A stretch of 64,000 nt of DNA. It comes from Desulfurobacteriaceae bacterium. GTDB lineage: Bacteria; Aquificota; Aquificia; Desulfurobacteriales; Desulfurobacteriaceae. The translations under genes and the position numbers were made by a program. Shown piece after piece: positions 1 through 64,000 of the stretch. Where the stretch lies: NCBI GenBank assembly GCA_027063785.1, contig JAMORC010000063.1, positions 1 to 64,000 on the forward strand. Direction: 5' to 3'. The notes under the pieces were generated by a model. The model ran no database searches and was not told where the DNA came from. It saw nothing but the letters and a program-made list of their open reading frames with translations. Within the stretch, counting starts at the first letter, position 1. The number at the start of each line of letters is the position of its first letter.

Positions 1-449
1 TAGTTGATAAAGACCTAAAGATTCCTATCCACTGCCGATTAGTAAAAGAAAGGGCAGAGGACTTGATAGTCATAACGGCTCAGCGCTCTTTACTTGAATA
101 CAAGGCGGGAATTTTGCGGGATGCAGGAGTAACACTGCTTTCTGTTAATCAGTTTGGGGAATATCTCGATCTTAAAGAAGCCTTGACTGCTTTGAAAGAA
201 GAACTGGAAATTTACTCTGTAATGTGTGAAGGAGGACCAACTTTAGCAGGTTTTTTGATGGATGAAGGTTTAGTTGATAAACTCTTTCTCTTTGTTGCCT
301 CTAAGTTGTTCGGAGATTCTCCTTACGGTATTGCTAAAGGTGTTGAATTCATGGTCGGTTCGGAGAAAGAAATGTTGCTGGAGCAGGTTCTGTGTTACAA
401 TCGGAATGAGATTTTGCTCACTCTCCGCCCGGGAGGTAAGGTTGGATAA
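1..449 (+). CDS. ribD: RibD C-terminal reductase domain (5' truncated by window edge)
   Basis: Last 148 or so residues of the riboflavin-pathway deaminase/reductase; the reading frame is open to the left edge, so the N-terminal deaminase domain lies outside. The visible part matches the reductase domain: a VVD-type strand near the start, a MCEGGPTLAGFLMDEGLVD stretch (the usual GG...L...LVDE region that contacts NADPH and substrate), then a LFG(D/S) segment. It reduces the ribosyl-aminopyrimidine intermediate in the cytoplasm. Its stop overlaps the proposed TTG start of the next gene by 8 bases, suggesting co-transcription with the glycan genes, although function links them poorly. Confidence 0.82.
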   Translation, partial: VDKDLKIPIHCRLVKERAEDLIVITAQRSLLEYKAGILRDAGVTLLSVNQFGEYLDLKEALTALKEELEIYSVMCEGGPTLAGFLMDEGLVDKLFLFVASKLFGDSPYGIAKGVEFMVGSEKEMLLEQVLCYNRNEILLTLRPGGKVG

Positions 450-1692
450 GATTACTGTGTTTGTTAGGGGAGGTATTAGGAGTAAACTTGCTGATTCTTT
501 GTTGATGAATAAAGCGTTGATAGACAAAATTTATGTGTTTTCTGAAACAGAAAGTAATCTGGATATCTCGATTCCGATTGAGGTTATTAAAGCAAATACT
601 TCTGTGGAAGCTTTTAATTTGGTGGTTAAAAATGATGTCTCGAAATACCTTCTTTTTCTGGATCCGAACGTTTATTTTGAGGAAGATCTGGTTGAAGAGT
701 TGATTGAAGAAGCTGAAGATAGTTCGGCAGATATAGTTTTCCCAAACCTTATTTCTGTTCGGGATGGTAAAGAAAATGTTATTAATAATGTTATTAATTT
801 TGAACAGCTGTATGGGAAGGAGATAGCTGTACTTCAAACACTTTCTCTTGAAAAGTGGATTCCGGGTCAGGTTTTGTTGTTCAAGAGAGAATCTATTGTA
901 AATGGAGGATATTTTGATGAAGAGTTAGGAGATTACTACATTCACGACTTTATATATAGAAACTTAAAGAAGTTTAGAATAAGGTTGTCCGAGTTTTCCT
1001 TTGCTTATTATGAGGAGGAAACTAACGATTTTAATGATCTATCCAATTCGTGGAAAAGTTTCGTTTTACGGAATAGGGTATTGAAGAACTACGACTGGGA
1101 AGAAGATATATTTCCTTTCCTTTCCTGGAAGGAAAGGCCGGAGATAGCAAAAGCTACTGCTTTAACTTTGATAGGTAAAAAACTGTCCGAGTATCTGGAT
1201 TACTTTAATGCATCTGATTACTTTAGAAAAGCTTTAATGAATTTTCATAATCAGGAGACTTTGAACCTTCTTGTTAATGCATATTTTACAATGGGTTTGT
1301 TTGAAAAAGCCAAGGAGTTATTATCTCCACTGCATGGGGTTCCGAGAGAAAAAGCAGAAGAGAAGAAAGAACATATTGAAAAAGTTGAGTCTTTAATTTT
1401 TGAGCTTGAGAAATTGGCAGAATTGGGAAGGGTAGATGAACTTAACCAGATCTTTTCATCAGTTTTAAAAGTTTATTGCGGTGCACCGGTTTATAATATA
1501 TTAGGTTTTCTGGAATGGATTCAGGGTAACAAAGAAGGAGCGTACCGCTACTTCTTCAGGGCAACATTGATGAATCCTATAGATCAGGATTACCTTTACA
1601 ACTTGGCTAAAGTAGCGAAGGAAATTTCCAGGGAGGAAGAAGTAAAGAGTCTTATTAAGAACCTGGTGGCAGATGGAGATTCCAAAGGATAA
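442..1692 (+). CDS. GT2-like glycosyltransferase with C-terminal TPR-like region
   Basis: About 416 residues. The open frame reaches further left but only as a shadow of ribD; the TTG at 442 is chosen because GGGAGG sits 5 bases upstream (431-436). The N-terminal ~200 residues have the alpha/beta pattern of a GT-A fold, with a hydrophobic strand ending in FLDPN near residue 74 where a DxD motif is expected, so donor-metal binding may be degenerate. Residues from about 240 on are helical and TPR-like. First of four clustered sugar-transfer genes upstream of flagellin. AT-rich. Donor and acceptor cannot be read from the sequence. Confidence 0.62.
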   Translation: MDKITVFVRGGIRSKLADSLLMNKALIDKIYVFSETESNLDISIPIEVIKANTSVEAFNLVVKNDVSKYLLFLDPNVYFEEDLVEELIEEAEDSSADIVFPNLISVRDGKENVINNVINFEQLYGKEIAVLQTLSLEKWIPGQVLLFKRESIVNGGYFDEELGDYYIHDFIYRNLKKFRIRLSEFSFAYYEEETNDFNDLSNSWKSFVLRNRVLKNYDWEEDIFPFLSWKERPEIAKATALTLIGKKLSEYLDYFNASDYFRKALMNFHNQETLNLLVNAYFTMGLFEKAKELLSPLHGVPREKAEEKKEHIEKVESLIFELEKLAELGRVDELNQIFSSVLKVYCGAPVYNILGFLEWIQGNKEGAYRYFFRATLMNPIDQDYLYNLAKVAKEISREEEVKSLIKNLVADGDSKG

Positions 1693-3769
1693 GATAAAGG
1701 AATTCCTATCTGGGACGGTTTTAAAGTTACTCAATAATTTTTCAGAAAGTCCGGATTATAGGGAATGCTTTCTGGGGGATAGAAATTTAATCTCCTACTC
1801 TTTCAAGGATTCCGCCTATTTCTATTTAGTAGAAACGGAAAAGGCTAATACTAACTTTTTAAACTTACTTAAAGTTGGTGAGTTTTGGCTTTATGCAGAT
1901 AGAAAATACTACTCTTATTTCCTCAAGAAAGGTTTGATACTTCCTGTTGTTTCTATCTGTATACCAGTTCATGTCTCGCGAGTTTCTGAATTTTGCAGGA
2001 CGGTTTTGAGTTATTGGAAGAAACAAGTATTTATTAATGAGGATCTGTACGAATTAATTATAGTTGTTAATGGTGACTTTGAAGGAAATATATATGGAAC
2101 CCTCGAGAAGAGTCTCAAGGAAAGTGGTTTGAATTACGATATAGTGTGGTCAAAAGAGCCAAACATTGGCAAAGCCAGAGCTTTGTCTGTTGGAGCTGCA
2201 AGTGGAGAACTGCTGCTTTTAGTTAATGATGATACTGTGCCAGAAGAAGACTTGTTATATAAACATGTTACGTATCAGGCCTTTTTGTGGGATGAAAGAG
2301 TAGCTGTAATTGGAACTTTTCTTATGCATGATTCTCTTATTGATACTTCATTGCATAGGCTTATAAGGGATTTCGGTTTAGATTTCCCTCAGAATAAATT
2401 TAAACCTGGAAGTTACAAACTTAATATTTTTGTTACCAATAATACCTCTATCAAAAAATCTTTGGTTTATAGTGCAGGTAATTTTTCTCCTTATTTTAAA
2501 AAGGGAGCTGAGGATTCTAAGCTTGGTTTTGATTTGCTTAATACCGGAGTTAAGTTTATTCTTATAAAAGATATTAAGGCCTATCATTATCATAAAGGTT
2601 ATTTTGATAAGTTGGATCAAGTTTATCTCAACAGAGGAAGAACGAATTTCCATCTGATAGAATCTAATAATGAATTTTGGAAGGTATTGGCTATATCTTC
2701 TATTGAAAATGAGCTTGATGATTGGAAGAAATTTATTCCCGATTTCCCGGTTAAAGAAGCACTTATTCAAATGCTTAAGTATGAGTGTTTATACTTTAAG
2801 GGAATTGTCGATGAGGCGAAAGACTTCTGTTTCTTTAAACACGCCTTTAATAGACGTTTTGATTATCCGAGGATTTCTGTGATTATGCCTGCCTATAATG
2901 CAGAAAAGACAGTTTATAGGGCTATAGAAAGTGTAATCTCTCAAGATTATCCAGATTTTGAGTTGATTGTTGTGGATGATGCTTCAAATGATAATACGTG
3001 GAAGAAGATAACAAGGGCGGCGAATAAATATGAACGACTTAAGGTTTTTCGAAATAGTAGGAGAATGGGGCCATCGGGAACCCGTAACAGGGCAGTCAGG
3101 GAGGCTTCAGGGGATTACATAGTATTCCTTGATGCTGATGACGTTATGCTCCCGGGTTCTTTAAAGCTTAGAGCGTTAGGCATTCTGTATTCCGAGGCCG
3201 ATTTTCTCTATACTCAATACTTGGTTGCAGACTATTCTGCTAAGAAACTTTTTATAAAGTCGACTTTCGTCTCTGATAACTTTGATTACTTAGTAAAGGC
3301 TCAGATTGGGGGAAATGTCTTTCCGATAGGAGCGGTTATCCTTGAGAAAGATTTAATTGAAAAGGCAGGTCTGTTCAATGAGTCAATTACTTATGGAGAA
3401 GATTACGAGCTGTGGACAAGGATTTTGTTAAAGTTGAGGCCGAAAGTAAAGTTTCTGCCTTTTCCTTCTTACATTTACAGTGTTTTTGACAGAAGAGTTT
3501 TAACTTCCAAGCCGAATCTTGATCCTGCTCTTTTAGAGGTGCTTAAGCTTCTGGACGAGGAAGGTTTTCTAAACTCTGTTGAGTTTGTTAAGAAAGCAAT
3601 TCTCTTTTTACTTAGTAGAAACGTAGTCGAGTCTACTTTAAAGAGTATAGCCCGGTTATTTATTAGACTTAAAGCTTTAGATCAGAGGGAAGCAAGAGCC
3701 GTTGAGAAGTACCTGATGAGGGCTTTAGGGGATCAGTTCCTTAAAGTTTTGAAAGAAGAGGATAAATGA
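1673..3769 (+). CDS. Tandem-domain GT2 glycosyltransferase
   Basis: 698 residues containing two family-2 glycosyltransferase domains. The first starts near residue 92 (VVSICIPVH) and carries a VNDDT acidic motif near 185. The second starts near 398 (ISVIMPAYNAEKTV), with VVDDAS near 432, FLDADD near 486 and a GEDYELWTRIL acceptor-side motif near 575, the more canonical of the two. Two active sites in one chain suggest it adds two different sugars or works as a polymerase, as in capsule synthases. It overlaps the preceding gene by 20 bases and the following gene by 4, so translation is probably coupled. Probably cytoplasmic, assembling a surface or flagellar glycan. Confidence 0.78.
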   Translation: MEIPKDKIKEFLSGTVLKLLNNFSESPDYRECFLGDRNLISYSFKDSAYFYLVETEKANTNFLNLLKVGEFWLYADRKYYSYFLKKGLILPVVSICIPVHVSRVSEFCRTVLSYWKKQVFINEDLYELIIVVNGDFEGNIYGTLEKSLKESGLNYDIVWSKEPNIGKARALSVGAASGELLLLVNDDTVPEEDLLYKHVTYQAFLWDERVAVIGTFLMHDSLIDTSLHRLIRDFGLDFPQNKFKPGSYKLNIFVTNNTSIKKSLVYSAGNFSPYFKKGAEDSKLGFDLLNTGVKFILIKDIKAYHYHKGYFDKLDQVYLNRGRTNFHLIESNNEFWKVLAISSIENELDDWKKFIPDFPVKEALIQMLKYECLYFKGIVDEAKDFCFFKHAFNRRFDYPRISVIMPAYNAEKTVYRAIESVISQDYPDFELIVVDDASNDNTWKKITRAANKYERLKVFRNSRRMGPSGTRNRAVREASGDYIVFLDADDVMLPGSLKLRALGILYSEADFLYTQYLVADYSAKKLFIKSTFVSDNFDYLVKAQIGGNVFPIGAVILEKDLIEKAGLFNESITYGEDYELWTRILLKLRPKVKFLPFPSYIYSVFDRRVLTSKPNLDPALLEVLKLLDEEGFLNSVEFVKKAILFLLSRNVVESTLKSIARLFIRLKALDQREARAVEKYLMRALGDQFLKVLKEEDK

Positions 3770-5124
3770 TGAAAACTTATGCAATTATTTTAGCTGCAGG
3801 GAGAGGTCGTAGGTTCGGTTCTTCAACTCCTAAGCAGTTTTTAAAGTTATCAGGAAAAACTGTTATTGAACATACTATTTCTGCCTTTGAAAAACACAGA
3901 ATGATTGATGAAATTATAGTGGTAACTTCTCCGGATTACGTTTCAAAAGTTGAGGAATTAATTTTAAGAAACTCCTGGATGAAGGTATCAAAGGTAATAA
4001 TTGGAGGAGAAACAAGGCAGGAAAGTTCCTATTTCGGGATATCCTCTATTGAAGAGGATGAAGCCTATGTCCTTATACATGATGCTGTTAGGCCTTTTGT
4101 TTCAGAAAAGGTAATATCAGATGTTCTGGAGAGCTTAAAAAAATATGATGCTGTTGATGTTGCGATTCCGTCTTATGATACAATTATAAAGATTAATGAC
4201 TCTATGATAATAGAGGATATTCCTTCTAGGAAATATCTTTGGAGAGGTCAAACTCCCCAAGCTTTTAAGCTTTCTGTTATAAGAAAAGCTCATTATCTGG
4301 CTAAGGAAGACGGGTTTTTAGAAGCTACTGATGATTGTAGTTTGGTACTTAAATATGGTTTGGCAGATGTTTATGTAATTTCAGGAGAGGATAGGAATAT
4401 AAAAATAACGACTCCCCTGGATATGTATTTGGCAGATAAACTTTTCCAGCTAAGTATGACGAACTTAGCAAAATTACCTGTCGACTTGGATGTTTTAAGG
4501 GGAAAAGTTGGAGTTATTTTTGGCTCAAGTAGAGGTATTGGTAAATCACTGTTCCAGCTATTAAAAGAATTTGACGTAAAGGTATATGGTTTTTCGAGAA
4601 GAAATAGGTGTGATGTCAAAGATCCGAAAGATGTAAGAGATGCTTTAGAAAGCGTGTATCAAAGGGAGGGGGCAATTGATTTTGTTGTGTTAACCGCAGC
4701 TGTTCTGCGAAAAAAACCTCTCTTTTCTATGACTTACGAGGAAGTAATTGATCAAGTTCACACTAACTATGTGGGGGCTATAAATGTGGCTAAAGAGTCT
4801 TTTGATTATCTAAAAGAATCCAGGGGACATCTGGTTTTCTTTTCTTCAAGTTCTTACAGTAGAGGTAGAGGATTTTATTCTATTTATTCTTCAACAAAGG
4901 CAGCTATTGTGAATTTAGTACAAGCACTTGCAGAGGAATGGATGGACTTTGGAATAAAGGTAAACGCAATTTCTCCGGAGAGGACTGCTACTCCTATGAG
5001 GTTTGAGAATTTTGGTAAGGAGCCTTCGGAGTCTTTGCTTTCTCCGGAAGAAGTAGCTTTTGAGACCTTGAAAGTACTTACTTTGGATATTACTGGTCAG
5101 GTGGTGGAGGTTAAGCTTAAGTGA
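3766..5124 (+). CDS. Fused IspD/TarI-like cytidylyltransferase and SDR reductase (CDP-ribitol synthase type)
   Basis: 452 residues in two parts. Residues 1-230 are an IspD/TarI-type cytidylyltransferase (IILAAGRGRRFGSSTPKQF near the start, HDAVRPF in the middle). Residues 244-452 are a short-chain dehydrogenase with GSSRGIGK (about 251-258) and a YSSTK catalytic pair near 374-378. This architecture is that of Haemophilus Acs1/Bcs1, which reduces ribulose-5-phosphate to ribitol-5-phosphate and couples it to CTP to give CDP-ribitol. A plain IspD would have no SDR domain. The next gene is a polyol-phosphate transferase, which supports this role. Two adjacent ATGs (3766, 3769) are possible starts. 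Confidence 0.8.
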   Translation: MMKTYAIILAAGRGRRFGSSTPKQFLKLSGKTVIEHTISAFEKHRMIDEIIVVTSPDYVSKVEELILRNSWMKVSKVIIGGETRQESSYFGISSIEEDEAYVLIHDAVRPFVSEKVISDVLESLKKYDAVDVAIPSYDTIIKINDSMIIEDIPSRKYLWRGQTPQAFKLSVIRKAHYLAKEDGFLEATDDCSLVLKYGLADVYVISGEDRNIKITTPLDMYLADKLFQLSMTNLAKLPVDLDVLRGKVGVIFGSSRGIGKSLFQLLKEFDVKVYGFSRRNRCDVKDPKDVRDALESVYQREGAIDFVVLTAAVLRKKPLFSMTYEEVIDQVHTNYVGAINVAKESFDYLKESRGHLVFFSSSSYSRGRGFYSIYSSTKAAIVNLVQALAEEWMDFGIKVNAISPERTATPMRFENFGKEPSESLLSPEEVAFETLKVLTLDITGQVVEVKLK

Positions 5125-6170
5125 AAGTGCTATTTATTAATAGAATGGATTCTTTCCCGGTTGATAACTGTAAGTATTTATTCCTTGAAATGTTACATTC
5201 TTATGGGTCTAAATTTGAGCTTTTTTACGCTGTTTCGGATTGGTTTTATTCGAAGATTGATCCCAACTTTGTTGGTAGTGTGTTACCTTATAGTAAGGTT
5301 AATAAGATTCTGGAAGATGTTGATATTTTAATCATAGATTCTTGGCTTGATAGAAATCTTACTGTGGATGGGAATCGAGTTTTACAGTTATGGCACGGTA
5401 TTGGTGTTAAAAATCTTAAAAAGGTTTCATTAAATTTTTACAATCCAAGGTTTACTAAGTATTTACTTGTTACGTCGGAGGAAGTTCTTTACCTTTTCGA
5501 AAATTTTCAGTATGAGAAACTTTTAGTCTCAGGATATCCCAGGAATTTAGCTTTAATTAAAAGTAAGCCTGAATATATGTGGGAGTGTGATCTGAGGGCT
5601 ATTGAAAGGATTGAGAATTTTAGTGGAAAAAAAGTGTTTCTTGCACCAACTTTTCGCAGGGATGGTCCAATTCTAAGAGTATATAATGTATCCTTTTTCG
5701 AAAGACTAAATCGTTTTGCCTGTAAATATAACCTACTTTTTGTTATAAAACTCCATGCGGTTAACGCATTTGATTTCAATATGCTACGTTCGTTGGAAAA
5801 GAACTTTTCTAATCTTGCATTCTACGATCCGAGCAGAGATATATACCCAGCCTTAGCTTATGCTGACTTTCTTATTACTGATTATTCCTCGATCCTTTTT
5901 GACTTTTTCTGGTTAGAAAAAGAATTTTTGTTATATCTGCCGGATTTTGAAGACTTACTTGCTAAGGAAGAACTTGTTACCTCCGGTGTTGTTTCTGAAA
6001 TTTGGAATTGGGCTCCTATAGTTAAAAGTGAAGTACATCTCTTTAAGTATTTAAAAAGCTGGTTAAAGGGAGGATCGTTAGTTGATCTGACAAAGGTAAG
6101 AGTGCTGAGAGATAAGGTTTTTAAAAATCAGTACAATTGTACAAATAAGATATTATCTGTACTAACTTGA
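5121..6170 (+). CDS. CDP-glycerol/CDP-ribitol polyol-phosphate transferase (TagF/TarL-like)
   Basis: 349 residues matching the CDP-glycerol glycerophosphotransferase family: WHGIG near residue 91 (catalytic-region histidine), a VSGYPRN segment, an LAPTFR strand, FVIKLH, and the C-terminal DFLITDYSSILFDF block near 250 that binds the CDP moiety. Such enzymes move glycerol- or ribitol-phosphate from its CDP carrier to a glycan. The GTG start overlaps the stop of the CDP-ribitol-type gene (GTGA), so donor synthesis and transfer are translationally coupled. No membrane segment is evident. Substrate choice (ribitol versus glycerol) is inferred from the neighbour only. Confidence 0.8.
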   Translation: MKVLFINRMDSFPVDNCKYLFLEMLHSYGSKFELFYAVSDWFYSKIDPNFVGSVLPYSKVNKILEDVDILIIDSWLDRNLTVDGNRVLQLWHGIGVKNLKKVSLNFYNPRFTKYLLVTSEEVLYLFENFQYEKLLVSGYPRNLALIKSKPEYMWECDLRAIERIENFSGKKVFLAPTFRRDGPILRVYNVSFFERLNRFACKYNLLFVIKLHAVNAFDFNMLRSLEKNFSNLAFYDPSRDIYPALAYADFLITDYSSILFDFFWLEKEFLLYLPDFEDLLAKEELVTSGVVSEIWNWAPIVKSEVHLFKYLKSWLKGGSLVDLTKVRVLRDKVFKNQYNCTNKILSVLT

Positions 6171-6186
6171 ACAGGGGTGATTTCTT

Positions 6187-7665
6187 GTGAAGATTGGTGC
6201 GTGCATCATAGCTAAAAATGAAGAAAAGAATCTGCCCAGGCTTTTGAGTTCTTTAAGAGGAAAGTTTGATGAGATTGTTTTGGTTGATACTGGATCAGAG
6301 GATAGGACGGTTGAGATTGCCAGAGATTTTGGTTGTAAGGTTGTTCTTCATTCCTGGAACGGTTTTGCTGACGCAAGGAATCGGGCTTTAGATGAGATTT
6401 CTTCAGATATAGAATGGGTTTGGCATTTCGATGCCGATTTTGAGCTGGAAGAGGAGGAATTTCGTAAAGCTTTAATGTACTTGAAAAAATTATCCCCTGA
6501 CGTAGATGGAGTATCAATAGGAATTAAGAGTTTGGATTCTTTCGGAAACGTTAGGGGAATGTCAACTCAGGTTTTTATTCATAGAAACAAAGCTTCCATT
6601 CGTTGGAAAGGCATGGTTCATGAAATTCCGAGCGTGAATTTTATTGCAGGTATACCGGTTTACGTAAAACACTATGGGTATTCTAATTCGGATATCTTAT
6701 TGGCTAAAGCAAAGCGCAATTTAGAATTACTTTTAAAGGAAATTGAAGTTCTTGAGAAAGGATCGAGAGATTACTTAATTAAATTGTTTTACATAGTTCA
6801 AAGTTATACGATTTTGGCTTATGAAGATAAAAAGTACTTAAGCAAGGTTGTTGATTTGGCTGAAGAATTTATTAGTTATTCAGAAAATCGGAAAGATTTA
6901 GGATTTTTCGGATTGTACATCTACAACTATCTCCTATCGGTTTTAAAAGTTTTAAAATTGGATCAGAAGTACGAGTATTACCTTAAAAAAGTACTTAATT
7001 TAAAACCCCATGTTCCGGATTTTTATATCTCGGCCTTTGAGTTTTATATGAGAAAAGGAGAAAAAAAGGAAGCATTTGCTGTTTTAGTGCGTTTGCTTGA
7101 GCTTTTGACAAGTTTAGAAAGATCAACCTTCTCTTTTTCAAGCTCCTTTGCAACCGATAAAGTTTCTGATCTTAAAAGACTTTTCTTATCGAATGATTTG
7201 GCAGAATTTTCTGATAAATCCGAGCTTATAATGGAGGTTTGGAAAAGAGAAAGGTCAAAGTACAGCGGTTTACTGTTAATGAGACTGTTGAGTAACCGAT
7301 ATGAGAAACAAAAGTTGATGAAAAAATTGCTATTGCGTTATCATGAAGACGAGTTTGCCGTTTCTGTTATCTTTTGGGAACTTAAAAAAGGATATGATAT
7401 TGGCTATTTAGAGGATCTTAGAGATAAGCTTAGGGGTAAGTTAGTTTTCTACCTTCTTGAGGGCCTAATACAAGAGCTAAAAGGGAACTTGAAAGCTGCT
7501 ATAGCCAGTTATAGCGGGTTCTTGGAAAAGAAGAAGGATATTTATCTCATAGCGCATGTAGTTTCTCTTATGAAGGATGCAAGTATAAAATCTAAGGAAC
7601 TACCTCCGATAATGAACGTAGAACAGAACAAATTGAAAGGAGGTAGTCATGGCTCTGAGGATTAA
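6187..7665 (+). CDS. GT2 glycosyltransferase with TPR-like C-terminus, next to flagellin
   Basis: 492 residues. The N-terminal ~230 residues are a GT2 domain of the SunS/TPR-glycosyltransferase type: IGACIIAKNEE at the start, LVDTGSEDRTVEIA near 32-45, DADFELEE near 80, and WKGMVHE near 140. The rest is alpha-helical with TPR-like character. A GTG start with an AGGGGTGA ribosome site 7 bases upstream is used. The end of the gene overlaps the flagellin start by 17 bases and contains the flagellin sigma-28 promoter. The location makes it the best candidate for the enzyme that glycosylates flagellin, but this is inferred from context. Confidence 0.75.
   Translation: MKIGACIIAKNEEKNLPRLLSSLRGKFDEIVLVDTGSEDRTVEIARDFGCKVVLHSWNGFADARNRALDEISSDIEWVWHFDADFELEEEEFRKALMYLKKLSPDVDGVSIGIKSLDSFGNVRGMSTQVFIHRNKASIRWKGMVHEIPSVNFIAGIPVYVKHYGYSNSDILLAKAKRNLELLLKEIEVLEKGSRDYLIKLFYIVQSYTILAYEDKKYLSKVVDLAEEFISYSENRKDLGFFGLYIYNYLLSVLKVLKLDQKYEYYLKKVLNLKPHVPDFYISAFEFYMRKGEKKEAFAVLVRLLELLTSLERSTFSFSSSFATDKVSDLKRLFLSNDLAEFSDKSELIMEVWKRERSKYSGLLLMRLLSNRYEKQKLMKKLLLRYHEDEFAVSVIFWELKKGYDIGYLEDLRDKLRGKLVFYLLEGLIQELKGNLKAAIASYSGFLEKKKDIYLIAHVVSLMKDASIKSKELPPIMNVEQNKLKGGSHGSED
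7586..7612 (+). promoter_or_regulatory. Sigma-28 (FliA) type promoter for flagellin, inside the upstream gene
   Basis: TAAAATCT, 11 bases, then TCCGATAA. The FliA consensus is TAAA....-N11-GCCGATAA, so spacing is exact and the -10 element differs at one base. It lies 36 bases before the flagellin ATG, within the last codons of the glycosyltransferase gene, so flagellin can be expressed apart from the glycan operon. Confidence 0.72.
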
Positions 7666-8509
7666 CTACAACTATCAGGCCGACTTTACGCACTTTAACC
7701 TTCTCCAGACGGAAGCAAATATGAACAAATCTCTGGAGAGGCTTGCTACCGGTTATAGGATTAACAGGGCGGCTGATGATGCAGCAGGGCTTTACATTGC
7801 TGATCAGTTAAAGACCTATGCAGTATCTCTTGAGCAGGCTACGAGAAATGCTCAAGACGGTATCTCCATTGCTCAAATCGCTCAATCTGCTCTTACCAAC
7901 GTTTACAACATTCTAAACGACATTAAATCGAAGGCAATTGAGGCTGCAAACGACTCTCAGACTGATGAAACGAGGGAAATTATTCAGCAGGATATTAACA
8001 AGCTTGTTGATGTAATAGGTAAGATTTTTAAGGATACTGAGTTTAACGGAATTAGCTTGTTCGCTCCAAATAAAGCCGTGAGCTTTACAATCCATTACGG
8101 TGGAAGGACGGAACAAACCTTACTAATGCAGGGAGCTACAGCTTCAGCTCAGGCTGCTGACGGTACTGCTGCTCCTTCAACTATTCACTTAGGAACTGTC
8201 AACTACGTCCTTAACGTTACAAGCCAGACCCTTGCAGAGGCAACTATCTCTACTGTTGATGCGCTAATTAAAGAAGTAGATAAGCTTAACTCTAAGTTCG
8301 GTTCTTATCAGATAGAGCTTGAGAAGATAATTACCAACAACGAGAGTCAAAGAATTAACGCCCAGGAAGCTGAGTCCAGGATCAGGAACGTTGACTTTGC
8401 TAAGGAAATGTCTGAGTTTACAAGAAATCAGATTCTTATGCAGTCCGGTACTGCAATGCTTGCTCAGGCTAACCAATTGCCACAGCTTGTTCTTCAGCTT
8501 CTCAGGTAG
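7649..8509 (+). CDS. fliC: Flagellin
   Basis: 286 residues. The conserved ends form the D0/D1 filament core: LERLATGYRINRAADDAAG near residues 30-50 and the C-terminal helix from RIRNVDFAKEM to LVLQLLR. The central variable part (about residues 140-215) is short and rich in Ala, Thr and Ser, plausible sites for O-glycosylation. The start has a strong AAAGGAGG site. A sigma-28-type promoter lies upstream and a strong terminator follows, so this is probably the abundantly expressed filament subunit, exported by the flagellar type III system. Confidence 0.96.
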   Translation: MALRINYNYQADFTHFNLLQTEANMNKSLERLATGYRINRAADDAAGLYIADQLKTYAVSLEQATRNAQDGISIAQIAQSALTNVYNILNDIKSKAIEAANDSQTDETREIIQQDINKLVDVIGKIFKDTEFNGISLFAPNKAVSFTIHYGGRTEQTLLMQGATASAQAADGTAAPSTIHLGTVNYVLNVTSQTLAEATISTVDALIKEVDKLNSKFGSYQIELEKIITNNESQRINAQEAESRIRNVDFAKEMSEFTRNQILMQSGTAMLAQANQLPQLVLQLLR

Positions 8510-8516
8510 TAAATCG

Positions 8517-8543
8517 AAGGGGGAGTTTGGCTCCCCCTTTTTG
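8517..8543 (+). terminator. Rho-independent terminator after flagellin
   Basis: Perfect 9-bp arms AAGGGGGAG / CTCCCCCTT with a 5-base loop, followed by T residues, 7 bases after the flagellin stop. It separates flagellin from flaG-fliD-fliS. Confidence 0.9.
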
Positions 8544-8583
8544 ATAAGATAGTAGGAGATAGCGAGATTAGAGGAGAAATGTC

Positions 8584-8955
8584 ATGGATGTCAGGCCGAT
8601 CTCTAATACTCAGTCGGTTCAGGAGCTGAATAGTCAGTCTGTTGAATTACAAAGACAGAAAGTTAACCTTCAGGGAGTACATGACTTGCAAGAGAAAGAT
8701 AAGATCCCTTCTAATCAGAAGGAGAAACTTTCTCCCGAATTTATTGAGAAAGTAGTTGAAGAACTTAAGAAGAAGCTTTCGATGTTAAATACTCAGCTGA
8801 AAATACAGATTGATAAAGACACAGATACGATTGTTGTTAAAGTCATAGATAAAGAAACAAAGAAAATTATAAGGCAAATTCCGCCAGAGTACATACTAAA
8901 AATAGCAAAATACCTTGATGAAATCGCCGGAATTCTCTTAAATGAAAAGGCTTAA
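8584..8955 (+). CDS. flaG: FlaG family flagellar protein
   Basis: 123 residues. A polar N-terminal half is followed by the typical FlaG C-terminal domain with VVKVIDKETKKIIRQIPPE near residues 80-98. FlaG proteins influence filament length; their mechanism is not well defined. The gene lies between flagellin and fliD, the usual position. The ATG at 8584 has an AGAGGAG site upstream. It likely starts a unit with fliD, fliS and the small downstream gene. Confidence 0.88.
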   Translation: MDVRPISNTQSVQELNSQSVELQRQKVNLQGVHDLQEKDKIPSNQKEKLSPEFIEKVVEELKKKLSMLNTQLKIQIDKDTDTIVVKVIDKETKKIIRQIPPEYILKIAKYLDEIAGILLNEKA

Positions 8956-8965
8956 GGACTAAAAG

Positions 8966-10315
8966 ATGGCAGGAGAACTTTATGTAAGCAATCTTGTTGG
9001 AAGTTTCGATTATCAAGAAATTTTAAATCTTTACTATCAATCAAAAATAGCCCCAATACAGCTTCTTAAACAGCAGGAGTTGAAGATTGAGGAAAAAACT
9101 TCTGCGCTTCGTGATTTGGAATCGAGGTTAAATAATTTAAAAGAAGCTTTTGATAACTTAGTTTCCAATAATTTGCTTGATCAGAAAACCGTTTCTGTTT
9201 CGGATCCTGATCTCATTAAAGTAGAAGTTCTTGATCCTTCCAAAGCCATAGAAGGTCTTTACCAAATCACTGTTAAGCAGCTTGCCCAAAATGATGTTTG
9301 GTTATCACAATCGGGAGTTCAAGATCTGGATACTGCAGTTTCGACAGGGGAAGGTCAGCTGGAGATCCGATATGAGGGAGAGGTTGTTGCTGTTGTTGAT
9401 TACGATGCAGATGCTTCTGATTCTTCAAAGCCATCTACTCTTTCAGAAATTGTGAATGCAATAAATAATTCTCAGGATAAAGTTAAGGCCTCAGTTATAT
9501 TTGACGGAGATAATTACAGGCTTTTGTTATCTGGAACTGCTACGGGTGATGATGCTGATGTGTCGATATCGGAAACGGGAGATGGGGATCTTTTAGATAA
9601 ACTGGAACTTGGAGACAATTATTCTGATAGCCATGTTCAGGTTGCTCAGGATGCAAAGTTAGAAATATACGGAACTGTTATTTCATCTTCCAGCAATACG
9701 TTTGTTGATGCGATTCCCGGTTTAAAGCTTGATGCTAGCGAGGTAGGATCTACTACAATAGAAGTTTCTAAAGATTTTCAATCTCTGAAAGATGCTTTAA
9801 ATTCTTTCATTGAAGCTTACAACTCTATAGTTGACTTTTTGCAGGATAAGGCTGGAAAAGATGGAGTATTATCCGGAGATAATACTGTTTACTTAGTGAG
9901 ATCTTCTTTGCTTTCAAGGTTTCAGCCTCTCTTTAACTTAGGCATTTTGGACGTAGATAAGGATACGGGACACTTAAACGTGGATTCTCCAAAGCTCAAT
10001 AATTTGTTGGAAAATTCCCCTCAGGAAATTAAGGATGCTATTGGTCAACTAAAAACTTCACTTCAAGATTATTTGCTTTTTTTGACCAGTCCAGAAAGTC
10101 CTGTAGAGAACGAGCTTGATAACCTTAATCGGCAAAAGAATAGAATTGAGGATAGGATATACGATCTTGATAGCATGTTGAAGGAACAGGTTGAGCTTTT
10201 CAGGAAACAGCTGGTTCAACTACAGTTGCTGCAGGCTCAGATGGAAGAGTTAAGGGCAAAAATAGCATCTACTTTTGGTGTCACATCAATACTTTCAAAC
10301 TCCAAGGGAGAATAA
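8966..10315 (+). CDS. fliD: Flagellar filament cap protein FliD (HAP2)
   Basis: 449 residues. N-terminal FliD domain (residues 1-105, coiled-coil start then a VSVSDPDLIKVE strand), a middle domain with YQITVKQLAQ and repeated Asp/Ser-rich strands, and a C-terminal domain ending in a coiled coil (DNLNRQKNRIEDRIYDLD near 385-402), typical of the filament cap that guides flagellin insertion at the tip. Length is normal for the family. The gene is 10 bases after flaG and 3 bases before fliS. Confidence 0.93.
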   Translation: MAGELYVSNLVGSFDYQEILNLYYQSKIAPIQLLKQQELKIEEKTSALRDLESRLNNLKEAFDNLVSNNLLDQKTVSVSDPDLIKVEVLDPSKAIEGLYQITVKQLAQNDVWLSQSGVQDLDTAVSTGEGQLEIRYEGEVVAVVDYDADASDSSKPSTLSEIVNAINNSQDKVKASVIFDGDNYRLLLSGTATGDDADVSISETGDGDLLDKLELGDNYSDSHVQVAQDAKLEIYGTVISSSSNTFVDAIPGLKLDASEVGSTTIEVSKDFQSLKDALNSFIEAYNSIVDFLQDKAGKDGVLSGDNTVYLVRSSLLSRFQPLFNLGILDVDKDTGHLNVDSPKLNNLLENSPQEIKDAIGQLKTSLQDYLLFLTSPESPVENELDNLNRQKNRIEDRIYDLDSMLKEQVELFRKQLVQLQLLQAQMEELRAKIASTFGVTSILSNSKGE

Positions 10316-10318
10316 GTC

Positions 10319-10675
10319 ATGAATCCTTATCTCAAGATGCAAGTTGATACCTCAACGCCGGTTGAGCGGGTTGTTTTACTCTATGATAAGGCTATTGTAC
10401 TTCTTAAGGAGGCTATTGAGGCGCTGAAGGTTGGCGATATTCCCCGAAAAGTCAATTCAATAGCAAAAGCTGAGAGGATAATTCAGGTGCTTAATTCCTC
10501 CCTTGATATGGAGGCAGGTGGGGAGGTGGCGAAAGTATTAAGGGAATTTTACGATACGGTTTTAGCTGGACTTTTTGTTGCCAATAAAGATAATGATAAA
10601 CAGGTTCTTGAAAATATAATAATGATGTTAGAGGCAGTTAGGGAAGCGTGGGAAGAAGTGAATTCGAAGTTTTAA
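10319..10675 (+). CDS. fliS: Flagellin export chaperone FliS
   Basis: 118 residues, all helical, with the FliS signature VERVVLLYDKAIVLLKEA near residues 16-33 and an N-terminal NPYLKMQV segment. FliS binds the C-terminal helix of flagellin in the cytoplasm and prevents early polymerisation. Placed directly after fliD, as in most flagellar clusters. The next small gene begins before this one ends. Confidence 0.93.
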   Translation: MNPYLKMQVDTSTPVERVVLLYDKAIVLLKEAIEALKVGDIPRKVNSIAKAERIIQVLNSSLDMEAGGEVAKVLREFYDTVLAGLFVANKDNDKQVLENIIMMLEAVREAWEEVNSKF

Positions 10676-10902
10676 GATCAAAGTTGATAGTTTATGTAAA
10701 TGAGGAAAATTACAGAGAGGCTTTGAAGCTTATTTCTTCTCTCTCTGAAAGTTTACCTCAATTTAGTAGAGAAGAGGCAATGGAGCTTATTGCTCTTATT
10801 TCTGAACTTCAGAAGAAGCTTAAGGAAAAAGAGGAAAAGCTTTTAAAGAGCATAGCTGATAAGCTAAAAGTTAAGGGGTCTTACCTGAAATGTTCCTCGT
10901 AA
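10648..10902 (+). CDS. Small helical protein, possible FliT-like chaperone
   Basis: 84 residues from a GTG start that overlaps fliS by 28 bases and ends 13 bases inside bioD. The sequence is predicted helical with heptad-like spacing (ISELQKKLKEKEEKLLKSIA near 51-70). FliT, a chaperone for the cap protein, is a small helical protein encoded right after fliS in many bacteria, so position and size suggest a FliT equivalent. Sequence similarity to FliT is not evident by eye, and the ribosome site is weak. Confidence 0.55.
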   Translation: MGRSEFEVLRSKLIVYVNEENYREALKLISSLSESLPQFSREEAMELIALISELQKKLKEKEEKLLKSIADKLKVKGSYLKCSS

Positions 10903-11513
10903 CTGGAACTGATACGGGAGTTGGCAAGACCTATTTCACTAGTTGTGCAGTTGAGTTTCTGAGAAGTAAAGGGAAAGAGGCTGTTGGTTTCAAGCCTGTT
11001 GAGAGTGGTTGTTCTGACGGATGTCAAGATGCAGATTTGCTTTCCGAAGTTTCTGAGGTAAAGCTTTCTCCAGTTTATAGCCTTAAGTTACCCTTAGCAC
11101 CAGCAGTCGCTGCGGAAATTGAAGGAGTGGAGATTTCTGTTGGGGAAATAGTGGATGCAATTTTAAGGCTTTCGAAAGAATTTAGATTGCTTTTCATCGA
11201 GGGAGCCGGCGGCCTTATGGTTCCCATAACGTGGGATTTTAATTACCTGGATTTGGCTAAAGCAATTTCTGCGGAAGTTGTTGTTGTGGCTTTGAATAGG
11301 CTCGGGGTTATAAACCATACTCTTTTGACAGTTAAGATGTGTGAGCTTTCGGGGATTAAAGTAAGGGGGGTAGTTCTAAATAGCTTTAAAGACTTTGATG
11401 AAAGTTTCAAGACGAACTTTGACAGTCTTTCCCGTCTTCTTGATGTTCCCGTTTCTCCCTTTTTCTCAAAAGCTGATATTTCAAAGGTTCTAAAGGACTT
11501 CTCCATTAGTTGA
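10890..11513 (+). CDS. bioD: Dethiobiotin synthetase BioD
   Basis: 207 residues. P-loop GTDTGVGKT (residues 6-14), KPVESG near 36, and EGAGGLMVPI near 107: the three landmarks of BioD, which closes the ureido ring of biotin using CO2 and ATP. Biotin would serve carboxylases of an autotroph. The gene overlaps the preceding small gene, so it seems carried at the end of the flagellar transcript; no other biotin genes are in the window. Confidence 0.93.
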   Translation: MFLVTGTDTGVGKTYFTSCAVEFLRSKGKEAVGFKPVESGCSDGCQDADLLSEVSEVKLSPVYSLKLPLAPAVAAEIEGVEISVGEIVDAILRLSKEFRLLFIEGAGGLMVPITWDFNYLDLAKAISAEVVVVALNRLGVINHTLLTVKMCELSGIKVRGVVLNSFKDFDESFKTNFDSLSRLLDVPVSPFFSKADISKVLKDFSIS

Positions 11514-11537
11514 AAATTTCTTGCATCGGGCTATTAT
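11510..11537 (+). promoter_or_regulatory. Possible sigma-70 promoter for the peroxidase gene
   Basis: TTGAAA, 16 bases, TATTAT, ending 36 bases before the ATG at 11574. Moderate match; position fits. Confidence 0.4.
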
Positions 11538-11573
11538 TTCTAATTGAAAACATTAAATCGAGGAGGGATGGAG

Positions 11574-12767
11574 ATGAGAAGGCTGCTAACTGCTTTATCT
11601 TTTTTAGTTTTGGGAACTTCTGCTCATGCGGGGGTCTGGGAGAGTAACTGCGCTTCTTGTCACAACGGTGCCGTTGCTCCTACTAAGGAGAAACTTCTCA
11701 AAAAGTACCCGACGAAAAAGGCGTTTATGGATGCAGTGAGAAGGACTGTTCAGCAGGGTAAGATGCCCAGGGGGCTCGGTTACGGAATGGCTGCAAAGGA
11801 GCTTTTCGGCGGTGCTGTTTCAAGGCCGATTCAAAAGGTAAAGGCAGGCAACGACTACAGGAAGTTCTTTACTCCGCTTCCTGCTCTTCCGCCAATACCT
11901 GCTGATAATCCGCTGACTCCTGAAAAGGTTAAGCTCGGAAAGATGCTCTACTACGATCCGAGGCTTTCGAGGAGCAAGGTTATCTCCTGTAATACGTGTC
12001 ATAACCTCGCTCTTGGAGGAGACGATAACGTTAAGACCTCTCTTGGTCATCAGTGGAAGACCGGCGGGAGGAACGCTCCGACAACACTTAACTCCGGATT
12101 CTTAAGGGTTCAGTTCTGGGACGGAAGGGCTCCTACTTTGGAGGCTCAGGCTGCGGGTCCTCTTCAGGCCCACGTAGAAATGAATTCTACTCCGGAGCTT
12201 GTGGTCAGAAGATTAAAGTCTATACCTGAATATGTCAGGCTTTTCGAGAAGGCTTTCCCCGGGGAAAAGGATCCCGTAAACTTTAAGAATGTAACTAAGG
12301 CCATAGCGGCTTTTGAGAGAACTTTAAATACACCCAACTCTCCCTTCCAGAGATATCTGCTCGGGGACGATAATGCTCTGACTCCTATTCAGAAGAGGGG
12401 AATGAAGCTTTTCGTTAAGTATGGCTGTATCGCCTGCCACAACGGTCCAGTTCTTTCTGATGGGAAGTTTCACAAGTTTAAGTGGAATAACGACACCGGA
12501 AGGTATAAGGTTACAAAGAATCCAGCAGATAAATACATGTTTAGGACTCCCCAACTCCTTAACGTGGGTGTAACTGCTCCGTATTTCCATGACGGTTCTG
12601 TAAATAGCCTTGAGGAAGCAGTCAGGATTATGGCTAAAAAGGAACTTGGTAAAACTCTTTCAAAATCTGAAGTTCATGCAATTGCTGAGTTTCTCCGTTC
12701 TATGACCGGTGAAGTTCCCCTTGAGGCGAGAGTTCTTCCTCAGCTTCCGGGGAATAATCCGGAGTAG
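11574..12767 (+). CDS. Tri-heme periplasmic cytochrome c peroxidase (CcpA/MauG family)
   Basis: 397 residues from the ATG at 11574, chosen because AGGAGGG lies 6 bases upstream. A signal peptide (RRLLTALSFLVLGTSAHA) directs export. Three CxxCH heme motifs: CASCH at 26-30, CNTCH near 139 and CIACH near 285. The last two belong to the normal di-heme peroxidase core (with FWDGRAPTLEAQ and VGVTAPYFHDGS); the first is an extra N-terminal heme domain, as in E. coli YhjA-type enzymes. It reduces H2O2 with electrons from quinol or cytochrome c. Own terminator downstream; probably monocistronic. Confidence 0.9.
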   Translation: MRRLLTALSFLVLGTSAHAGVWESNCASCHNGAVAPTKEKLLKKYPTKKAFMDAVRRTVQQGKMPRGLGYGMAAKELFGGAVSRPIQKVKAGNDYRKFFTPLPALPPIPADNPLTPEKVKLGKMLYYDPRLSRSKVISCNTCHNLALGGDDNVKTSLGHQWKTGGRNAPTTLNSGFLRVQFWDGRAPTLEAQAAGPLQAHVEMNSTPELVVRRLKSIPEYVRLFEKAFPGEKDPVNFKNVTKAIAAFERTLNTPNSPFQRYLLGDDNALTPIQKRGMKLFVKYGCIACHNGPVLSDGKFHKFKWNNDTGRYKVTKNPADKYMFRTPQLLNVGVTAPYFHDGSVNSLEEAVRIMAKKELGKTLSKSEVHAIAEFLRSMTGEVPLEARVLPQLPGNNPE

Positions 12768-12775
12768 TTTTTATT

Positions 12776-12805
12776 AAAAGGCCCCGGTTTTTGTCGGGGC
12801 CTTTT
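12776..12805 (+). terminator. Rho-independent terminator after the peroxidase gene
   Basis: 11-bp perfect stem AAAAGGCCCCG / CGGGGCCTTTT around an 8-base loop, starting 8 bases after the stop. A-tract and T-tract on either side make it potentially bidirectional. Confidence 0.92.
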
Positions 12806-12819
12806 GTATAATTCCGACT

Positions 12820-13374
12820 ATGCTTTACTTCATTTCTGATACCCATTTTAAGCATGAGAATATACTTCGACTTAATCCACTAAAAAGGAAAAAGGGGTTT
12901 GAATTTCAAATTATCGAGAACTTGAAGGTTCAGCTGAAGGAAGGGGATACTCTTTATCATCTGGGGGACTTTGCCTGGAGTCTTGATGAAGAACTTCTGG
13001 ATGCTTGGAGGTCTATTCCCGGAAAGAAAGTCTTGGTAAAAGGTAATCACGATAATTTTTTCGGGGATTCAGACCTGTTTCTTTATTTTGACGAAGTTAT
13101 TAACTTTTCCACAGCAGTAAAGGTTAGGGAGAAAAACGTTCTTCTCTGTCACTATCCGGCTCTTGATCTCAGGACTTTCAGGTTTAAAGAACTTCAGCGT
13201 AAAGTAGAAAAGGTATTTAAGGAGAGCGGTTCTGTTCTGCTTCTTCACGGACACGTTCACTGGAATCCGTACTGCGTTTTTTGCGGTTGTCATTTAAAGG
13301 GGATTAGGTGTTTTAACGTTAATGTAGAATTTAACGGCAATAGGGCAGTTTCTGAGGAGGAGCTTCCACTGTGA
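12820..13374 (+). CDS. Metallophosphoesterase family protein
   Basis: 184 residues with all five calcineurin-type metal motifs: SDTH (6-9), GDF near 49, GNHD near 75, a CHYP histidine and GHVH near 147. These bind two metal ions for phosphoester cleavage. The size and DTHFKHENI start resemble bacterial phosphoesterases of unknown substrate. The ATG has no ribosome-binding site, and a TATAAT lies only 7 bases before it, so the message may be leaderless. The stop overlaps the GTG of kdsC. Confidence 0.85.
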   Translation: MLYFISDTHFKHENILRLNPLKRKKGFEFQIIENLKVQLKEGDTLYHLGDFAWSLDEELLDAWRSIPGKKVLVKGNHDNFFGDSDLFLYFDEVINFSTAVKVREKNVLLCHYPALDLRTFRFKELQRKVEKVFKESGSVLLLHGHVHWNPYCVFCGCHLKGIRCFNVNVEFNGNRAVSEEELPL

Positions 13375-13838
13375 TAAAGCTTATAATCCTTGATGTTGAC
13401 GGCGTGCTTACCGACGGGCTTATAACTTATGATTCTGAGGGAAGGGAATATAAGAGCTTTAACGTGAAAGACGGATACGGGATAGTCAGGGCCCGGAGAA
13501 TGGGGATAGAAATTGCTGTTGTAACAGGTAGATTCTCTTCTATGGTTGAAAAACGGTGCAGTGAGCTTGGAATAAGGGAAGTCTATCAGGGGGTTGAGAA
13601 TAAACTGAAGATTTACAACTACTTGAAGGAAAAGTATGATTTAGAAGATTCAGAAATTGCCGTTATGGGAGATGATATTCCTGATATTGAGCTTCTGAAG
13701 AGAGCAGGCCTTTCCGGCGCTCCTTCTGATGCTGTTGAAGAGGTTAAGAAAGTGGTGAATTTTGTCTCTTCAAAGCCGGGAGGGCGCGGGGCTGTCAGGG
13801 AGTTTATAGATCTTATTCTTTCAGAGAAGGTTGAATGA
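13371..13838 (+). CDS. kdsC: KDO-8-phosphate phosphatase KdsC
   Basis: 155 residues, HAD superfamily without cap domain: DVDGVLTD (8-15) holds the nucleophile, VVTGR the second motif, and GDDIPDIELL the acidic metal motif. KdsC removes phosphate from KDO-8-phosphate in the cytoplasm during lipopolysaccharide core synthesis. Genes kdsC-lptC-lptA-lptB in this order are conserved in Gram-negative bacteria. GTG start overlapping the previous stop (GTGA). Confidence 0.93.
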   Translation: MIKLIILDVDGVLTDGLITYDSEGREYKSFNVKDGYGIVRARRMGIEIAVVTGRFSSMVEKRCSELGIREVYQGVENKLKIYNYLKEKYDLEDSEIAVMGDDIPDIELLKRAGLSGAPSDAVEEVKKVVNFVSSKPGGRGAVREFIDLILSEKVE

Positions 13839-14371
13839 AGGGATTGTTTCAAAGAGTTGCTTTTTTCCTGTTGTTGATTTCTTTTATTCCGTTTTTGTTC
13901 TTTTTTGTGAGAAGAGAATCTCCACCGCCGAAAGTTAGAGTTGAAACTCACAGGAATCAGGTAGTAAAGGATTTTTCTCTTCGTTCTTCCGGCCGTGATT
14001 TCTGGGTTTTGGTATCGCCGGAAGCGCTTTTTCACGGAGAACAGGAAGTATTCCTTAAGTTTCCGAAACTTACTTTATACCGTAATAACGGGGCTCGAAT
14101 TGTTGTCAGGTCAAGTGAGGCTGTTTACCATAAGCAGAAAAATAAGCTTTACCTTAAAGGTGTAAATCTGACGGGCAGAGATTTTAAAGTAACTGCACCT
14201 TCAGGCGTTTTTGATTTTAAAAGCGGGAGATTCTTTGCGGAAAAAGGATGTAAAATTGTCCTTGAGGGCTCTGGCGTTACTACCGGTAAGCGGTGTATTT
14301 TTAACCTGAAAAAGGATTCATTTTCGGTTTCCGGGAAAGTAAAATCAATTTTCAGGAGCGGGGTGAGATGA
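13835..14371 (+). CDS. lptC: LPS transport protein LptC
   Basis: 178 residues: a single N-terminal transmembrane helix (about residues 8-25) followed by a periplasmic beta-jellyroll domain. LptC links the inner-membrane LptBFG pump to the LptA bridge. By-eye similarity is weak, as usual for LptC, but topology, length and position between kdsC and lptA are diagnostic. Overlaps both neighbours by 4 bases. Confidence 0.85.
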   Translation: MKGLFQRVAFFLLLISFIPFLFFFVRRESPPPKVRVETHRNQVVKDFSLRSSGRDFWVLVSPEALFHGEQEVFLKFPKLTLYRNNGARIVVRSSEAVYHKQKNKLYLKGVNLTGRDFKVTAPSGVFDFKSGRFFAEKGCKIVLEGSGVTTGKRCIFNLKKDSFSVSGKVKSIFRSGVR

Positions 14372-14856
14372 AGAGGATTGCTGTACTTTTGCTTGCATTT
14401 TTCCTGGCGTTGCCGGCCTTTGGGGCTTCTGAGGAAGAGAAGTTGCCTTTTGTCGTTGAGTCGCAGAAGCTCTTTTACAACAAACAAAAAAGAACAGCAA
14501 CTTACGTTGGTAGTGTAGTTGCACAGAGAGGGAGAACAATTATCAAAGGCGATAAGATGGTGATTTACTTCGACTCAACAGGAAAGGAAATTAAAAAAGT
14601 CATTGTAACGGGTAATATCTACATCAAAGATGAGAGGGGAGAAGGATGGTGTAAAGAACTTGTCTACTTTCCATATCAAGAAAAAGTAATTCTCAAAGGT
14701 AATGCGAAGTTAAAGCAGGATAAAAACTTGATAGTCGGAGATAAAATTGTTGCTTACCGTTCTGGGAAAGTGGAAGTTGAAGGTATAAAGCGGAAAGTTA
14801 AGACGGTTATATTCCCGGAAGAGAAGGGAGGAAGACCTGAGCAGGGAAGTCGCTGA
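14368..14856 (+). CDS. lptA: LPS transport periplasmic protein LptA
   Basis: 162 residues with a cleavable signal peptide (KRIAVLLLAFFLALPAFGA) and an OstA-like beta-jellyroll domain (VVESQKLFYNKQKRTATYVG near 29-48, IIKGDKMVIYF). LptA oligomers form the bridge carrying LPS across the periplasm. The 3' end carries the GGGAGG that appears to serve as ribosome site of lptB and overlaps it by 20 bases. Confidence 0.9.
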   Translation: MKRIAVLLLAFFLALPAFGASEEEKLPFVVESQKLFYNKQKRTATYVGSVVAQRGRTIIKGDKMVIYFDSTGKEIKKVIVTGNIYIKDERGEGWCKELVYFPYQEKVILKGNAKLKQDKNLIVGDKIVAYRSGKVEVEGIKRKVKTVIFPEEKGGRPEQGSR

Positions 14857-15580
14857 TTTAAACTATCTAAAAGCAGAGAATATTACCAAGATTTACGGCG
14901 GCAGAAAGGTTGTAGACGGAGTTACTGTAACAGTTAGGGAAGGGGAAGTAGTTGGTCTTTTAGGTCCCAACGGTGCCGGAAAGACGACGACCTTTTACTG
15001 TATCCTCGGCCTTGTAAAACCCGACGGCGGGAAAGTGTATCTCGGAGAAGAGGATATTACCGAAGATCCAACATATATTAGGGCAAGGAAGGGAATTTCT
15101 TACCTGCCCCAGGAGCCTTCCATTTTTAGAAAGCTGACGGTAGAAGAAAACATTAAGGCCGTTCTTGAGATGCACGGCTTTTCAAGAAAGGAAATCAAGG
15201 AAAGAACCGACTGGTTACTTGAAAGGTTTGGGATTTCTCACCTTCGTAAGCAGAAAGCCTCTTCCCTTTCTGGAGGGGAGAGGAGGAGGCTGGAAATTGC
15301 CAGGGCCTTATCCATAAATCCCAAGTTTCTCCTACTTGACGAGCCGTTTGCCGGTATAGATCCCATTGCCGTTTACGAGATTCAGGAATTAATTTTAGAG
15401 TTAAAAGAGCTGGATATAGGTATTCTTATAACGGATCACAATGTAAGGGAAACTTTGCGTATAGCTGATAGAGTTTATGTAATTGCCGGTGGGAGAGTCG
15501 TATCTAAGGGTAAGGGAGAAGAAGTGGTTCTGGATAAACGGGTTAAGGAGATTTATCTTGGTAAAAAATTCAAATTGTGA
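14837..15580 (+). CDS. lptB: LPS export ABC transporter ATPase LptB, apparent CTG start
   Basis: Cytoplasmic ATPase of LPS export, 247 residues if started at 14837. Walker A GPNGAGKTT near 45-53, Q-loop YLPQEPSIFR, signature LSGGERRR, Walker B FLLLDEPFAG, H-loop ITDHN and the C-terminal YLGKKFKL all match LptB. In this frame there is no ATG, GTG or TTG between the upstream stop (14786-14788) and the GTG at 15035, which lies after the Walker A motif. A CTG at 14837 has GGGAGG exactly 5 bases upstream and gives the normal N-terminus (ENITKIYGGRKVVDGV). A CTG start is therefore inferred. Confidence 0.88.
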   Translation: MSREVADLNYLKAENITKIYGGRKVVDGVTVTVREGEVVGLLGPNGAGKTTTFYCILGLVKPDGGKVYLGEEDITEDPTYIRARKGISYLPQEPSIFRKLTVEENIKAVLEMHGFSRKEIKERTDWLLERFGISHLRKQKASSLSGGERRRLEIARALSINPKFLLLDEPFAGIDPIAVYEIQELILELKELDIGILITDHNVRETLRIADRVYVIAGGRVVSKGKGEEVVLDKRVKEIYLGKKFKL

Positions 15581-15731
15581 TTGATTGTGATGTTTAAATT
15601 TGGTTTAGTTGATTGGTCTAAAGTTTATTAGGTATTAAGGTAGAGAAGTTGAGGGATAAAACCAAGGAAAGAGAGGGATGTATCGTTTTGCATTTGCATA
15701 TTTGTTCCTGGATTAATAGGGAGGAGATATT

Positions 15732-16199
15732 GTGCTAACTATAAGATTTTTTAAGCAGGAAATTAAGATTGATGTAAGTGCTAAACTTAGAGCGGGATTT
15801 AGTTTAGTTGAATTGGTAGTTGTTCTTTTTATTATATTTATACTTTCTGTTATTAGTTTTGAAACATTCAAAAGACAAATTATAAGGAAAAAAGTTGAAA
15901 CAACTGCTGAAGATATAAAAATTGCTCTTATTAAAGCGCAGTCTTATGCCTTTAAAAAAGGTAAAACTGAGGTTTTATTTGAAACTCACGGCTTAAAAAT
16001 TTTGGATAGTGATAAAAAGGAACTGTATAAGGTAGAGTTTCCTGAATGGATTTTTGTAAAGTCGTCTTTAAAAAAGGTTTATTTTTATAGGAGTAAACTG
16101 CCTTCTGCTAATTTGTCAATTGAAGTTAGAGCAAATAATTATCATTGCAATATTGTTCTCTCGTTTGTTAGTGGAAAAATTAGTTTGGAGTGTGGGTAA
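15732..16199 (+). CDS. Prepilin-like protein, GspH/FimT type
   Basis: 155 residues. After a basic leader comes the prepilin cleavage and methylation site AGFSLVELVVVLF (G-FxxxE), followed by a hydrophobic helix and a small C-terminal domain with two cysteines. This is the layout of minor pseudopilins of type IV pili or type II secretion. GTG start with GGGAGGAG upstream. The long 20-residue leader before the cleavage site is unusual. First of four such genes in an AT-rich block; the 151-base gap before it probably holds the promoter but no convincing one is seen. Confidence 0.82.
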   Translation: MLTIRFFKQEIKIDVSAKLRAGFSLVELVVVLFIIFILSVISFETFKRQIIRKKVETTAEDIKIALIKAQSYAFKKGKTEVLFETHGLKILDSDKKELYKVEFPEWIFVKSSLKKVYFYRSKLPSANLSIEVRANNYHCNIVLSFVSGKISLECG

Positions 16200-16201
16200 A
16201 G

Positions 16202-16576
16202 ATGTTAAGAAGAGGTTTTTCTATTGTAGAAGTTATTTATGCAATGGTAATATTTTTAATTATCGTTTTGGGAATAGTTCCACTGGTATTTACGAGTAAA
16301 AAAGCTCAGAAAGTTTCTCAGGAGAGGGAACATGCTGTGATTCTTGGAGAAACACTTATAAACAAACTAGGTTCTCTGGATTTTGATAATGCTTGTTTAA
16401 AAAACGGTGTGAAAGTTAACTGCAAAAACGATGATTGTTGTTTTGATTTGAAAGGTAACGATAATATAACGTATTCCGTAAAACAGATTGATAGTGATGA
16501 GAAAGTTATAACTGTAACAGTTAAGTATGGAAAAGGTTCAAAGATTGAGTTTAAAAGAGTAAAAGGAGATATATAA
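16202..16576 (+). CDS. Minor prepilin, PilV type
   Basis: 124 residues from ATG 16202 (a GTG at 16190 is also possible). Short basic leader, RRGFSIVEVIYAMVIFLIIV prepilin motif with the conserved Glu5, then a small domain with four cysteines (CLKNGVKVNC, CC), which may form disulfides. Typical of the PilV-class minor pilins that prime pilus assembly. Its stop overlaps the start of the next gene. Confidence 0.78.
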   Translation: MLRRGFSIVEVIYAMVIFLIIVLGIVPLVFTSKKAQKVSQEREHAVILGETLINKLGSLDFDNACLKNGVKVNCKNDDCCFDLKGNDNITYSVKQIDSDEKVITVTVKYGKGSKIEFKRVKGDI

Positions 16577-17142
16577 TGTTCCCAAGGAAAGGCCTTACAT
16601 TGATAGAACTGTTAGTAGTTATGTTTTTGGGAGGACTTATTTTGATGGTTAGTTTGAGTTTTTTTACAAAAAATTATAAAATGATTGTCAGAAGTTCTAA
16701 AGAGATAGATGGAGCTATTTCTTCCTTGAATACAATAGATTTGATAATTTCCGATCTTAAAAAGGCAGGCTATGGTATTACTGATAAAAAATCATATCCT
16801 CCGATTTTTTGGGATGAGGAGAATAAGACTTTAACAATAAAATATGTTAATTACGACAAGAGTGATTGTGAAGGTGTCAGTTTTACATCAGGAGATAACT
16901 GTTCTTACGAAATAAAGTATGTTTTTCAGAACAATAATATAAAAAGAACTGTCGATGAAGGGAGTGATGGAAGTGGGACTTCAGCTTATCTGTTTGATTC
17001 TAAAAAGTTAGTGGTAAAAGATTTTACTGTTAATTATGATAATAAGACTAAGACTGTAACTTTTACACTTGTTGTAGAAAATAAGATGTCTGGAAAAGAA
17101 AGTAATTTTATAGATTCTGTTGAGTGTTTGAACTGCGAATAA
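16576..17142 (+). CDS. Minor prepilin, PilW type
   Basis: 188 residues with RKGLTLIELLVVMFLGGLI at residues 4-22, a clear prepilin peptidase site (KG-LTLIE) and membrane helix, then a PilW-like domain (DLIISDLKKAGYG near 55-67). Ends in a CLNCE motif. The order GspH/FimT, PilV, PilW, PilX is that of minor-pilin operons. Exported by the type IV pilus machinery, whose core genes are not in the window. Confidence 0.8.
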   Translation: MFPRKGLTLIELLVVMFLGGLILMVSLSFFTKNYKMIVRSSKEIDGAISSLNTIDLIISDLKKAGYGITDKKSYPPIFWDEENKTLTIKYVNYDKSDCEGVSFTSGDNCSYEIKYVFQNNNIKRTVDEGSDGSGTSAYLFDSKKLVVKDFTVNYDNKTKTVTFTLVVENKMSGKESNFIDSVECLNCE

Positions 17143-17153
17143 GGGGGAGAAGA

Positions 17154-19649
17154 ATGAATAGCAGAAAGGGATATATACTTTTGGCTGTCTTGGGAATTGT
17201 TATACTTTTATCTTTAGGTGTGGCAACTTTAGCAAAGTTTACAGTAACAGAAACAAGGACGATTACGGATTCTTTTTACTCAAGGAAGGCTTACGAAATA
17301 GCAAGAAGTGGTATAGAAGTCGGCCTTCTTAAGTTTAAAAAAGAAGAAACGTGTGGTTGGAAGATAGAAGAAGACTTTGATGGTGGAAAATTTGTTGTGG
17401 AGTCTTCTGGTAGCCCAGAGAACTGTAGGCTTGTGTCGTACGGATACTACAAAGGAGCTGTGAGAAGAATAGAAATTGGTTCTTCTCTTCGAAGCTTGGC
17501 AGCCTTTGTGGTCAATAAGCTGAGAGTTTTTGATTCCTTTGACTTTTCTCCAAAAATCGAAAATGCTGATTTTCTGATAGGCAGTGATGCTTTTGTTGAT
17601 GGAAGTATGGGTGATGATGCTATCGATGTTTTGAAAAGTCAGGGTTTTAAAGCCAGGAAAGAAAAAGGCCATTATCCTGCTTATCCGCTGATTTCCATTC
17701 CTTCCTACACGGGATCAGTCCCGAGTTACCAGCGGGAAAAAGTTACTCCACCACCCTTTCCTAAAACTTGCGATGTTACTATAGACACGGATACTTACTA
17801 TCTCTGGAAAATAGATTCAAGTGGAAAAATGGATCTTTTAAACAAGGTTTCTGGAAAGCACGAATACGTCAATCTTAAGGATGTGAACGTTTTGTGCGGA
17901 AAAGGAAATGATAGACTTGAAATTGCGAAAGGTATCACAATAGGAAAAAGCTGGATAAATAGCGATGATCCCCGATTGGTAATTTATTCTCCAAGAGGTA
18001 TAGTTGTGTGGGGAAAGATTAGCGTCGTTAACGATTACTATTCTTATTTTGATTTACAGGTTCTTTCTAAAGGATACATTGGAATAAACAAATTAGACGT
18101 TCCTTCTTTATCTGTAAATGATAAATTTAATTTGACGATTTATACGCCAGAAAAAGTAGAAGTACCCAGTTTGAGCATAAATGGGTTGTCTTCCTCAAAG
18201 GGAGACTTTACTTTGAACATAATTCCTGGAGAAGTGGGGATAGTTGATCTGAACGTTAAGAATGTTAACACACCTCAGGGTAAGATGATCGTTAATATTA
18301 ATAGTGATAAATTGGGAATACAAAACCTCAACATTGAGGGGTTCTCATCCGAAAAAGGAATAGAAATAAAGCTTGAAGGAAATGAAGTTAATGTAGGAAG
18401 TTTCAGCTTCAAGAACGGAAGTGTAAACTCGTTAACTGACTTTAAAGTTATCTCAAGAGGGTATTCTGGGGTTGGTAGTTTGGTTGTATCGGGAGTGTCT
18501 TCAAAAGCTACGAACTTTGTTATGTATGGAGGTGATAGTGAGTTTGATAAGTTTTCCATAAAGAATGGTAATCTCGGGAACTTAGGTCTTACTTTGGTTC
18601 CTTGGAGGGAACTTGGTTTTAATAATCTTTCTATAGAAGGAATAAGTGCAAACAACCTTCGTGTCCTGATGCATGCACCTAAAGTTGAATGGAAAAAGTT
18701 TACTGTTAAAAACTCGCAAATTGACGGGGATGTAGATTTAGATTTTGCTGGCAGTTCTATAGCCTATGAAAGGTTTGATCTTGAAGGAATCGGAGTAAGA
18801 AAAAACCTACAGGTTGGCTTTTACTCCAGTGATAGTTTAACGGCTGTTGATGTAAATGTAGAGAATTCGCGGATAGATGGCAACTTTGGTCTTATTTTTG
18901 CAATTTCTACTCCTATCGGAATTACCGGTTATGAGACGAAAATTGGACAAATAAATATAGAAGGGACCTCAATGAGAAATTTTGATCTTTACCTTTTGAA
19001 TGCTAAGGATCTTGCCTTTTTTGAAGATGGAGTAGATTTTCAAAAAAATCAAGTAACAGAAAACGCAAATTTTGTTGTTTATAATCGTGATGGAGATATA
19101 TTTGTTAAAGAGAATCTCTATAGAATAAAAAATTCTACATTTAGGAATTCTCCTAATGTGTTCTTGATTGCAGGCGGCAGTGTCGGTTGGGGGTATGAAT
19201 CCCTACCTACGAGCGTAGAGGATCTTTTTGGTAGTATGGAAGCACACCCGGAATATGCTTCTCTCTACATGAATGTTCTTATGAAGGACATAGTGAACAA
19301 GTTTTTCACTAAGGATACAGGTCAACTTTTGAAATTTGAAAAGAATACCCATGGAGTTAACTTTGTTACATGGTTAAGACCAGAGTCAAGGGGTAATATA
19401 GTAAGTCCCGGTGGAATTGATATCAAAGATGTAAACAGCGAGTCAAGACTTGCACTCTGGACACAGGGGAATCTTTATCTTGGTGACTTTACTTATTTTG
19501 GAACAGAGCCTCCAAAAGGTTTGACAATTGATGATGTAGCAGAATTTTGCAAAGAAACTTTTGGAATGGTAAGAGACCTATATTGTTTCATGTCTGCGTC
19601 GGGTATAGGAAACGAAACCATTAAGGTTAGTAGCTGGCTGGTGGATTGA
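17154..19649 (+). CDS. Giant PilX-type minor pilin with C-terminal repeat domain
   Basis: 831 residues from ATG 17154 (AAGGGGGAG upstream). Residues 1-30 hold a PilX-like prepilin start (RKGYILLAVLGIVILLSLG); residues 40-110 look like the PilX stalk. Residues 311-619 consist of about twelve repeats of 24-27 residues with alternating hydrophobic strands of the form (hydrophobic)xxLxIxG(I/V)S, as expected for a beta-solenoid. A final domain of about 200 residues has one Cys cluster. Normal PilX proteins are under 200 residues, so this is probably an adhesin or filament-tip subunit displayed on a type IV pilus. Last gene of an AT-rich block. Confidence 0.8.
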   Translation: MNSRKGYILLAVLGIVILLSLGVATLAKFTVTETRTITDSFYSRKAYEIARSGIEVGLLKFKKEETCGWKIEEDFDGGKFVVESSGSPENCRLVSYGYYKGAVRRIEIGSSLRSLAAFVVNKLRVFDSFDFSPKIENADFLIGSDAFVDGSMGDDAIDVLKSQGFKARKEKGHYPAYPLISIPSYTGSVPSYQREKVTPPPFPKTCDVTIDTDTYYLWKIDSSGKMDLLNKVSGKHEYVNLKDVNVLCGKGNDRLEIAKGITIGKSWINSDDPRLVIYSPRGIVVWGKISVVNDYYSYFDLQVLSKGYIGINKLDVPSLSVNDKFNLTIYTPEKVEVPSLSINGLSSSKGDFTLNIIPGEVGIVDLNVKNVNTPQGKMIVNINSDKLGIQNLNIEGFSSEKGIEIKLEGNEVNVGSFSFKNGSVNSLTDFKVISRGYSGVGSLVVSGVSSKATNFVMYGGDSEFDKFSIKNGNLGNLGLTLVPWRELGFNNLSIEGISANNLRVLMHAPKVEWKKFTVKNSQIDGDVDLDFAGSSIAYERFDLEGIGVRKNLQVGFYSSDSLTAVDVNVENSRIDGNFGLIFAISTPIGITGYETKIGQINIEGTSMRNFDLYLLNAKDLAFFEDGVDFQKNQVTENANFVVYNRDGDIFVKENLYRIKNSTFRNSPNVFLIAGGSVGWGYESLPTSVEDLFGSMEAHPEYASLYMNVLMKDIVNKFFTKDTGQLLKFEKNTHGVNFVTWLRPESRGNIVSPGGIDIKDVNSESRLALWTQGNLYLGDFTYFGTEPPKGLTIDDVAEFCKETFGMVRDLYCFMSASGIGNETIKVSSWLVD
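18084..19010 (+). repeat. About twelve degenerate 25-residue coding repeats
   Basis: Protein-level repeat inside the giant minor pilin (residues 311-619). Unit starts include VEVPSLSINGLSS, VGIVDLNVKNVN, LGIQNLNIEGFSS, VNVGSFSFKNGS, LGFNNLSIEGIS, VEWKKFTVKNSQ and LTAVDVNVENSR. Asparagine, glycine and serine recur at the turn. The DNA is not closely repeated, so the array is old or under structural selection. Confidence 0.75.
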
Positions 19650-19660
19650 ATGAACTCTAG

Positions 19661-19879
19661 CTTTCAAATGGCGACTTATTACTTAGGATACTGAAAACAG
19701 CGTTCCGGATACGACGAATGCGGAAGAGTATTTATTCTGGAAACCGTTGTGAAAAATATCCGCCGGAGAAGAAGCCCCTTGTACTTGAGATGCTTTCCGA
19801 AAGAATGGGCATAAGTGCAGTTGCGGGAGCACTGGGAATTCCCGAAAGAACAATTTCCTGTTGGCTCCACAGGATTTGA
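19661..19879 (+). pseudogene. Decayed transposase-related helix-turn-helix fragment
   Basis: An open stretch (best from ATG 19718, 53 codons) encodes KYPPEKKPLVLEMLSERMG followed by SAVAGALGIPERTISCWLHR, a helix-turn-helix of the kind found in IS1-like InsA proteins (pattern Y.pe.k...l..l..G.s...iar.lgi....v..W). No zinc-finger N-terminus and no catalytic ORF follow; the gene ends against serS. Read as a remnant of an insertion sequence at the edge of the pilin block. Alternative: a tiny unrelated HTH protein. Confidence 0.45.
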
Positions 19880-19899
19880 ACTTTGAACAAAGTTCTGAT

Positions 19900-21569
<1,670 letters not shown>

Positions 21570-21606
21570 TTAAACCTCCTGACCAGAGCCTTCAATTTCA
21601 AAGATA

Positions 21607-21624
21607 GCCCCCTTTAAAGGGGGC
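21607..21624 (-). terminator. Hairpin after gyrA
   Basis: Perfect palindrome GCCCCCTTTAAAGGGGGC, 12 bases beyond the gyrA stop on the minus strand. No long T-run follows, so it may be a weak terminator or an mRNA 3' stabiliser before the downstream small gene. Confidence 0.55.
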
Positions 21625-21636
21625 AACAACGGCCTT

Positions 21637-24054
21637 TTACGGTGTTGATTTAACCTTTGAGACGGAAACTACGGCATCGTCCTCCGATAGTCTCTGAATC
21701 CTCACGCCCCTTGTATGTCTTCCATAAACCGGGATGTCTCCGCCGTTGACCATTATTATCTTTCCTTTCTTTGAGACAAGGATTATCGTTTCGTCGTTCT
21801 TTAAGGTTATTGCGTCGGCTACTTTGCCCGTCTTCTCCGACAGCTTTATGGCAATAAGCCCTTTTCCTCCCCTTCTCTGTAAGGAGAATTCCGATATGTC
21901 TACTCTTTTTCCGTATCCTTTCTCGGTTACTATTAAGAGAAATCTGTCGTCGGGTTCTACGACGGTTGCTCCTACTACCGAGTCTTCGGAGTCAAGAAGC
22001 ATTCCCCTGACTCCCCTTGCGCTCCTTCCCATCTGTCTTACGTCCTGAACGTGAAACCTTATGGCCCTGCCGTTTCTTGAGACAAGTATTACGTTATCCT
22101 TCTTGCTTACAAGTCCAACGTATCTGAGCCTGTCTCCGGGTTCGAGGTTTATTGCTATTATTCCTGTGGAGCGGGGGTTGGAAAAGTCAGAAAGAGAGGT
22201 TCTCTTAACGTATCCCTTCTGGGTTACGAAGAATATGTCCTTTTCTTCGGAGAAGTCCTTTACAGGAATGATTCTTGAGACGATTTCGCTTCCCGACATT
22301 CCGGGCAGGAAGTTCCTTATGGATTGGCCTCTGCCTGCCTTTTCCGTTTTCGGTATTTCGTAGGCTTTGAGCCAGTAAACTTTTCCTTGGTTTGTAAATA
22401 TGAGAAGGTAGTCTTTTGATGATGCCGTTATTACGTCTTTTACAAAATCTCCTTCTCTCGTCTTTATTCCTCTTACGCCTGTCCCGCTTCTTCCCTGGGT
22501 TCTGTAACTGCTGGCAGAAGTTCTTGCAACAAATCCTTTATGGGTAAGGAAGATAACAACTTCTTCTTCTTCGATCATTGCTTCAATATCTATTTCGGCT
22601 TCTTTTGAAACAATCCGCGTTCGCCTTTCATCTCCGAAGCTTTCTATAAGTTCGTCCATTTCCTCTTTTATGAGTCTTCTCTGTTCTTCCTCGTTTTCAA
22701 GGACAAATCTGTAATACCTGGCTTTCTCCTGAAGATCTGCATACTCCTTCTCTATTTTGTCCCTTTCAAGGCCTGTGAGCCTTTGGAGTTTCATATCGAG
22801 AATTGCCTTGCTTTGAGTTTCGGTAATGGAGAACTCCTTTTGGAGCTGGTCTTGTGCAGACTGAGGGCTTTCTGCCTTCTTGACTATCTCCACGACTCTG
22901 TCGATGTTCTCAAGGGCTGCTTTTAGACCTTCCAGGATGTGAAGTCTGGCTTCTGTTTTCCTTAGGTCGAAGGCAGTTCTTCTTAGAATTACTTCCCTTC
23001 TAAACTCTACAAAAAGCTCGAGATAGCGTTTGAGGTTTATAAGCTTCGGTTCTCCGCTTACAAGAGCTATCATATTAAAGTTGAAGTTAGTTTGCAGGGG
23101 AGTGAACTTGTACAGCTTGTTAAGAACCACCTGCGGAGTTGCATCTCTTTTAAGTTCTATAACTACCCTGATTCCTTCCCTGTCAGATTCATCTCTTATG
23201 TCGGCAATTCCGTCTATCCTTTTCTCTTTAACAAGGTCGGCTATTTTCTTTATGAGGTCGGCCTTATTAACTTGATAGGGAATTTCTGTAATGACGATTG
23301 CCGTTCTTTTCCTGACTTCCTCAATCCTGTGCTTTGCCCTTATTGTTACGCTTCCTCTGCCGGATTTGTAAATTTTCGGGATGTCTTCGGGATTTATTAT
23401 CTCGGCTCCTGTAGGGAAGTCGGGTCCTTTGATAAACTCAAGAAGTTCCTCTGTGGTTGCCTGAGGATGGTCAACCAGGTATTTAACTGCCCGGCAGACC
23501 TCCTTCAGGTTGTGGGGAGGGATGCTCGTTGCCATTCCTACGGCAATTCCGGCCGCTCCGTTTACGAGAAGGTTGGGGATTCTGGCGGGGAGGACTTCGG
23601 GCTCTGTAAGGCTTTCGTCAAAGTTCGGTTTAAAGTCGACGGTATCCTTCTCGATGTCCCTCAGGAGTTCCATCGAAACTTTTGAAAGCCTTGCCTCGGT
23701 GTACCTCATTGCAGCTGCCGAGTCGCCGTCTATTGAACCGAAGTTCCCCTGACCGTCTATAAGGGGATACCTCATTGAGAAGTTTTGTGCCATTCTGACG
23801 AGGGCATCGTAAACGGCAGTGTCGCCGTGGGGGTGAAACTTACCAAGGGTTTCTCCGACGATTCTTGCACTTTTCTTATAAGGTTTATCCGGGTATAGTC
23901 CCAGCTGGTACATTGAATAGAGTATTCTCCTGTGAACGGGCTTTAGGCCGTCCCTTACGTCGGGGAGAGCCCTGCCCACGATTACGCTCATCGCGTAGTC
24001 CAAGTAAGACTGTTTCATTTCCTCTTCTATCGGAACGTTGAGTATCCTTTCCAA
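21637..24054 (-). CDS. gyrA: DNA gyrase subunit A
   Basis: 805 residues. Winged-helix/tower region with the active-site tyrosine in [10 protein letters not shown] near residue 118, the quinolone region [17 protein letters not shown] (Thr where E. coli has Ser83), a GyrA-box-type QRRGGKGL in the C-terminal beta-pinwheel, and repeated blades ([22 protein letters not shown]). With GyrB, introduces negative supercoils. gyrB is separate, 12 kb away on the other strand. Confidence 0.96.
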
Positions 24055-24077
24055 CGCCTTACCTCCGTAAGTTTGCC

Positions 24078-26024
24078 TTAATTATAAGCTTCCTCGCTTT
24101 CCTTTATTAGGTTGTTTATTAGTTGGTCGTAGTAGATTTCCTCCATTTCTTTTTCGGGGAAGTGGGTGGGCGGCGGGTAGTTTTTCACTACCTCTTCGTA
24201 AGGAGGGGTAAACCTGCTGCAGCCGTATTTTTCGCACATCTTCAAAGCAATCTCCCCCCAAGGGGGAGCTGCAACCCCTCCTCCTGTTGCCCTCGGCCAG
24301 ATTGTCTCGTAGCTATCCCTGCCGAACCATACGCTCATGACAAAGGAGGTGGTGAATCCGGAAAAGTAGGTATCCCTGTAGTCGTTTGTTGTTCCCGTTT
24401 TACCGGCAACATCAAAGTGAGCGGTAAGATAGGAAATTGAAGCTGCCGTCCCCCTTTTTACGACATCTTCCATTATTGATCTGAGTACCTGCACGGAGAT
24501 GGGATCGGAAACCTTTTTGGGCGTGGGGAAGCCCCTGTAAATTGTTCTTCCTTTTAAGCTGACAATTCTTTTTACAACAAAAGGCTCTTTTAGTATTCCG
24601 TTATTTTGAAAAGCCGAGTATGCTCTGACTATCCGGTACAAGTTGGATGGGAAGCTTCCAAGAACGTAAGAGAGATCAAAAGGATCTGTAGGTCTTATCA
24701 TTTCGAACCGTATCAAGTTTTTTCTGATCTTTTGAGGAAAATGTAATGCTAAATGGAGAGTGGCGACGTTGACGGACTTCATTAGAGCTTCCCTTACAGT
24801 CATAAATGGAGAAAATTTTCCGCTGTAGTTTTCCGGTTTCCACCATAGCCTTTCTCCCGTTTCCGGGTCAAACTTCTCCATGGGCATTTCTATCGGTTCG
24901 TTTGGAATAAAGTCTAAAGGGGACCAGCCGTTCTGGAAAGCAGTGAGGTAAGTAAAGGGCTTGGCGGTTGAACCTATAGGCCTCAGTATTTGAAACGCCC
25001 TGTTAAGCTGGCTTTTCCTGTAGTTTTCTCCGCCGACGACAAAAAGTATTTCTCCCCTCCTGTTTACTGCCATGCCTGCACACTGGAGGTCTTCAACCCC
25101 GTGTCTCTCCCTGTAACTCTTGTTGTACTTTGAAAGGACTTTCTGGGCGAACTGCTGAATTTCCTCATCGAGGGTTGTGAAAATTTTGTAGCCGCCCGTG
25201 TAAAGCTTTTCGGGGGTCAGTATTCCTTTTTTGAAAAGTTCAAACTTGACTATGTCCAGGTCGTAGCCGGCACTTTTTGGTCTTTTCGGCTCGTCAAGGA
25301 GCGTTAAAGGTTCTTTTAACGCTTCCTCGTATTCCTTCCTTGTTAGGTAGCCGTTTTTAAGCATCTTCTTCAGTATAAAGTTTCGCCTCTTCAGTGCCCT
25401 TTCCGGATGCTTAAAGGGATTGTAGTACTCCGGTCCCCTTATCATTCCGGCCAAAAGGGCGCACTCGGCCGGTGTAAGCTGGGATAGGTCTTTCCCGAAC
25501 AGAACATAAGCTGCAGCTTTTACACCGTAAGCTCCGTTTGATAAGTAGACGTAGTTAAGATAGAGTTCCAGTATTTCTTCCTTTGAGAGTTTTTCTTCAA
25601 GCTTCCTTGCAAGTTCGATTTCCTTGAGCTTTCTCTCGATTGTCCTTTTCGGAGATAGGTAAATCATCTTTGCAAGTTGCTGTGTTATAGTGCTTCCTCC
25701 CTGAACGACCTTTCCCCTCGATATGTCAACAACTGCTGCCCTTAATATTCCGAGGGGGTCAACTCCCTTGTGGTAGAAAAACCTTTCATCTTCTGCCGTT
25801 ATGACGGCGTAGATGAGCTTCTTGGGTATTTCGGAGTAAGGAGCGTAAAGCCTGAACTTATCCTTGTAGAAAAAGCCAACTATTTTCCCTTCCCTGTCGT
25901 ATACTGTTGATGCAAAAGGCGGAAGAAGCTTTTCCTTGTAAGACTGTTCTGAATAAGCTTGGTTTAGGCTGAACAGGAGAAAAAGAAATAGGAAAAGTGC
26001 CTTCTTAAAGAACGTTCTTACCAT
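24078..26024 (-). CDS. Penicillin-binding protein 1A (bifunctional transglycosylase/transpeptidase)
   Basis: 648 residues. N-terminal signal anchor (residues 7-25). Glycosyltransferase 51 domain with [12 protein letters not shown] (78-89) and [11 protein letters not shown]; transpeptidase domain with the serine motif STAKPF near 350, SVN near 417 and KTGTT near 541. Polymerises and crosslinks peptidoglycan in the periplasm. The ATG has AAGGAG 6 bases upstream. Twenty-three bases separate it from gyrA downstream, so they may share a transcript. Confidence 0.95.
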
Positions 26025-26298
26025 TTTGACTCCTTACCATAAATTTTGTACCTAGGAAATTTATGCTTATAGGAGATGATAGCCCTTGAAGAAGTTTTTG
26101 TCTTACCTATCGGAGTAATGGTTTTTCTATCAATCACTTTACCCTGACATCCCTGTTCTTTTCAAGGTTTATTTCCCTGAAGATGTTTTTTTTCTAAGCG
26201 TTTCCCCCACTCTGTTCCCGTTTGGGGTAAAATAGCTCCTGCCGAATAGGAAGTCCAGCTAAAAAAGTTTGACGGAAATTGTTGAAGTGGAGGTAAAT
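26025..26298. other. 274-base divergent intergenic region between PBP1A and gatB genes
   Basis: Should hold promoters for both divergent genes. A GGTAAAATAG stretch near 26225-26234 could be a -10 for gatB, without a good -35. A 23-codon ORF with a ribosome-like AGGAG (start near 26077) is seen but has no recognisable product. No RNA gene or repeat is evident. Confidence 0.4.
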
Positions 26299-27756
26299 AT
26301 GGAATTTGAAGCCGTAATAGGACTTGAGGTTCATGCCCAGCTCCTTACAAAGACTAAAATATTCTGTTCTTGTAAAAACGAATTCGGTGCACCCCCGAAT
26401 ACCAACGTCTGTCCGGTATGCCTCGGAATGCCCGGTTCTCTTCCTGTTCTCAACAAAAGGGCTGTCGAGTATGCCGTAAAGGCGGCTTTGGCCCTCAACT
26501 GTAAAATTAACCGCTACTCGGTTTTTGCCAGGAAACACTACTTCTACCCCGACCTTCCAAAGGCTTACCAAATTACTCAGTACGAGCTTCCCTTCGCCGA
26601 GAACGGCTGGGTCGAGATTGAGAAAAGCGACGGAACCAAGAAGAGAATAAGGATAAAACGTATTCACATGGAGGAAGATGCGGGAAAAACAATTCACGGC
26701 GAGGGATTTGACGAAAACTCCTACGTTGACTTGAACCGTGCAGGAACTCCCCTTATAGAAATAGTTTCCGAACCTGACATTTCAACGCCCGAAGAGGCAA
26801 GGCTTTATATGCAGAAGCTGAGGGACATATTGGTCTGGATAGGCGTTAACGACGGAAACCTTGAAGAGGGATCCCTTCGCTGTGATGCTAACGTCTCAAT
26901 AAGACCTAAGGGGAGCAAGGAGCTTGGAACGAGGACGGAAATCAAGAACGTTAACTCCTTCCGCTTTATACAAAAAGCTCTTGAGTACGAAATAGAAAGA
27001 CAGATTAAAGTCGTAAAGAGCGGCGGTAAAGTTGTTCAGGAGACGAGGCTCTTTGACTCCCAGAAAGGTATTACAAAGACAATGAGGACAAAGGAAGAGG
27101 CGGAAGATTACCGTTACTTCCCCGAGCCGGACCTGCCTCCTCTCATAATAGACGATGAGTGGCTTGAGTCGATAAGGGAAAGTCTGCCGGAACTCCCCGA
27201 TCAGGTAAAAGAAAGGTTTATCTCCGACTATGGAGTTACTTCCTATGATGCTTCAATCCTTGTAAGAGAGAAGGAGCTTGCTGAGTTTTTCGAGAGGGCA
27301 GCAAAAGCTTATAAAGGGGAAGCGAAGCGGGTTGCCAATATAATCATTTCGGATCTTCTCGGCGTCTTGAACGAAGCTAAGCTTGATATTTCCGATTCTC
27401 CTGTAACGCCGGAGGGAATTGCCGGACTTCTGACTCTCGTTGACAACGGGACGATTTCCATAAGGGTTGCCAAGGAGGAAGTACTGCCTGAAATGGTAAG
27501 GAGCGGTAAGTCTCCTGAGGTCATTGTCAAGGAAAAAGGATTGGTTCAGATATCTGATGAGTCTGCCCTCAGGGAAGTTATTAAGAAGGTTATGGCCGGT
27601 AATGAGAAGGCTGTAAAGCAGTACAGAGAAGGTAACGAGAAGCAGAAGCAAAAGGCCGTTAAGTTTTTAATCGGTCAAGTTATGAAGGAAACAAAGGGTA
27701 AGGCAAATCCAAGACTTCTCAACGAGCTTATTCCAAAGGTTCTTGAGGAAGGATAA
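26299..27756 (+). CDS. gatB: Asp/Glu-tRNA(Asn/Gln) amidotransferase subunit B
   Basis: 485 residues from ATG 26299 (GGAGG 5 bases upstream; an upstream TTG in frame is ignored). Signature EAVIGLEVHAQL at the start, CPVCLGMPGSLPVLN, YFYPDLPKAYQITQ and LEEGSLRCDANVSIR. C-terminal helical and YqeY-like tail ending in NPRLLNELIPKVL. GatB transfers ammonia to misacylated tRNA, needed when GlnRS or AsnRS is absent. Other subunits are elsewhere. Confidence 0.96.
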   Translation: MEFEAVIGLEVHAQLLTKTKIFCSCKNEFGAPPNTNVCPVCLGMPGSLPVLNKRAVEYAVKAALALNCKINRYSVFARKHYFYPDLPKAYQITQYELPFAENGWVEIEKSDGTKKRIRIKRIHMEEDAGKTIHGEGFDENSYVDLNRAGTPLIEIVSEPDISTPEEARLYMQKLRDILVWIGVNDGNLEEGSLRCDANVSIRPKGSKELGTRTEIKNVNSFRFIQKALEYEIERQIKVVKSGGKVVQETRLFDSQKGITKTMRTKEEAEDYRYFPEPDLPPLIIDDEWLESIRESLPELPDQVKERFISDYGVTSYDASILVREKELAEFFERAAKAYKGEAKRVANIIISDLLGVLNEAKLDISDSPVTPEGIAGLLTLVDNGTISIRVAKEEVLPEMVRSGKSPEVIVKEKGLVQISDESALREVIKKVMAGNEKAVKQYREGNEKQKQKAVKFLIGQVMKETKGKANPRLLNELIPKVLEEG

Positions 27757-27760
27757 TGGT

Positions 27761-28252
27761 TTAGCTTGGGTTTTTCAGAGCTTCCAGAATGAGCTTCTTG
27801 ATTTCTGTTCTCTTTCGCTTTGCGATTCCGGCGACTGTGTGGTAGTAAAGGAGGGTTATTACAGCTACTGCAATTCCGAGGGCTGTGGCCTTAAGGGCAT
27901 AGGCTATTCCTTTGCTTACCAGTGCTATGTCAGATATGCCCTTATCGGCCATGGTCTGGAAGGATTCCATTATTCCGAGGACTGTTCCCAGCAGTCCTAA
28001 CAAGGGGGCTGCCGTTATGGTGAACAGGAACACTCCTTTTCCCCTTTCAAGTTTTGAGGCATAGCTGTTGTAAATGATTTCTGCCGTTTTTTCGTCCTCT
28101 CCTTCTACTTCTTTTCTTATAAGCTTTCTTTCTGTCGGGAAAGTGAAGCTGAAGTAAAGAAGCCTTTCGAGGAAGACTGTTGTTGATAAGAATAGAAGGA
28201 AGTAAAGAATGAAAAATATGGCGTTGTGGGCACTCTCTATATCAAATAGCAA
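27761..28252 (-). CDS. exbB: ExbB/TolQ-type proton channel subunit
   Basis: 163 residues with three membrane helices: residues 10-32, about 93-117 (PLLGLLGTVLGIM, the MotA/TolQ/ExbB signature) and 130-152. Works with ExbD to energise TonB by the proton gradient. TTG start with GGAGG 5 bases upstream. It is transcribed away from exbD-tonB rather than in one operon with them, an unusual arrangement. Smaller than E. coli ExbB, lacking its N-terminal extension. Confidence 0.88.
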   Translation of the reverse strand: MLFDIESAHNAIFFILYFLLFLSTTVFLERLLYFSFTFPTERKLIRKEVEGEDEKTAEIIYNSYASKLERGKGVFLFTITAAPLLGLLGTVLGIMESFQTMADKGISDIALVSKGIAYALKATALGIAVAVITLLYYHTVAGIAKRKRTEIKKLILEALKNPS

Positions 28253-28310
28253 TGCTTCCTCCTTAATTTAGTTTATAATCCAATTGTATAACATCTTGCG
28301 GGAGATAAAG

Positions 28311-28739
28311 GTGTTCCTGTTCAGGGATGATGAAGGTGATGAAAGGCCTCAGCTGGTGATTGTTCCTATGGTTGATGTTATGCTTTTTCTCCTTGCCTTT
28401 TTCGTTCTTATTGCGGGAAGTGCGATTCCGGGGCTGGCTGTGAAGACAAATCCTCCCGAAACCGTTCAGAAAGCGTCTTTTAAACCGAAGGAAAAGGTCG
28501 TTACTGTTGTTGTAAAAAAAGACGGAGCTGTTTACTACGGAAACAAAAAGCTTACTTTCGACGAACTTGTTAGGCTTTTGAAGAGTTTTAAGAAAAAGGA
28601 CGGTCTGATATCTCTGGTTATAGATGCGGATAGAGAGGCTTCGGTTCAGGCTTTGGTTAAGGTAATGGATGCTGCTTCAAAGGCCGGTATTAACTCAATA
28701 GGTCTTCTGGCAAAGGAGAAGAATGAGAGGGGTTCTTAG
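28311..28739 (+). CDS. exbD: ExbD/TolR-type protein
   Basis: 142 residues from GTG 28311 (GGGAG 6 bases upstream). Cytoplasmic start, one membrane helix (VPMVDVMLFLLAFFVLI) with the conserved Asp that carries protons, and a periplasmic domain (VVVKKDGAVYYGNKKL, VIDADREASVQALVKVMD). A TATAAT at 28274-28279 may be its -10. Overlaps tonB by 17 bases. Confidence 0.9.
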   Translation: MFLFRDDEGDERPQLVIVPMVDVMLFLLAFFVLIAGSAIPGLAVKTNPPETVQKASFKPKEKVVTVVVKKDGAVYYGNKKLTFDELVRLLKSFKKKDGLISLVIDADREASVQALVKVMDAASKAGINSIGLLAKEKNERGS

Positions 28740-29337
28740 GTGGATTTTTGCAGTTACTGCTTCTGCTATTTTTGTTGTTTCATTTTATTTCCTTACGCTT
28801 TCGGTTCTGAAACCTTCGGTGAAAGAGGTCAGGTCAGTTATAAAAATATCTCTCATAAAGCCTAAGAAAAGGGAAATGGCTGTAAGGGTTGAGCGGGGGA
28901 AGAAGAGGAAAAACAAACCGGCAGGAGCTTTGAAGAAGCCGGTAAAAAAAACAGAATTGCTGTCGAAAAGTCCGAAAAAGTCGATTTCCCGGAAAAGAGG
29001 AAGGGAAAGTGCTTCGGGCCCTCTTAAAGCCCTTAATGGAAACCTTCCGGCTTACTTTGTTGATGCCGTCAGAAAAGCAGTTGAGGAGCAAATATTCTAC
29101 CCTTTAGAGGCGATAGAGTCGGGTAAGGAAGGAGTGGTTAGGGTTGAGTTTACGGTAGATAGGAGCGGTAAGGTTTTGGAGTGTAGGGGGATAGATGGGG
29201 AGAAGCTCCTGGTTGAGGCCACCTGCATTGCCGTAAGGAGAGCTTCAATCCCGCCAATCCCGGAGAGTGTTGGGAATAAAGAGCTTGTTTTCCGGCTTGA
29301 GGTTGAGTATAACCTTGAGAATGCTTTCAACCGGTGA
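28723..29337 (+). CDS. tonB: TonB family energy transducer
   Basis: 204 residues: one N-terminal membrane helix (6-28), a Lys/Arg/Pro-rich linker (residues 45-95, less Pro-rich than in E. coli TonB), and a C-terminal TonB domain (AVEEQIFYPLEAIESGKEG, VVRVEFTVDRSGKV). Transfers energy to outer-membrane receptors. Coupled to exbD. No receptor gene is near. Confidence 0.88.
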   Translation: MRGVLRWIFAVTASAIFVVSFYFLTLSVLKPSVKEVRSVIKISLIKPKKREMAVRVERGKKRKNKPAGALKKPVKKTELLSKSPKKSISRKRGRESASGPLKALNGNLPAYFVDAVRKAVEEQIFYPLEAIESGKEGVVRVEFTVDRSGKVLECRGIDGEKLLVEATCIAVRRASIPPIPESVGNKELVFRLEVEYNLENAFNR

Positions 29338-29380
29338 AGTAAATTGCACCGAACTTTAGACTGAGCGTAAGGTTGAAACT

Positions 29381-29563
29381 TTGAAAAAGCGGCTTGCTTT
29401 GTTTTACCTACAGTGTAGAAATACAAGGGAGGTTTTGTTGCGGCGGTTTTACCTTAAACTGAAGAGAATTCCCAAGAGGAAATTATTGCTCATTTCCCTG
29501 TCGGCCAAGCTGCTGGAAGTTGCTGTCGTTACTTATCTCGTAAAGAAATTCTGGATGGAGTGA
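29381..29563 (+). CDS. Small basic membrane-associated protein, unknown
   Basis: 60 residues from a TTG start; very basic (KRIPKRKLLL), with a hydrophobic C-terminal segment (LEVAVVTYLV). Its TGA overlaps the ATG of the next gene (TGATG), which supports it being translated. No family recognised. Confidence 0.45.
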   Translation: MKKRLALFYLQCRNTREVLLRRFYLKLKRIPKRKLLLISLSAKLLEVAVVTYLVKKFWME

Positions 29564-29922
29564 TGGACTTAACGCAGGAGTTCTTTAGGCATTTCTGGGG
29601 AGTTACTTTGATTTTGATTTCTTCTACTTATCTGCTTAGGCCCAGGACTTGCGAAATTGTTCTTTCTATGATGAAAGATCCTGCCCACGTTCTAATTTCT
29701 GCCTGGTTTTCAATTCTCCTCGGGGTTCCCACGCTGCTTGCCGGATGGGGTAAGGATCGGCTTCTCCTTTCTGTAGGCCTTGTCTTTACAATTAACGGCC
29801 TTTTCAGGCTTTCCTTTCCGGAAAGGGTTTCATCAATGGCCGATTACTTTATCGAAAGAAAGGTAATACCCCTTTTAATCTCGGCTGCTGCTCTGGTTTT
29901 TGGGATTGTGCTTCTCTGCTGA
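29563..29922 (+). CDS. Small four-helix membrane protein, unknown
   Basis: 119 residues with four hydrophobic segments (about 10-25, 42-60, 67-82, 100-118). No catalytic motif. Starts at the TGATG overlap with the preceding gene. Its 3' end overlaps mobB on the other strand by 48 bases. Function not recognised. Confidence 0.6.
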   Translation: MDLTQEFFRHFWGVTLILISSTYLLRPRTCEIVLSMMKDPAHVLISAWFSILLGVPTLLAGWGKDRLLLSVGLVFTINGLFRLSFPERVSSMADYFIERKVIPLLISAAALVFGIVLLC

Positions 29923-30585
29923 ATTTATTTTTGCTATCCTTATATCAATTTTCCTTACATTTTCTATCTCTTTTAGGGATTTTATAAACCCCTCGATGAT
30001 ACCTTTTAAGGTTTTTCTTACAAAATATTTCATTTTGACTCTATTTTCATTTACAAATAGTTCTACTTCGTCGGGGAATCCGTCCTCTCTGTTTTCTATA
30101 AATTCCTTTTCCAGAAAATCTGCTACTTCTTCTGGTCTTTCTATTGAAAAATTTTTAAAGCCTTTCACTTTGAAGTCCGAAACAACTGCAACTATTCCGT
30201 TAACATTTCTGAGCAGGTCTTCTTGAAAGACCTCTTTTCTTGTTACTGCTATTTTGGGAACGTCTGAACCTTTAAATCCTTCGCAGATTACTATGTCGTA
30301 GTCGTCAAATAAGGAAAAGGAGAGGAACTTGAGATTAAGCCTTTCCCTCTCCACATCCTGAAAAAGTATTAACTCGTGGGGACTGACTATTCCGACGGCG
30401 TCGGCGCCTGCTTCCCTGTACCTGTAACTATCTTTTCCTTTTTTATCCTTTATAAGGTTTGTATGCTTTGTTGATTTCAGCACTGCTACTTTGTATCCTC
30501 TGCTCCTTAGAATCTTAACTACTTCGGTTGCAAAAGTTGTTTTCCCCGAGTTGTGGTAACCGACGAAGGCTACTACGGGAACCAT
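29875..30585 (-). CDS. mobB: Molybdopterin-guanine dinucleotide biosynthesis protein MobB
   Basis: 236 residues. Walker A GYHNSGKTT (8-16), KSTKHTN near 37-43, YRYREAGADAVG, and ICEGFKG near 100. MobB is a GTP-binding helper in making the guanylated molybdenum cofactor. The C-terminal ~70 residues exceed the usual length and form a strand/helix extension. AGGAGG 5 bases before the ATG. Divergent from moeA 52 bases away; both serve Mo/W cofactor synthesis. Confidence 0.9.
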   Translation of the reverse strand: MVPVVAFVGYHNSGKTTFATEVVKILRSRGYKVAVLKSTKHTNLIKDKKGKDSYRYREAGADAVGIVSPHELILFQDVERERLNLKFLSFSLFDDYDIVICEGFKGSDVPKIAVTRKEVFQEDLLRNVNGIVAVVSDFKVKGFKNFSIERPEEVADFLEKEFIENREDGFPDEVELFVNENRVKMKYFVRKTLKGIIEGFIKSLKEIENVRKIDIRIAKINSAEKHNPKNQSSSRD

Positions 30586-30637
30586 ATTGACCTCCTGGTC
30601 AAAATTGGTAATCCTTTTTTATCACTCCGGAGGGAAA

Positions 30638-31861
30638 ATGGGAAGGTTTTACGTTTCTTACGAGGAAGCTCTTTCCCTGATACTCGATAGAGGATCTAAC
30701 CTTGGGTTTGAGGTTGTCGATCTTTTATCAGCGAGAGGCAGATTCCTGGCCGAGGATCTGTGTGCGGACAGGGATTGGCCTGAAGTTCCCCTTTCGGCTA
30801 TGGACGGTTATGCCGTTCGGGGGGAGGATTTGGAAAGATTTAGGAAATTTAGACTTATCGCTGAAGCACCTGCCGGGACGAAATTCAGCGGATTTTTGGG
30901 AAAGGCCGAAGCTGTTAAAGTTTTTACGGGGTCTCCGGTACCCCGAGAAGCCGATACTGTTGTTCCTGTTGAATACGCCCGTGAGGGAAATGGTTTTGTT
31001 GAGTTTCTCCGGGTTTTTCCGAAAGGTTCCAACGTTAGGCAGGTGGGGGAAGATTACAGTAAGGGCAGAACACTTTTGCGGAAAGGGGATCTTTTAACTC
31101 CGTCGGAGATCGCCTTAATTGCTTCAATCGGGAGGAGTTCGGTTAAGGTTTACAGAAAACCGGTTGTTGGAATTGTCGCTACGGGAAATGAAGTCGTAGA
31201 ACCTGAGTCTTCGGTGACTTCGCTTCAGGTTAGAAATGCAAATGCCTATTCTCTTTATGCTTTAGTTGAGGAGTCCGGAGCTGTCCCCGTCTATCTTGGA
31301 ATTGTGAAGGACAGTCTTGAGGAGGTAAGAAAACTTCTTGACAGGGCTTTGGCCGATTGCGACGTTGTTGTTACCTCCGGAGGTGTTTCTACCGGTGATT
31401 ATGATTTTGTGAAAGACGTTATTGATGAAATAGGAGTTGAAAAGGTCTTTTATAAAGTGAAAGTGAAGCCCGGGAAGCCGGTTCTGTTTGGGGAGCGTAT
31501 GGGAAAGTTTATTTTTGCTCTTCCCGGATTTCCCGTTTCGACAATAGTAGCTTTTTCCCTTTTTGTTTTTCCGTTCCTGAGGAAGCTTTCCGGGGCAAGA
31601 AGGGAGTTCTGGTTTAAGAAGAGGGTTAAAGGAAAACTTTTAAGTGGTTATAGCAGGAAGAAAGCAGAAAGAACGGAGTTTGTCCGCTGTAACTACGTTT
31701 ACGACCTTGATAGAGGAGAGTACCTGATTTCTCCCTTAACGAGACAGGGGTCAGGGGTTCTTTCATCCCTGAAGGGCAGGAAGGCGCTTATGGTTGTCCC
31801 TGCCGGTGTTAAGGAATTTCCTCCCGGTGATTGTGTGGAGGTTATTCTTGTGAAGGAGTAA
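30638..31861 (+). CDS. moeA: Molybdopterin molybdenumtransferase MoeA
   Basis: 407 residues from ATG 30638 (CCGGAGGG upstream). Features: VPLSAMDGYAVRGEDL near 48-63, VFTGSPVPREADTVVP near 88-103, TGNEV, VTSGGVSTGDYD near 247 and LPGFPVS. Inserts molybdate (or tungstate) into adenylylated molybdopterin. Oxidoreductases with this cofactor, such as nitrate reductase, are expected elsewhere. Its end overlaps the peptide-binding protein gene on the minus strand by 20 bases. Confidence 0.94.
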   Translation: MGRFYVSYEEALSLILDRGSNLGFEVVDLLSARGRFLAEDLCADRDWPEVPLSAMDGYAVRGEDLERFRKFRLIAEAPAGTKFSGFLGKAEAVKVFTGSPVPREADTVVPVEYAREGNGFVEFLRVFPKGSNVRQVGEDYSKGRTLLRKGDLLTPSEIALIASIGRSSVKVYRKPVVGIVATGNEVVEPESSVTSLQVRNANAYSLYALVEESGAVPVYLGIVKDSLEEVRKLLDRALADCDVVVTSGGVSTGDYDFVKDVIDEIGVEKVFYKVKVKPGKPVLFGERMGKFIFALPGFPVSTIVAFSLFVFPFLRKLSGARREFWFKKRVKGKLLSGYSRKKAERTEFVRCNYVYDLDRGEYLISPLTRQGSGVLSSLKGRKALMVVPAGVKEFPPGDCVEVILVKE

Positions 31862-33602
31862 TAAATATCCTCTCCGGCTGATAAGTACCCCAGACGGTAG
31901 GGTAGTAGTTCTTTACTCTGTTCCTGACTGCCTCGAGGACTAAGGGAGCGGCAATGTAGATCAAAGGCTGTTGGTAAGCTATGATTCTATAGGCTTTCTT
32001 GTAAAGTTTTACCCTCTTTTCAAAGTCAAGAGTCTTGGCTGCTTCCTCGAATAGCCTGTCAACCTCTGCTTCCCATTCGGTTGCCGGTTTTTTCTGATTC
32101 GGATTCCACATGTGTAGCTGACCGCTGCTCATCCAGACATTCCTGCCTCCGTTTGGATCTATTGAGCCGGTTAGGCCGATGATTACTGCGTCGAAGTCGT
32201 GTGTGTGGAGAAGCTTTTCAACAAGGTTGTTAAAGTCAAGTGGTTGAAAGTGAACGTCTATTCCCAGTTTCTTTAGGTCGTTTTTCAGTATAGCTCCTAT
32301 CTGTACCCTTGCCGGGTTGTTGGAGTTTGTAAGGAGGTTAAACTCAACTTTGTGTCCGTCGGGGGTTTCAAGCCAACCGTCTCCGTTTCTGTCCTTGAGA
32401 CCTATTTCTGAAAGGAGTTTCCTTGCTTCCTTGAGGTTGTAGGGGAATTTTGGGTAGCTGGGGTCATAATAAAGCTTATTGGCCGGAGTGACAGGTGAGT
32501 AAATGGGAAAGCCTAGTCCGTTGTAGACCGTCAGGACAATTCCTTCCCTGTCAACTGCATGTGAAATCGCCCATCTAAATCGTCTGTCACTAAACAGTTT
32601 CCACTTCCAATCGGGCAGTACATCTTTTTTCTGGTTGAAGCAGATGAAATCGGCGGTTAGGGAAGGTCCTAAGTTGTATATCGTGTAATCTCCTTTTCCT
32701 TTCTTAAGTTCCGGATAGTCATCTCCTCTGATACCGTAGAAGTCAATTTCACCGGCTTTAAACTTCAGGAGCTGGGTGTTCTTGTCCGGGACGATGAACT
32801 TTATCTTCTTTTCAACGTAAGGGAGCCGTTGGCCTTGTTCGTCCTTTTTCCAGTAGAAAGGATTTCTCCTGTAGATTAAGTACTGTCCCGGCACGTACTT
32901 AACAAGTATATAGGGGCCGGTTCCGATAAGTTTCTTTGGCGGAGTTGAGTTATTCCAGAATCTTTCGAATTTTCCTTTTTTAACGGCCTTTTCAACGACG
33001 TGTTTCGGGAATATCGGTGCTGAAAGGGAGTAGAGGAGAGGAGCGAAGGGAGCAGGCAGGTCAAACTCTACGGTGTAGTTATCAATTTTTTTTACTTTAG
33101 GCAGTTTTCCGTCAATCAGAAAGGAATCCTTTGTCGAGTTGGGAATTTTCGGGTTAAAGTATATATCGTTGTAGGTAAACACGACATCATCAGCCGTAAA
33201 CTCCACTCCGTCGAACCACTTTACTCCCTTCCTCAGGTGAAAGATCCACTTTAAACCTCCCTCCTTAAACTCCCAGCTTTCGGCAAGTGCTCCTACCGGC
33301 TTCAATGTCTTAAGGTCGATTTCTGTCAGGCCTTCAAAGAGTTCGCCTACGGCTTCTGTAGAGGAAGTCTCGTGGGCCATCACAAGGTTGAAAGTTTTAG
33401 GGTCTGAGGAAACGGCTTCGTAGAGTGTTCCTCCCCTCTTACCCGGTAGAAACTTTACTTCGGAAAGGTTAACGCTTTTACCGATTACTTTTGTCCCTAC
33501 CTTTCCCTGCGGTTCGGGAATGAAGAAGAGGGGAAGTAAGGCAGCGGCTGTGATTCCTAAGATGAACATAATTCCTTTTAGAAAGGGATTTTTAGCTCTC
33601 AT
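31842..33602 (-). CDS. Peptide/nickel-type ABC transporter substrate-binding protein (SBP family 5)
   Basis: 586 residues from the ATG at 33602; a longer start at 33641 is possible. An N-terminal hydrophobic segment (FLKGIMFILGITAAALLPLF) acts as signal or anchor; no lipobox Cys. The OppA/DppA fold is shown by DPKTFNLVMAHE, WIFHLRKGVKWFDG, FTADDVVFTYND, GTGPYILVKY and RRNPFYWKK. Binds peptides or a related solute in the periplasm. No permease genes adjoin it. A TAAAAT 8 bases before the ATG suggests a short or absent leader. Confidence 0.88.
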   Translation of the reverse strand: MRAKNPFLKGIMFILGITAAALLPLFFIPEPQGKVGTKVIGKSVNLSEVKFLPGKRGGTLYEAVSSDPKTFNLVMAHETSSTEAVGELFEGLTEIDLKTLKPVGALAESWEFKEGGLKWIFHLRKGVKWFDGVEFTADDVVFTYNDIYFNPKIPNSTKDSFLIDGKLPKVKKIDNYTVEFDLPAPFAPLLYSLSAPIFPKHVVEKAVKKGKFERFWNNSTPPKKLIGTGPYILVKYVPGQYLIYRRNPFYWKKDEQGQRLPYVEKKIKFIVPDKNTQLLKFKAGEIDFYGIRGDDYPELKKGKGDYTIYNLGPSLTADFICFNQKKDVLPDWKWKLFSDRRFRWAISHAVDREGIVLTVYNGLGFPIYSPVTPANKLYYDPSYPKFPYNLKEARKLLSEIGLKDRNGDGWLETPDGHKVEFNLLTNSNNPARVQIGAILKNDLKKLGIDVHFQPLDFNNLVEKLLHTHDFDAVIIGLTGSIDPNGGRNVWMSSGQLHMWNPNQKKPATEWEAEVDRLFEEAAKTLDFEKRVKLYKKAYRIIAYQQPLIYIAAPLVLEAVRNRVKNYYPTVWGTYQPERIFITPSQE

Positions 33603-33649
33603 GCTAACGGATTTTACAAAAAAAACATTAAGAAAAGCCATTGTAGATG

Positions 33650-35713
33650 TTAGAGGAAATATAAGGCTCCTTCTTCAAGAAGGTATGGATCAACTATCCA
33701 ATTTTTTCTCAAGGCATTCACGTAAAGATGGGAATAGTGAACAGGAGCAGGTAATCTTAGTTTGCTCTCGTCACCGAATATGGTAGAGAAGTTAAGTTTG
33801 GTTAGTAAAAAGAGAGTTTTTAGAAGCTCTTCAGTAATTGGAGCAAAAGAATAATTCCCGTAATTTATTTTCCAGAAGCTATCTACTAAAATACTTCTTC
33901 CTCCTTTATAGGAATGGGGTAAAAGAACGGCCAAATCATTCCTTAAAACAGCTCCTCTTCTTCCATTATCAGATAATATTCGGAGAATATGCCCTTTTTT
34001 TATATTAGCGACGTGTACTTCCAGCTTTCTGTCCTTTACTACGTAAGATTCTGATAGAGAACCTACTTCCTCTCTGTATAAATTGCCGTCTTTTAGCAAT
34101 AAAACTCTACTGCCATGAACATCCAATTTTTCTGCAACTATTTCAAGTATCCAGTTAAGGTTGTCTATTTTTTCTCCTCCGGTATCAATGGAAACGGGAT
34201 AAAGACCTTTTATTGTGCCGTCAGACAGAAATACCGTTATTCCTCCTGCGCGAGTCCTTCGATTGAAAGAATCATTGCCGCAATCAACGCCTATAATAAA
34301 GTCATAATTGAACTTTTCTGCAAGAGAAAACGGCCTTATGCCGAGCTTGGTGTATATGTTATAAACTAAAGTTTTAGAAATATTATCAGGATTAGAATTC
34401 TTCTTCCAATTATCGTAAACAACGAACTGGCTTATTATGTTTCTGGCAAATAATCTTCTTTTAAGAGAGTTATATTTTTCTTCGCTCATTTCGGGAATAA
34501 GACAGAGGGCAAAAGAAAATCTGTATTTACCGATTTCTTCCTGTACTTTTTCGGGTAAGGAAAAATCGTTAAAGTCGACTGTAAATACGAGCTTGCCTTT
34601 AGCAGGGCGTATTGTTTTGAATAATTTTTTATAATTATCTATTCTATTTAGCTTTAAGGAATTTTTGGTAATTTGATTGCTCAAGAATGCGTTTACGCTG
34701 TTTTCATTAAATTTCTTATCTACCATGACAAAAAACGGCATTCCTCCTTGTTCTTCTATATATTCCGGTACAGAAAGTGGAGGATAATTTAAGACTTCCT
34801 TAAGTGAAGCAACTTTTTTCTCTACTTCATTTATGCTTTTTACCAGGTAATATGGTTTTGTAAAGAACTTTCCTTTTAAACTATACGGAGTGTCGAGTAA
34901 AAACGGAATTTTTTCGGCAATTTCTTTTAATAGTTTTCTTCTCTTAGAGTTCGAAATCGTGAACTTATTAGGAGATAGAGTTTTTGTTAGGTAGTAACAG
35001 GTATCGGGATGAAATGGAAAAGTTATTCCTCCTTTGCTGAACTTAGCTTTCAAAATGGGAAATTCTTTTGGAAGGTTAGTTGCTCCGTATCTTTCTTTGA
35101 AAAACTTTAAGATGTCCTCTCTTTCTTCTTTGGAGGGGTTTTTGATTACTTCTTCTACATTTATAAAATCGCCCTTACGGGGACTGTTGACCGGAGGATA
35201 GTAAAGCAGTCTTTTCCCTATTATTTCTTCCAGAGTGACTTCATTTTGTTTAAGCATTTGATATACACTTTTATGTGGTTTAACTTGGTACTTTAAATCA
35301 AAAAATAGGTAGAATTTTTCTCTAATTTTTCTTACGGTAAAACCTTTAACGGAGAGCAATGCGGAGTAGAAAGAATGTTTTTTTTCTTCTTTAGGGAGGT
35401 TTTCTTTAAGCATTTTTCTTATTCCTTTTTCGTTTAAAATTTTTATTATTAGTTTCTCTTGGACAGAATCTTTAATCTCGTGAAATGGGATTTCCTCTAA
35501 CAATTCTACATTATCGCACGATAGTGATTTCTTGTGAGATATTACTTCTACTTTCATATTTTCTATAGGGGTAATGGGCACTCCTGTGGAATAAATTTCT
35601 CTATTTCTTCCTTCCAAGTCCTCTGATTTAGGAGTAAGGTGAAATTTATAGACAATATTGGGAATAATGGAAGGCGTTATTTCGAAACCGTTAAGTTCTA
35701 TTTCGATATTCAT
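33650..35713 (-). CDS. ago: Long-A prokaryotic Argonaute, catalytic DEDH tetrad intact
   Basis: 687 residues from ATG 35713 (GGAGG 9 bases upstream). Layout fits N domain (1-100), PAZ (about 165-265), MID (about 340-465) and PIWI (466-687). PIWI catalytic residues: D477 in FIIGVDCGND, E514 in TGGEKID, D542 in LLKDGNLYREE, H662 in PAPVHYSHL, nearly the same spacing as Thermus Argonaute (D478, E512, D546, D660). MID has a Y414-K418-Q429-K456 pattern for a 5'-phosphate guide end. The C-terminus (LPAPVHYSH...GALYFL) resembles Aquifex Argonaute. Predicted guide-dependent nuclease, probably DNA-guided. AT-richer than its neighbours, suggesting acquisition. Divergent from gyrB; no cas gene near. Confidence 0.93.
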   Translation of the reverse strand: MNIEIELNGFEITPSIIPNIVYKFHLTPKSEDLEGRNREIYSTGVPITPIENMKVEVISHKKSLSCDNVELLEEIPFHEIKDSVQEKLIIKILNEKGIRKMLKENLPKEEKKHSFYSALLSVKGFTVRKIREKFYLFFDLKYQVKPHKSVYQMLKQNEVTLEEIIGKRLLYYPPVNSPRKGDFINVEEVIKNPSKEEREDILKFFKERYGATNLPKEFPILKAKFSKGGITFPFHPDTCYYLTKTLSPNKFTISNSKRRKLLKEIAEKIPFLLDTPYSLKGKFFTKPYYLVKSINEVEKKVASLKEVLNYPPLSVPEYIEEQGGMPFFVMVDKKFNENSVNAFLSNQITKNSLKLNRIDNYKKLFKTIRPAKGKLVFTVDFNDFSLPEKVQEEIGKYRFSFALCLIPEMSEEKYNSLKRRLFARNIISQFVVYDNWKKNSNPDNISKTLVYNIYTKLGIRPFSLAEKFNYDFIIGVDCGNDSFNRRTRAGGITVFLSDGTIKGLYPVSIDTGGEKIDNLNWILEIVAEKLDVHGSRVLLLKDGNLYREEVGSLSESYVVKDRKLEVHVANIKKGHILRILSDNGRRGAVLRNDLAVLLPHSYKGGRSILVDSFWKINYGNYSFAPITEELLKTLFLLTKLNFSTIFGDESKLRLPAPVHYSHLYVNALRKNWIVDPYLLEEGALYFL

Positions 35714-35758
35714 TGTTTTTATCCTCCATTTTTGCAATTAAGTTTTACAATTAGGAGA

Positions 35759-35787
35759 ATCATAGTCTGTCTTTGAAAATTATGCAA
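35759..35787 (-). promoter_or_regulatory. Candidate promoter of the Argonaute gene
   Basis: On the minus strand TTGCAT, 17 bases, TATGAT, placing transcription start about 40 bases before the ATG. The -10 matches five of six consensus bases; the -35 only three. Confidence 0.4.
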
Positions 35788-35880
35788 CTCTCAATTAACA
35801 TCATCCAGACTTCCTGATGAGAATCAATACTACTGTGCATTTTTTAGTTTCTTAAAACCTTAAGTTTCAAGTCCTTAAAA

Positions 35881-36057
35881 TACTCTCTTAGAGGTAAAAA
35901 AATCCCGACTTTCCGTTTTCCTGTGGACTGTGGAAAAACGACGTCCGTAGGGTAGAAGCTAAACCTACGAAAACGGAAAGTTTCTTATTTGATAAAGGGA
36001 AGAAGTTATCGATGGAAAAGCTTATATTGAAGAACTGCAGATTCACCTAAGAGAGTA
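35881..36057. other. Nested inverted-repeat element between ago and gyrB
   Basis: The 395-base gap between ago and gyrB contains an outer inverted repeat, TACTCTCTTA (35881-35890) and TAAGAGAGTA (36048-36057), extendable by GGT/ACC with a two-base bulge. Inside lies a 13-bp perfect repeat ACTTTCCGTTTTC (35908-35920) / GAAAACGGAAAGT (35969-35981), and within that GGAC/GTCC (35925, 35943) and CGTAGG/CCTACG (35946-35951, 35964-35969). As RNA it could fold into a branched structure. A TGTGGAAAA at 35930-35938 also fits a loose DnaA box. Could be a small RNA, a small mobile element or a protein-binding region. Confidence 0.5.
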
Positions 36058-36069
36058 AAAACTCTAAGC

Positions 36070-36078
36070 TGATATAAT
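36070..36078 (+). promoter_or_regulatory. Extended -10 promoter for gyrB
   Basis: TGATATAAT is a perfect extended -10 (TGnTATAAT), 30 bases before the gyrB ATG. No good -35, which extended -10 promoters do not require. Just upstream an AGAGT-AAAA-ACTCT hairpin overlaps the end of the inverted-repeat element. Confidence 0.6.
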
Positions 36079-36099
36079 CGCCTAAAACCTAACCTTTGA

Positions 36100-38514
<2,415 letters not shown>

Positions 38515-38526
38515 GAGGACCTCCTG

Positions 38527-38940
38527 ATGTTCTACCACCTCCTTTTTGTTTACGGAACCCTAATGAGGGGATTTTCGGCTCACGCCTTCCTGCTGGATTC
38601 AGACTTTGTTTCCTATGGGGTGCTTTATGGTGCAAGACTGCTGCACCTTGAAGATGGATATCCGGGGGCTGTTGAGGGAGAGGGGGAAATATACGGGGAA
38701 GTTTACCGGGTTGATTCGATTACGCTGAAGGCTCTCGATCTTTTTGAAGAGTTTTACGAGGAGAGACCCGAGGATTCCTTTTACGTTAGAAAAAGGAAGT
38801 TTGTCAGGCTTATTCCTTACAACGATTTTGTTGAAGTGTGGGTTTACTTGTTGAATCCTGTCAGGCTTGAAGCTCTCTCCTTTACGGAGGTTCCCTTCGG
38901 GAACTGGAAAGAGTTTCTCAAGAAGCTCCTCAAGATGTAG
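38527..38940 (+). CDS. Gamma-glutamylcyclotransferase-like (AIG2/GGACT) family protein
   Basis: 137 residues with FVYGTLMRGFSAHAFL near 8-23, the YGTL substrate-binding loop, and a middle glutamate region (GEIYGEVYRVD). Family members cleave gamma-glutamyl amines to 5-oxoproline; the actual substrate here is unknown. It begins 12 bases after gyrB and precedes hypF by 14 bases. Confidence 0.82.
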   Translation: MFYHLLFVYGTLMRGFSAHAFLLDSDFVSYGVLYGARLLHLEDGYPGAVEGEGEIYGEVYRVDSITLKALDLFEEFYEERPEDSFYVRKRKFVRLIPYNDFVEVWVYLLNPVRLEALSFTEVPFGNWKEFLKKLLKM

Positions 38941-38954
38941 TTTCCGGAGACGGA

Positions 38955-41195
38955 ATGAGACTTAAACTCTTCATAACCGGCCTTGTACAAGGTGTCGGTT
39001 TTCGCCCTTTCGTTTATAGACTTGCAAAGGAGTTGGGCTTAAAGGGATACGTCCTTAACTCGGAGACCGGAGTTATTGTAGAGGTCGAGGGGGATGACTC
39101 AAGGCTTAAGGAATTCCTCCTGCGGATTCAGAATGAGAAACCCCCGGCTTCCAGAATCTTTTCCCTGGAGTATAAGTTCCTCGAACCTGCGGGTTATACT
39201 GATTTTGAGATAAAGAAAAGTAAAAAATCGGGCGAGTTAAAGGTTTCCGTGCTCCCAGACCTTGCGACCTGTGAAGAGTGTCTAAAAGAGCTTTTTGACC
39301 CGAACAACAGGAGGTTTAGATATCCCTTTATAAACTGTACCAACTGCGGTCCCAGGTTTACGATTATTCTTTCTCTCCCCTATGATAGGCCCAATACGAC
39401 CATGCGGAAGTTCAAGATGTGTCCTGAATGTTACAGGGAATATACTGACCCTTCCGATAGGCGTTTCCACGCTCAGCCCAACGCCTGCCCGGTCTGCGGT
39501 CCTCATGTTGAGCTTTATACAGAAAAGGGTAAAGTGGCTGAGGGGGATGAGGCTTTAAAACTTGTTGTGGATATGCTGAAGCAAGGCAAGATCCTTTCAG
39601 TAAAAGGTCTTGGAGGATTTCACTTAATTTGCGATGCGACGAATGAGGAAACAGTAAAAGAGCTGAGGAGAAGGAAAAGGAGGGAAGAGAAGCCCTTTGC
39701 TGTGATGTTCAGGGATATCAATCAGGTAAGGGAGTATGCCGAAGTTTCGGAGCTGGAGGAGATAGCTCTGAGTTCTGTTGAAACTCCCATCGTTATCCTT
39801 GACAGGAAAAACGGAACCGACCTTGCCCCTTCTGTTTCTCCGGATACTGATACCGTCGGGGCTTTCCTGCCTTACACGCCCCTTCACCACTTAATACTCA
39901 GAGACTTTGGGAAACCTATCGTTGCTACCAGCTGTAACCTTACCGATGAACCGATGGTTGTGGAGAATTCGGAAGCTGTTTCGCTGATAGGGGAGCTTAC
40001 CGACGGAGCTTTAGTTCATAACCGGGATATTGCAAGGCGTTGCGATGATTCGGTTGTTACTGTAATGGCTGGAAAGGTCGTTCCCATAAGACGTTCGAGA
40101 GGTTATGCTCCGCTTCCAGTGTTGCTTCCGTTTTCCCTTAAGAGGTCTGTTCTTGCCCTCGGAGTTCATATGAAGTGTACTGTGGCTGTAGCAAAGGATG
40201 AAAAAGTCTACCTTTCCCAGCACATCGGTGATGTGGATAACTTGAAGGCCGAAGAATTCTTTAAAGAAACCGTTGAGGATTTCCTCCGCCTTTTCGATGT
40301 AGAACCGGAAGTTGTGGTCTGTGACAGGCATCCGGGCTACTTTTCGACGAAATTCGGTGAGAAGCTGTTCGGAGAAAGGCTGAGAAAAGTTTATCACCAC
40401 CATGCTCACGTAATTTCCGTTATGGCCGAAAACGAAATTCTTCCCGGTGAAAAAGTTATCGGGCTTGCCTTTGACGGTACCGGCTACGGAGCTGACGGAA
40501 CTATATGGGGCGGAGAGGTTCTGGTTGCCGATTACCTTTGTTTTGACAGGGTTTTTCACCTTCTTCCGTTTAAGCTTCCGGGAGGTGACAGGGCTGTTAA
40601 AGAACCTTATAGGGTTGCCGTTTCGCTTCTTGAAGAGCTGGGAGTGAATCCCGATACAGTTTTAGGAACGGACAAAAAGAAAATCTTATTTGTTAGGGAG
40701 ATGGTCAGGAAGGGTGTGAATTCTCCCCTTTCTTCGAGTATGGGGAGGCTCTTTGACGCTGTTTCTGCCATACTGGGCTTAAAGGAAGTGGTCAGTTATC
40801 ACGCCCAGGGAGCTATTGTTCTTGAGCAGGTTGCCGGGAAATCGGGATTTGAAGGATCTTACAGGTTTGAGGTTTTGGACGATGGAAATATCGATTGGAG
40901 GCCTGTTATTGAAGAGATTCTTCGGGATAAAAGTAAGTTGAGCGTTTCTGATATTGCTATGAAGTTTCACAATGCTGTGGTAAATCTCTGCCTTACTGTT
41001 GCTGATAGAGTCAGGGAGGAGAAAGGGATCAATACTGTTGCAATGTCGGGAGGGGTTTTCCAGAACAGGATTCTGGTTGAGAAGCTTTTGCCCTCTTTCG
41101 TTGAAAGGGGATTCAAGCCTTTGATTCACCAGATTGTTCCTCCCAACGACGGGGGAATATCTTTGGGACAGGCTGTTTATGGAGGACTTTGTTGA
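38955..41195 (+). CDS. hypF: Hydrogenase maturation carbamoyltransferase HypF
   Basis: 746 residues with all expected parts: acylphosphatase domain (GLVQGVGFRPFVYRLAKELG near 9-28), two zinc-finger-like motifs (CEECL...CTNCG, CPECY...CPVCG, residues 103-190), YrdC-like domain (SVKGLGGFHLICDA, RRKRREEKPFAVMFRD) and a Kae1-like C-terminal domain (HHHAHVISVMAE, ALAFDGTGYGADG-type block). Makes the CN ligands of the NiFe site from carbamoyl phosphate, with HypE. Its TGA overlaps the TTG start of the hydrogenase large subunit. Confidence 0.96.
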   Translation: MRLKLFITGLVQGVGFRPFVYRLAKELGLKGYVLNSETGVIVEVEGDDSRLKEFLLRIQNEKPPASRIFSLEYKFLEPAGYTDFEIKKSKKSGELKVSVLPDLATCEECLKELFDPNNRRFRYPFINCTNCGPRFTIILSLPYDRPNTTMRKFKMCPECYREYTDPSDRRFHAQPNACPVCGPHVELYTEKGKVAEGDEALKLVVDMLKQGKILSVKGLGGFHLICDATNEETVKELRRRKRREEKPFAVMFRDINQVREYAEVSELEEIALSSVETPIVILDRKNGTDLAPSVSPDTDTVGAFLPYTPLHHLILRDFGKPIVATSCNLTDEPMVVENSEAVSLIGELTDGALVHNRDIARRCDDSVVTVMAGKVVPIRRSRGYAPLPVLLPFSLKRSVLALGVHMKCTVAVAKDEKVYLSQHIGDVDNLKAEEFFKETVEDFLRLFDVEPEVVVCDRHPGYFSTKFGEKLFGERLRKVYHHHAHVISVMAENEILPGEKVIGLAFDGTGYGADGTIWGGEVLVADYLCFDRVFHLLPFKLPGGDRAVKEPYRVAVSLLEELGVNPDTVLGTDKKKILFVREMVRKGVNSPLSSSMGRLFDAVSAILGLKEVVSYHAQGAIVLEQVAGKSGFEGSYRFEVLDDGNIDWRPVIEEILRDKSKLSVSDIAMKFHNAVVNLCLTVADRVREEKGINTVAMSGGVFQNRILVEKLLPSFVERGFKPLIHQIVPPNDGGISLGQAVYGGLC

Positions 41196-42364
41196 TTAAG
41201 AAGGTAAGGTTAGAGGGCATACCGCTTACTGAAGGACATTCAGGCCTCCACCTTGAGGTTGAAGGCGGGATTGTTAGGAAGGGCTACTACTACGCCTTGG
41301 TTCCCGTAAGAGGGTTTGAAACTCTGCTAATAGGAAGAAGTGCGACGGTTGCCCCCCTCCTAACAACGAGAGTTTGCGGTCTGTGTCAGATAACCCATTC
41401 CATCGCTTCTGCTAAAGCTGTTGAGAGTGCTTCCGGAATAGAAGTTCCTGAAGAAGCGGAGGTTTTGAGGGAGGTTCTCGGTCTGACCGTTAGGATTTAC
41501 AATAATTTACTTCACCAGATAACCATTTCTGAAGACCTTTTTCCCGATAAAGGTGAGAGGTTCCAGTTTATAAGAAATGTTCAACGGGTAAGGAAGTTTA
41601 CCGGAGAGCTTCTTGAGAGCATCGGAGGGGAAATTATTCACTCTCCGAACATAAAGGTCGGAGGAATTTCTGAGCCCGTCGAAGATTTTGTAAAAGATAG
41701 AATTCTTGAGCAAATTCCCTCGGTAGAGCTGGCTTTAAAGGAGAGTTTTGAGGAGTTTTCCGAAGCTCTGGAAAAAACCTGGGAAAGGGAGGGGCTTGAA
41801 GACGACTTTGGGAAGCATGATTTTGACTTCTTTGCTACGGATCTCTATTACGGTAAGGTTTTTGATTTTGAGAGAATTACTTTTGTGAGGCCTCAGGAAT
41901 TCCTGCCTGATGATCTTAAGTTTCGGGCTACGAATCTTTATCCCCTTGTTGACGGGAAACCAGTGGAAACCGGACCCCGGGCCAGGGCAGTTCTTTTTAA
42001 AGGTTATGTTCCCAAAGGGGGAGTAAAAGAGCTTCATCTTTTGAGAGCCGAAGAGAACCTTGAAGCCCTAAAGCGCATAGAAAGTCTCCTTTCAAGTTAT
42101 TCTTTTACCGGTGAGCTTTGGAATCAAACTCCTCCCAGTTCCGACGGTGAAACTTTAGGGATTGGGGTTCACGAGGCTCCGAGGGGAGTAAATATTCATG
42201 CTGTTAAATTGGACAAAAGAGGAAAAATTACATATTATAAAATTGTAGTTCCAACGGAATTTAATTTTTTTGCTGTTTCGGAATCTTTAAGGGGAGTTCC
42301 GGCGGCTAAAGCGGAGTTCGTTGTAAGAGGGTATGATCCTTGCATTGTTTGTGCAGCCCATTAG
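41192..42364 (+). CDS. Frh-like [NiFe] hydrogenase large (alpha) subunit, no C-terminal extension
   Basis: 390 residues from TTG 41192 (GGAGG 6 bases upstream). N-terminal nickel motif RVCGLCQITHS near 61-71 and C-terminal DPCIVCAAH. Sequence and length fit the group 3 (F420-reducing/MV-reducing type) large subunits: GVHEAPRGVNIHAV, VVPTEFNF. The stop codon follows the last His of DPCxxCxxH directly, so there is no peptide for a maturation protease to remove. Cytoplasmic, with the next two genes as small and beta subunits. Confidence 0.9.
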   Translation: MIKKVRLEGIPLTEGHSGLHLEVEGGIVRKGYYYALVPVRGFETLLIGRSATVAPLLTTRVCGLCQITHSIASAKAVESASGIEVPEEAEVLREVLGLTVRIYNNLLHQITISEDLFPDKGERFQFIRNVQRVRKFTGELLESIGGEIIHSPNIKVGGISEPVEDFVKDRILEQIPSVELALKESFEEFSEALEKTWEREGLEDDFGKHDFDFFATDLYYGKVFDFERITFVRPQEFLPDDLKFRATNLYPLVDGKPVETGPRARAVLFKGYVPKGGVKELHLLRAEENLEALKRIESLLSSYSFTGELWNQTPPSSDGETLGIGVHEAPRGVNIHAVKLDKRGKITYYKIVVPTEFNFFAVSESLRGVPAAKAEFVVRGYDPCIVCAAH

Positions 42365-42373
42365 AGGATAGTT

Positions 42374-43111
42374 ATGACGTTTCACAGGGTATCCTTTGAA
42401 GATGATGATTTAAAGCTGAAAATAGGGTTTATCCATTTTTCCAGTTGTTCCGGCTGTCAAGTTGCCTTTCTTGATATGTTTGAGGATGCCGTGGAGATAT
42501 TTGATACGGTTGAACTTGTTTATTCAAACTTGCTTACAAAAAGGAAGGAAATTCCTTATATGGATGTAGCTTTTGTAGAGGGAGCTTTCTGTGCGGAAGA
42601 TCCTCATCATGTTAAGCTTATAAAGGAACTATCGGAAAAGGCCGGTATGGTTATAGCAATCGGTGGGTGTGCAGCCTTTGGCGGAATGAGGAGGTTTAGT
42701 TGCGGTAGTCAGATGCCGCAGCCTTCTCATCAAACCTTCATTCCCCTAACTGAGATCGAGTCCATTAAAAGAAAGGTTAAATTTGCAATTCCCGGATGTC
42801 CCCCCAATCCGTCACTCCTTTACAATTTTTTCCTGGCTTTTCTTGAGAGAAACGATGACTTTCTACTTCCGTTTGAGTTTATAGCTCAGTCAAGGGATGC
42901 TTCCGGATTTGACCTCATAAAGGAAGTAGTTAACAAAGGGTTCTGTGTAGGATGCGGAACTTGCTCTACGGCTTGCCCTTCCAGGGCTATATCCTTTAAG
43001 GATGTTTGTGGAAAACCGAACTTTGATGCAGATCTCTGCGTTAGGTGCGGTTCCTGTCTTGCCGCTTGTCCTCAGAGCTTCAAGCCTTATCCTCAGCCTG
43101 TATATACGTGA
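42374..43111 (+). CDS. Frh-like [NiFe] hydrogenase small (gamma) subunit with two [4Fe-4S] motifs
   Basis: 245 residues. Small-subunit part: FSSCSGCQVAFLD (proximal cluster ligands near 19-22), IGGCAAFGGMRR and PGCPPNPSLL. C-terminal part has two ferredoxin motifs, CVGCGTCSTACP near 196 and CVRCGSCLAACP near 224. This is the FrhG arrangement. Electrons pass from the NiFe site through three clusters to the beta subunit. No Tat signal, so cytoplasmic. Ten bases separate it from each neighbour. Confidence 0.92.
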   Translation: MTFHRVSFEDDDLKLKIGFIHFSSCSGCQVAFLDMFEDAVEIFDTVELVYSNLLTKRKEIPYMDVAFVEGAFCAEDPHHVKLIKELSEKAGMVIAIGGCAAFGGMRRFSCGSQMPQPSHQTFIPLTEIESIKRKVKFAIPGCPPNPSLLYNFFLAFLERNDDFLLPFEFIAQSRDASGFDLIKEVVNKGFCVGCGTCSTACPSRAISFKDVCGKPNFDADLCVRCGSCLAACPQSFKPYPQPVYT

Positions 43112-43120
43112 GGGCAGGAA

Positions 43121-44023
43121 ATGTTGGAGCTGAACAGTCGGTTTTTGATAGGGAGCTATAAAAAGGCAGTGGAGGTAGAAAGCAGAACCGGTAATAACCC
43201 TCTGGAAGAGCTTCTTTCGGTGATGTTTGACAGTAATATGATAGATGGAATTCTTTCAAGCAGGATTGAAGGTGAATTTTCCGTTCCTTTCCTGGTTGTC
43301 AAAGGAGATCGCGTCGAAGTTCCGTCTTTAAATAGATTTTTCGGTTCTGTAGCTCTTCTAAAGAAGGCGATTCAGAAGTATCGTTTAAGCAGAATTGCCG
43401 TCGTTGCTCCTTCATGTGCTATTGACGGCCTGAATAAAACCCAGTACTACGGAATAGGGTGTAACTGGGTAAAAACTGCTGTTGCTTTAAAGGTGGGTAT
43501 TTTGTGCACCGGCTCTTTGACCGGGAAAGCACTAACAGCTGAAGTTCTTCACCTTACTGGTAAAGAAAAAAGGATAAAGAGATTCTTTTACGACGGCGGG
43601 CTCTTCTATCAGACGGAAGAAGGGGAACTGATACCGGTTAACCTTAGCGTTCACCACCACTACATTAATGCTGCCTGCCGCTACTGTTTAAACCTTTCTG
43701 CTAAGGGAACGGATATTACCTATTTCCCGCTGAAAGAAGAAAACAGAGCTGTTTTCATAGTCAGGAGTGAGAGGGGCTGGAGGGTAGTAGCAAGCGTTCA
43801 AAAAGAGAGGCCGGAGCTGTTTAGGTTCCGGAGATTAAAAAAGGAAGACCTTGAAGGCATCGTTTCGCTTCTTCGGGAGAAAGCTTTGCTTAACATAGAT
43901 GATATACTTGAGAGGGTGGAGCTTGGCCTTCCTGTTCCGAAGTGGAACGACAACAAGCTCAGGAAGTTTTACAGGATCTGGAACGCCGTTGAGGACTATA
44001 ACTTTGAAGAGGAGGTGTTCTGA
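43121..44023 (+). CDS. Frh-like beta subunit (flavin/coenzyme F420-type reductase)
   Basis: 300 residues similar to coenzyme F420 hydrogenase/dehydrogenase beta subunits: IAVVAPSCAIDGLNK near 100-114, HHHYINAACRYCLNLSAKGTD near 186-206. FrhB holds FAD and a [4Fe-4S] cluster and reduces F420 in methanogens. It lacks a ferredoxin domain. Aquificota are not known to make F420, so another acceptor is likely. Its TGA overlaps the ATG of the ArsR gene. Confidence 0.78.
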   Translation: MLELNSRFLIGSYKKAVEVESRTGNNPLEELLSVMFDSNMIDGILSSRIEGEFSVPFLVVKGDRVEVPSLNRFFGSVALLKKAIQKYRLSRIAVVAPSCAIDGLNKTQYYGIGCNWVKTAVALKVGILCTGSLTGKALTAEVLHLTGKEKRIKRFFYDGGLFYQTEEGELIPVNLSVHHHYINAACRYCLNLSAKGTDITYFPLKEENRAVFIVRSERGWRVVASVQKERPELFRFRRLKKEDLEGIVSLLREKALLNIDDILERVELGLPVPKWNDNKLRKFYRIWNAVEDYNFEEEVF

Positions 44024-44310
44024 TGACTACCTATTACGAAGTAGATTCCGGAGAGCTTCTGAAAAAGGCAGAGCTTTTAAAGGTTCTTGGTCACCCGGAA
44101 AGGCTCGGAATAGTTCTTCTCACGATGGAAAACGAGATGTGTGTGAAGGATCTTGTTGAAGCTCTTCAGATTTCTCAGCCGAAAGTTTCCCAACACGTCG
44201 GCTTAATGAAAGAATTGGGCATACTTTCTTACAGAAAAGAAGGAACAAAAGTCCTTTATAGAGTTTGTGACCCTTCGATTAGAATGATTGTAAAGTTCCT
44301 CTTTGAATAG
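44023..44310 (+). CDS. ArsR family transcriptional regulator
   Basis: 95 residues, winged HTH: LKVLGHPERLGIVLLT near 18-33, VKDLVEALQISQPKVSQHV (recognition helix near 52-60), then the wing (SYRKEGTKVLYRV). Contains Cys in MCVKDL and YRVCDP, so it could sense metal or redox state. Translationally coupled to the hydrogenase beta subunit and directly in front of the uptake hydrogenase operon; a palindrome of ArsR-operator type lies there. Confidence 0.88.
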   Translation: MTTYYEVDSGELLKKAELLKVLGHPERLGIVLLTMENEMCVKDLVEALQISQPKVSQHVGLMKELGILSYRKEGTKVLYRVCDPSIRMIVKFLFE

Positions 44311-44413
44311 TCTTTTGTTCTATTCGAGTAAGGGCAATGGCTGCCCATTCTCCTTTATATAAAAATTTTCTTATCAAATTTTGTCTTTCACAATCTAAAA
44401 TGCCTAAGGCTCG

Positions 44414-44435
44414 AATATAAAGGTTTCCTTATATT
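44414..44435 (+). promoter_or_regulatory. Candidate ArsR operator
   Basis: Inverted repeat AATATAAAGG-TTT-CCTTATATT (one extra A in the left arm), AT-rich like known ArsR/SmtB operators (12-2-12 type). It lies between arsR and the hydrogenase promoter. Assignment rests on form and position. Confidence 0.5.
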
Positions 44436-44489
44436 ATACTTATCAATAAATTTTTCCTAAACTTCTAAAAATAGAAAATTAGCATAGCA

Positions 44490-44518
44490 TTGACATCTAA
44501 AGATTCTTTTTCTAAAAT
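44490..44518 (+). promoter_or_regulatory. Sigma-70 promoter of the uptake hydrogenase operon
   Basis: TTGACA, exactly 17 bases, TAAAAT. Transcription would start near 44525, which rules out a protein start at 44490 and supports ATG 44559 with its AAGGAGGG site. Confidence 0.8.
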
Positions 44519-44558
44519 GAAATCCAGAGCGATACAAACAATCTTGAAGGAGGGTATG

Positions 44559-45638
44559 ATGGATAGGAGCCTCTTTATGGGGGGACTACCCAAGACCACG
44601 TCGCGTAGAGGTTTCCTAAGGGCCTGTGCCATAGCAACGGCTGCTATGGGACTGCCTATGGAGATGGTAAGTAAAGTGGCAGAAGCCGCAGAGGACCCGA
44701 AGAGGCCGAGGGTTGTTTGGCTTCATTTTCAGGAGTGTACCGGCTGTTCGGAGTCTCTGCTGAGGGCCTCTCATCCGGATCTGGCAAATCTCATATTGGA
44801 TCTGATCTCTCTCGACTACCACGAAACCCTTATGGCTGCGGCCGGTAAGCAGGCTGAAGAGAACCTGGATAAGGCCGTAGAAGAAGGCAATTACCTTCTT
44901 GTTGTCGAGGGCGGTATTCCGTTAAAGGACGGCGGTATTTACTGTAAGATCGGAGGGAAGACAGCAGTTGAGATCCTTAAAAAGGCAGCAGAAAAGGCCT
45001 TGGCAATCATTGCAATAGGTACTTGTGCTGCTTACGGCGGTGTTCAGGCGGCAAAGCCTAACCCGACCGGTGCCGTCGGAGTTCAGGACATCATTAAGGA
45101 TAAGCCCGTAATTAACGTTCCCGGCTGTCCTCCAAACCCCCACAACTTCCTCTCAACCGTTCTTTACTACCTGACATTTAAAAAGCTTCCGCCGACGGAT
45201 AAGTTCGGAAGACCTCTCTTCGCTTACGGAAGGAAGGTTCACGACCACTGTGAAAGGAGACCCCACTTTGACGAGGGGCGTTTTGCCGAGCAGTTTGGAG
45301 ATGTCGGCCACAGGCTTGGTTTCTGTCTCTACAAGGTTGGCTGTAAAGGCCCCGAGACCTACTCCAACTGCCCCGTTATCAGGTTTAACGACGTTGAAGT
45401 ATGGCCTGTCTCCGTTGGTAACGGATGTTACGGCTGTACCGAGCCAAACTTCTGGGATACCATGACTCCGTTCCATAAGAGGCTTCCCAACGTTAAGATA
45501 CCCGGAGGTAAGGGTATCCAAGCAAGTGCTACCGAAATCGGAAAGGCTGCTCTCGGTGTTACGGCGGCAGCCCTTGCAATTCATGCCGGTGTCGGCATAG
45601 CTAAAAAGCTTGCAACAGGATCAAAATCTGAAGAATAA
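44559..45638 (+). CDS. hyaA: Membrane-bound [NiFe] hydrogenase small subunit (Tat-exported)
   Basis: 359 residues from ATG 44559 (AAGGAGGG upstream). Tat signal with SRRGFLRACAIATAAMG near 14-30. Cluster ligands: ECTGCSES (proximal, with the normal Gly rather than the extra Cys of O2-tolerant enzymes), GTCAAYGG, PGCPPNP, HDHCERRPHF, GCKGPETYSNCP and GNGCYGCTEPNFWD. A C-terminal hydrophobic helix (LGVTAAALAIHAGVGIAKK) anchors it to the membrane. Exported folded with the large subunit to face the periplasm and passes electrons to cytochrome b. Predicted oxygen-sensitive. Confidence 0.95.
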   Translation: MDRSLFMGGLPKTTSRRGFLRACAIATAAMGLPMEMVSKVAEAAEDPKRPRVVWLHFQECTGCSESLLRASHPDLANLILDLISLDYHETLMAAAGKQAEENLDKAVEEGNYLLVVEGGIPLKDGGIYCKIGGKTAVEILKKAAEKALAIIAIGTCAAYGGVQAAKPNPTGAVGVQDIIKDKPVINVPGCPPNPHNFLSTVLYYLTFKKLPPTDKFGRPLFAYGRKVHDHCERRPHFDEGRFAEQFGDVGHRLGFCLYKVGCKGPETYSNCPVIRFNDVEVWPVSVGNGCYGCTEPNFWDTMTPFHKRLPNVKIPGGKGIQASATEIGKAALGVTAAALAIHAGVGIAKKLATGSKSEE

Positions 45639-45661
45639 AACCCAGATGGGGAGGTTAAAAG

Positions 45662-47407
45662 ATGGCTAACAGAGTAGTAGTTGACCCAATTACCAGGATA
45701 GAGGGTCACCTTAGGATAGAGGTTGTTCCCGAAAACGGATACATAAAGAATGCCTACTCCTCCGCTCAGATGTGGAGGGGAATAGAAGTTATTCTCCAAG
45801 GAAGGGATCCCGACGATGCCTGGATGTTTACCCAGAGGATTTGCGGTGTCTGTACTACCGTTCACGCAATTGCTTCTGTTAGGTCGGTTGAAAACGCCCT
45901 TCAGCTTGAAGTCCCCTACAACGCTCAAATGGTCAGAAACCTTATAATCGCTGCCCACGCCCTCCACGACCATATTGTTCACTTCTACCACCTCTCTGCC
46001 CTTGACTGGGTAGATGTTGTTTCTGCCCTTAAGGCAGATCCTCACAAGGCGGCCAGACTTGCCGAGAGTTATCAAAACTGGAAGCTCAACGGTGCACCTG
46101 TCTTCAAGGCCGTTCAAGAGAAACTCAAGAAATTTGTCGAGAGCAGACAGCTCGGGCCCTTTGCAAACGGTTACTGGGGTCACCCGGCCATGAAGCTTCC
46201 GCCCGAGGTTAACCTCATAGCCGTTACTCACTACCTTCAGGCTCTCGATTACCAGAGGAAGGCAGACCAGGCTATTGCGATTCTCGGCGGAAAGAACCCC
46301 CACATTCAGAACCTTGCTGTCGGCGGCGTTTCGACGGCGATTAACCCCGACAACGAAGCTACACTTAACATGGAGAGGCTTGCCTACATAAGGCAGCTTC
46401 TCGAAGAAGTCAGGGACTTCGTCCACAACTGTTACGTTCCGGACGTTATCGCCATATCTGCCTTCTACAAGGAGTGGCTCAACTACGGAAGGGGTGTTGA
46501 CAACTACCTTGCCGTTCCGGACCTTCCTCAGGATCCAAAGGGAGAGACTTTCGACCTTCCCGGCGGAACGATTTTCGGAGGAGATCTCAATACTGTTAAG
46601 CCGATTAAGAGCTTCAACGACCACTACTTTATCGACAACGTTGCCGAGTGTATTGCCCATTCCTGGTACAGGGGAGACTGGACGAGGCATCCCTGGGACG
46701 AGGAGACCGTCCCCGAATACACGGGAATGCCCGGCGGATACGTCGATCCGTCAGGAAAGTACTCCTGGGCTAAGGCTCCGAGGTTCAAGAAAGGTAATGA
46801 CTACGTTCCGATGCAGGTTGGTCCCCTTGCACAGGTTCTTGTCGGATATGCTCAGGGGCACGCCCTTACCAAGAAATACGTTGACCAGGGGCTTGACCTA
46901 CTTAAAACTGTTCTCTCAGTTCTCGGTGAAAGCTCTGAAGGCGTTGACGTTAACGCCCTTCAATCAACTCCCGGAAGGCACATTGCGAGGGCAATCAGGG
47001 CTCAGATTATCTCCGACCTTGCACTGAAGCAGTGGGAGCAGCTCGTTGACAATATCGGAAGAGGAGACCTCGAAATCTACAATCCGCCTTCCTACCCGGC
47101 AGGGGAAGTTAAGGGTTGCGGTTTCCACGAAGCTCCGAGGGGAACGCTCTCCCACTGGGTTGTCATTGAAAACGGCAAGATTAAGAACTACCAGTGCGTT
47201 GTTCCCTCAACCTGGAACGCTTCTCCGATGGACAGCAAAGGTCAGCACGGTCCCTACGAGGCCTCGCTGATCGGAAACCCGCTTGCTGAACCTGAAAAGC
47301 CCCTGGAAGTTCTCAGGACTGTTCACTCCTTCGACCCCTGTATCGCCTGTGCTGTTCACATGGTTGACCCGGAAGGCAACGAAATTACGAAAGTTAAAGT
47401 TCTTTAA
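45662..47407 (+). CDS. hyaB: Membrane-bound [NiFe] hydrogenase large subunit
   Basis: 581 residues. N-terminal RICGVCTTVHA near 61-71 and C-terminal DPCIACAVH, which is followed by 15 residues that the maturation protease should cut off after the His. Also VDPITRIEGHLRIE at the start and GFHEAPRGTLSHWV. No own signal; carried by the small subunit through Tat. Higher GC and optimised codons (many C-ending) compared with neighbours suggest high expression. Confidence 0.97.
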   Translation: MANRVVVDPITRIEGHLRIEVVPENGYIKNAYSSAQMWRGIEVILQGRDPDDAWMFTQRICGVCTTVHAIASVRSVENALQLEVPYNAQMVRNLIIAAHALHDHIVHFYHLSALDWVDVVSALKADPHKAARLAESYQNWKLNGAPVFKAVQEKLKKFVESRQLGPFANGYWGHPAMKLPPEVNLIAVTHYLQALDYQRKADQAIAILGGKNPHIQNLAVGGVSTAINPDNEATLNMERLAYIRQLLEEVRDFVHNCYVPDVIAISAFYKEWLNYGRGVDNYLAVPDLPQDPKGETFDLPGGTIFGGDLNTVKPIKSFNDHYFIDNVAECIAHSWYRGDWTRHPWDEETVPEYTGMPGGYVDPSGKYSWAKAPRFKKGNDYVPMQVGPLAQVLVGYAQGHALTKKYVDQGLDLLKTVLSVLGESSEGVDVNALQSTPGRHIARAIRAQIISDLALKQWEQLVDNIGRGDLEIYNPPSYPAGEVKGCGFHEAPRGTLSHWVVIENGKIKNYQCVVPSTWNASPMDSKGQHGPYEASLIGNPLAEPEKPLEVLRTVHSFDPCIACAVHMVDPEGNEITKVKVL

Positions 47408-47426
47408 GGGAGGGTTCTTCCCTCCC
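47408..47426 (+). other. Intercistronic hairpin after hydrogenase large subunit
   Basis: GGGAGGG / CCCTCCC with a 5-base loop immediately after the stop and before the cytochrome gene. No T-run, so more likely an mRNA stabilising or partial attenuation hairpin that sets subunit ratios. Confidence 0.6.
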
Positions 47427-47452
47427 TCCATAAGCCAATGAGGAGGGAAACA

Positions 47453-48100
47453 ATGGCGGCTTACGAAAAGAAATACGTCTGGAGCGTTCTCCTGAGGCTC
47501 TTCCACTGGACCTTTGCTCCTTCCATATTCATCCTTATTGTTACGGGGCTTTACATCCACTGGCCCTGGACGAATACCTGGCTCGAAGGAAGCCACCAGT
47601 TTACGATGGCCGTTATGCGCTGGATTCACTTTATTGCAGGCATGATCTTTACCTGCGCTGTGATAGCCAGGCTTTACCTGTGGTTTTTCGGAAACAAATA
47701 CGAGAAAATTTGGGATTTTCTGCCGATTACTGCCAGGAACGTGAAAAATCTCTTTTCAACAATTCTCTACTACGCATACCTTACTGACCACCACGAGGAG
47801 AGGCTCGGCCATAACGCCCTTGCAGGAACGGCTTACTTCTTCACGATTCTCCTTGCAATCTGCCAGTTCATAACCGGCCTTTACCTGCTCTACCCGGAAA
47901 ACGGCTTCTTCGTTTCCCTCGGTTCTGCTTTGTTTGGAACGCAGCAAGAGGCAAGGTTTATCCACTACATACTTAACTGGTACTTTGCCTGGTTTGCTCT
48001 CGTTCACATCTACATCGTTATCTGGAACGACATAAAGCATCCGGAAGGACTTATATCTTCCATCTTTGACGGATTTAAGTTTGCAAAGAAAGAACAGTAA
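47453..48100 (+). CDS. hyaC: Ni/Fe-hydrogenase cytochrome b subunit
   Basis: 215 residues from ATG 47453 (AGGAGGG 5 bases upstream). Four membrane helices with heme-ligating histidines in RLFHWTFAP near 15-23, MRWIHFIAGM near 60-69, and HIYIVIWNDIKHPEG near the end. Takes electrons from the small subunit and reduces quinone in the membrane. Strong terminator after it. Confidence 0.94.
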   Translation: MAAYEKKYVWSVLLRLFHWTFAPSIFILIVTGLYIHWPWTNTWLEGSHQFTMAVMRWIHFIAGMIFTCAVIARLYLWFFGNKYEKIWDFLPITARNVKNLFSTILYYAYLTDHHEERLGHNALAGTAYFFTILLAICQFITGLYLLYPENGFFVSLGSALFGTQQEARFIHYILNWYFAWFALVHIYIVIWNDIKHPEGLISSIFDGFKFAKKEQ

Positions 48101-48122
48101 GCTTAACTTCTTGAACTTAGGA

Positions 48123-48149
48123 GGGGGAGTTTTAACTCCCCCTTTTTTT
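48123..48149 (+). terminator. Rho-independent terminator after cytochrome b gene
   Basis: GGGGGAGTT / AACTCCCCC stem with 2-base loop and seven T residues. Partial read-through would be needed to express the maturation genes that begin 13 bases on. Confidence 0.9.
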
Positions 48150-48161
48150 AATGGAGGAAGA

Positions 48162-48695
48162 ATGGAAAAGATAGGTTTAATGGGCGTCGGAAACGTTCTC
48201 CTGAGAGACGAAGGTTTCGGCGTGAAGCTCCTCTATATTCTCCGGTCGAAGTACGATTTTCCCGAAAACGTTACCCTGATAGATGGGGGAACTGCCGGAA
48301 TCTTCCTCTCTCCGGAGATTGATTACTTGGACAAGCTCCTTATAGTTGATGTCGTTAAAGCTGAAGGGGAGCCGGGGGAGATTAAACTTTATGAAAAGGA
48401 AGACTTCTTTATTGACAGGCTTCCTTTGAAACTTTCACCTCATCAGCTGGGGCTTCAAGAGGTTCTCCTCCTTAACGAGATAAAAGGAACCTGCCCGGAG
48501 GAGGTAAAGCTTATAGGAATTATTCCAAAGTCCGTGGAAACGGGTACGGGGCTTACTCCTGAACTTGAAGAGAAGCTTATCGAAGTTGAAGAGCTTGTTT
48601 TGAAACAGCTTGAAGAGTGGGGAGTGAAGGTAAGTCCTAAGGCGGAACCCGAAGATCCCGATATATGGTGGGAAAAGAAGGTGAAGGAGGCTTAA
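48162..48695 (+). CDS. hyaD: Hydrogenase maturation protease (HyaD/HupD family)
   Basis: 177 residues from ATG 48162 (GGAGG upstream). GVGNVLLRDEGFGVKL near 8-23 (nickel-binding Glu or Asp), DGGTAGIFL near 41, VDVVKAEGEPG near 62 and SPHQLGLQEVL near 88-98. Removes the C-terminal peptide of the large subunit after nickel insertion. Only one such protease is seen, consistent with only one of the two large subunits having an extension. Confidence 0.92.
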   Translation: MEKIGLMGVGNVLLRDEGFGVKLLYILRSKYDFPENVTLIDGGTAGIFLSPEIDYLDKLLIVDVVKAEGEPGEIKLYEKEDFFIDRLPLKLSPHQLGLQEVLLLNEIKGTCPEEVKLIGIIPKSVETGTGLTPELEEKLIEVEELVLKQLEEWGVKVSPKAEPEDPDIWWEKKVKEA

Positions 48696-48938
48696 ATGTG
48701 CGTCGGAGTTCCGATGAAAATAGTTGAAATTGACTACCCGATGGCTGTTGCAGAAGCAAAGGGAGTAAGGAGGACTATAAGCCTTATGCTTTTGCCCGAG
48801 AACGAGGTGAGGGTCGGGGATTACGTTATGGTTCACGTGGGAAATGCCATAGAAAAGATAGACCGAGAGGCGGCCGATGAGATTTGGAAGGCCCTTGATG
48901 AGGTGCTGGAGGTTCTCGATAGGGAAGAGGAGGACTGA
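48696..48938 (+). CDS. hypC: Hydrogenase maturation chaperone HypC
   Basis: 80 residues with MCVGVPMKI at the N-terminus (essential Cys2) and VGDYVMVHVGNAIEKID, the HypC signature. Carries the Fe(CN)2CO unit to the large subunit with HypD. Follows the protease gene without a gap and overlaps hypA by one base. Confidence 0.94.
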   Translation: MCVGVPMKIVEIDYPMAVAEAKGVRRTISLMLLPENEVRVGDYVMVHVGNAIEKIDREAADEIWKALDEVLEVLDREEED

Positions 48939-49288
48939 TGCATGAGACTTCAATTGCCGTGGGTTTTTTAAACTCTTTAAGCCAAATGGCCGATAGAGAA
49001 AGGGCAAAAAAGGTTGTAAAAGTAAGGGTAAGAATCGGAAAGCTTTCGGGTATAGTTGTCGATTCGTTTAAGTTTGCTTTTGATTCCTTGAAGGGAGAGT
49101 ATCCGAAGCTGAAGGAGACCCAGCTCCTTATCGAGGAAGTGCCGGTCAGGTATCGCTGTAACGACTGTGGTACTGAGTTTGAGGTTGAAACGGTTTACTT
49201 CCCGGAGTGTCCCAGCTGTTCTTCGATCAACCTTACGCTCATATCCGGTGAGGAGCTTGAGGTAATCGATGCGGAAATAGAGGTTTGA
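48938..49288 (+). CDS. hypA: Hydrogenase nickel-insertion protein HypA
   Basis: 116 residues. MHETSIAV start with His2 that binds nickel, and a zinc ribbon CNDCG...CPSC near 74-93. Works with HypB to insert nickel. Length matches the family exactly. Confidence 0.95.
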   Translation: MHETSIAVGFLNSLSQMADRERAKKVVKVRVRIGKLSGIVVDSFKFAFDSLKGEYPKLKETQLLIEEVPVRYRCNDCGTEFEVETVYFPECPSCSSINLTLISGEELEVIDAEIEV

Positions 49289-49289
49289 G

Positions 49290-49973
49290 ATGAAGGTAAA
49301 AGAAATTTTTAACGGGAGCTTTGCCGTTTATTACGAAATGGTAATAAACAGGATAGCAAGCCCCATTCAGATAGACAGGTGGAGAAAAGCCTTGGTTCGG
49401 GCTGCGAAGGTACTTGTCCCTCATGCGAAAGTTGTTCTTGATTGCTGTTCCGGAGCCGGAAATGTTGGGAAGTTTTACTTGAAGGAAAATCCCGAAGCTT
49501 TGTTGATAAATTGTGATATAAGTACACCATTACTTAAGCTTGCAAAGAAAAGGTTCGGTAAAAACGCTTCCTACATTCGTTCGGACAACAGGTTTTTTCC
49601 GTTGAAGGAGGGATCGATTGACGTTCTCTTTTCTTCTTTCTGCGTGCGGAATTCCCCCGATCCGGAACTTACCGTTTCCGAGGCGTTTAGAGTTCTTAAA
49701 CCCGGAGCTGTATGGGCGATCCTTGATTTCTTTAAGCTTGATGATAGAAGCATTTGCTCTGCCGCTAATAACTTGATTTTCCGCTCCTTCATGAAAGTGA
49801 ACAGCATAGTTAACCGGGAGGCGATAGAGTACCTTTTTGAGTCGATAGAGAAGTTCTATACTGTAAGGGAGTTTGAGGAGCTTTTGGAGGACAGCGGCTT
49901 TGAAGTTACCGAGGTAAAGCGATTTATGGGAGGAGTTGCAAATACAGTTATAGCTGTCAGAAGGGAGGTTTAA
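49290..49973 (+). CDS. UbiE/MenG-like SAM-dependent methyltransferase
   Basis: 227 residues, class I Rossmann fold: VVLDCCSGAGNVG near 48-60 (SAM motif I), NCDIST near 74, then SIDVLFSSFCVRN and EAFRVLKPGAVWAILDF. Close to the demethylmenaquinone/ubiquinone methyltransferases by motif. Sits between hypA and hypB with 1-base gaps, an unusual location. It may methylate the quinone used by the neighbouring hydrogenase; other substrates are possible. Confidence 0.8.
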   Translation: MKVKEIFNGSFAVYYEMVINRIASPIQIDRWRKALVRAAKVLVPHAKVVLDCCSGAGNVGKFYLKENPEALLINCDISTPLLKLAKKRFGKNASYIRSDNRFFPLKEGSIDVLFSSFCVRNSPDPELTVSEAFRVLKPGAVWAILDFFKLDDRSICSAANNLIFRSFMKVNSIVNREAIEYLFESIEKFYTVREFEELLEDSGFEVTEVKRFMGGVANTVIAVRREV

Positions 49974-49974
49974 G

Positions 49975-50715
49975 ATGTGTGACGTTTGCGGTTGTGGTAA
50001 TCACGAAGGGGAGAACCTATACAAGGTTTCTGATGATACCGGGAAAAGAACCGTTGAGGTGAAGGAAAAGCTCCTGAGCCGTAACGATGCTGTTGCGGAG
50101 AGTAATAGGAGGCATTTTGATGAAAAAGGAATACTGGCTATTAACCTTATAAGTTCTCCGGGTTCCGGAAAGACGACGCTTTTGGAGAGGACGGTAGAAG
50201 TCCTCGGCAAAGAAATGAAAATAGGTGTCCTGGAAGGTGACATAGAGACGGAAAGAGATGCAGAAAGGGTAAGGGCGAAGGGGGCTTATGCCGTTCAGCT
50301 TACGACCGGAGGTGCTTGCCACCTTGAAGCTCCTCTGGTTCACAAAGGTTTTCACGCACTGGAAAAGCAGATGGGGGGAGAAGCTCCCGACATCCTCTTC
50401 ATTGAGAACGTCGGAAATCTCGTCTGTCCGTCTTCCTTTTATCTCGGGGAGCATATAAGGGTTGTCCTTATATCGGTTCCCGAAGGAGAGGATAAGCCGG
50501 CAAAGTATCCCAAGGCCTTTAAAACTTCCGATGTTTTTATCATAACAAAGGCAGATCTTTTGCCTTACTTTGATTTTGATGTTGAAAAGGTGAAGGAAGA
50601 AGCTCTTTCGCTTAACCCGAGATTAAAGGTTTTCGTTCTTTCTGCGAAAACCGGAGAGGGACTTGATGAGTGGTTCTCTTTCTTGAGGGAGAAGGTCAGG
50701 GAAAGGAAGGCCTGA
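49975..50715 (+). CDS. hypB: Hydrogenase maturation GTPase HypB
   Basis: 246 residues. N-terminal CDVCGCG metal site (residues 2-8), without a His-rich stretch, then Walker A SSPGSGKTTL near 61, GDIETERDAER, GGACHLEA, IENVGNLVCP and NKAD-type KADLL. GTP-driven nickel delivery to the large subunit. Last gene of the operon; hypD and hypE are not in the window. Confidence 0.96.
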   Translation: MCDVCGCGNHEGENLYKVSDDTGKRTVEVKEKLLSRNDAVAESNRRHFDEKGILAINLISSPGSGKTTLLERTVEVLGKEMKIGVLEGDIETERDAERVRAKGAYAVQLTTGGACHLEAPLVHKGFHALEKQMGGEAPDILFIENVGNLVCPSSFYLGEHIRVVLISVPEGEDKPAKYPKAFKTSDVFIITKADLLPYFDFDVEKVKEEALSLNPRLKVFVLSAKTGEGLDEWFSFLREKVRERKA

Positions 50716-50752
50716 TTTTGTATCATTAGTCCAAACAATAAAGGAGAAAGGA

Positions 50753-51997
50753 GTGAAGCTTCTAACCGCCTTTCTTTCCCTATTTCCCCTTACTGCCTTT
50801 GCACTTACGCCTTCGGAGCTGGCCGGGCTTTTGAAGGAAAACTCTTTGGATCTTTTGATAGCCGAAAAGAAGGTTGAAAGTTCCCTTTACAGCAGAAAGG
50901 CTGTTGAGAGAGAATTTCTGCCGACTTTGAGCCTTTCTGCCGGTTTTGAAGAGTTTTACCCCGATATTCGCAAGTCCTGGAATCAGAACTATTCTGTCGG
51001 TGCTGCTGTTTCTGCTGAACCCTTGAACTTTCAAAGATTTGTAAGGCTTAAAGTGGAGGGTCTTCGCGTTGAAGTTGAGAAGGAGAGGTTAAGGGAGACT
51101 TTCCTGGAACAGCTGTACCTGGCCTTGAAGGAACTTTATAGGATGAAGGCCTATCTCTTGAGGATTTCGTACAAGAAAGGGTCCCTGGAGTCGGCAGAAA
51201 AGATACTGAAAGTGGCCGAAGAAAAATACGAGAAAGGCCTTGTTATGATAACGGACGTTCTGAAGGCAAAGTCTGAGGTCGAGAAGGTAAGGGGAGAGCT
51301 TTCCAGCCTTGAGGCAGAATATGATCAGAGCTTCAACAGGCTTAATGAACTTCTTAACTTCTCCCTGAAGAAGGGAGAAAAGCCGGAGGTGGAACTTAAG
51401 GAGGAGAAGCCCCGCTTTGAGGTTAACAACCTCGTGAAGGAAGCCTTTTCCTTAAGGCCTGAAATAAGAAGGGCGGAGAAGGAACTTGGCGTAAGCTCTC
51501 TTCAGGTGGATTACGAGAAGAGCCGTTTAAGACCTTCTCTTTCTCTTTCCCTCTCTATGAGGAGGAGCGGCACGACCTTCTGGCCTGAAGAGAGAAGTTA
51601 CAGCTGGAGCGTTAATTTGAACTTTCCGTTGTTTGATAGCGGCCAGTCGACTTATAGGGCGCTTGAGAAGGACAGGGAGAGGGAGATAGCCCTCCTGAAG
51701 CTGAAAAAGCTGAAGAACCGGATAAAGAGGGAAGTCCTTGATGTTGTTGCAGATATCGAATCAAGTTACCGGAACTTAAAGTCCGACTATGCTTTCCTTG
51801 AGTTTTCAAAAAAGGCCTACGATAGGGCGTTAAATGAGTATAAACTGGGAGTTTCCGATATTGTTGCTTTAATGCAGGCTTTTGATACCCTTAAAAGAGC
51901 TGAGGATAGGTACGTTTCCTCCCTCCTTGCCTATAACCTTGCTCTCCTTTCCCTTAAGAAAGCGACCGGGAAGCTCCTCCTGGAGGTTGAAAGGTGA
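50753..51997 (+). CDS. TolC-like outer membrane efflux protein
   Basis: 414 residues with signal peptide (LLTAFLSLFPLTAFA) and the duplicated OEP helical-barrel structure: long coiled coils near 130-200 and 310-400, with YEKGLVMITDVLKAKSEVEK and YKLGVSDIVALMQAFDTLK as the two repeat hallmarks. Forms a trimeric exit duct. GTG start. Overlaps the adaptor gene by 4 bases. Confidence 0.9.
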   Translation: MKLLTAFLSLFPLTAFALTPSELAGLLKENSLDLLIAEKKVESSLYSRKAVEREFLPTLSLSAGFEEFYPDIRKSWNQNYSVGAAVSAEPLNFQRFVRLKVEGLRVEVEKERLRETFLEQLYLALKELYRMKAYLLRISYKKGSLESAEKILKVAEEKYEKGLVMITDVLKAKSEVEKVRGELSSLEAEYDQSFNRLNELLNFSLKKGEKPEVELKEEKPRFEVNNLVKEAFSLRPEIRRAEKELGVSSLQVDYEKSRLRPSLSLSLSMRRSGTTFWPEERSYSWSVNLNFPLFDSGQSTYRALEKDREREIALLKLKKLKNRIKREVLDVVADIESSYRNLKSDYAFLEFSKKAYDRALNEYKLGVSDIVALMQAFDTLKRAEDRYVSSLLAYNLALLSLKKATGKLLLEVER

Positions 51998-53238
51998 AGA
52001 AAGTTTTGCTGTTGATTTCCGGATTAATGGTTCTTTCCCTTGCCTACTTCTTTTTCTTTAAAAAAGAAAGGGCAAATCTCATTCCGGTTGAGACGGTTAA
52101 GGTTAAAAGAGGAGAAGTGAAAAAGGTTATCGATGCTACCGGTATAGTTAAGCCGCAGGTGGGGGCGGAGATTAAAGTGGGAGCGAGGATTTCGGGAACG
52201 GTTGTTAAGGAGAATGTTAAAGTCGGGGATTTTGTGAAAGCCGGTGATCTTATTGCTGTTATTGATAACAGGGAGTTGAAGGAGGAACTGAAGAGAGCTG
52301 AGGCCAAGCTTGAGGAGGTTAAGAGGACTTATCCGGAGAAAATTGCCTCGGCGGAGTTTAAAGTGAGGGCGGCCGAAGCCCAGCTTTCCGCAGCAAGGGC
52401 TAAGCTTAAAGCAGAGAAGGAGAATTTCAAGCTTAAAGAGTGGGAATATGAGAGGCAGAAATCCCTATTTGCCGTGGGGTATACAACCGAGGAAAAGCTC
52501 AAGAGAGCGAAGACGGAGTTTGAGCGTGCAAGAAGCTCTTTAAAGTCTGCACAGGAGTCGTTGAGACAAGCCGAGTTGAACCTGGAAGTTGCAAAGAGGG
52601 AGCTGAAGGAGCTTAAGGAGCGGTTTAAAGCGGAGCTTAAATCGGCAGAAGCGGCCTTAAAGCAGGCAAAAGTTCGTTATTCCTACTCCTACATCTACGC
52701 TCCGAAAAGCGGAATAATTTCTTTCGTTTCAACTCAAGAAGGAGAAACCGTTGTTGCAGGTCTTAACGCTCCTCAATTTGTAACTATTCTCGATCCCCGG
52801 AAGCTGGAGAACTGGATATACGTTGATGAGACGGAGATAGGTAAGGTGAAAAAAGGAATGGAAGTTCTCTTTACGGTGGACACATACCGGAATAAGGTTT
52901 TTAAGGGGAAAGTTGTCGAAATATATCCGAAACCCAAAGTGCTTAATAATGTGGTCTACTACATCGTTGTTGCGAGGGGATTTAAGGACGTGGAGCTTTT
53001 GAGGCCGGAAATGACGACTCACAACCAGATAATTGCCGGTGTGAAGAAGGGTGTTCTTGTTGTTCCGAACGCCGCTGTTAAGTGGAAGCGGGGAAGGTAT
53101 ATAGTCTATAAAGTTGAAGGCGGTAGGGTTGTGGAAGTTCCCGTTAAAGTAGGATGGAGCGACGATAAGTTTACCGAAATTGTTTCCGGACTGTCTGAGG
53201 GCGATGAGGTAGCTTTGAAGCTTAAAAAGGTAGGGTAA
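51994..53238 (+). CDS. Periplasmic adaptor (HlyD/MacA-type membrane fusion protein)
   Basis: 414 residues: N-terminal membrane anchor, lipoyl half (VGARISGTVVKENVKVGDFV near 63-82), a long alpha-hairpin (about 90-210), then VRYSYSYIYAPKSGIIS and a beta-barrel. MacA/HlyD adaptors join an ABC or RND pump to TolC. No pump gene follows; rlmB overlaps it by one base instead. Confidence 0.9.
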   Translation: MKKVLLLISGLMVLSLAYFFFFKKERANLIPVETVKVKRGEVKKVIDATGIVKPQVGAEIKVGARISGTVVKENVKVGDFVKAGDLIAVIDNRELKEELKRAEAKLEEVKRTYPEKIASAEFKVRAAEAQLSAARAKLKAEKENFKLKEWEYERQKSLFAVGYTTEEKLKRAKTEFERARSSLKSAQESLRQAELNLEVAKRELKELKERFKAELKSAEAALKQAKVRYSYSYIYAPKSGIISFVSTQEGETVVAGLNAPQFVTILDPRKLENWIYVDETEIGKVKKGMEVLFTVDTYRNKVFKGKVVEIYPKPKVLNNVVYYIVVARGFKDVELLRPEMTTHNQIIAGVKKGVLVVPNAAVKWKRGRYIVYKVEGGRVVEVPVKVGWSDDKFTEIVSGLSEGDEVALKLKKVG

Positions 53239-53960
53239 TGGTAGTTTACGGGAAGAATGCTGTTCTGGAAGCTCTGAAGTCGGGGAGACCGATTGAGAAG
53301 CTTTACCTCCAGTACGGTAAGTTCTTTGAACCGGAATTCCTCAAGTTCCTTAAGGAAGCCGGAGTTAGCTTCCAGTGGGCAAAGAGGACTCAGCTTAAAA
53401 AGCTTTCCGGTACTGAGAAGCATCAGGGAATTGTTGCGGTTATTTCTCCTGTTGATTACGTTGATCCTGATAGGCTTTTAAGAGAAGTTTTAAAAAGGAA
53501 GTCCTTTTTCCTTTTCCTGGACGGTATTACGGAACCTCGGAACCTCGGAACAATTGCCAGAAGTGTTGAGGCTTTCGGAGGAGTCGGCCTGCTCCTTCCG
53601 AAGAAAGGAAGTGCTCCGGTAAATGAAGTTGCGGTTAAGTCCTCTGCCGGGGCTTTGTTTCACATTCTTGTTTCAAGAACTGAAAATCCCTTTTCCCTTC
53701 TCCTTCGATTTAAAAAGAGCGGAGGAAAGATTTTCTCCGTCGAAACGGGCGGTAAGGATATTAGAGATGTAAGGCTTTTGATGCCTGCTTGTCTTATTCT
53801 CGGCTCGGAGGGAAGGGGGATTTGTAGTGAATACCTTGAAATTTCTGATTCCGTTGTAACTATTCCGACGGTGGGCAGGACGCCGTCGCTGAACGTTTCA
53901 GTTTCTGCCGGGATAGCAATCTGGGAGCTTGTGAAAAGCAGTTTGTCACGGCTCGATTAA
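53238..53960 (+). CDS. rlmB: 23S rRNA 2'-O-ribose methyltransferase RlmB/TrmH family
   Basis: 240 residues. N-terminal SpoU substrate-binding domain (VVYGKNAVLEALKSGRPIEKL) and C-terminal SPOUT knot: DGITEPRNLGTIARS near 95-109, LGSEGRGI near 191, and IPTVGRTPSLNVSVSAGIA near 212-230. Modifies a guanosine of 23S rRNA. RlmB is favoured over TrmH by the N-terminal domain. Confidence 0.88.
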   Translation: MVVYGKNAVLEALKSGRPIEKLYLQYGKFFEPEFLKFLKEAGVSFQWAKRTQLKKLSGTEKHQGIVAVISPVDYVDPDRLLREVLKRKSFFLFLDGITEPRNLGTIARSVEAFGGVGLLLPKKGSAPVNEVAVKSSAGALFHILVSRTENPFSLLLRFKKSGGKIFSVETGGKDIRDVRLLMPACLILGSEGRGICSEYLEISDSVVTIPTVGRTPSLNVSVSAGIAIWELVKSSLSRLD

Positions 53961-53984
53961 GGGGTTTCCTCTATAACGGCCTGC

Positions 53985-54437
53985 TTACCCGCTTTTGAAA
54001 AGGTCTATAACGATAATAATCCAACCGCCGAGGGTTATTAGAAAAACCGGGAAGGAAAAAAGAAAGCCCGCGCGGCGGAACAGTCCGAGGCTGGTGTAGC
54101 CGAAAATGAGGAACAGAATTCCGCTGAGTACCTGTTCGAGGAAAAAGCAGGAGGTGTATCTGAATTCCCTTAAGATAGGGTAGATTTTTTTAACGCCGAA
54201 GAAGCAGTAGAGAACGGAAGAAGAGAAAAGCAGAAATGTGGCTATGAAAAAATTAAAAAGAAGGGTGGCTAAAGAAAACCTATCAACGAATGATAGCTCT
54301 TCCCAGATTTCGGAAGGTTTCTTTTCTTCAAAAAACTTCAGCTTAAAGGGAATGAGGTAAAGGAGAGCATAAGGAACGGATAGGCTGATTACGGCGTAGA
54401 ACCCCAAAGCCAGCCACTCGGGAATTTTCGCATCCAT
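53985..54437 (-). CDS. Four-helix membrane protein of unknown function
   Basis: 150 residues with hydrophobic segments near 8-28, 52-80, 100-117 and 125-147. GGAGG 7 bases before the ATG. No recognised family. Stands alone between rlmB and the tRNA cluster, convergent to rlmB. Confidence 0.6.
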   Translation of the reverse strand: MDAKIPEWLALGFYAVISLSVPYALLYLIPFKLKFFEEKKPSEIWEELSFVDRFSLATLLFNFFIATFLLFSSSVLYCFFGVKKIYPILREFRYTSCFFLEQVLSGILFLIFGYTSLGLFRRAGFLFSFPVFLITLGGWIIIVIDLFKSG

Positions 54438-54552
54438 TAGGGCGCCTCCGGAAGGAAAGGTTTTGTAAGTCCTTGAACTGCAAAACCTGTTGGTTTTCTG
54501 CCTTGTTTGATTTCGTTAAGGTGTCCACCATGTATTGAACTCGAACAACAAG

Positions 54553-54582
54553 TTGACAAAAGGTGTTTCAAGTCTATATTAT
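54553..54582 (+). promoter_or_regulatory. Promoter of the tRNA cluster
   Basis: Perfect -35 TTGACA, then TATATT at 16 or TATTAT at 18 bases spacing. Transcription start would lie a few bases before tRNA-Lys. Confidence 0.75.
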
Positions 54583-54596
54583 CACCCGTCACAGGT

Positions 54597-54672
<76 letters not shown>

Positions 54673-54679
54673 TTAAAGC

Positions 54680-54757
<78 letters not shown>

Positions 54758-54763
54758 TTCTTC

Positions 54764-54839
54764 GGGGCCGTAGCTCAGCTGGGAGAGCGTCAGGCTGGCA
54801 GTCTGAAGGTCGCGGGTTCGAGTCCCGCCGGCTCCACCA
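54764..54839 (+). tRNA. tRNA-Ala (GGC anticodon)
   Basis: 76 nt; acceptor GGGGCCG/CGGCTCC with the G3-U70 pair that identifies alanine tRNAs, anticodon loop CTGGCAG, encoded CCA. Confidence 0.96.
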
Positions 54840-54842
54840 AAG

Positions 54843-54919
54843 GGGCCCGTAGCTCAGTTGGTTAGAGCATCCGGCTCATAACCGGACGGTCGGAGGTTCG
54901 AGTCCTCCCGGGCCCACCA
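54843..54919 (+). tRNA. tRNA with CAT anticodon (elongator Met or Ile2)
   Basis: 77 nt; acceptor GGGCCCG/CGGGCCC, anticodon loop CTCATAA, encoded CCA. A paired G1-C72 and absence of three G-C pairs next to the anticodon loop exclude the initiator. Met versus lysidine-modified Ile2 cannot be decided here. Confidence 0.93.
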
Positions 54920-54942
54920 CTTGTAATCCTTCCGGAGAAGTT

Positions 54943-56001
54943 ATGCCTTTGAAGCTCCTAAAAGATCTTATTGCAATCCCCTCCGTTTATGGTAATGAAA
55001 AAGAGATTGCCGATTTCTGCCAAAACTTGCTGGAAAAGGAAACTTCCCTGTCGGTAGTCAGAGAGGGTAACTCCATAATAGCTTACACCCGCTTCGATCC
55101 TTCAAAAAAGTGCGTGGCCCTCGTCGGGCACCTCGATACTGTTCCCGGAGAAAATGATTATACAGGGCAGGTTATAGACGGTAAGCTTTACGGTCTCGGC
55201 GCGAGCGATATGAAAGCCGGAGATGCAGTGATACTTAAGCTGGCCAAGGATCTCTCACGAGTTACGCCTAAGTATAACCTGCTGTTTATCCTGTATGAAA
55301 AAGAAGAAGGACCGTTTATCGATAACGGGCTGAGGTTTTTGTTTGAAAAGTATGAGGAGCTGCTAAAAAGGATTAACCTGGCCATTGTTCTTGAGCCTAC
55401 CGATAATGCAGTCCAGGTGGGGTGTCTCGGGGTGATCCATGCTTGGTTTATTTTCAGGGGGAAGAGGGCCCATTCGGCAAGGCCGTGGGAAGGAGAAAAC
55501 GCCATTCACAAGGGATATAAGCTGCTTCACTACCTTTCGAACTTAAAACCGAAGGCTTATAAGTTTGGCGGGCTTACATACTATGAAGTTCTTAGTGCAA
55601 CTATGGTTGATTACGAAGGAGGGAGGAACATTGTTCCCGAAGAATTCAGGGTTAATCTGAATTTCAGGTTCAGTCCCACTAAGAGTGAGTCAGAAGCGAA
55701 ATCCGAACTGATGAGTCTTGCGGAGAAAGTTGGTGCAGAAAAGGTGGAGTTTACGGACGTTTCACCGAGCGCAAAGGTTTGTCTTGATAATCCCATTCTG
55801 ACGGATTTAATAACCAAGTTTAACCTTCAGGTTCAGGCAAAGCAGGCCTGGACAGATGTAGCCCAGTTTTCGGCGCACGGTATAGATGCAGTAAACTTCG
55901 GACCCGGCCAGCCGAGCCAGGCTCACCAGAGGAATGAGTCGGTGGAAGTGGAGAAAGTCTTGGAGAACTACAGAATTCTGAAGGAGTTTCTTCTAAATTA
56001 G
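54943..56001 (+). CDS. dapE: M20 peptidase, probable succinyl-diaminopimelate desuccinylase DapE
   Basis: 352 residues. Zinc ligands in GHLDTVPG near 65-72, LGASDMKAGDA near 86-96, EKEEGP near 124 and LEPTDN near 147; dimerisation domain in the middle (GKRAHSARPWEGENAIHK). DapE makes diaminopimelate for lysine and peptidoglycan. Other M20 amidohydrolases look similar, so the substrate is not certain. Its end overlaps nadB (opposite strand) by 9 bases. Confidence 0.82.
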   Translation: MPLKLLKDLIAIPSVYGNEKEIADFCQNLLEKETSLSVVREGNSIIAYTRFDPSKKCVALVGHLDTVPGENDYTGQVIDGKLYGLGASDMKAGDAVILKLAKDLSRVTPKYNLLFILYEKEEGPFIDNGLRFLFEKYEELLKRINLAIVLEPTDNAVQVGCLGVIHAWFIFRGKRAHSARPWEGENAIHKGYKLLHYLSNLKPKAYKFGGLTYYEVLSATMVDYEGGRNIVPEEFRVNLNFRFSPTKSESEAKSELMSLAEKVGAEKVEFTDVSPSAKVCLDNPILTDLITKFNLQVQAKQAWTDVAQFSAHGIDAVNFGPGQPSQAHQRNESVEVEKVLENYRILKEFLLN

Positions 56002-57552
56002 ACGCTCCAGGTCTTTAATGGAAAACTCACTGTGTTTCCTCATTTCTTCCCTTTCGTAGGGGAAGTCCTCCCTGTAGTGGCCTCCTCTACTTTCTTCTCT
56101 TCTCATGGCACTCGTGGCAATAGCAAGACCGAGTATTGCTGCGCTCCTGACTTCCCATGGGGAGTTTGACCTTACTACTTCGGTAAGCCTTTCAATGGCA
56201 CTTGTTAGTCTTTTCGCGCTCCTAACTATTCCGACCTTTTCCCACATTACTTCCTTTACGTAATCGAGGGAAAAAGAGGTGTTGTTGCTCGGAGGTATAC
56301 TTTTTGCCCGTATCCTGACCTCCCCGTGGGAAAGCCTAAGGTAGCGCCAGTCCCTGTACATGCCGTAGGCAGTTCTGTTGGCAAAGACAAGGCACTCCAG
56401 AAGGGAATTACTTGCTAATCTGTTTGCTCCGTGAACTCCTGTACAGGAAGCCTCACCTACTGCAAAGAGGCCGGCCAGGTTAGTCCTTCCGAAAGAGTCA
56501 ACTTTTATTCCTCCTATGTAGTAATGGGCAACCGGAGTTATGGGAACAGGATCCTTCTTCGGATCAATACCCTTTTCCAGCAGCTTCTTGGTTATAGTGG
56601 GGAACCGCCGGTACACATCTATTCCCTTCTTTTCTATCGGTCTAAAGTCGAGGTAAACTTCACCGCCTGTTATTTTCTTTTGAGTTTCTATGGCCCTTGT
56701 TACAACATCCCTGGGGGCAAGTTCCCAAAGGTGATGGTAATCTCCCATAAATCTCCTGCCGTGTTTGTCGATGATTATGGCTCCTTCACCCCTAACGGCC
56801 TCTGAGATGAGGAAACAATCGTCGCCGTCGCAGAATGCTGTCGGGTGGAACTGGACAAATTCAAGGTCTTGCAGAACAGCTCCGTACCTCAGTGCCATGG
56901 AAATTCCATCACCGGTAGATGTCGGCGGGTTTGTGTTCTTCAGGTAGAGACCTGCAGCTCCGCCAGTAGCGATGGCTGTTACAGGTGCGTAAAAAGCCCT
57001 TAATTCACCGTTTACTTCAGCAATTACTCCGTAACAGCGGTTATCCTTGATTAGCAACTCCTTTGCCTTTGCGTTTTCTATTAGTTTGCCGTGGTAGTTT
57101 TTAAGTAAGGCTTTTTCGACTTCCTCACCGGTTCTGTCCTTGTTGTAAACGATTCTTGCAACGGAGTGGGCGGCTTCTTTCGTGAACTTCAGGAGTCCCC
57201 TTTCGTCGGTTTCAAACTCAGCTCCCATTTGGATTAAGTCTATTACTCTTTTTACTCCTTCTTCTGTGAGGATCCTGGCCATTTTTGTCTTTACGAGACC
57301 GGCTCCCGCCCTTAGTGTGTCGTTAAAGTGAAGGTCGGGAGAATCCTCCTTGGGCAGGGCTACGGCTATTCCCCCCTGGGCGAGCTTTGTGGAGGATTCA
57401 TCTGCCCTCTCTTTCGTCAAGAGGCATACTTTAAGTCCGATTTTCTCGAGAGTAATTCCGCACAGAAGGCCGGCAGCGCCGCTTCCTACAACGATGGCGT
57501 CGTAGGACTCTGAGGGTAGGTCGAGGACGTCAAAGTCTGTAAGACTCCACAT
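55993..57552 (-). CDS. nadB: L-aspartate oxidase
   Basis: 519 residues. FAD-binding GSGAAGLLCGITLEK near 22-36, TKLAQGGIAVAL, GGAAGLY, the active-site region QFHPTAF and PVAHYYIGGIKVD near 345, GEASCTGVHGANRLASNSL near 369. C-terminal helical domain. First step of NAD synthesis, forming iminoaspartate. In an anaerobe fumarate would be the electron acceptor. Follows the rlpA-like gene by 9 bases. Confidence 0.95.
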   Translation of the reverse strand: MWSLTDFDVLDLPSESYDAIVVGSGAAGLLCGITLEKIGLKVCLLTKERADESSTKLAQGGIAVALPKEDSPDLHFNDTLRAGAGLVKTKMARILTEEGVKRVIDLIQMGAEFETDERGLLKFTKEAAHSVARIVYNKDRTGEEVEKALLKNYHGKLIENAKAKELLIKDNRCYGVIAEVNGELRAFYAPVTAIATGGAAGLYLKNTNPPTSTGDGISMALRYGAVLQDLEFVQFHPTAFCDGDDCFLISEAVRGEGAIIIDKHGRRFMGDYHHLWELAPRDVVTRAIETQKKITGGEVYLDFRPIEKKGIDVYRRFPTITKKLLEKGIDPKKDPVPITPVAHYYIGGIKVDSFGRTNLAGLFAVGEASCTGVHGANRLASNSLLECLVFANRTAYGMYRDWRYLRLSHGEVRIRAKSIPPSNNTSFSLDYVKEVMWEKVGIVRSAKRLTSAIERLTEVVRSNSPWEVRSAAILGLAIATSAMRREESRGGHYREDFPYEREEMRKHSEFSIKDLERLI

Positions 57553-57561
57553 AATACCACC

Positions 57562-58269
57562 TCAAAGTCTAACTATGAAGGAACCTCTTAACCCTAACTT
57601 CCTGAGCCTATCTTTAAACTTCTCGGCCCTTTGGAGGCTTTTAACTGGTCCCGCCAGTACTCTATAGTATCCCCTGAGGTAGAAGACAGAGGCTTTAATT
57701 TTGAATTTCTTTTCAACCTGCGATCTAAACTTGTATGCGTAGAACTTGTTCTTAAACGCTCCGAGCTGGACGTAAAACTTTCCTGTAGTGTAGCTAACCT
57801 TGCTATAGTGGTGATTAACCCTTCTGCCCAGAGCAATTATTTTAACTTTTGCCGTTCCTTTTTTGAGCATTCCGAGCTTTTTAGCTGCGGCGTAGGATAG
57901 GTCTATGATCCTTCCTTTAACAAAGGGACCCCTGTCGTTGATCTTTACGATGACGCTCTTGCCATTTTCCAGGTTTATCACTTTCACGTAAGTACCCAGC
58001 GGAAGTGTTTTATGGGCTGCCGTCAGTTTGTACATGTTGTAGATTTCCCCGCTTGCAGTCCGGCTTCCGTGGAAGCCGGGACCGTACCAGGAGGCTATTC
58101 CGACCTGAACGAACCCCTTGTGGTCTTTCTTGACACAGTAAGTTTTCCCTTTTACCCTATAGGTATAGCTGCACTCTTCCTTGGGCTTGGTCGGGTAAAC
58201 GACCACCTTCCTGTTTTGAGTACAGGAAAAAGACAGACAGAGAAGAAGTAGGGCTGTTAGCCTTCTCAT
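57562..58269 (-). CDS. rlpA: RlpA-like lipoprotein with SPOR domain
   Basis: 235 residues. Lipoprotein signal with lipobox LSFSC near 12-16. Double-psi beta-barrel domain with [19 protein letters not shown] near 58-76 and [17 protein letters not shown] near 107-123. C-terminal SPOR domain ([18 protein letters not shown] near 164). RlpA is a lytic transglycosylase acting on denuded glycan strands at septa. Two Cys upstream of the barrel may form a disulfide. Confidence 0.92.
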
Positions 58270-58344
58270 AAATAGGAATTTTAGCCGATTCCGGTAACTT
58301 GTTAAAATTCGCCTGAGAAAAGTACTCGGTTTGAGGAGGTGTAA

Positions 58345-59724
58345 ATGAAAAGCCTTAGCTTTGAGGAGTTAAATAGGGCGATAGAGGGAGTCCTTGAGGT
58401 TGAAGAGAAGGGAGTGAAGGTCTTAGATGAGAGGAAGTTAAGGGAAGAACTGATTGACGACCTTATTTACACGGCAGTGTTTGGGGAGGAAAAAGCAAAA
58501 GGGCTTAGCAGGTGGCTTATCAGGGCTGCGGCTTTGGAACTGGACATCGTTCCTTCCTCGATTCACGATCTCTACACGATCGGAATGGCCAAAGAGGAAG
58601 TGGATAGGTGGTTTACGGTTCCGGCGATGAATATAAGGGGTATGACTTACGATGTTATGAGGCAGATTTTTAAAGTGGCTAATGAGAACGACGCGGGAGC
58701 CTTCATACTGGAGATTGCTAAGTCAGAAATAGGATATACCGATCAAAGGCCTTCCGAGTATACTGCTTGTGTCCTTGCTGCTGCTATAAGGGAGGGTTAC
58801 AGAGGGCCTGTATTCATTCAGGGGGATCACTTCCAGTTTAACGCCAAGAAGTACTCTCAGGATCCTGAAAAAGAACTTGAGAGCATAAAAGCCCTTACAG
58901 AAGAGGCAATTGAGGCCGACTTCTACAACATAGACATAGATCCCTCCACCCTCGTTGACTACTCTAAGCCCACGCTTAAAGAACAGCAGTACCATAACTA
59001 CCTTAACACTGCGAGGATGACGGCTTTCATAAGGGAAATTGAGCCCGAGGGAATTACGGTTTCGGTTGGCGGTGAAATCGGCCACATCGGAGGTAAAAAT
59101 TCGACTCCGGAGGAGTTTGAAGCCTTTATGGAAGGCTACCTTGAAGAGCTTGGTAAGTACGGAGAGAACATTCCTCACATCAGCAAAATATCGGTTCAGA
59201 CCGGTACCGAGCACGGCGGTGTTCCCCTGCCGGACGGAAGAATAGCAGAAGTAAAACTTGATTTTTCTGTACTTAAGAAAATAGGAGAGGTGGCAAGGAA
59301 AAAGTACTCAATGGCCGGAGCTGTTCAGCACGGTGCCTCTACACTCCCGGATGAGCTTTTCCACAAGTTCCCGGAAGTGAAAACGGCGGAAATTCACCTT
59401 GCAACCGGGTTCCAGAACATTATCTACGATTACCTTCCTGAGGACTTTAAGGAAGAAATCTACAACTGGTTAAAGACCGAACTTAAGGGAGAGTGGAAAG
59501 AGGGATGGACGGAGCAGCAGTTTATCTATAAGACGAGGAAGAAAGCTTTCGGAAAGTTCAAGAAAGACTTCTGGGATCTCCCTGAAGACGTTAAAGCTCC
59601 GATGATGGAGGCTTTAAGGAAGAAATTCTCCTTCCTCTTTGAACAACTTGGTGCTTTTGATACGAGAAAGTACATCGAAAAGTATATAAAGCCGGTTAAG
59701 GTCTTTAAGGAAAAGCCGGAGTAG
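58345..59724 (+). CDS. Class II fructose-bisphosphate aldolase-like protein
   Basis: 459 residues, longer than classical class II aldolases (about 300-360). TIM-barrel motifs: [10 protein letters not shown] near 152-161 (zinc His), [14 protein letters not shown] near 192, [11 protein letters not shown] near 241-251, HGGVPLPDG and [10 protein letters not shown] near 329. AGGAGG upstream of the ATG. The metal ligands are present, so it probably cleaves or forms hexose bisphosphate, as needed for gluconeogenesis in an autotroph; a different sugar substrate is possible. Confidence 0.78.
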
Positions 59725-59740
59725 GGGATGTCCCCCTACT
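59720..59740. terminator. Convergent hairpin between aldolase-like and cupin genes
   Basis: AGTAGGGG / CCCCTACT with a 5-base loop, overlapping the ends of both converging genes. Works as a possible bidirectional terminator; T-runs are weak. Confidence 0.55.
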
Positions 59741-60026
59741 CTTTGCTTCCGCATACATACTTTACTCCTTCTTTCCCCACTTCTGCCCAGTGTCTCGTTC
59801 CTGCCGGAACCTTTAACTTGTCTCCCGGCTTGAGGGTGACCGTTTTCTCTTCTGTTCCGATGGTGATTTCCCCTTCCAGAATCCACCTTACTTCGTCACT
59901 TGGATGCGTATGCCAGCCGTAGCGGGTATTCGGCGGGTCAGTCCAGGTAAAGAGGTTTGTATATCCTTCGTTTTTAAGGGTTTTCTTTACTACTTCTTCA
60001 TCGGTTATGCCGGTGTGTTCGACCAT
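59736..60026 (-). CDS. Small single-domain cupin protein
   Basis: 96 residues. Cupin motif 1 YGWHTHPSDEVRWILEGE near 37-54 (His, His, Glu metal ligands) and motif 2 PGDKLKVPAGTRHW near 67-80. A stand-alone cupin; substrate unknown. Ribosome site GGGAGG upstream. Divergent from rsgA across a 55-base AT-rich gap with a TATAAT. Confidence 0.82.
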   Translation of the reverse strand: MVEHTGITDEEVVKKTLKNEGYTNLFTWTDPPNTRYGWHTHPSDEVRWILEGEITIGTEEKTVTLKPGDKLKVPAGTRHWAEVGKEGVKYVCGSKE

Positions 60027-60081
60027 TTCGCCTCCCGGTCTATATAATAATTATGCTTTTTGGCTTTTTGGAGGGTTGCTT

Positions 60082-60975
60082 ATGGCTGAGGGAATTGTAA
60101 CAGAGAGGGCAGGGCAGAAGATTGCGGTTTTCGTTCCGGAGGAAAACAGAGTTTATAGGGGTATTCCCCTGGGAAAGGTCAGGAAAAAAGAGAAGGTTTA
60201 CGCCGGTGATTTCGTCGAGGGCAGAGTTGTTGACGGAAATACTTTTGCTATAGAAAGGGTTAAGGAAAGGAAAAACCTGCTTGTCAGGCCTCCCATTGCC
60301 AACGTTGATAGGGTCGTGGTTGTATCAACTCTTAAGAATCCTCCGTTTCAAAGCTTCCTTTTGGACAATCTTCTTGTTGTTTATGATTTCCTCGGGGTGG
60401 AGCCTGTGGTTGTCTTTAACAAGGTTGATATTCTGAACGGGGAAGAAAAGGAGGAGCTTGAGAAATACCTGCGGATTTACCGTGAGGCCGGGTATGAGGT
60501 AGTACCGGTGAGTGCAGAGACGGGTGAAGGGTTGGAGGAACTTTCTCGGCTTATCGGTAGCGGAATTGCCATCTTTGCCGGTCCTTCCGGGGTGGGTAAG
60601 AGTTCGATCATATCGAGATTGACGGGGGAGGAGCTGAGGACCGGGGATGTCAGCAGAAAAACCGAGAGAGGGCGTCACACGACGAGGGAAGTCAGGCTTA
60701 TTCCTTTTAAAAGCGGTTTTATCGGAGATTCTCCCGGTTTTTCCCGTGTGGAAGCTCTTAACTTTATGGATAAAGAAGAGGTGCGACTACACTTCCCCGA
60801 ATTTCTCAGGTACCGATGCAAATTCCATGACTGTCTCCACTTGGAAGAAGAGGGTTGTGAGGTAAGGGAGGCAGTTAAGAGGGGAGAGATAGCCTGTGAA
60901 AGGTACAAGAACTACCTGAAAATGATTCACGAGTTCGTTCCTTGGCTTTCAGAGGTTGAAGCTTGTAAAGATTGA
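60082..60975 (+). CDS. rsgA: Small ribosomal subunit biogenesis GTPase RsgA
   Basis: 297 residues from ATG 60082 (GGAGGG 7 bases upstream; an in-frame start at 60007 is rejected as lying in the promoter). OB-fold, then a circularly permuted GTPase: NKVD near 117, GPSGVGKSS near 172-180, DSPGFS near 223. Zinc motif CxxxxxxxC with CKFHDC near 249. Helps 30S maturation. Confidence 0.94.
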   Translation: MAEGIVTERAGQKIAVFVPEENRVYRGIPLGKVRKKEKVYAGDFVEGRVVDGNTFAIERVKERKNLLVRPPIANVDRVVVVSTLKNPPFQSFLLDNLLVVYDFLGVEPVVVFNKVDILNGEEKEELEKYLRIYREAGYEVVPVSAETGEGLEELSRLIGSGIAIFAGPSGVGKSSIISRLTGEELRTGDVSRKTERGRHTTREVRLIPFKSGFIGDSPGFSRVEALNFMDKEEVRLHFPEFLRYRCKFHDCLHLEEEGCEVREAVKRGEIACERYKNYLKMIHEFVPWLSEVEACKD

Positions 60976-61014
60976 GGGATGCTTTTTTGATAGAGGCTAT
61001 GCAAGGAGGCGGAG

Positions 61015-61221
61015 GTGAAGATTTCCTACTATCCTGAGACGAATACGTTTTACATTGAACTGAAGGGAGTTCCGAGTGTTGGGTCGAAAGAGATAGCGGA
61101 GGGGATGGTAGTTGATTACGATAAGAACGGTGAAATCGCTGGTATTGAGATTGAACGAGCTGGCGAGAGGAAAGAAGTGGAGTTACCGTTCATAGGGAAA
61201 CTTCTACCGGTTTCAGCTTAA
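61015..61221 (+). CDS. DUF2283 family small protein
   Basis: 68 residues from GTG 61015 (AAGGAGG 5 bases upstream). ISYYPETNTFYIEL at the start and VVDYDKNGEIAGIEIERA match the DUF2283 pattern. In other genomes such genes often pair with a DUF4258 partner; none is visible here. Function unknown. Confidence 0.8.
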   Translation: MKISYYPETNTFYIELKGVPSVGSKEIAEGMVVDYDKNGEIAGIEIERAGERKEVELPFIGKLLPVSA

Positions 61222-61240
61222 AAAGTAGGGAGAGGTGAAA

Positions 61241-62032
61241 ATGTCCGTTACGACTGCCGATTTTCTTGAGAAGAAGAAAAGAGGGGAGAAAATAACCGTT
61301 TTGACGGCCTACGATTACCTGACGGCGAAGATTGTTGATAGTGCCGGCGTTGATGCAATTTTAGTGGGTGACTCTCTCGGTATGGTTGCCCTCGGGTATA
61401 AGAACACAATACCCGTAACTCTTGAAGAGATGATTCACCACACGAAGGCCGTCGTCAGGGGCAGGAAAAACGCAATGGTGATTTTTGATATGCCCTTCCT
61501 TTCCTACCAGACGGGCATAAGAGATGCAGTGTTAAACGCCGGAAAAGCTCTCAAGGAAACCGGCTGCGATGCCGTTAAGATTGAAGGGGGAGTAGAGCAG
61601 GCGGAGACAATAAAGGCACTTGTGGACGCCGGTATTCCTGTTATGGGGCACATCGGTCTTCAGCCCCAAAGCGTCAACGTTTACGGCGGGTATAAGCTGA
61701 GGGGTAAGGGGAAAGAAAGGGAAAAGGTAATTGCAGATGCCAAGGCGGTAGAGGAGGCCGGAGCTTTTGCCGTTGTCCTTGAGAAAATTCCGGCAGAGCT
61801 TGCAAGGGAAATAACTGAAATGCTTAAAATCCCTACGATTGGTATTGGAGCGGGCAAGTACTGCGACGGTCAGGTGTTGGTTTTCCACGATATGGTTGGC
61901 TTGTTTGAGGATTTCAAGCCGAGGTTTGTTAAGAGGTATGCAGAGCTTGGTAAGTTGGCAAGGGAAGCTGTTGAAGCTTTTATTAGGGAAGTGAGAGAGG
62001 GTAAGTTTCCGGGGGAGGAACACTCCTATTGA
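61241..62032 (+). CDS. panB: 3-methyl-2-oxobutanoate hydroxymethyltransferase PanB
   Basis: 263 residues from ATG 61241. [12 protein letters not shown] near 23-34, [13 protein letters not shown] near 43-55 (metal Asp), MPFLSYQ, KIEGG near 112, GHIGLQPQS near 135 and [15 protein letters not shown] near 198. First committed step of pantothenate synthesis. Overlaps the downstream ATPase gene by 4 bases. Confidence 0.96.
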
Positions 62033-62991
62033 AGTTAGTTACCTTAGAAAGGGTTTACAAGCAGTTTCCCGTAAAGAGGAGCTTTCTCGGAAAAGTATTG
62101 GAGCGTATAAGTGCCCTGTCTGACGTTTCCCTTTCTGTCGGGAAGGGGGAGACTGTCGGCGTTATAGGGGAGAGCGGTTGCGGTAAGTCTACTCTTGGGA
62201 AGATAATCCTCGATATTGAGAAGCCGGATAGAGGGAGGGTTCTCTACAAGGGGAAAGAGATTTCCGAATTGAAGGGGAAGGAATACAAAGATTACAGGAT
62301 GAATGTTCAAGCGGTTTTCCAAAACCCCCAAAGTTCCCTTAATCCAAGGTGGCAGGTGTGGAAGCTGGTTACGGAGGGGATTTCGATAAACTTCCGGTAT
62401 TCGAAGGCAGAGCTTAAGGAGAAAGCCGAGGAACTTCTGAGGGTTGTAGGTCTTCCTCCTTCTTTTTCCGAAAAGTACCCCCATCAGCTTTCCGGAGGGC
62501 AGAAGCAGAGGGTTGCTGTGGCAAGGGCTATTGCCCTCAAGCCCGAGCTGATAGTTGCAGATGAACCCACCTCCGCACTGGATGTTTCTGTTCAAGCTCA
62601 GATAGTGAACTTGATGGTTGAGCTTCAGGAGGAGCTTGGCATTTCTTATCTCTTCATATCCCACTCCCTTCCCGTTGTTGAGTCTATAAGTGACAGGGTA
62701 GTAGTGATGTACAGGGGATTTATAGTTGAAGAGGGGACTTCGAGAGAGGTTTTTTCGGAGACTGCCCATCCTTATACCGAGCTTCTTATCTCCTCTACCC
62801 CCCTTTCCGGTAGAAAAGTTTCTCGGTTTCCCTACCTTGGAGAAGGACACGCTGTTTTTTCGAGATGTCCTTTTTATCCCAGGTGTACCAGAAGAGTTCC
62901 CGAGTGTAGAAGCTATGGAATGCAAGTCCTTCGACTTTCAGAAACCCACAAAGTTCGCTGTATTAACCCTATACCGAGCGGGCAACGGTGA
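62029..62991 (+). CDS. Oligopeptide/dipeptide ABC transporter ATPase (OppF/DppF-like)
   Basis: 320 residues from TTG 62029. Walker [13 protein letters not shown] near 47-58, [11 protein letters not shown] near 98, signature [14 protein letters not shown] near 145, Walker [13 protein letters not shown], and the C-terminal Opp/Dpp cysteine cluster ([14 protein letters not shown] near 281-294), which marks peptide/nickel importers. Permease and OppD genes are absent here, and the binding protein lies 30 kb away. Overlaps comF on the other strand by 23 bases. Confidence 0.9.
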
Positions 62992-63670
62992 AAAGGTATA
63001 CTTCCCTCGCTCCCGCTTCTTTTAGGGCTTTGGCACACTCGTCGGCTGTGGCTCCTGTGGTGAGGATGTCGTCAAAGAGCAGAACAGTGTCACCGTTTAG
63101 TCCGGTTAGTGGATAAAAGGCGTCTTTTACGTTTTTTCTTCTTTCTCTTTTTCCCAATAAGGACTGCTTCATTATGCCTTCTTTTTTGCCGAGCACCCTC
63201 CTGAATTGAATGCCCGCTCCTTTCAAGATTTCCTCTACCGGGCTGAATCCCCTTTCTTTAAGCATTTCTTTGCTTTCCGGAACGGGAACTACCAAGTTTG
63301 CTTCTGTACGGTGGATGAAGTTCAGAAGCCTTCCCCTTATTGACTTACCTATTTCTCCGGCAACGGGCAGCAGCTTTTTCTGCTTTAATTCCCTTATTGC
63401 AATTTCTACTAACCCGTCGTAAAGGCCGAAGTAGTCAACGCCTTTGAATTCGAAGTGCTTTCCGGTTTCAACGCACTCCCGGCAGTAAGGGAAGCTTCCG
63501 GGTTTCAATTTGAGCGGGTAACCGCAGGTTTTGCACTTTACTCCCGAGTAGGGAGCAAAGTGTTCTTTCCAGCAGTCGCTACATGCAACAAAGTGATGGC
63601 TGCCCAGGAGGAGCTTTCCGCACACGAGGCAGTAGCCGGGAAAGAGGAGGTCGAGAAGTATGCCGAGCAC
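62969..63670 (-). CDS. comF: ComF family phosphoribosyltransferase-like protein
   Basis: 233 residues from GTG 63670. N-terminal zinc finger (CLVCGK, CSDCW, CKTCG, CREC, residues 14-66) and a C-terminal PRTase fold with the PRPP-binding loop VLLFDDILTTGATADE near 191-206. ComFC supports DNA uptake in competent bacteria. Follows the partial gene upstream by 4 bases. Confidence 0.93.
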   Translation of the reverse strand: MLGILLDLLFPGYCLVCGKLLLGSHHFVACSDCWKEHFAPYSGVKCKTCGYPLKLKPGSFPYCRECVETGKHFEFKGVDYFGLYDGLVEIAIRELKQKKLLPVAGEIGKSIRGRLLNFIHRTEANLVVPVPESKEMLKERGFSPVEEILKGAGIQFRRVLGKKEGIMKQSLLGKRERRKNVKDAFYPLTGLNGDTVLLFDDILTTGATADECAKALKEAGAREVYLFTVARSV

Positions 63671-63674
63671 CCCA

Positions 63675-64000
63675 TTACTCTTTCAGCAGGTTTATGACGT
63701 CCTCTTCAAGTTCTTTTTCGAGGAAGGATAGCAGGAAGCTTTTTACTTCTTCGGGGGGTGTTTTTAGAAGTTCTTTCCCTATTTCTATTTCCTTCCTTCC
63801 GAAGTTTCTGCGCAGGAAAAAGTTCTCGAGGAAGTCTTCGAGCTTCATCCCCTTCGGGCTTACTTCGCAGCCTTCTTCTAAAAGCTTTTCTTTGGAAACT
63901 CTGAGCACGAGGGCGTTTCTCTTTATCCTGTTGAGGAGCTCGGAAAATACCTCAAGTTCGGTCTGTTTGTAGGAATAATCGATTACCACTACCGCCCTGT
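63675..64000 (-). CDS. Unrecognised protein, 5' end beyond window
   Basis: C-terminal 108 residues of a gene whose frame stays open to the right edge of the window. Begins RAVVVIDYSY, then charged and helical, with repeated Glu/Lys/Leu. A VVVIDYSY strand could be a Walker-B-like segment. No family recognised. Immediately upstream of comF, hence in the same operon. Confidence 0.5.
   Translation of the reverse strand, partial: RAVVVIDYSYKQTELEVFSELLNRIKRNALVLRVSKEKLLEEGCEVSPKGMKLEDFLENFFLRRNFGRKEIEIGKELLKTPPEEVKSFLLSFLEKELEEDVINLLKE

Follow-up and report, generated by a model that had tools for sequence, protein, structure and literature searches.

A predicted CDP-ribitol module in a proposed flagellin glycosylation locus of a Desulfurobacteriaceae bacterium

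Ribitol phosphate is a constituent of polymers found in cell walls and capsules. What is the biological function of a putative CDP-ribitol synthase and a TagF-like phosphotransferase that are encoded immediately upstream of the flagellin gene in a Desulfurobacteriaceae bacterium? We addressed this question by analyzing a stretch of 64,000 nucleotides (bases 1-64000 of contig C63; hereafter, the window) from the 1.57-Mb genome of this organism. Based on sequence comparisons, we propose that the genes constitute a flagellin glycosylation locus in which a three-gene slot at 1673-6170, encoding gt2b, a cytidylyltransferase-SDR fusion and the TagF-like protein, probably serves to make a pentitol phosphate (most likely D-ribitol 5-phosphate) and to transfer it.

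Gene layout and a probable flagellin promoter

The locus consists of the following features:

442..1692, + strand: gt1, a degenerate GT2-like protein with a weak C-terminal TPR (PF00535 at 0.00059, below the cut-off; TPR_8 at 0.0012)
1673..3769, + strand: gt2b, a member of the variable slot with two GT2 domains (PF00535 at 7.6e-42, in two stretches)
3766..5124, + strand: Acs1/Bcs1-type fusion of 452 aa (PF01128 and PF00106), a predicted CDP-ribitol synthase
5121..6170, + strand: TagF/TarL/Bcs3-like CDP-alditol phosphotransferase of 349 aa (PF04464 at 2.1e-26), a predicted ribitol-phosphate transferase
6187..7665, + strand: GmaR-like GT2 protein (GT2 at 4.2e-23), a predicted flagellin-priming O-glycosyltransferase
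7586..7613, + strand: sigma28-type promoter for fliC, TAAA-N15-CCGATAAT, inside the GmaR-like gene (full element TAAAATCTAAGGAACTACCTCCGATAAT)
7649..8509, + strand: FliC flagellin of 286 aa (PF00669 at 5.3e-39; PF00700 at 1e-23), the presumed acceptor

The first-pass annotation had assigned five glycan genes and flagellin to this region (442-7665), and all of them are present. Its count of three GT2-type genes is clear for gt2b and the GmaR-like glycosyltransferase but weak for gt1, which falls below the Pfam cut-off. Four of the six GT2 matches in the entire genome are located in the flagellin locus. The genes were also said to overlap one after another, which holds for gt1/gt2b (20 bp), gt2b/fusion (4 bp), fusion/TagF-like (4 bp) and GmaR-like/fliC (17 bp), but a 16-bp gap precedes the gene that starts at 6187. 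In the window, fliC is followed by flaG, fliD, fliS and bioD. An 84-aa open reading frame at 10648-10902 overlaps the end of fliS, is kept in several relatives and has no NCBIfam match. At the opposite end, a RibD C-terminal gene at 3-449, cut by the contig start, lies upstream of gt1, and a ribD gene is also found upstream of the flagellin glycan locus in many relatives.

Do the glycan genes run into flagellin as one transcription unit? The strict sigma28 pattern occurs once in the first 14.5 kb, and the promoter halves TAAA and CGATAAT are aligned in 13/13 genomes compared, with slight changes in two of them (L063 and L067). It is thus probable that fliC is transcribed from its own sigma28 promoter within the last glycosyltransferase gene. 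The earlier description of the genes as running into flagellin is borne out by the 17-bp overlap but not by the probable promoter organization, and co-regulation or co-transcription of fliC with the glycan genes is therefore not implied by adjacency.

GmaR is a flagellin O-GlcNAc transferase that also has a C-terminal TPR region and an antirepressor function. The GmaR-like protein of the window matches Listeria GmaR (PDB 22ao) at 3e-20 over residues 3-186, and because the solved chain comprises the glycosyltransferase domain alone, the likeness covers that GT2 part. The C-terminal region yields a TPR_19 match below the cut-off (E = 0.083). Matches from a search against plasmids span about a third of the protein, in the GT2 part only. 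Homologues of the GmaR-like protein in relatives are 34-47% identical, and those of gt1, present in 13 relatives, are 33-50% identical.

The predicted CDP-ribitol synthase and its transferase

The fusion protein contains an IspD domain (PF01128; 4.6e-58) at residues 6-225, followed by an SDR domain (PF00106; 2.6e-26), with PF00106/PF13561 matches at 280-414. The two domains share one 452-aa open reading frame in the cytidylyltransferase-then-SDR order and are colinear over the full length with an annotated member of the family. In a tblastn genome scan, 552 relatives of the fusion were detected, and for the best 80 of these, identity is 46-56% along almost the entire protein. Full-length homologues are also encoded on a Parabacteroides plasmid and in Proteus mirabilis (49% and 47% identity, respectively). 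The Parabacteroides homologue is annotated as a bifunctional cytidylyltransferase/SDR protein and adjoins a LicD gene, and the surrounding polysaccharide locus also encodes Wzy. Among the best 80 of the 552 loci, 71 carry a LicD- or TagF-like gene in the examined flanks, a count that derives from home-made profiles and in which several of the remaining loci are short contigs. Across the 136 genomes of the phylum that were searched, the fusion is present in the window's genome alone, and the next-best match (5.6e-41) covers the IspD domain alone.

Is the fusion simply an isoprenoid IspD to which an unrelated SDR has been attached? The protein exceeds the cut-off of the general ispD model TIGR00453, as such a reading would have it, but it also exceeds that of the NCBIfam D-ribitol-5-phosphate cytidylyltransferase subfamily (176.6 vs 166). 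Furthermore, the genome encodes a separate IspD (C39:52106-52780). We compared the fusion with 82 fusions, with the housekeeping IspDs of relatives (32 sequences) and with two TarI proteins of known structure (3f1c and 4jis). Residues A129, D131, I152, P153, G161 and C191 are common to the window fusion, most or all of the 82 fusions and both TarI proteins, whereas the 32 housekeeping IspDs differ at these positions. In the tree, a 100/100 branch separates the window fusion, TarI and the other fusions from 34 IspD rows; TarI is placed within the fusions on a long branch, and thus we draw from the tree only the split between fusions plus TarI and IspD. The attached-SDR explanation is strongly disfavoured by these data and hardly credible, and the candidate identity of a housekeeping IspD was rejected on the same three grounds, namely, the separate IspD, the TarI-type residues and the tree split.

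In the SDR domain, the residues N334, S361-363, Y374 and K378 of the N-S-Y-K set and G253/G257/G259 of the G..GIG motif are invariant in a three-sequence alignment (A1), and from general knowledge of SDR enzymes we take them to be active-site residues. We predict that the fusion is an Acs1/Bcs1-type CDP-ribitol synthase that combines a TarI-type cytidylyltransferase with an SDR. The signature residues and the tree strengthen this identity, which had been suggested in the first-pass annotation, and the enzymatic activity is predicted on that basis.

The TagF-like protein passes the PF04464 gathering score (93.2 vs 22.1 bits), and its nearest PDB matches are TarL (5e-10) and Bcs3 (4.9e-8). The LWHG..K, GYPRN, K.H and DYSS motifs are intact. 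Its gene is the sole PF04464 match in the genome, and a genome search identified no LicD; therefore, the TagF-like protein is the only CDP-ribitol consumer of a known type seen in the genome. However, the protein reaches only 44.3 of the 1000 bits required by the NCBIfam TarL equivalog model and is also far under the TarF equivalog cut-off, and its preference for ribitol, glycerol or another substrate is thus not fixed by sequence.

These low scores leave room for a flagellin module of the proposed kind that, through a substrate shift, handles another alditol phosphate (xylitol, arabitol, glycerol or other). The TagF homologue of a related genome (G021, described below) is paired with a different nucleotidyltransferase, and this branch of TagF proteins may accordingly serve several donors. 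Nevertheless, we consider a different alditol rather improbable, given that the fusion shares 46-56% full-length identity with the bifunctional cytidylyltransferase/SDR family and carries the TarI signature. Moreover, Acs1 is a ribulose-5-P reductase/CDP-ribitol pyrophosphorylase according to Follens 1999, as cited in PMC4873967.

A variable slot between conserved glycosyltransferase genes upstream of fliC

Both gt1 and the GmaR-like glycosyltransferase precede fliC in 11 genomes of the same family (G001, G003, G004, G006, G008, G012, G014, G015, G017, G018 and G021). In G004, the GmaR-like gene and fliC are separated by a divergent large GT2 gene. In G007, the contig ends after gt1 and the first part of the GmaR-like gene, and in G024, which belongs to the same class, the GmaR-like gene precedes fliC and the gt1 homologue is on the opposite strand. 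Given that gt1 and the last glycosyltransferase gene precede fliC across relatives, the adjacency to flagellin is not due to chance.

By contrast with these two genes, those between and around them change among relatives. Some of the variable genes encode GT2 proteins that include methyltransferase-like parts, others encode proteins that weakly match sulfotransferases or methyltransferases, and still others encode unassigned proteins. Two slot proteins of approximately 290 aa (L061 8501-9370 and L070 11334-12215) have no significant Pfam or NCBIfam match and are encoded beside the conserved flagellin glycosyltransferases. The slot of G021 (L072 8833-10577) precedes fliC and encodes a LicC/PntC-like nucleotidyltransferase and a TagF homologue. 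The 225-aa nucleotidyltransferase resembles LicC and the nucleotidyl transferase/aminotransferase 6pd1, a PntC-type enzyme. The G021 PF04464 protein is 37% identical to the window TagF-like protein over the alignment (34.5% by BLAST). The flagellins of the window, G003, G001 and G021 are 88-90% identical, although their slots differ.

An independent case is found in Heyndrickxia camelliae (L091), in which a 51% identical fusion and a GT2-TPR-PF04464 protein are encoded between hag and flaG. The latter protein (L091 3656-6727) joins the three parts in 1023 aa. The gene order is flgL-like, fliW-like, hag, the 1023-aa protein, sugar-modifying genes (DegT aminotransferase, acetyltransferase-like and GFO/IDH oxidoreductase), the fusion, DUF6270, GT2-TPR, flaG, fliD and fliS, where fliW, flaG, fliD and fliS were assigned by eye from translations. 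Heyndrickxia camelliae provides the one flagellin-linked locus among the best 80 of the 552 fusion loci, and the fusion was not found in 33 other genomes of its family. The variable slot between conserved genes and this Heyndrickxia flagellin locus strengthen the link to flagellin that the first-pass annotation had drawn, with flagellin as the predicted acceptor.

Could the CDP-ribitol module instead decorate LPS or another surface polysaccharide and lie beside fliC by an accident of insertion? No flagellin is encoded near the other 79 of these best 80 related fusions, and the one annotated fusion neighbourhood that was inspected over its whole length is a polysaccharide locus containing Wzy and LicD. 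In addition, kdsC and an LptC-like gene are located 5-6 kb downstream of the locus. However, these two genes keep their place in relatives with other slots and are thus uninformative on the window slot. The slot itself is flanked by two genes that are associated with fliC throughout the family, and G021 has an independent TagF-like pair in the same position. Moreover, the sole Wzy_C match (O-antigen ligase/polymerase-type) is on another contig, C10. An accidental insertion is therefore unlikely in our view, albeit an alternative to be taken seriously.

Returning to flagellin as the target, we lean towards a model in which an exchangeable slot for a CDP-donor synthase and a TagF-like transferase lies between two conserved glycosyltransferase genes in the flagellin locus of this family. 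The slot in the window would hold a capsule-type CDP-ribitol synthase, and the filament would carry phosphodiester-linked ribitol phosphate.

Proposed pathway and comparison with known systems

How might such a glycan be assembled? The GmaR-like glycosyltransferase would link a sugar to Ser/Thr residues of FliC in the cytoplasm, and gt1 and gt2b may then extend the glycan. Judging from their families, which are evident from the sequence, the SDR domain of the fusion would reduce ribulose 5-phosphate, and the TarI domain would make CDP-ribitol. The TagF-like enzyme, which is assigned by family and motifs, would use CDP-ribitol to add ribitol phosphate to its putative acceptor, the flagellin glycan.

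The Type A glycans of C. difficile and P. aeruginosa are currently explained by a model in which a CDP-donor and a TagF-like transferase decorate flagellin (PMC10714395, PMC11833859). In the proposed C. difficile pathway, CD0240 adds GlcNAc, CD0242 makes CDP-threonine and the TagF-like CD0244 transfers phosphothreonine (PMC10714395). The best explanation for the window locus is a scheme that would follow this logic, with CDP-ribitol replacing CDP-threonine.

If this scheme is true, teichoic-acid and capsule chemistry has been recruited to decorate the flagellum. Phosphodiester-linked modification of flagellin would then be a swappable principle and not a feature peculiar to C. difficile and Pseudomonas, with phospho-threonine in Type A, ribitol phosphate in the window locus and another donor in G021 as the swapped groups.

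Ribitol on flagellin is not a wholly new idea. Ribitol biosynthesis genes were predicted in 2016 in the enterobacterial flagellin glycosylation island type 12 of two strains (PMC4875605). The first-pass annotation had regarded a ribitol-phosphate glycan as not described for flagellin; that prediction and the Type A precedent qualify this view, which holds insofar as no measured ribitol phosphate on flagellin was found in the literature searched, a weak sign of absence given that most subscription papers lay outside the search. The type 12 island resembles the window locus in its predicted ribitol biosynthesis within a flagellin island but belongs to a distant phylum, and because neither a cytidylyltransferase nor a phosphotransferase is mentioned in the main text of that paper, the comparison covers the described function.

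The individual enzymes of the window also have counterparts in known systems. Acs1/Bcs1 of Haemophilus influenzae has the same cytidylyltransferase-then-SDR order as the fusion (PMC4873967). At the sequence level, the comparison was made through full-length homologues annotated as bifunctional cytidylyltransferase/SDR family oxidoreductase. The window fusion adjoins flagellin, whereas H. influenzae Acs1/Bcs1 sits in a capsule locus. TarL, Bcs3 and TagF-like transferases share the PF04464 domain and the four motifs with the window transferase, which differs in being a single 349-aa domain that scores well below the TarL/TarF cut-offs and in its proposed acceptor, the flagellin glycan. In P. aeruginosa, GT2 and phosphotransferase are combined in a single protein, PA1091 (FgtA; PMC11833859), and the 1023-aa Heyndrickxia protein seems alike.

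As a whole, the window locus resembles in composition CD0240-CD0244 of C. difficile and PA1088-PA1091 of P. aeruginosa, which comprise a GT2 protein that acts on FliC, a cytidylyltransferase proposed to make a CDP-donor and a TagF-like phosphotransferase that acts on the flagellin sugar. The donor enzyme differs, being a TarI-SDR fusion in the window and a CD0242-like enzyme in Type A. In addition, Pfam and NCBIfam searches of the five window genes identified no methyltransferase (CD0243-like) or phosphatase (CD0241-like) domain. By analogy, the window locus would work like the Type A pathway but is not itself Type A.

Follow-up and report, generated by a model that had tools for sequence, protein, structure and literature searches.

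The gene at positions 33650..35713 (minus strand) of the window, the 64,000-nucleotide stretch of Desulfurobacteriaceae DNA analysed here, encodes a complete long Argonaute of the MjAgo/PfAgo kind. It is most likely a single, horizontally acquired gene, whose product would serve in defence as a stand-alone DNase directed by 5'-phosphorylated DNA guides. The identification draws on the open reading frame, Pfam, relatives in the PDB, an AlphaFold model and Foldseek.

The frame runs on the minus strand from 35713 down to 33650, is open throughout, and encodes 687 amino acids ordered as N, L1, PAZ, L2, MID and PIWI. A preliminary description had placed an open frame at these coordinates correctly, and we add the strand; a plus-strand reading of the same positions was rejected for its many stops. 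The ATG at 35713 is a better start than a TTG upstream at 35737, because a ribosome-binding-like GGAGGAT (35721..35727, minus strand), read directly from the sequence, precedes the ATG. Collinearity of the 687 residues with relatives, together with the dN/dS reported below, is far beyond chance.

The Piwi profile check proposed in the preliminary description was run, and Pfam Piwi matched the protein with E = 5.8e-16 (59.1 bits, cut-off 28.9). PADLOC models of pAgo type also matched the gene. Its sequence relatives in the PDB were MjAgo (1.4e-54), TtdAgo (9.1e-43) and PfAgo (1.3e-37). The family profile matches MjAgo over its full length (residues 5-713 of MjAgo), and profile positions 143-244, in the PAZ region, align with 3da5, an isolated Argonaute chain of 128 aa (E 4e-4). 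An AlphaFold model made with seven relatives as input reached a pLDDT of 85.1 and a pTM of 0.81. Foldseek aligned this model over its whole length and matched it to full-length Argonautes, ranking MjAgo (5g5t, 1.8e-51) first, then TtdAgo (8wd8, a ternary complex, TM 0.82) and PfAgo, and the family profile ranks the relatives in the same order. Profile and model place N, PAZ and MID domains in the protein, as in long rather than short Argonautes, and Pfam and Foldseek agree on a PIWI domain with an RNase H fold. The structural comparison suggested earlier thus bore out an Argonaute fold, but the Thermus and Aquifex enzymes proposed as yardsticks, at about 1e-26, fell well behind MjAgo. By sequence and model, the nearest characterised relatives are instead the archaeal enzymes MjAgo, TtdAgo and PfAgo.

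Catalytic residues were placed by comparing alignment columns with published tetrads, along with the fold score, taking DEDX (X = D, H or K) as the tetrad of a long-A Argonaute. The MID-PIWI alignment had 12 rows: the window, eight other loci, and MjAgo, TtdAgo and PfAgo as aligned by HMMER. All codons given here lie on the minus strand. D477 (34283..34285) aligns with MjAgo D504, TtdAgo D538 and PfAgo D558; E514, the glutamate finger (34172..34174), with E541, E576 and E596; and D542 (34088..34090) with D570, D608 and D628. These three columns are invariant in 12 of 12 Argonautes. The fourth residue, H662 (33728..33730), aligns with TtdAgo H725, PfAgo H745 and MjAgo D688. The four residues, picked out earlier as PIWI positions, are thus an exact match to the published TtdAgo columns (D538/E576/D608/H725; PMC10017986) and to those of PfAgo.

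The fourth place is histidine in the window, in the copies of genomes G128 and G068, in a Thermotogota locus, in TtdAgo and in PfAgo, and aspartate in the rest, including the G135 copy from the same bacterial family. DEDH is therefore, as far as the alignment goes, ordinary for the MjAgo/TtdAgo/PfAgo branch. It was already known as the tetrad of PfAgo and TtdAgo (PMC12362761, PMC10017986), and the earlier view of DEDH rather than DEDD as unusual has to be dropped. The Y-K-Q-K set noted in MID holds: Y414, K418, Q429 and K456 (34346..34474) align as the 5'-phosphate pocket and are all conserved, with Y/F-K-Q-K in every one of the 12 Argonautes and F replacing Y414 in TtdAgo and PfAgo. Judged from these residues, the Argonaute is probably an active enzyme.

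Relatives of the gene are rare and patchily distributed, occurring in 3 of 22 genomes of the family and 8 of 136 of the phylum, and their genomic positions differ; searches of viral, plasmid and phage collections returned no relative. Our tree is unrooted and comprises MjAgo, TtdAgo, PfAgo, the window and the eight loci, a set without long-B or short pAgos. The window copy pairs with that of G128 (support 100/99), joined next by G135 (94/91) and then G114 (98/96). This clade stands apart (98/96) from PfAgo/TtdAgo and from MjAgo, which groups with an Aquificales copy. MjAgo and the Aquificales copy are 52% identical, and this archaeal-bacterial pair speaks for transfer across domains within the Argonaute branch, in agreement with published trees (PMC6299218). 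A search of literature outside subscription found no paper joining Argonaute with Desulfurobacteriaceae or Desulfurobacterium, and none joining "prokaryotic Argonaute" with Aquificota; the subclade of window, G128, G135 and G114 copies may therefore be undescribed.

We infer activity, guide type, working temperature and role from the characterised relatives. By family resemblance, a short DNA guide would be anchored by its 5'-phosphate in the MID pocket (Y414, K418, Q429, K456) and by its 3' end in PAZ. At high temperature, the PIWI site formed by D477-E514-D542-H662 and two metal ions (Mn or Mg) would then cleave the complementary DNA strand across from guide positions 10/11. The guides themselves would probably arise as the enzyme slowly cuts plasmid or viral DNA without a guide, an activity reported for MjAgo and, in the form of guide-independent cleavage, for PfAgo. 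MjAgo and PfAgo are 5'-P DNA-guided DNases that lower plasmid transformation and, at 75 C and above, can cleave even when no guides are supplied (PMC6279821). Because these two enzymes combine DNA-guided cleavage with lowered plasmid uptake, it is most likely that the Argonaute defends its host against invading DNA and does so with no partner of its own. The DNA-guided nuclease of a thermophile proposed earlier is thus probable, given the tetrad columns, the MID residues and the kinship with MjAgo, TtdAgo and PfAgo. Against this reading as a whole, identity in MID-PIWI to characterised enzymes is low, the tree sets the clade apart from both MjAgo and PfAgo, the searched collections gave no phage or plasmid context, and the genomic slot of the gene also holds non-defence genes.

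The slot lies between an SBP_bac_5 peptide-binding protein gene (31842..33641, minus strand; Pfam 1.8e-89, with orthologues in sister genomes) and gyrB (36109..38514, plus strand), an open reading frame 79-89% identical to gyrB in 19 sister genomes. The SBP gene lies downstream of and co-directional with ago, at a gap of 8 nt by its longest frame or 47 nt by the likelier, relative-supported start; with so short a gap, the ago promoter may also drive its transcription. SBP is not an ago partner, since sister genomes without ago keep it. Between SBP and gyrB, a Rad52-family gene occurs in G115, G116, G117, G119 and G132-G135, a lipoprotein-like gene in G121, a WD40 protein gene in G123, and only about 100 bp in G131 (slot seen in loci L021, L022, L028, L086 and L088). 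As sister genomes hold differing genes or none here, comparison identifies the interval as a variable slot and the ago neighbours as non-partners. In G122 (L087) the upstream flank of gyrB carries a PIN-domain gene and a PLD-helicase of the defence kind (C3a139 1.4e-56), which favours the defence reading. A hairpin upstream of gyrB in the window (35903-35996; 13-nt perfect inverted repeat ACTTTCCGTTTTC, z -3.4) was rejected as an Argonaute element: it has no Rfam family, is absent from the relatives examined, and is a single copy in the genome at the search depth used.

No nuclease, helicase or Cas gene adjoins ago in the manner of an effector-partner operon. PADLOC defence models found no match among ten flanking genes, SBP and gyrB, in keeping with the earlier remark that no such partner is adjacent; the genome does encode Cas1, on another contig (C10). 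From this neighbourhood one may fairly suppose that the Argonaute acts alone. The G114 gene (L015 8784-14201) is followed on the same strand by an archaeal-type ATPase (PF01637) gene and a HerA-like ATPase gene, so some relatives may have partners. The G128 gene (L013 1-12500) lies in a region that may be an integrated element: around it are ORFs to which neither Pfam nor PHROG gives a name, together with a UvrD-like helicase and an AAA ATPase (phrog_4339). The Thermotogota gene (L044 1781-3822) is split into two frames between type I restriction HsdM and HsdS, with a DarT-macrodomain gene nearby.

An active Argonaute could instead work chiefly on the chromosome, in the role reported for Thermus Argonaute, which is to act with gyrase in finishing replication and separating chromosomes. 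TtAgo helps decatenation and co-precipitates with gyrase (PMC10269773), the divergent neighbour here is gyrB, sister genomes carry Rad52 in the same slot, and ago in G135, between recG and pyrD, lies end to end with recG. Nevertheless, we consider this role unlikely: the clade's other Argonautes are not beside gyrB (that of G128 sits in a run of unassigned genes), and unrelated genes fill the slot in other genomes. A search for Rad52 in this genome found no match, a point in favour of the chromosomal role, and the 35714-36108 gap gave only chance-level matches to a Rad52 remnant. Of the 22 family genomes, however, 13 lack Rad52, and most of these also lack ago; mutual exclusion of rad52 and ago was rejected, as both occur in G135 and neither in many genomes. 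It is highly improbable that ago is kept in the gyrB-rad52 slot by having taken over chromosome maintenance (replication finishing, decatenation, break repair). If true, that reading would couple the Argonaute with gyrase through their shared location.

Use of RNA guides or RNA targets, as in the Marinitoga/Thermotoga type, would suit a thermophilic bacterial host, and the sampling of the tree is too thin to settle the guide type. Sequence alone cannot tell DNA from RNA guide preference. Still, the MID Y-K-Q-K set and the DNA-guided nearest kin (MjAgo, TtdAgo and PfAgo) make RNA guides or targets quite improbable here.

The ago gene has 34.1% GC (GC3 30.8%), compared with 45.1% (50.7%) for the downstream gene and 48.3% (53.7%) for gyrB, as the earlier statement that it is AT-richer than its flanks had it. 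The G128 copy has 34.8% GC, and sampled loci of the G128 genome have 38-40%. We infer a recent arrival from a low-GC relative, although the direction is unproven and composition alone is weak evidence, because genes within the window's first 20 kb come close to ago in AT content. Positions 1-20000 (31-45% GC) carry glycosyltransferases, flagellin and pilin-like genes. Between the window and G128 copies, dN/dS is 0.143/1.29, or about 0.11, indicating purifying selection; therefore the gene has been kept functional. A transient passenger of no use to its host, as the seemingly recent acquisition and the absence of the gene from most relatives might suggest, is barely credible for a full-length gene with all catalytic residues intact, a clean ribosome-binding site and such a dN/dS since its divergence from the G128 copy.

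The Argonaute is a compact (687 aa) candidate for cutting DNA at high temperature. Together with the G128, G135 and G114 copies it adds a bacterial subclade near MjAgo/PfAgo, at about 30% identity to characterised enzymes. Because members of this clade from a single bacterial family naturally differ, D or H, at the fourth catalytic residue, the effect of that position can be tested. The locus is also a clear example of an Argonaute having entered a variable chromosomal slot in a thermophile.

MID-PIWI identity to any characterised enzyme is only about 29-30%. MjAgo (Methanocaldococcus jannaschii, 5g5s/5g5t) gives the best sequence and fold E-values and shares the domain order, the MID Y-K-Q-K and the D-E-D, but it is 30% identical in MID-PIWI, has D688 in place of H662, and comes from an archaeal host. 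PfAgo (Pyrococcus furiosus) and TtdAgo (Thermococcus thioreducens) have DEDH in the same columns, with TM up to 0.82; they differ in their 29-30% MID-PIWI identity, F at position 414 and length (750-770 aa versus 687). AaAgo (Aquifex) and TtAgo (Thermus) share the long Argonaute fold and an active PIWI site but are far more distant: their family-profile E-values are 2.8e-21 and 8e-11, while MjAgo reaches 9e-152. Closest is the G128 Argonaute (L003) from a sister genus, 75% identical over its whole length and alike in tetrad and length, but set amid unassigned ORFs away from gyrB, in a host with loci of 38-40% GC.
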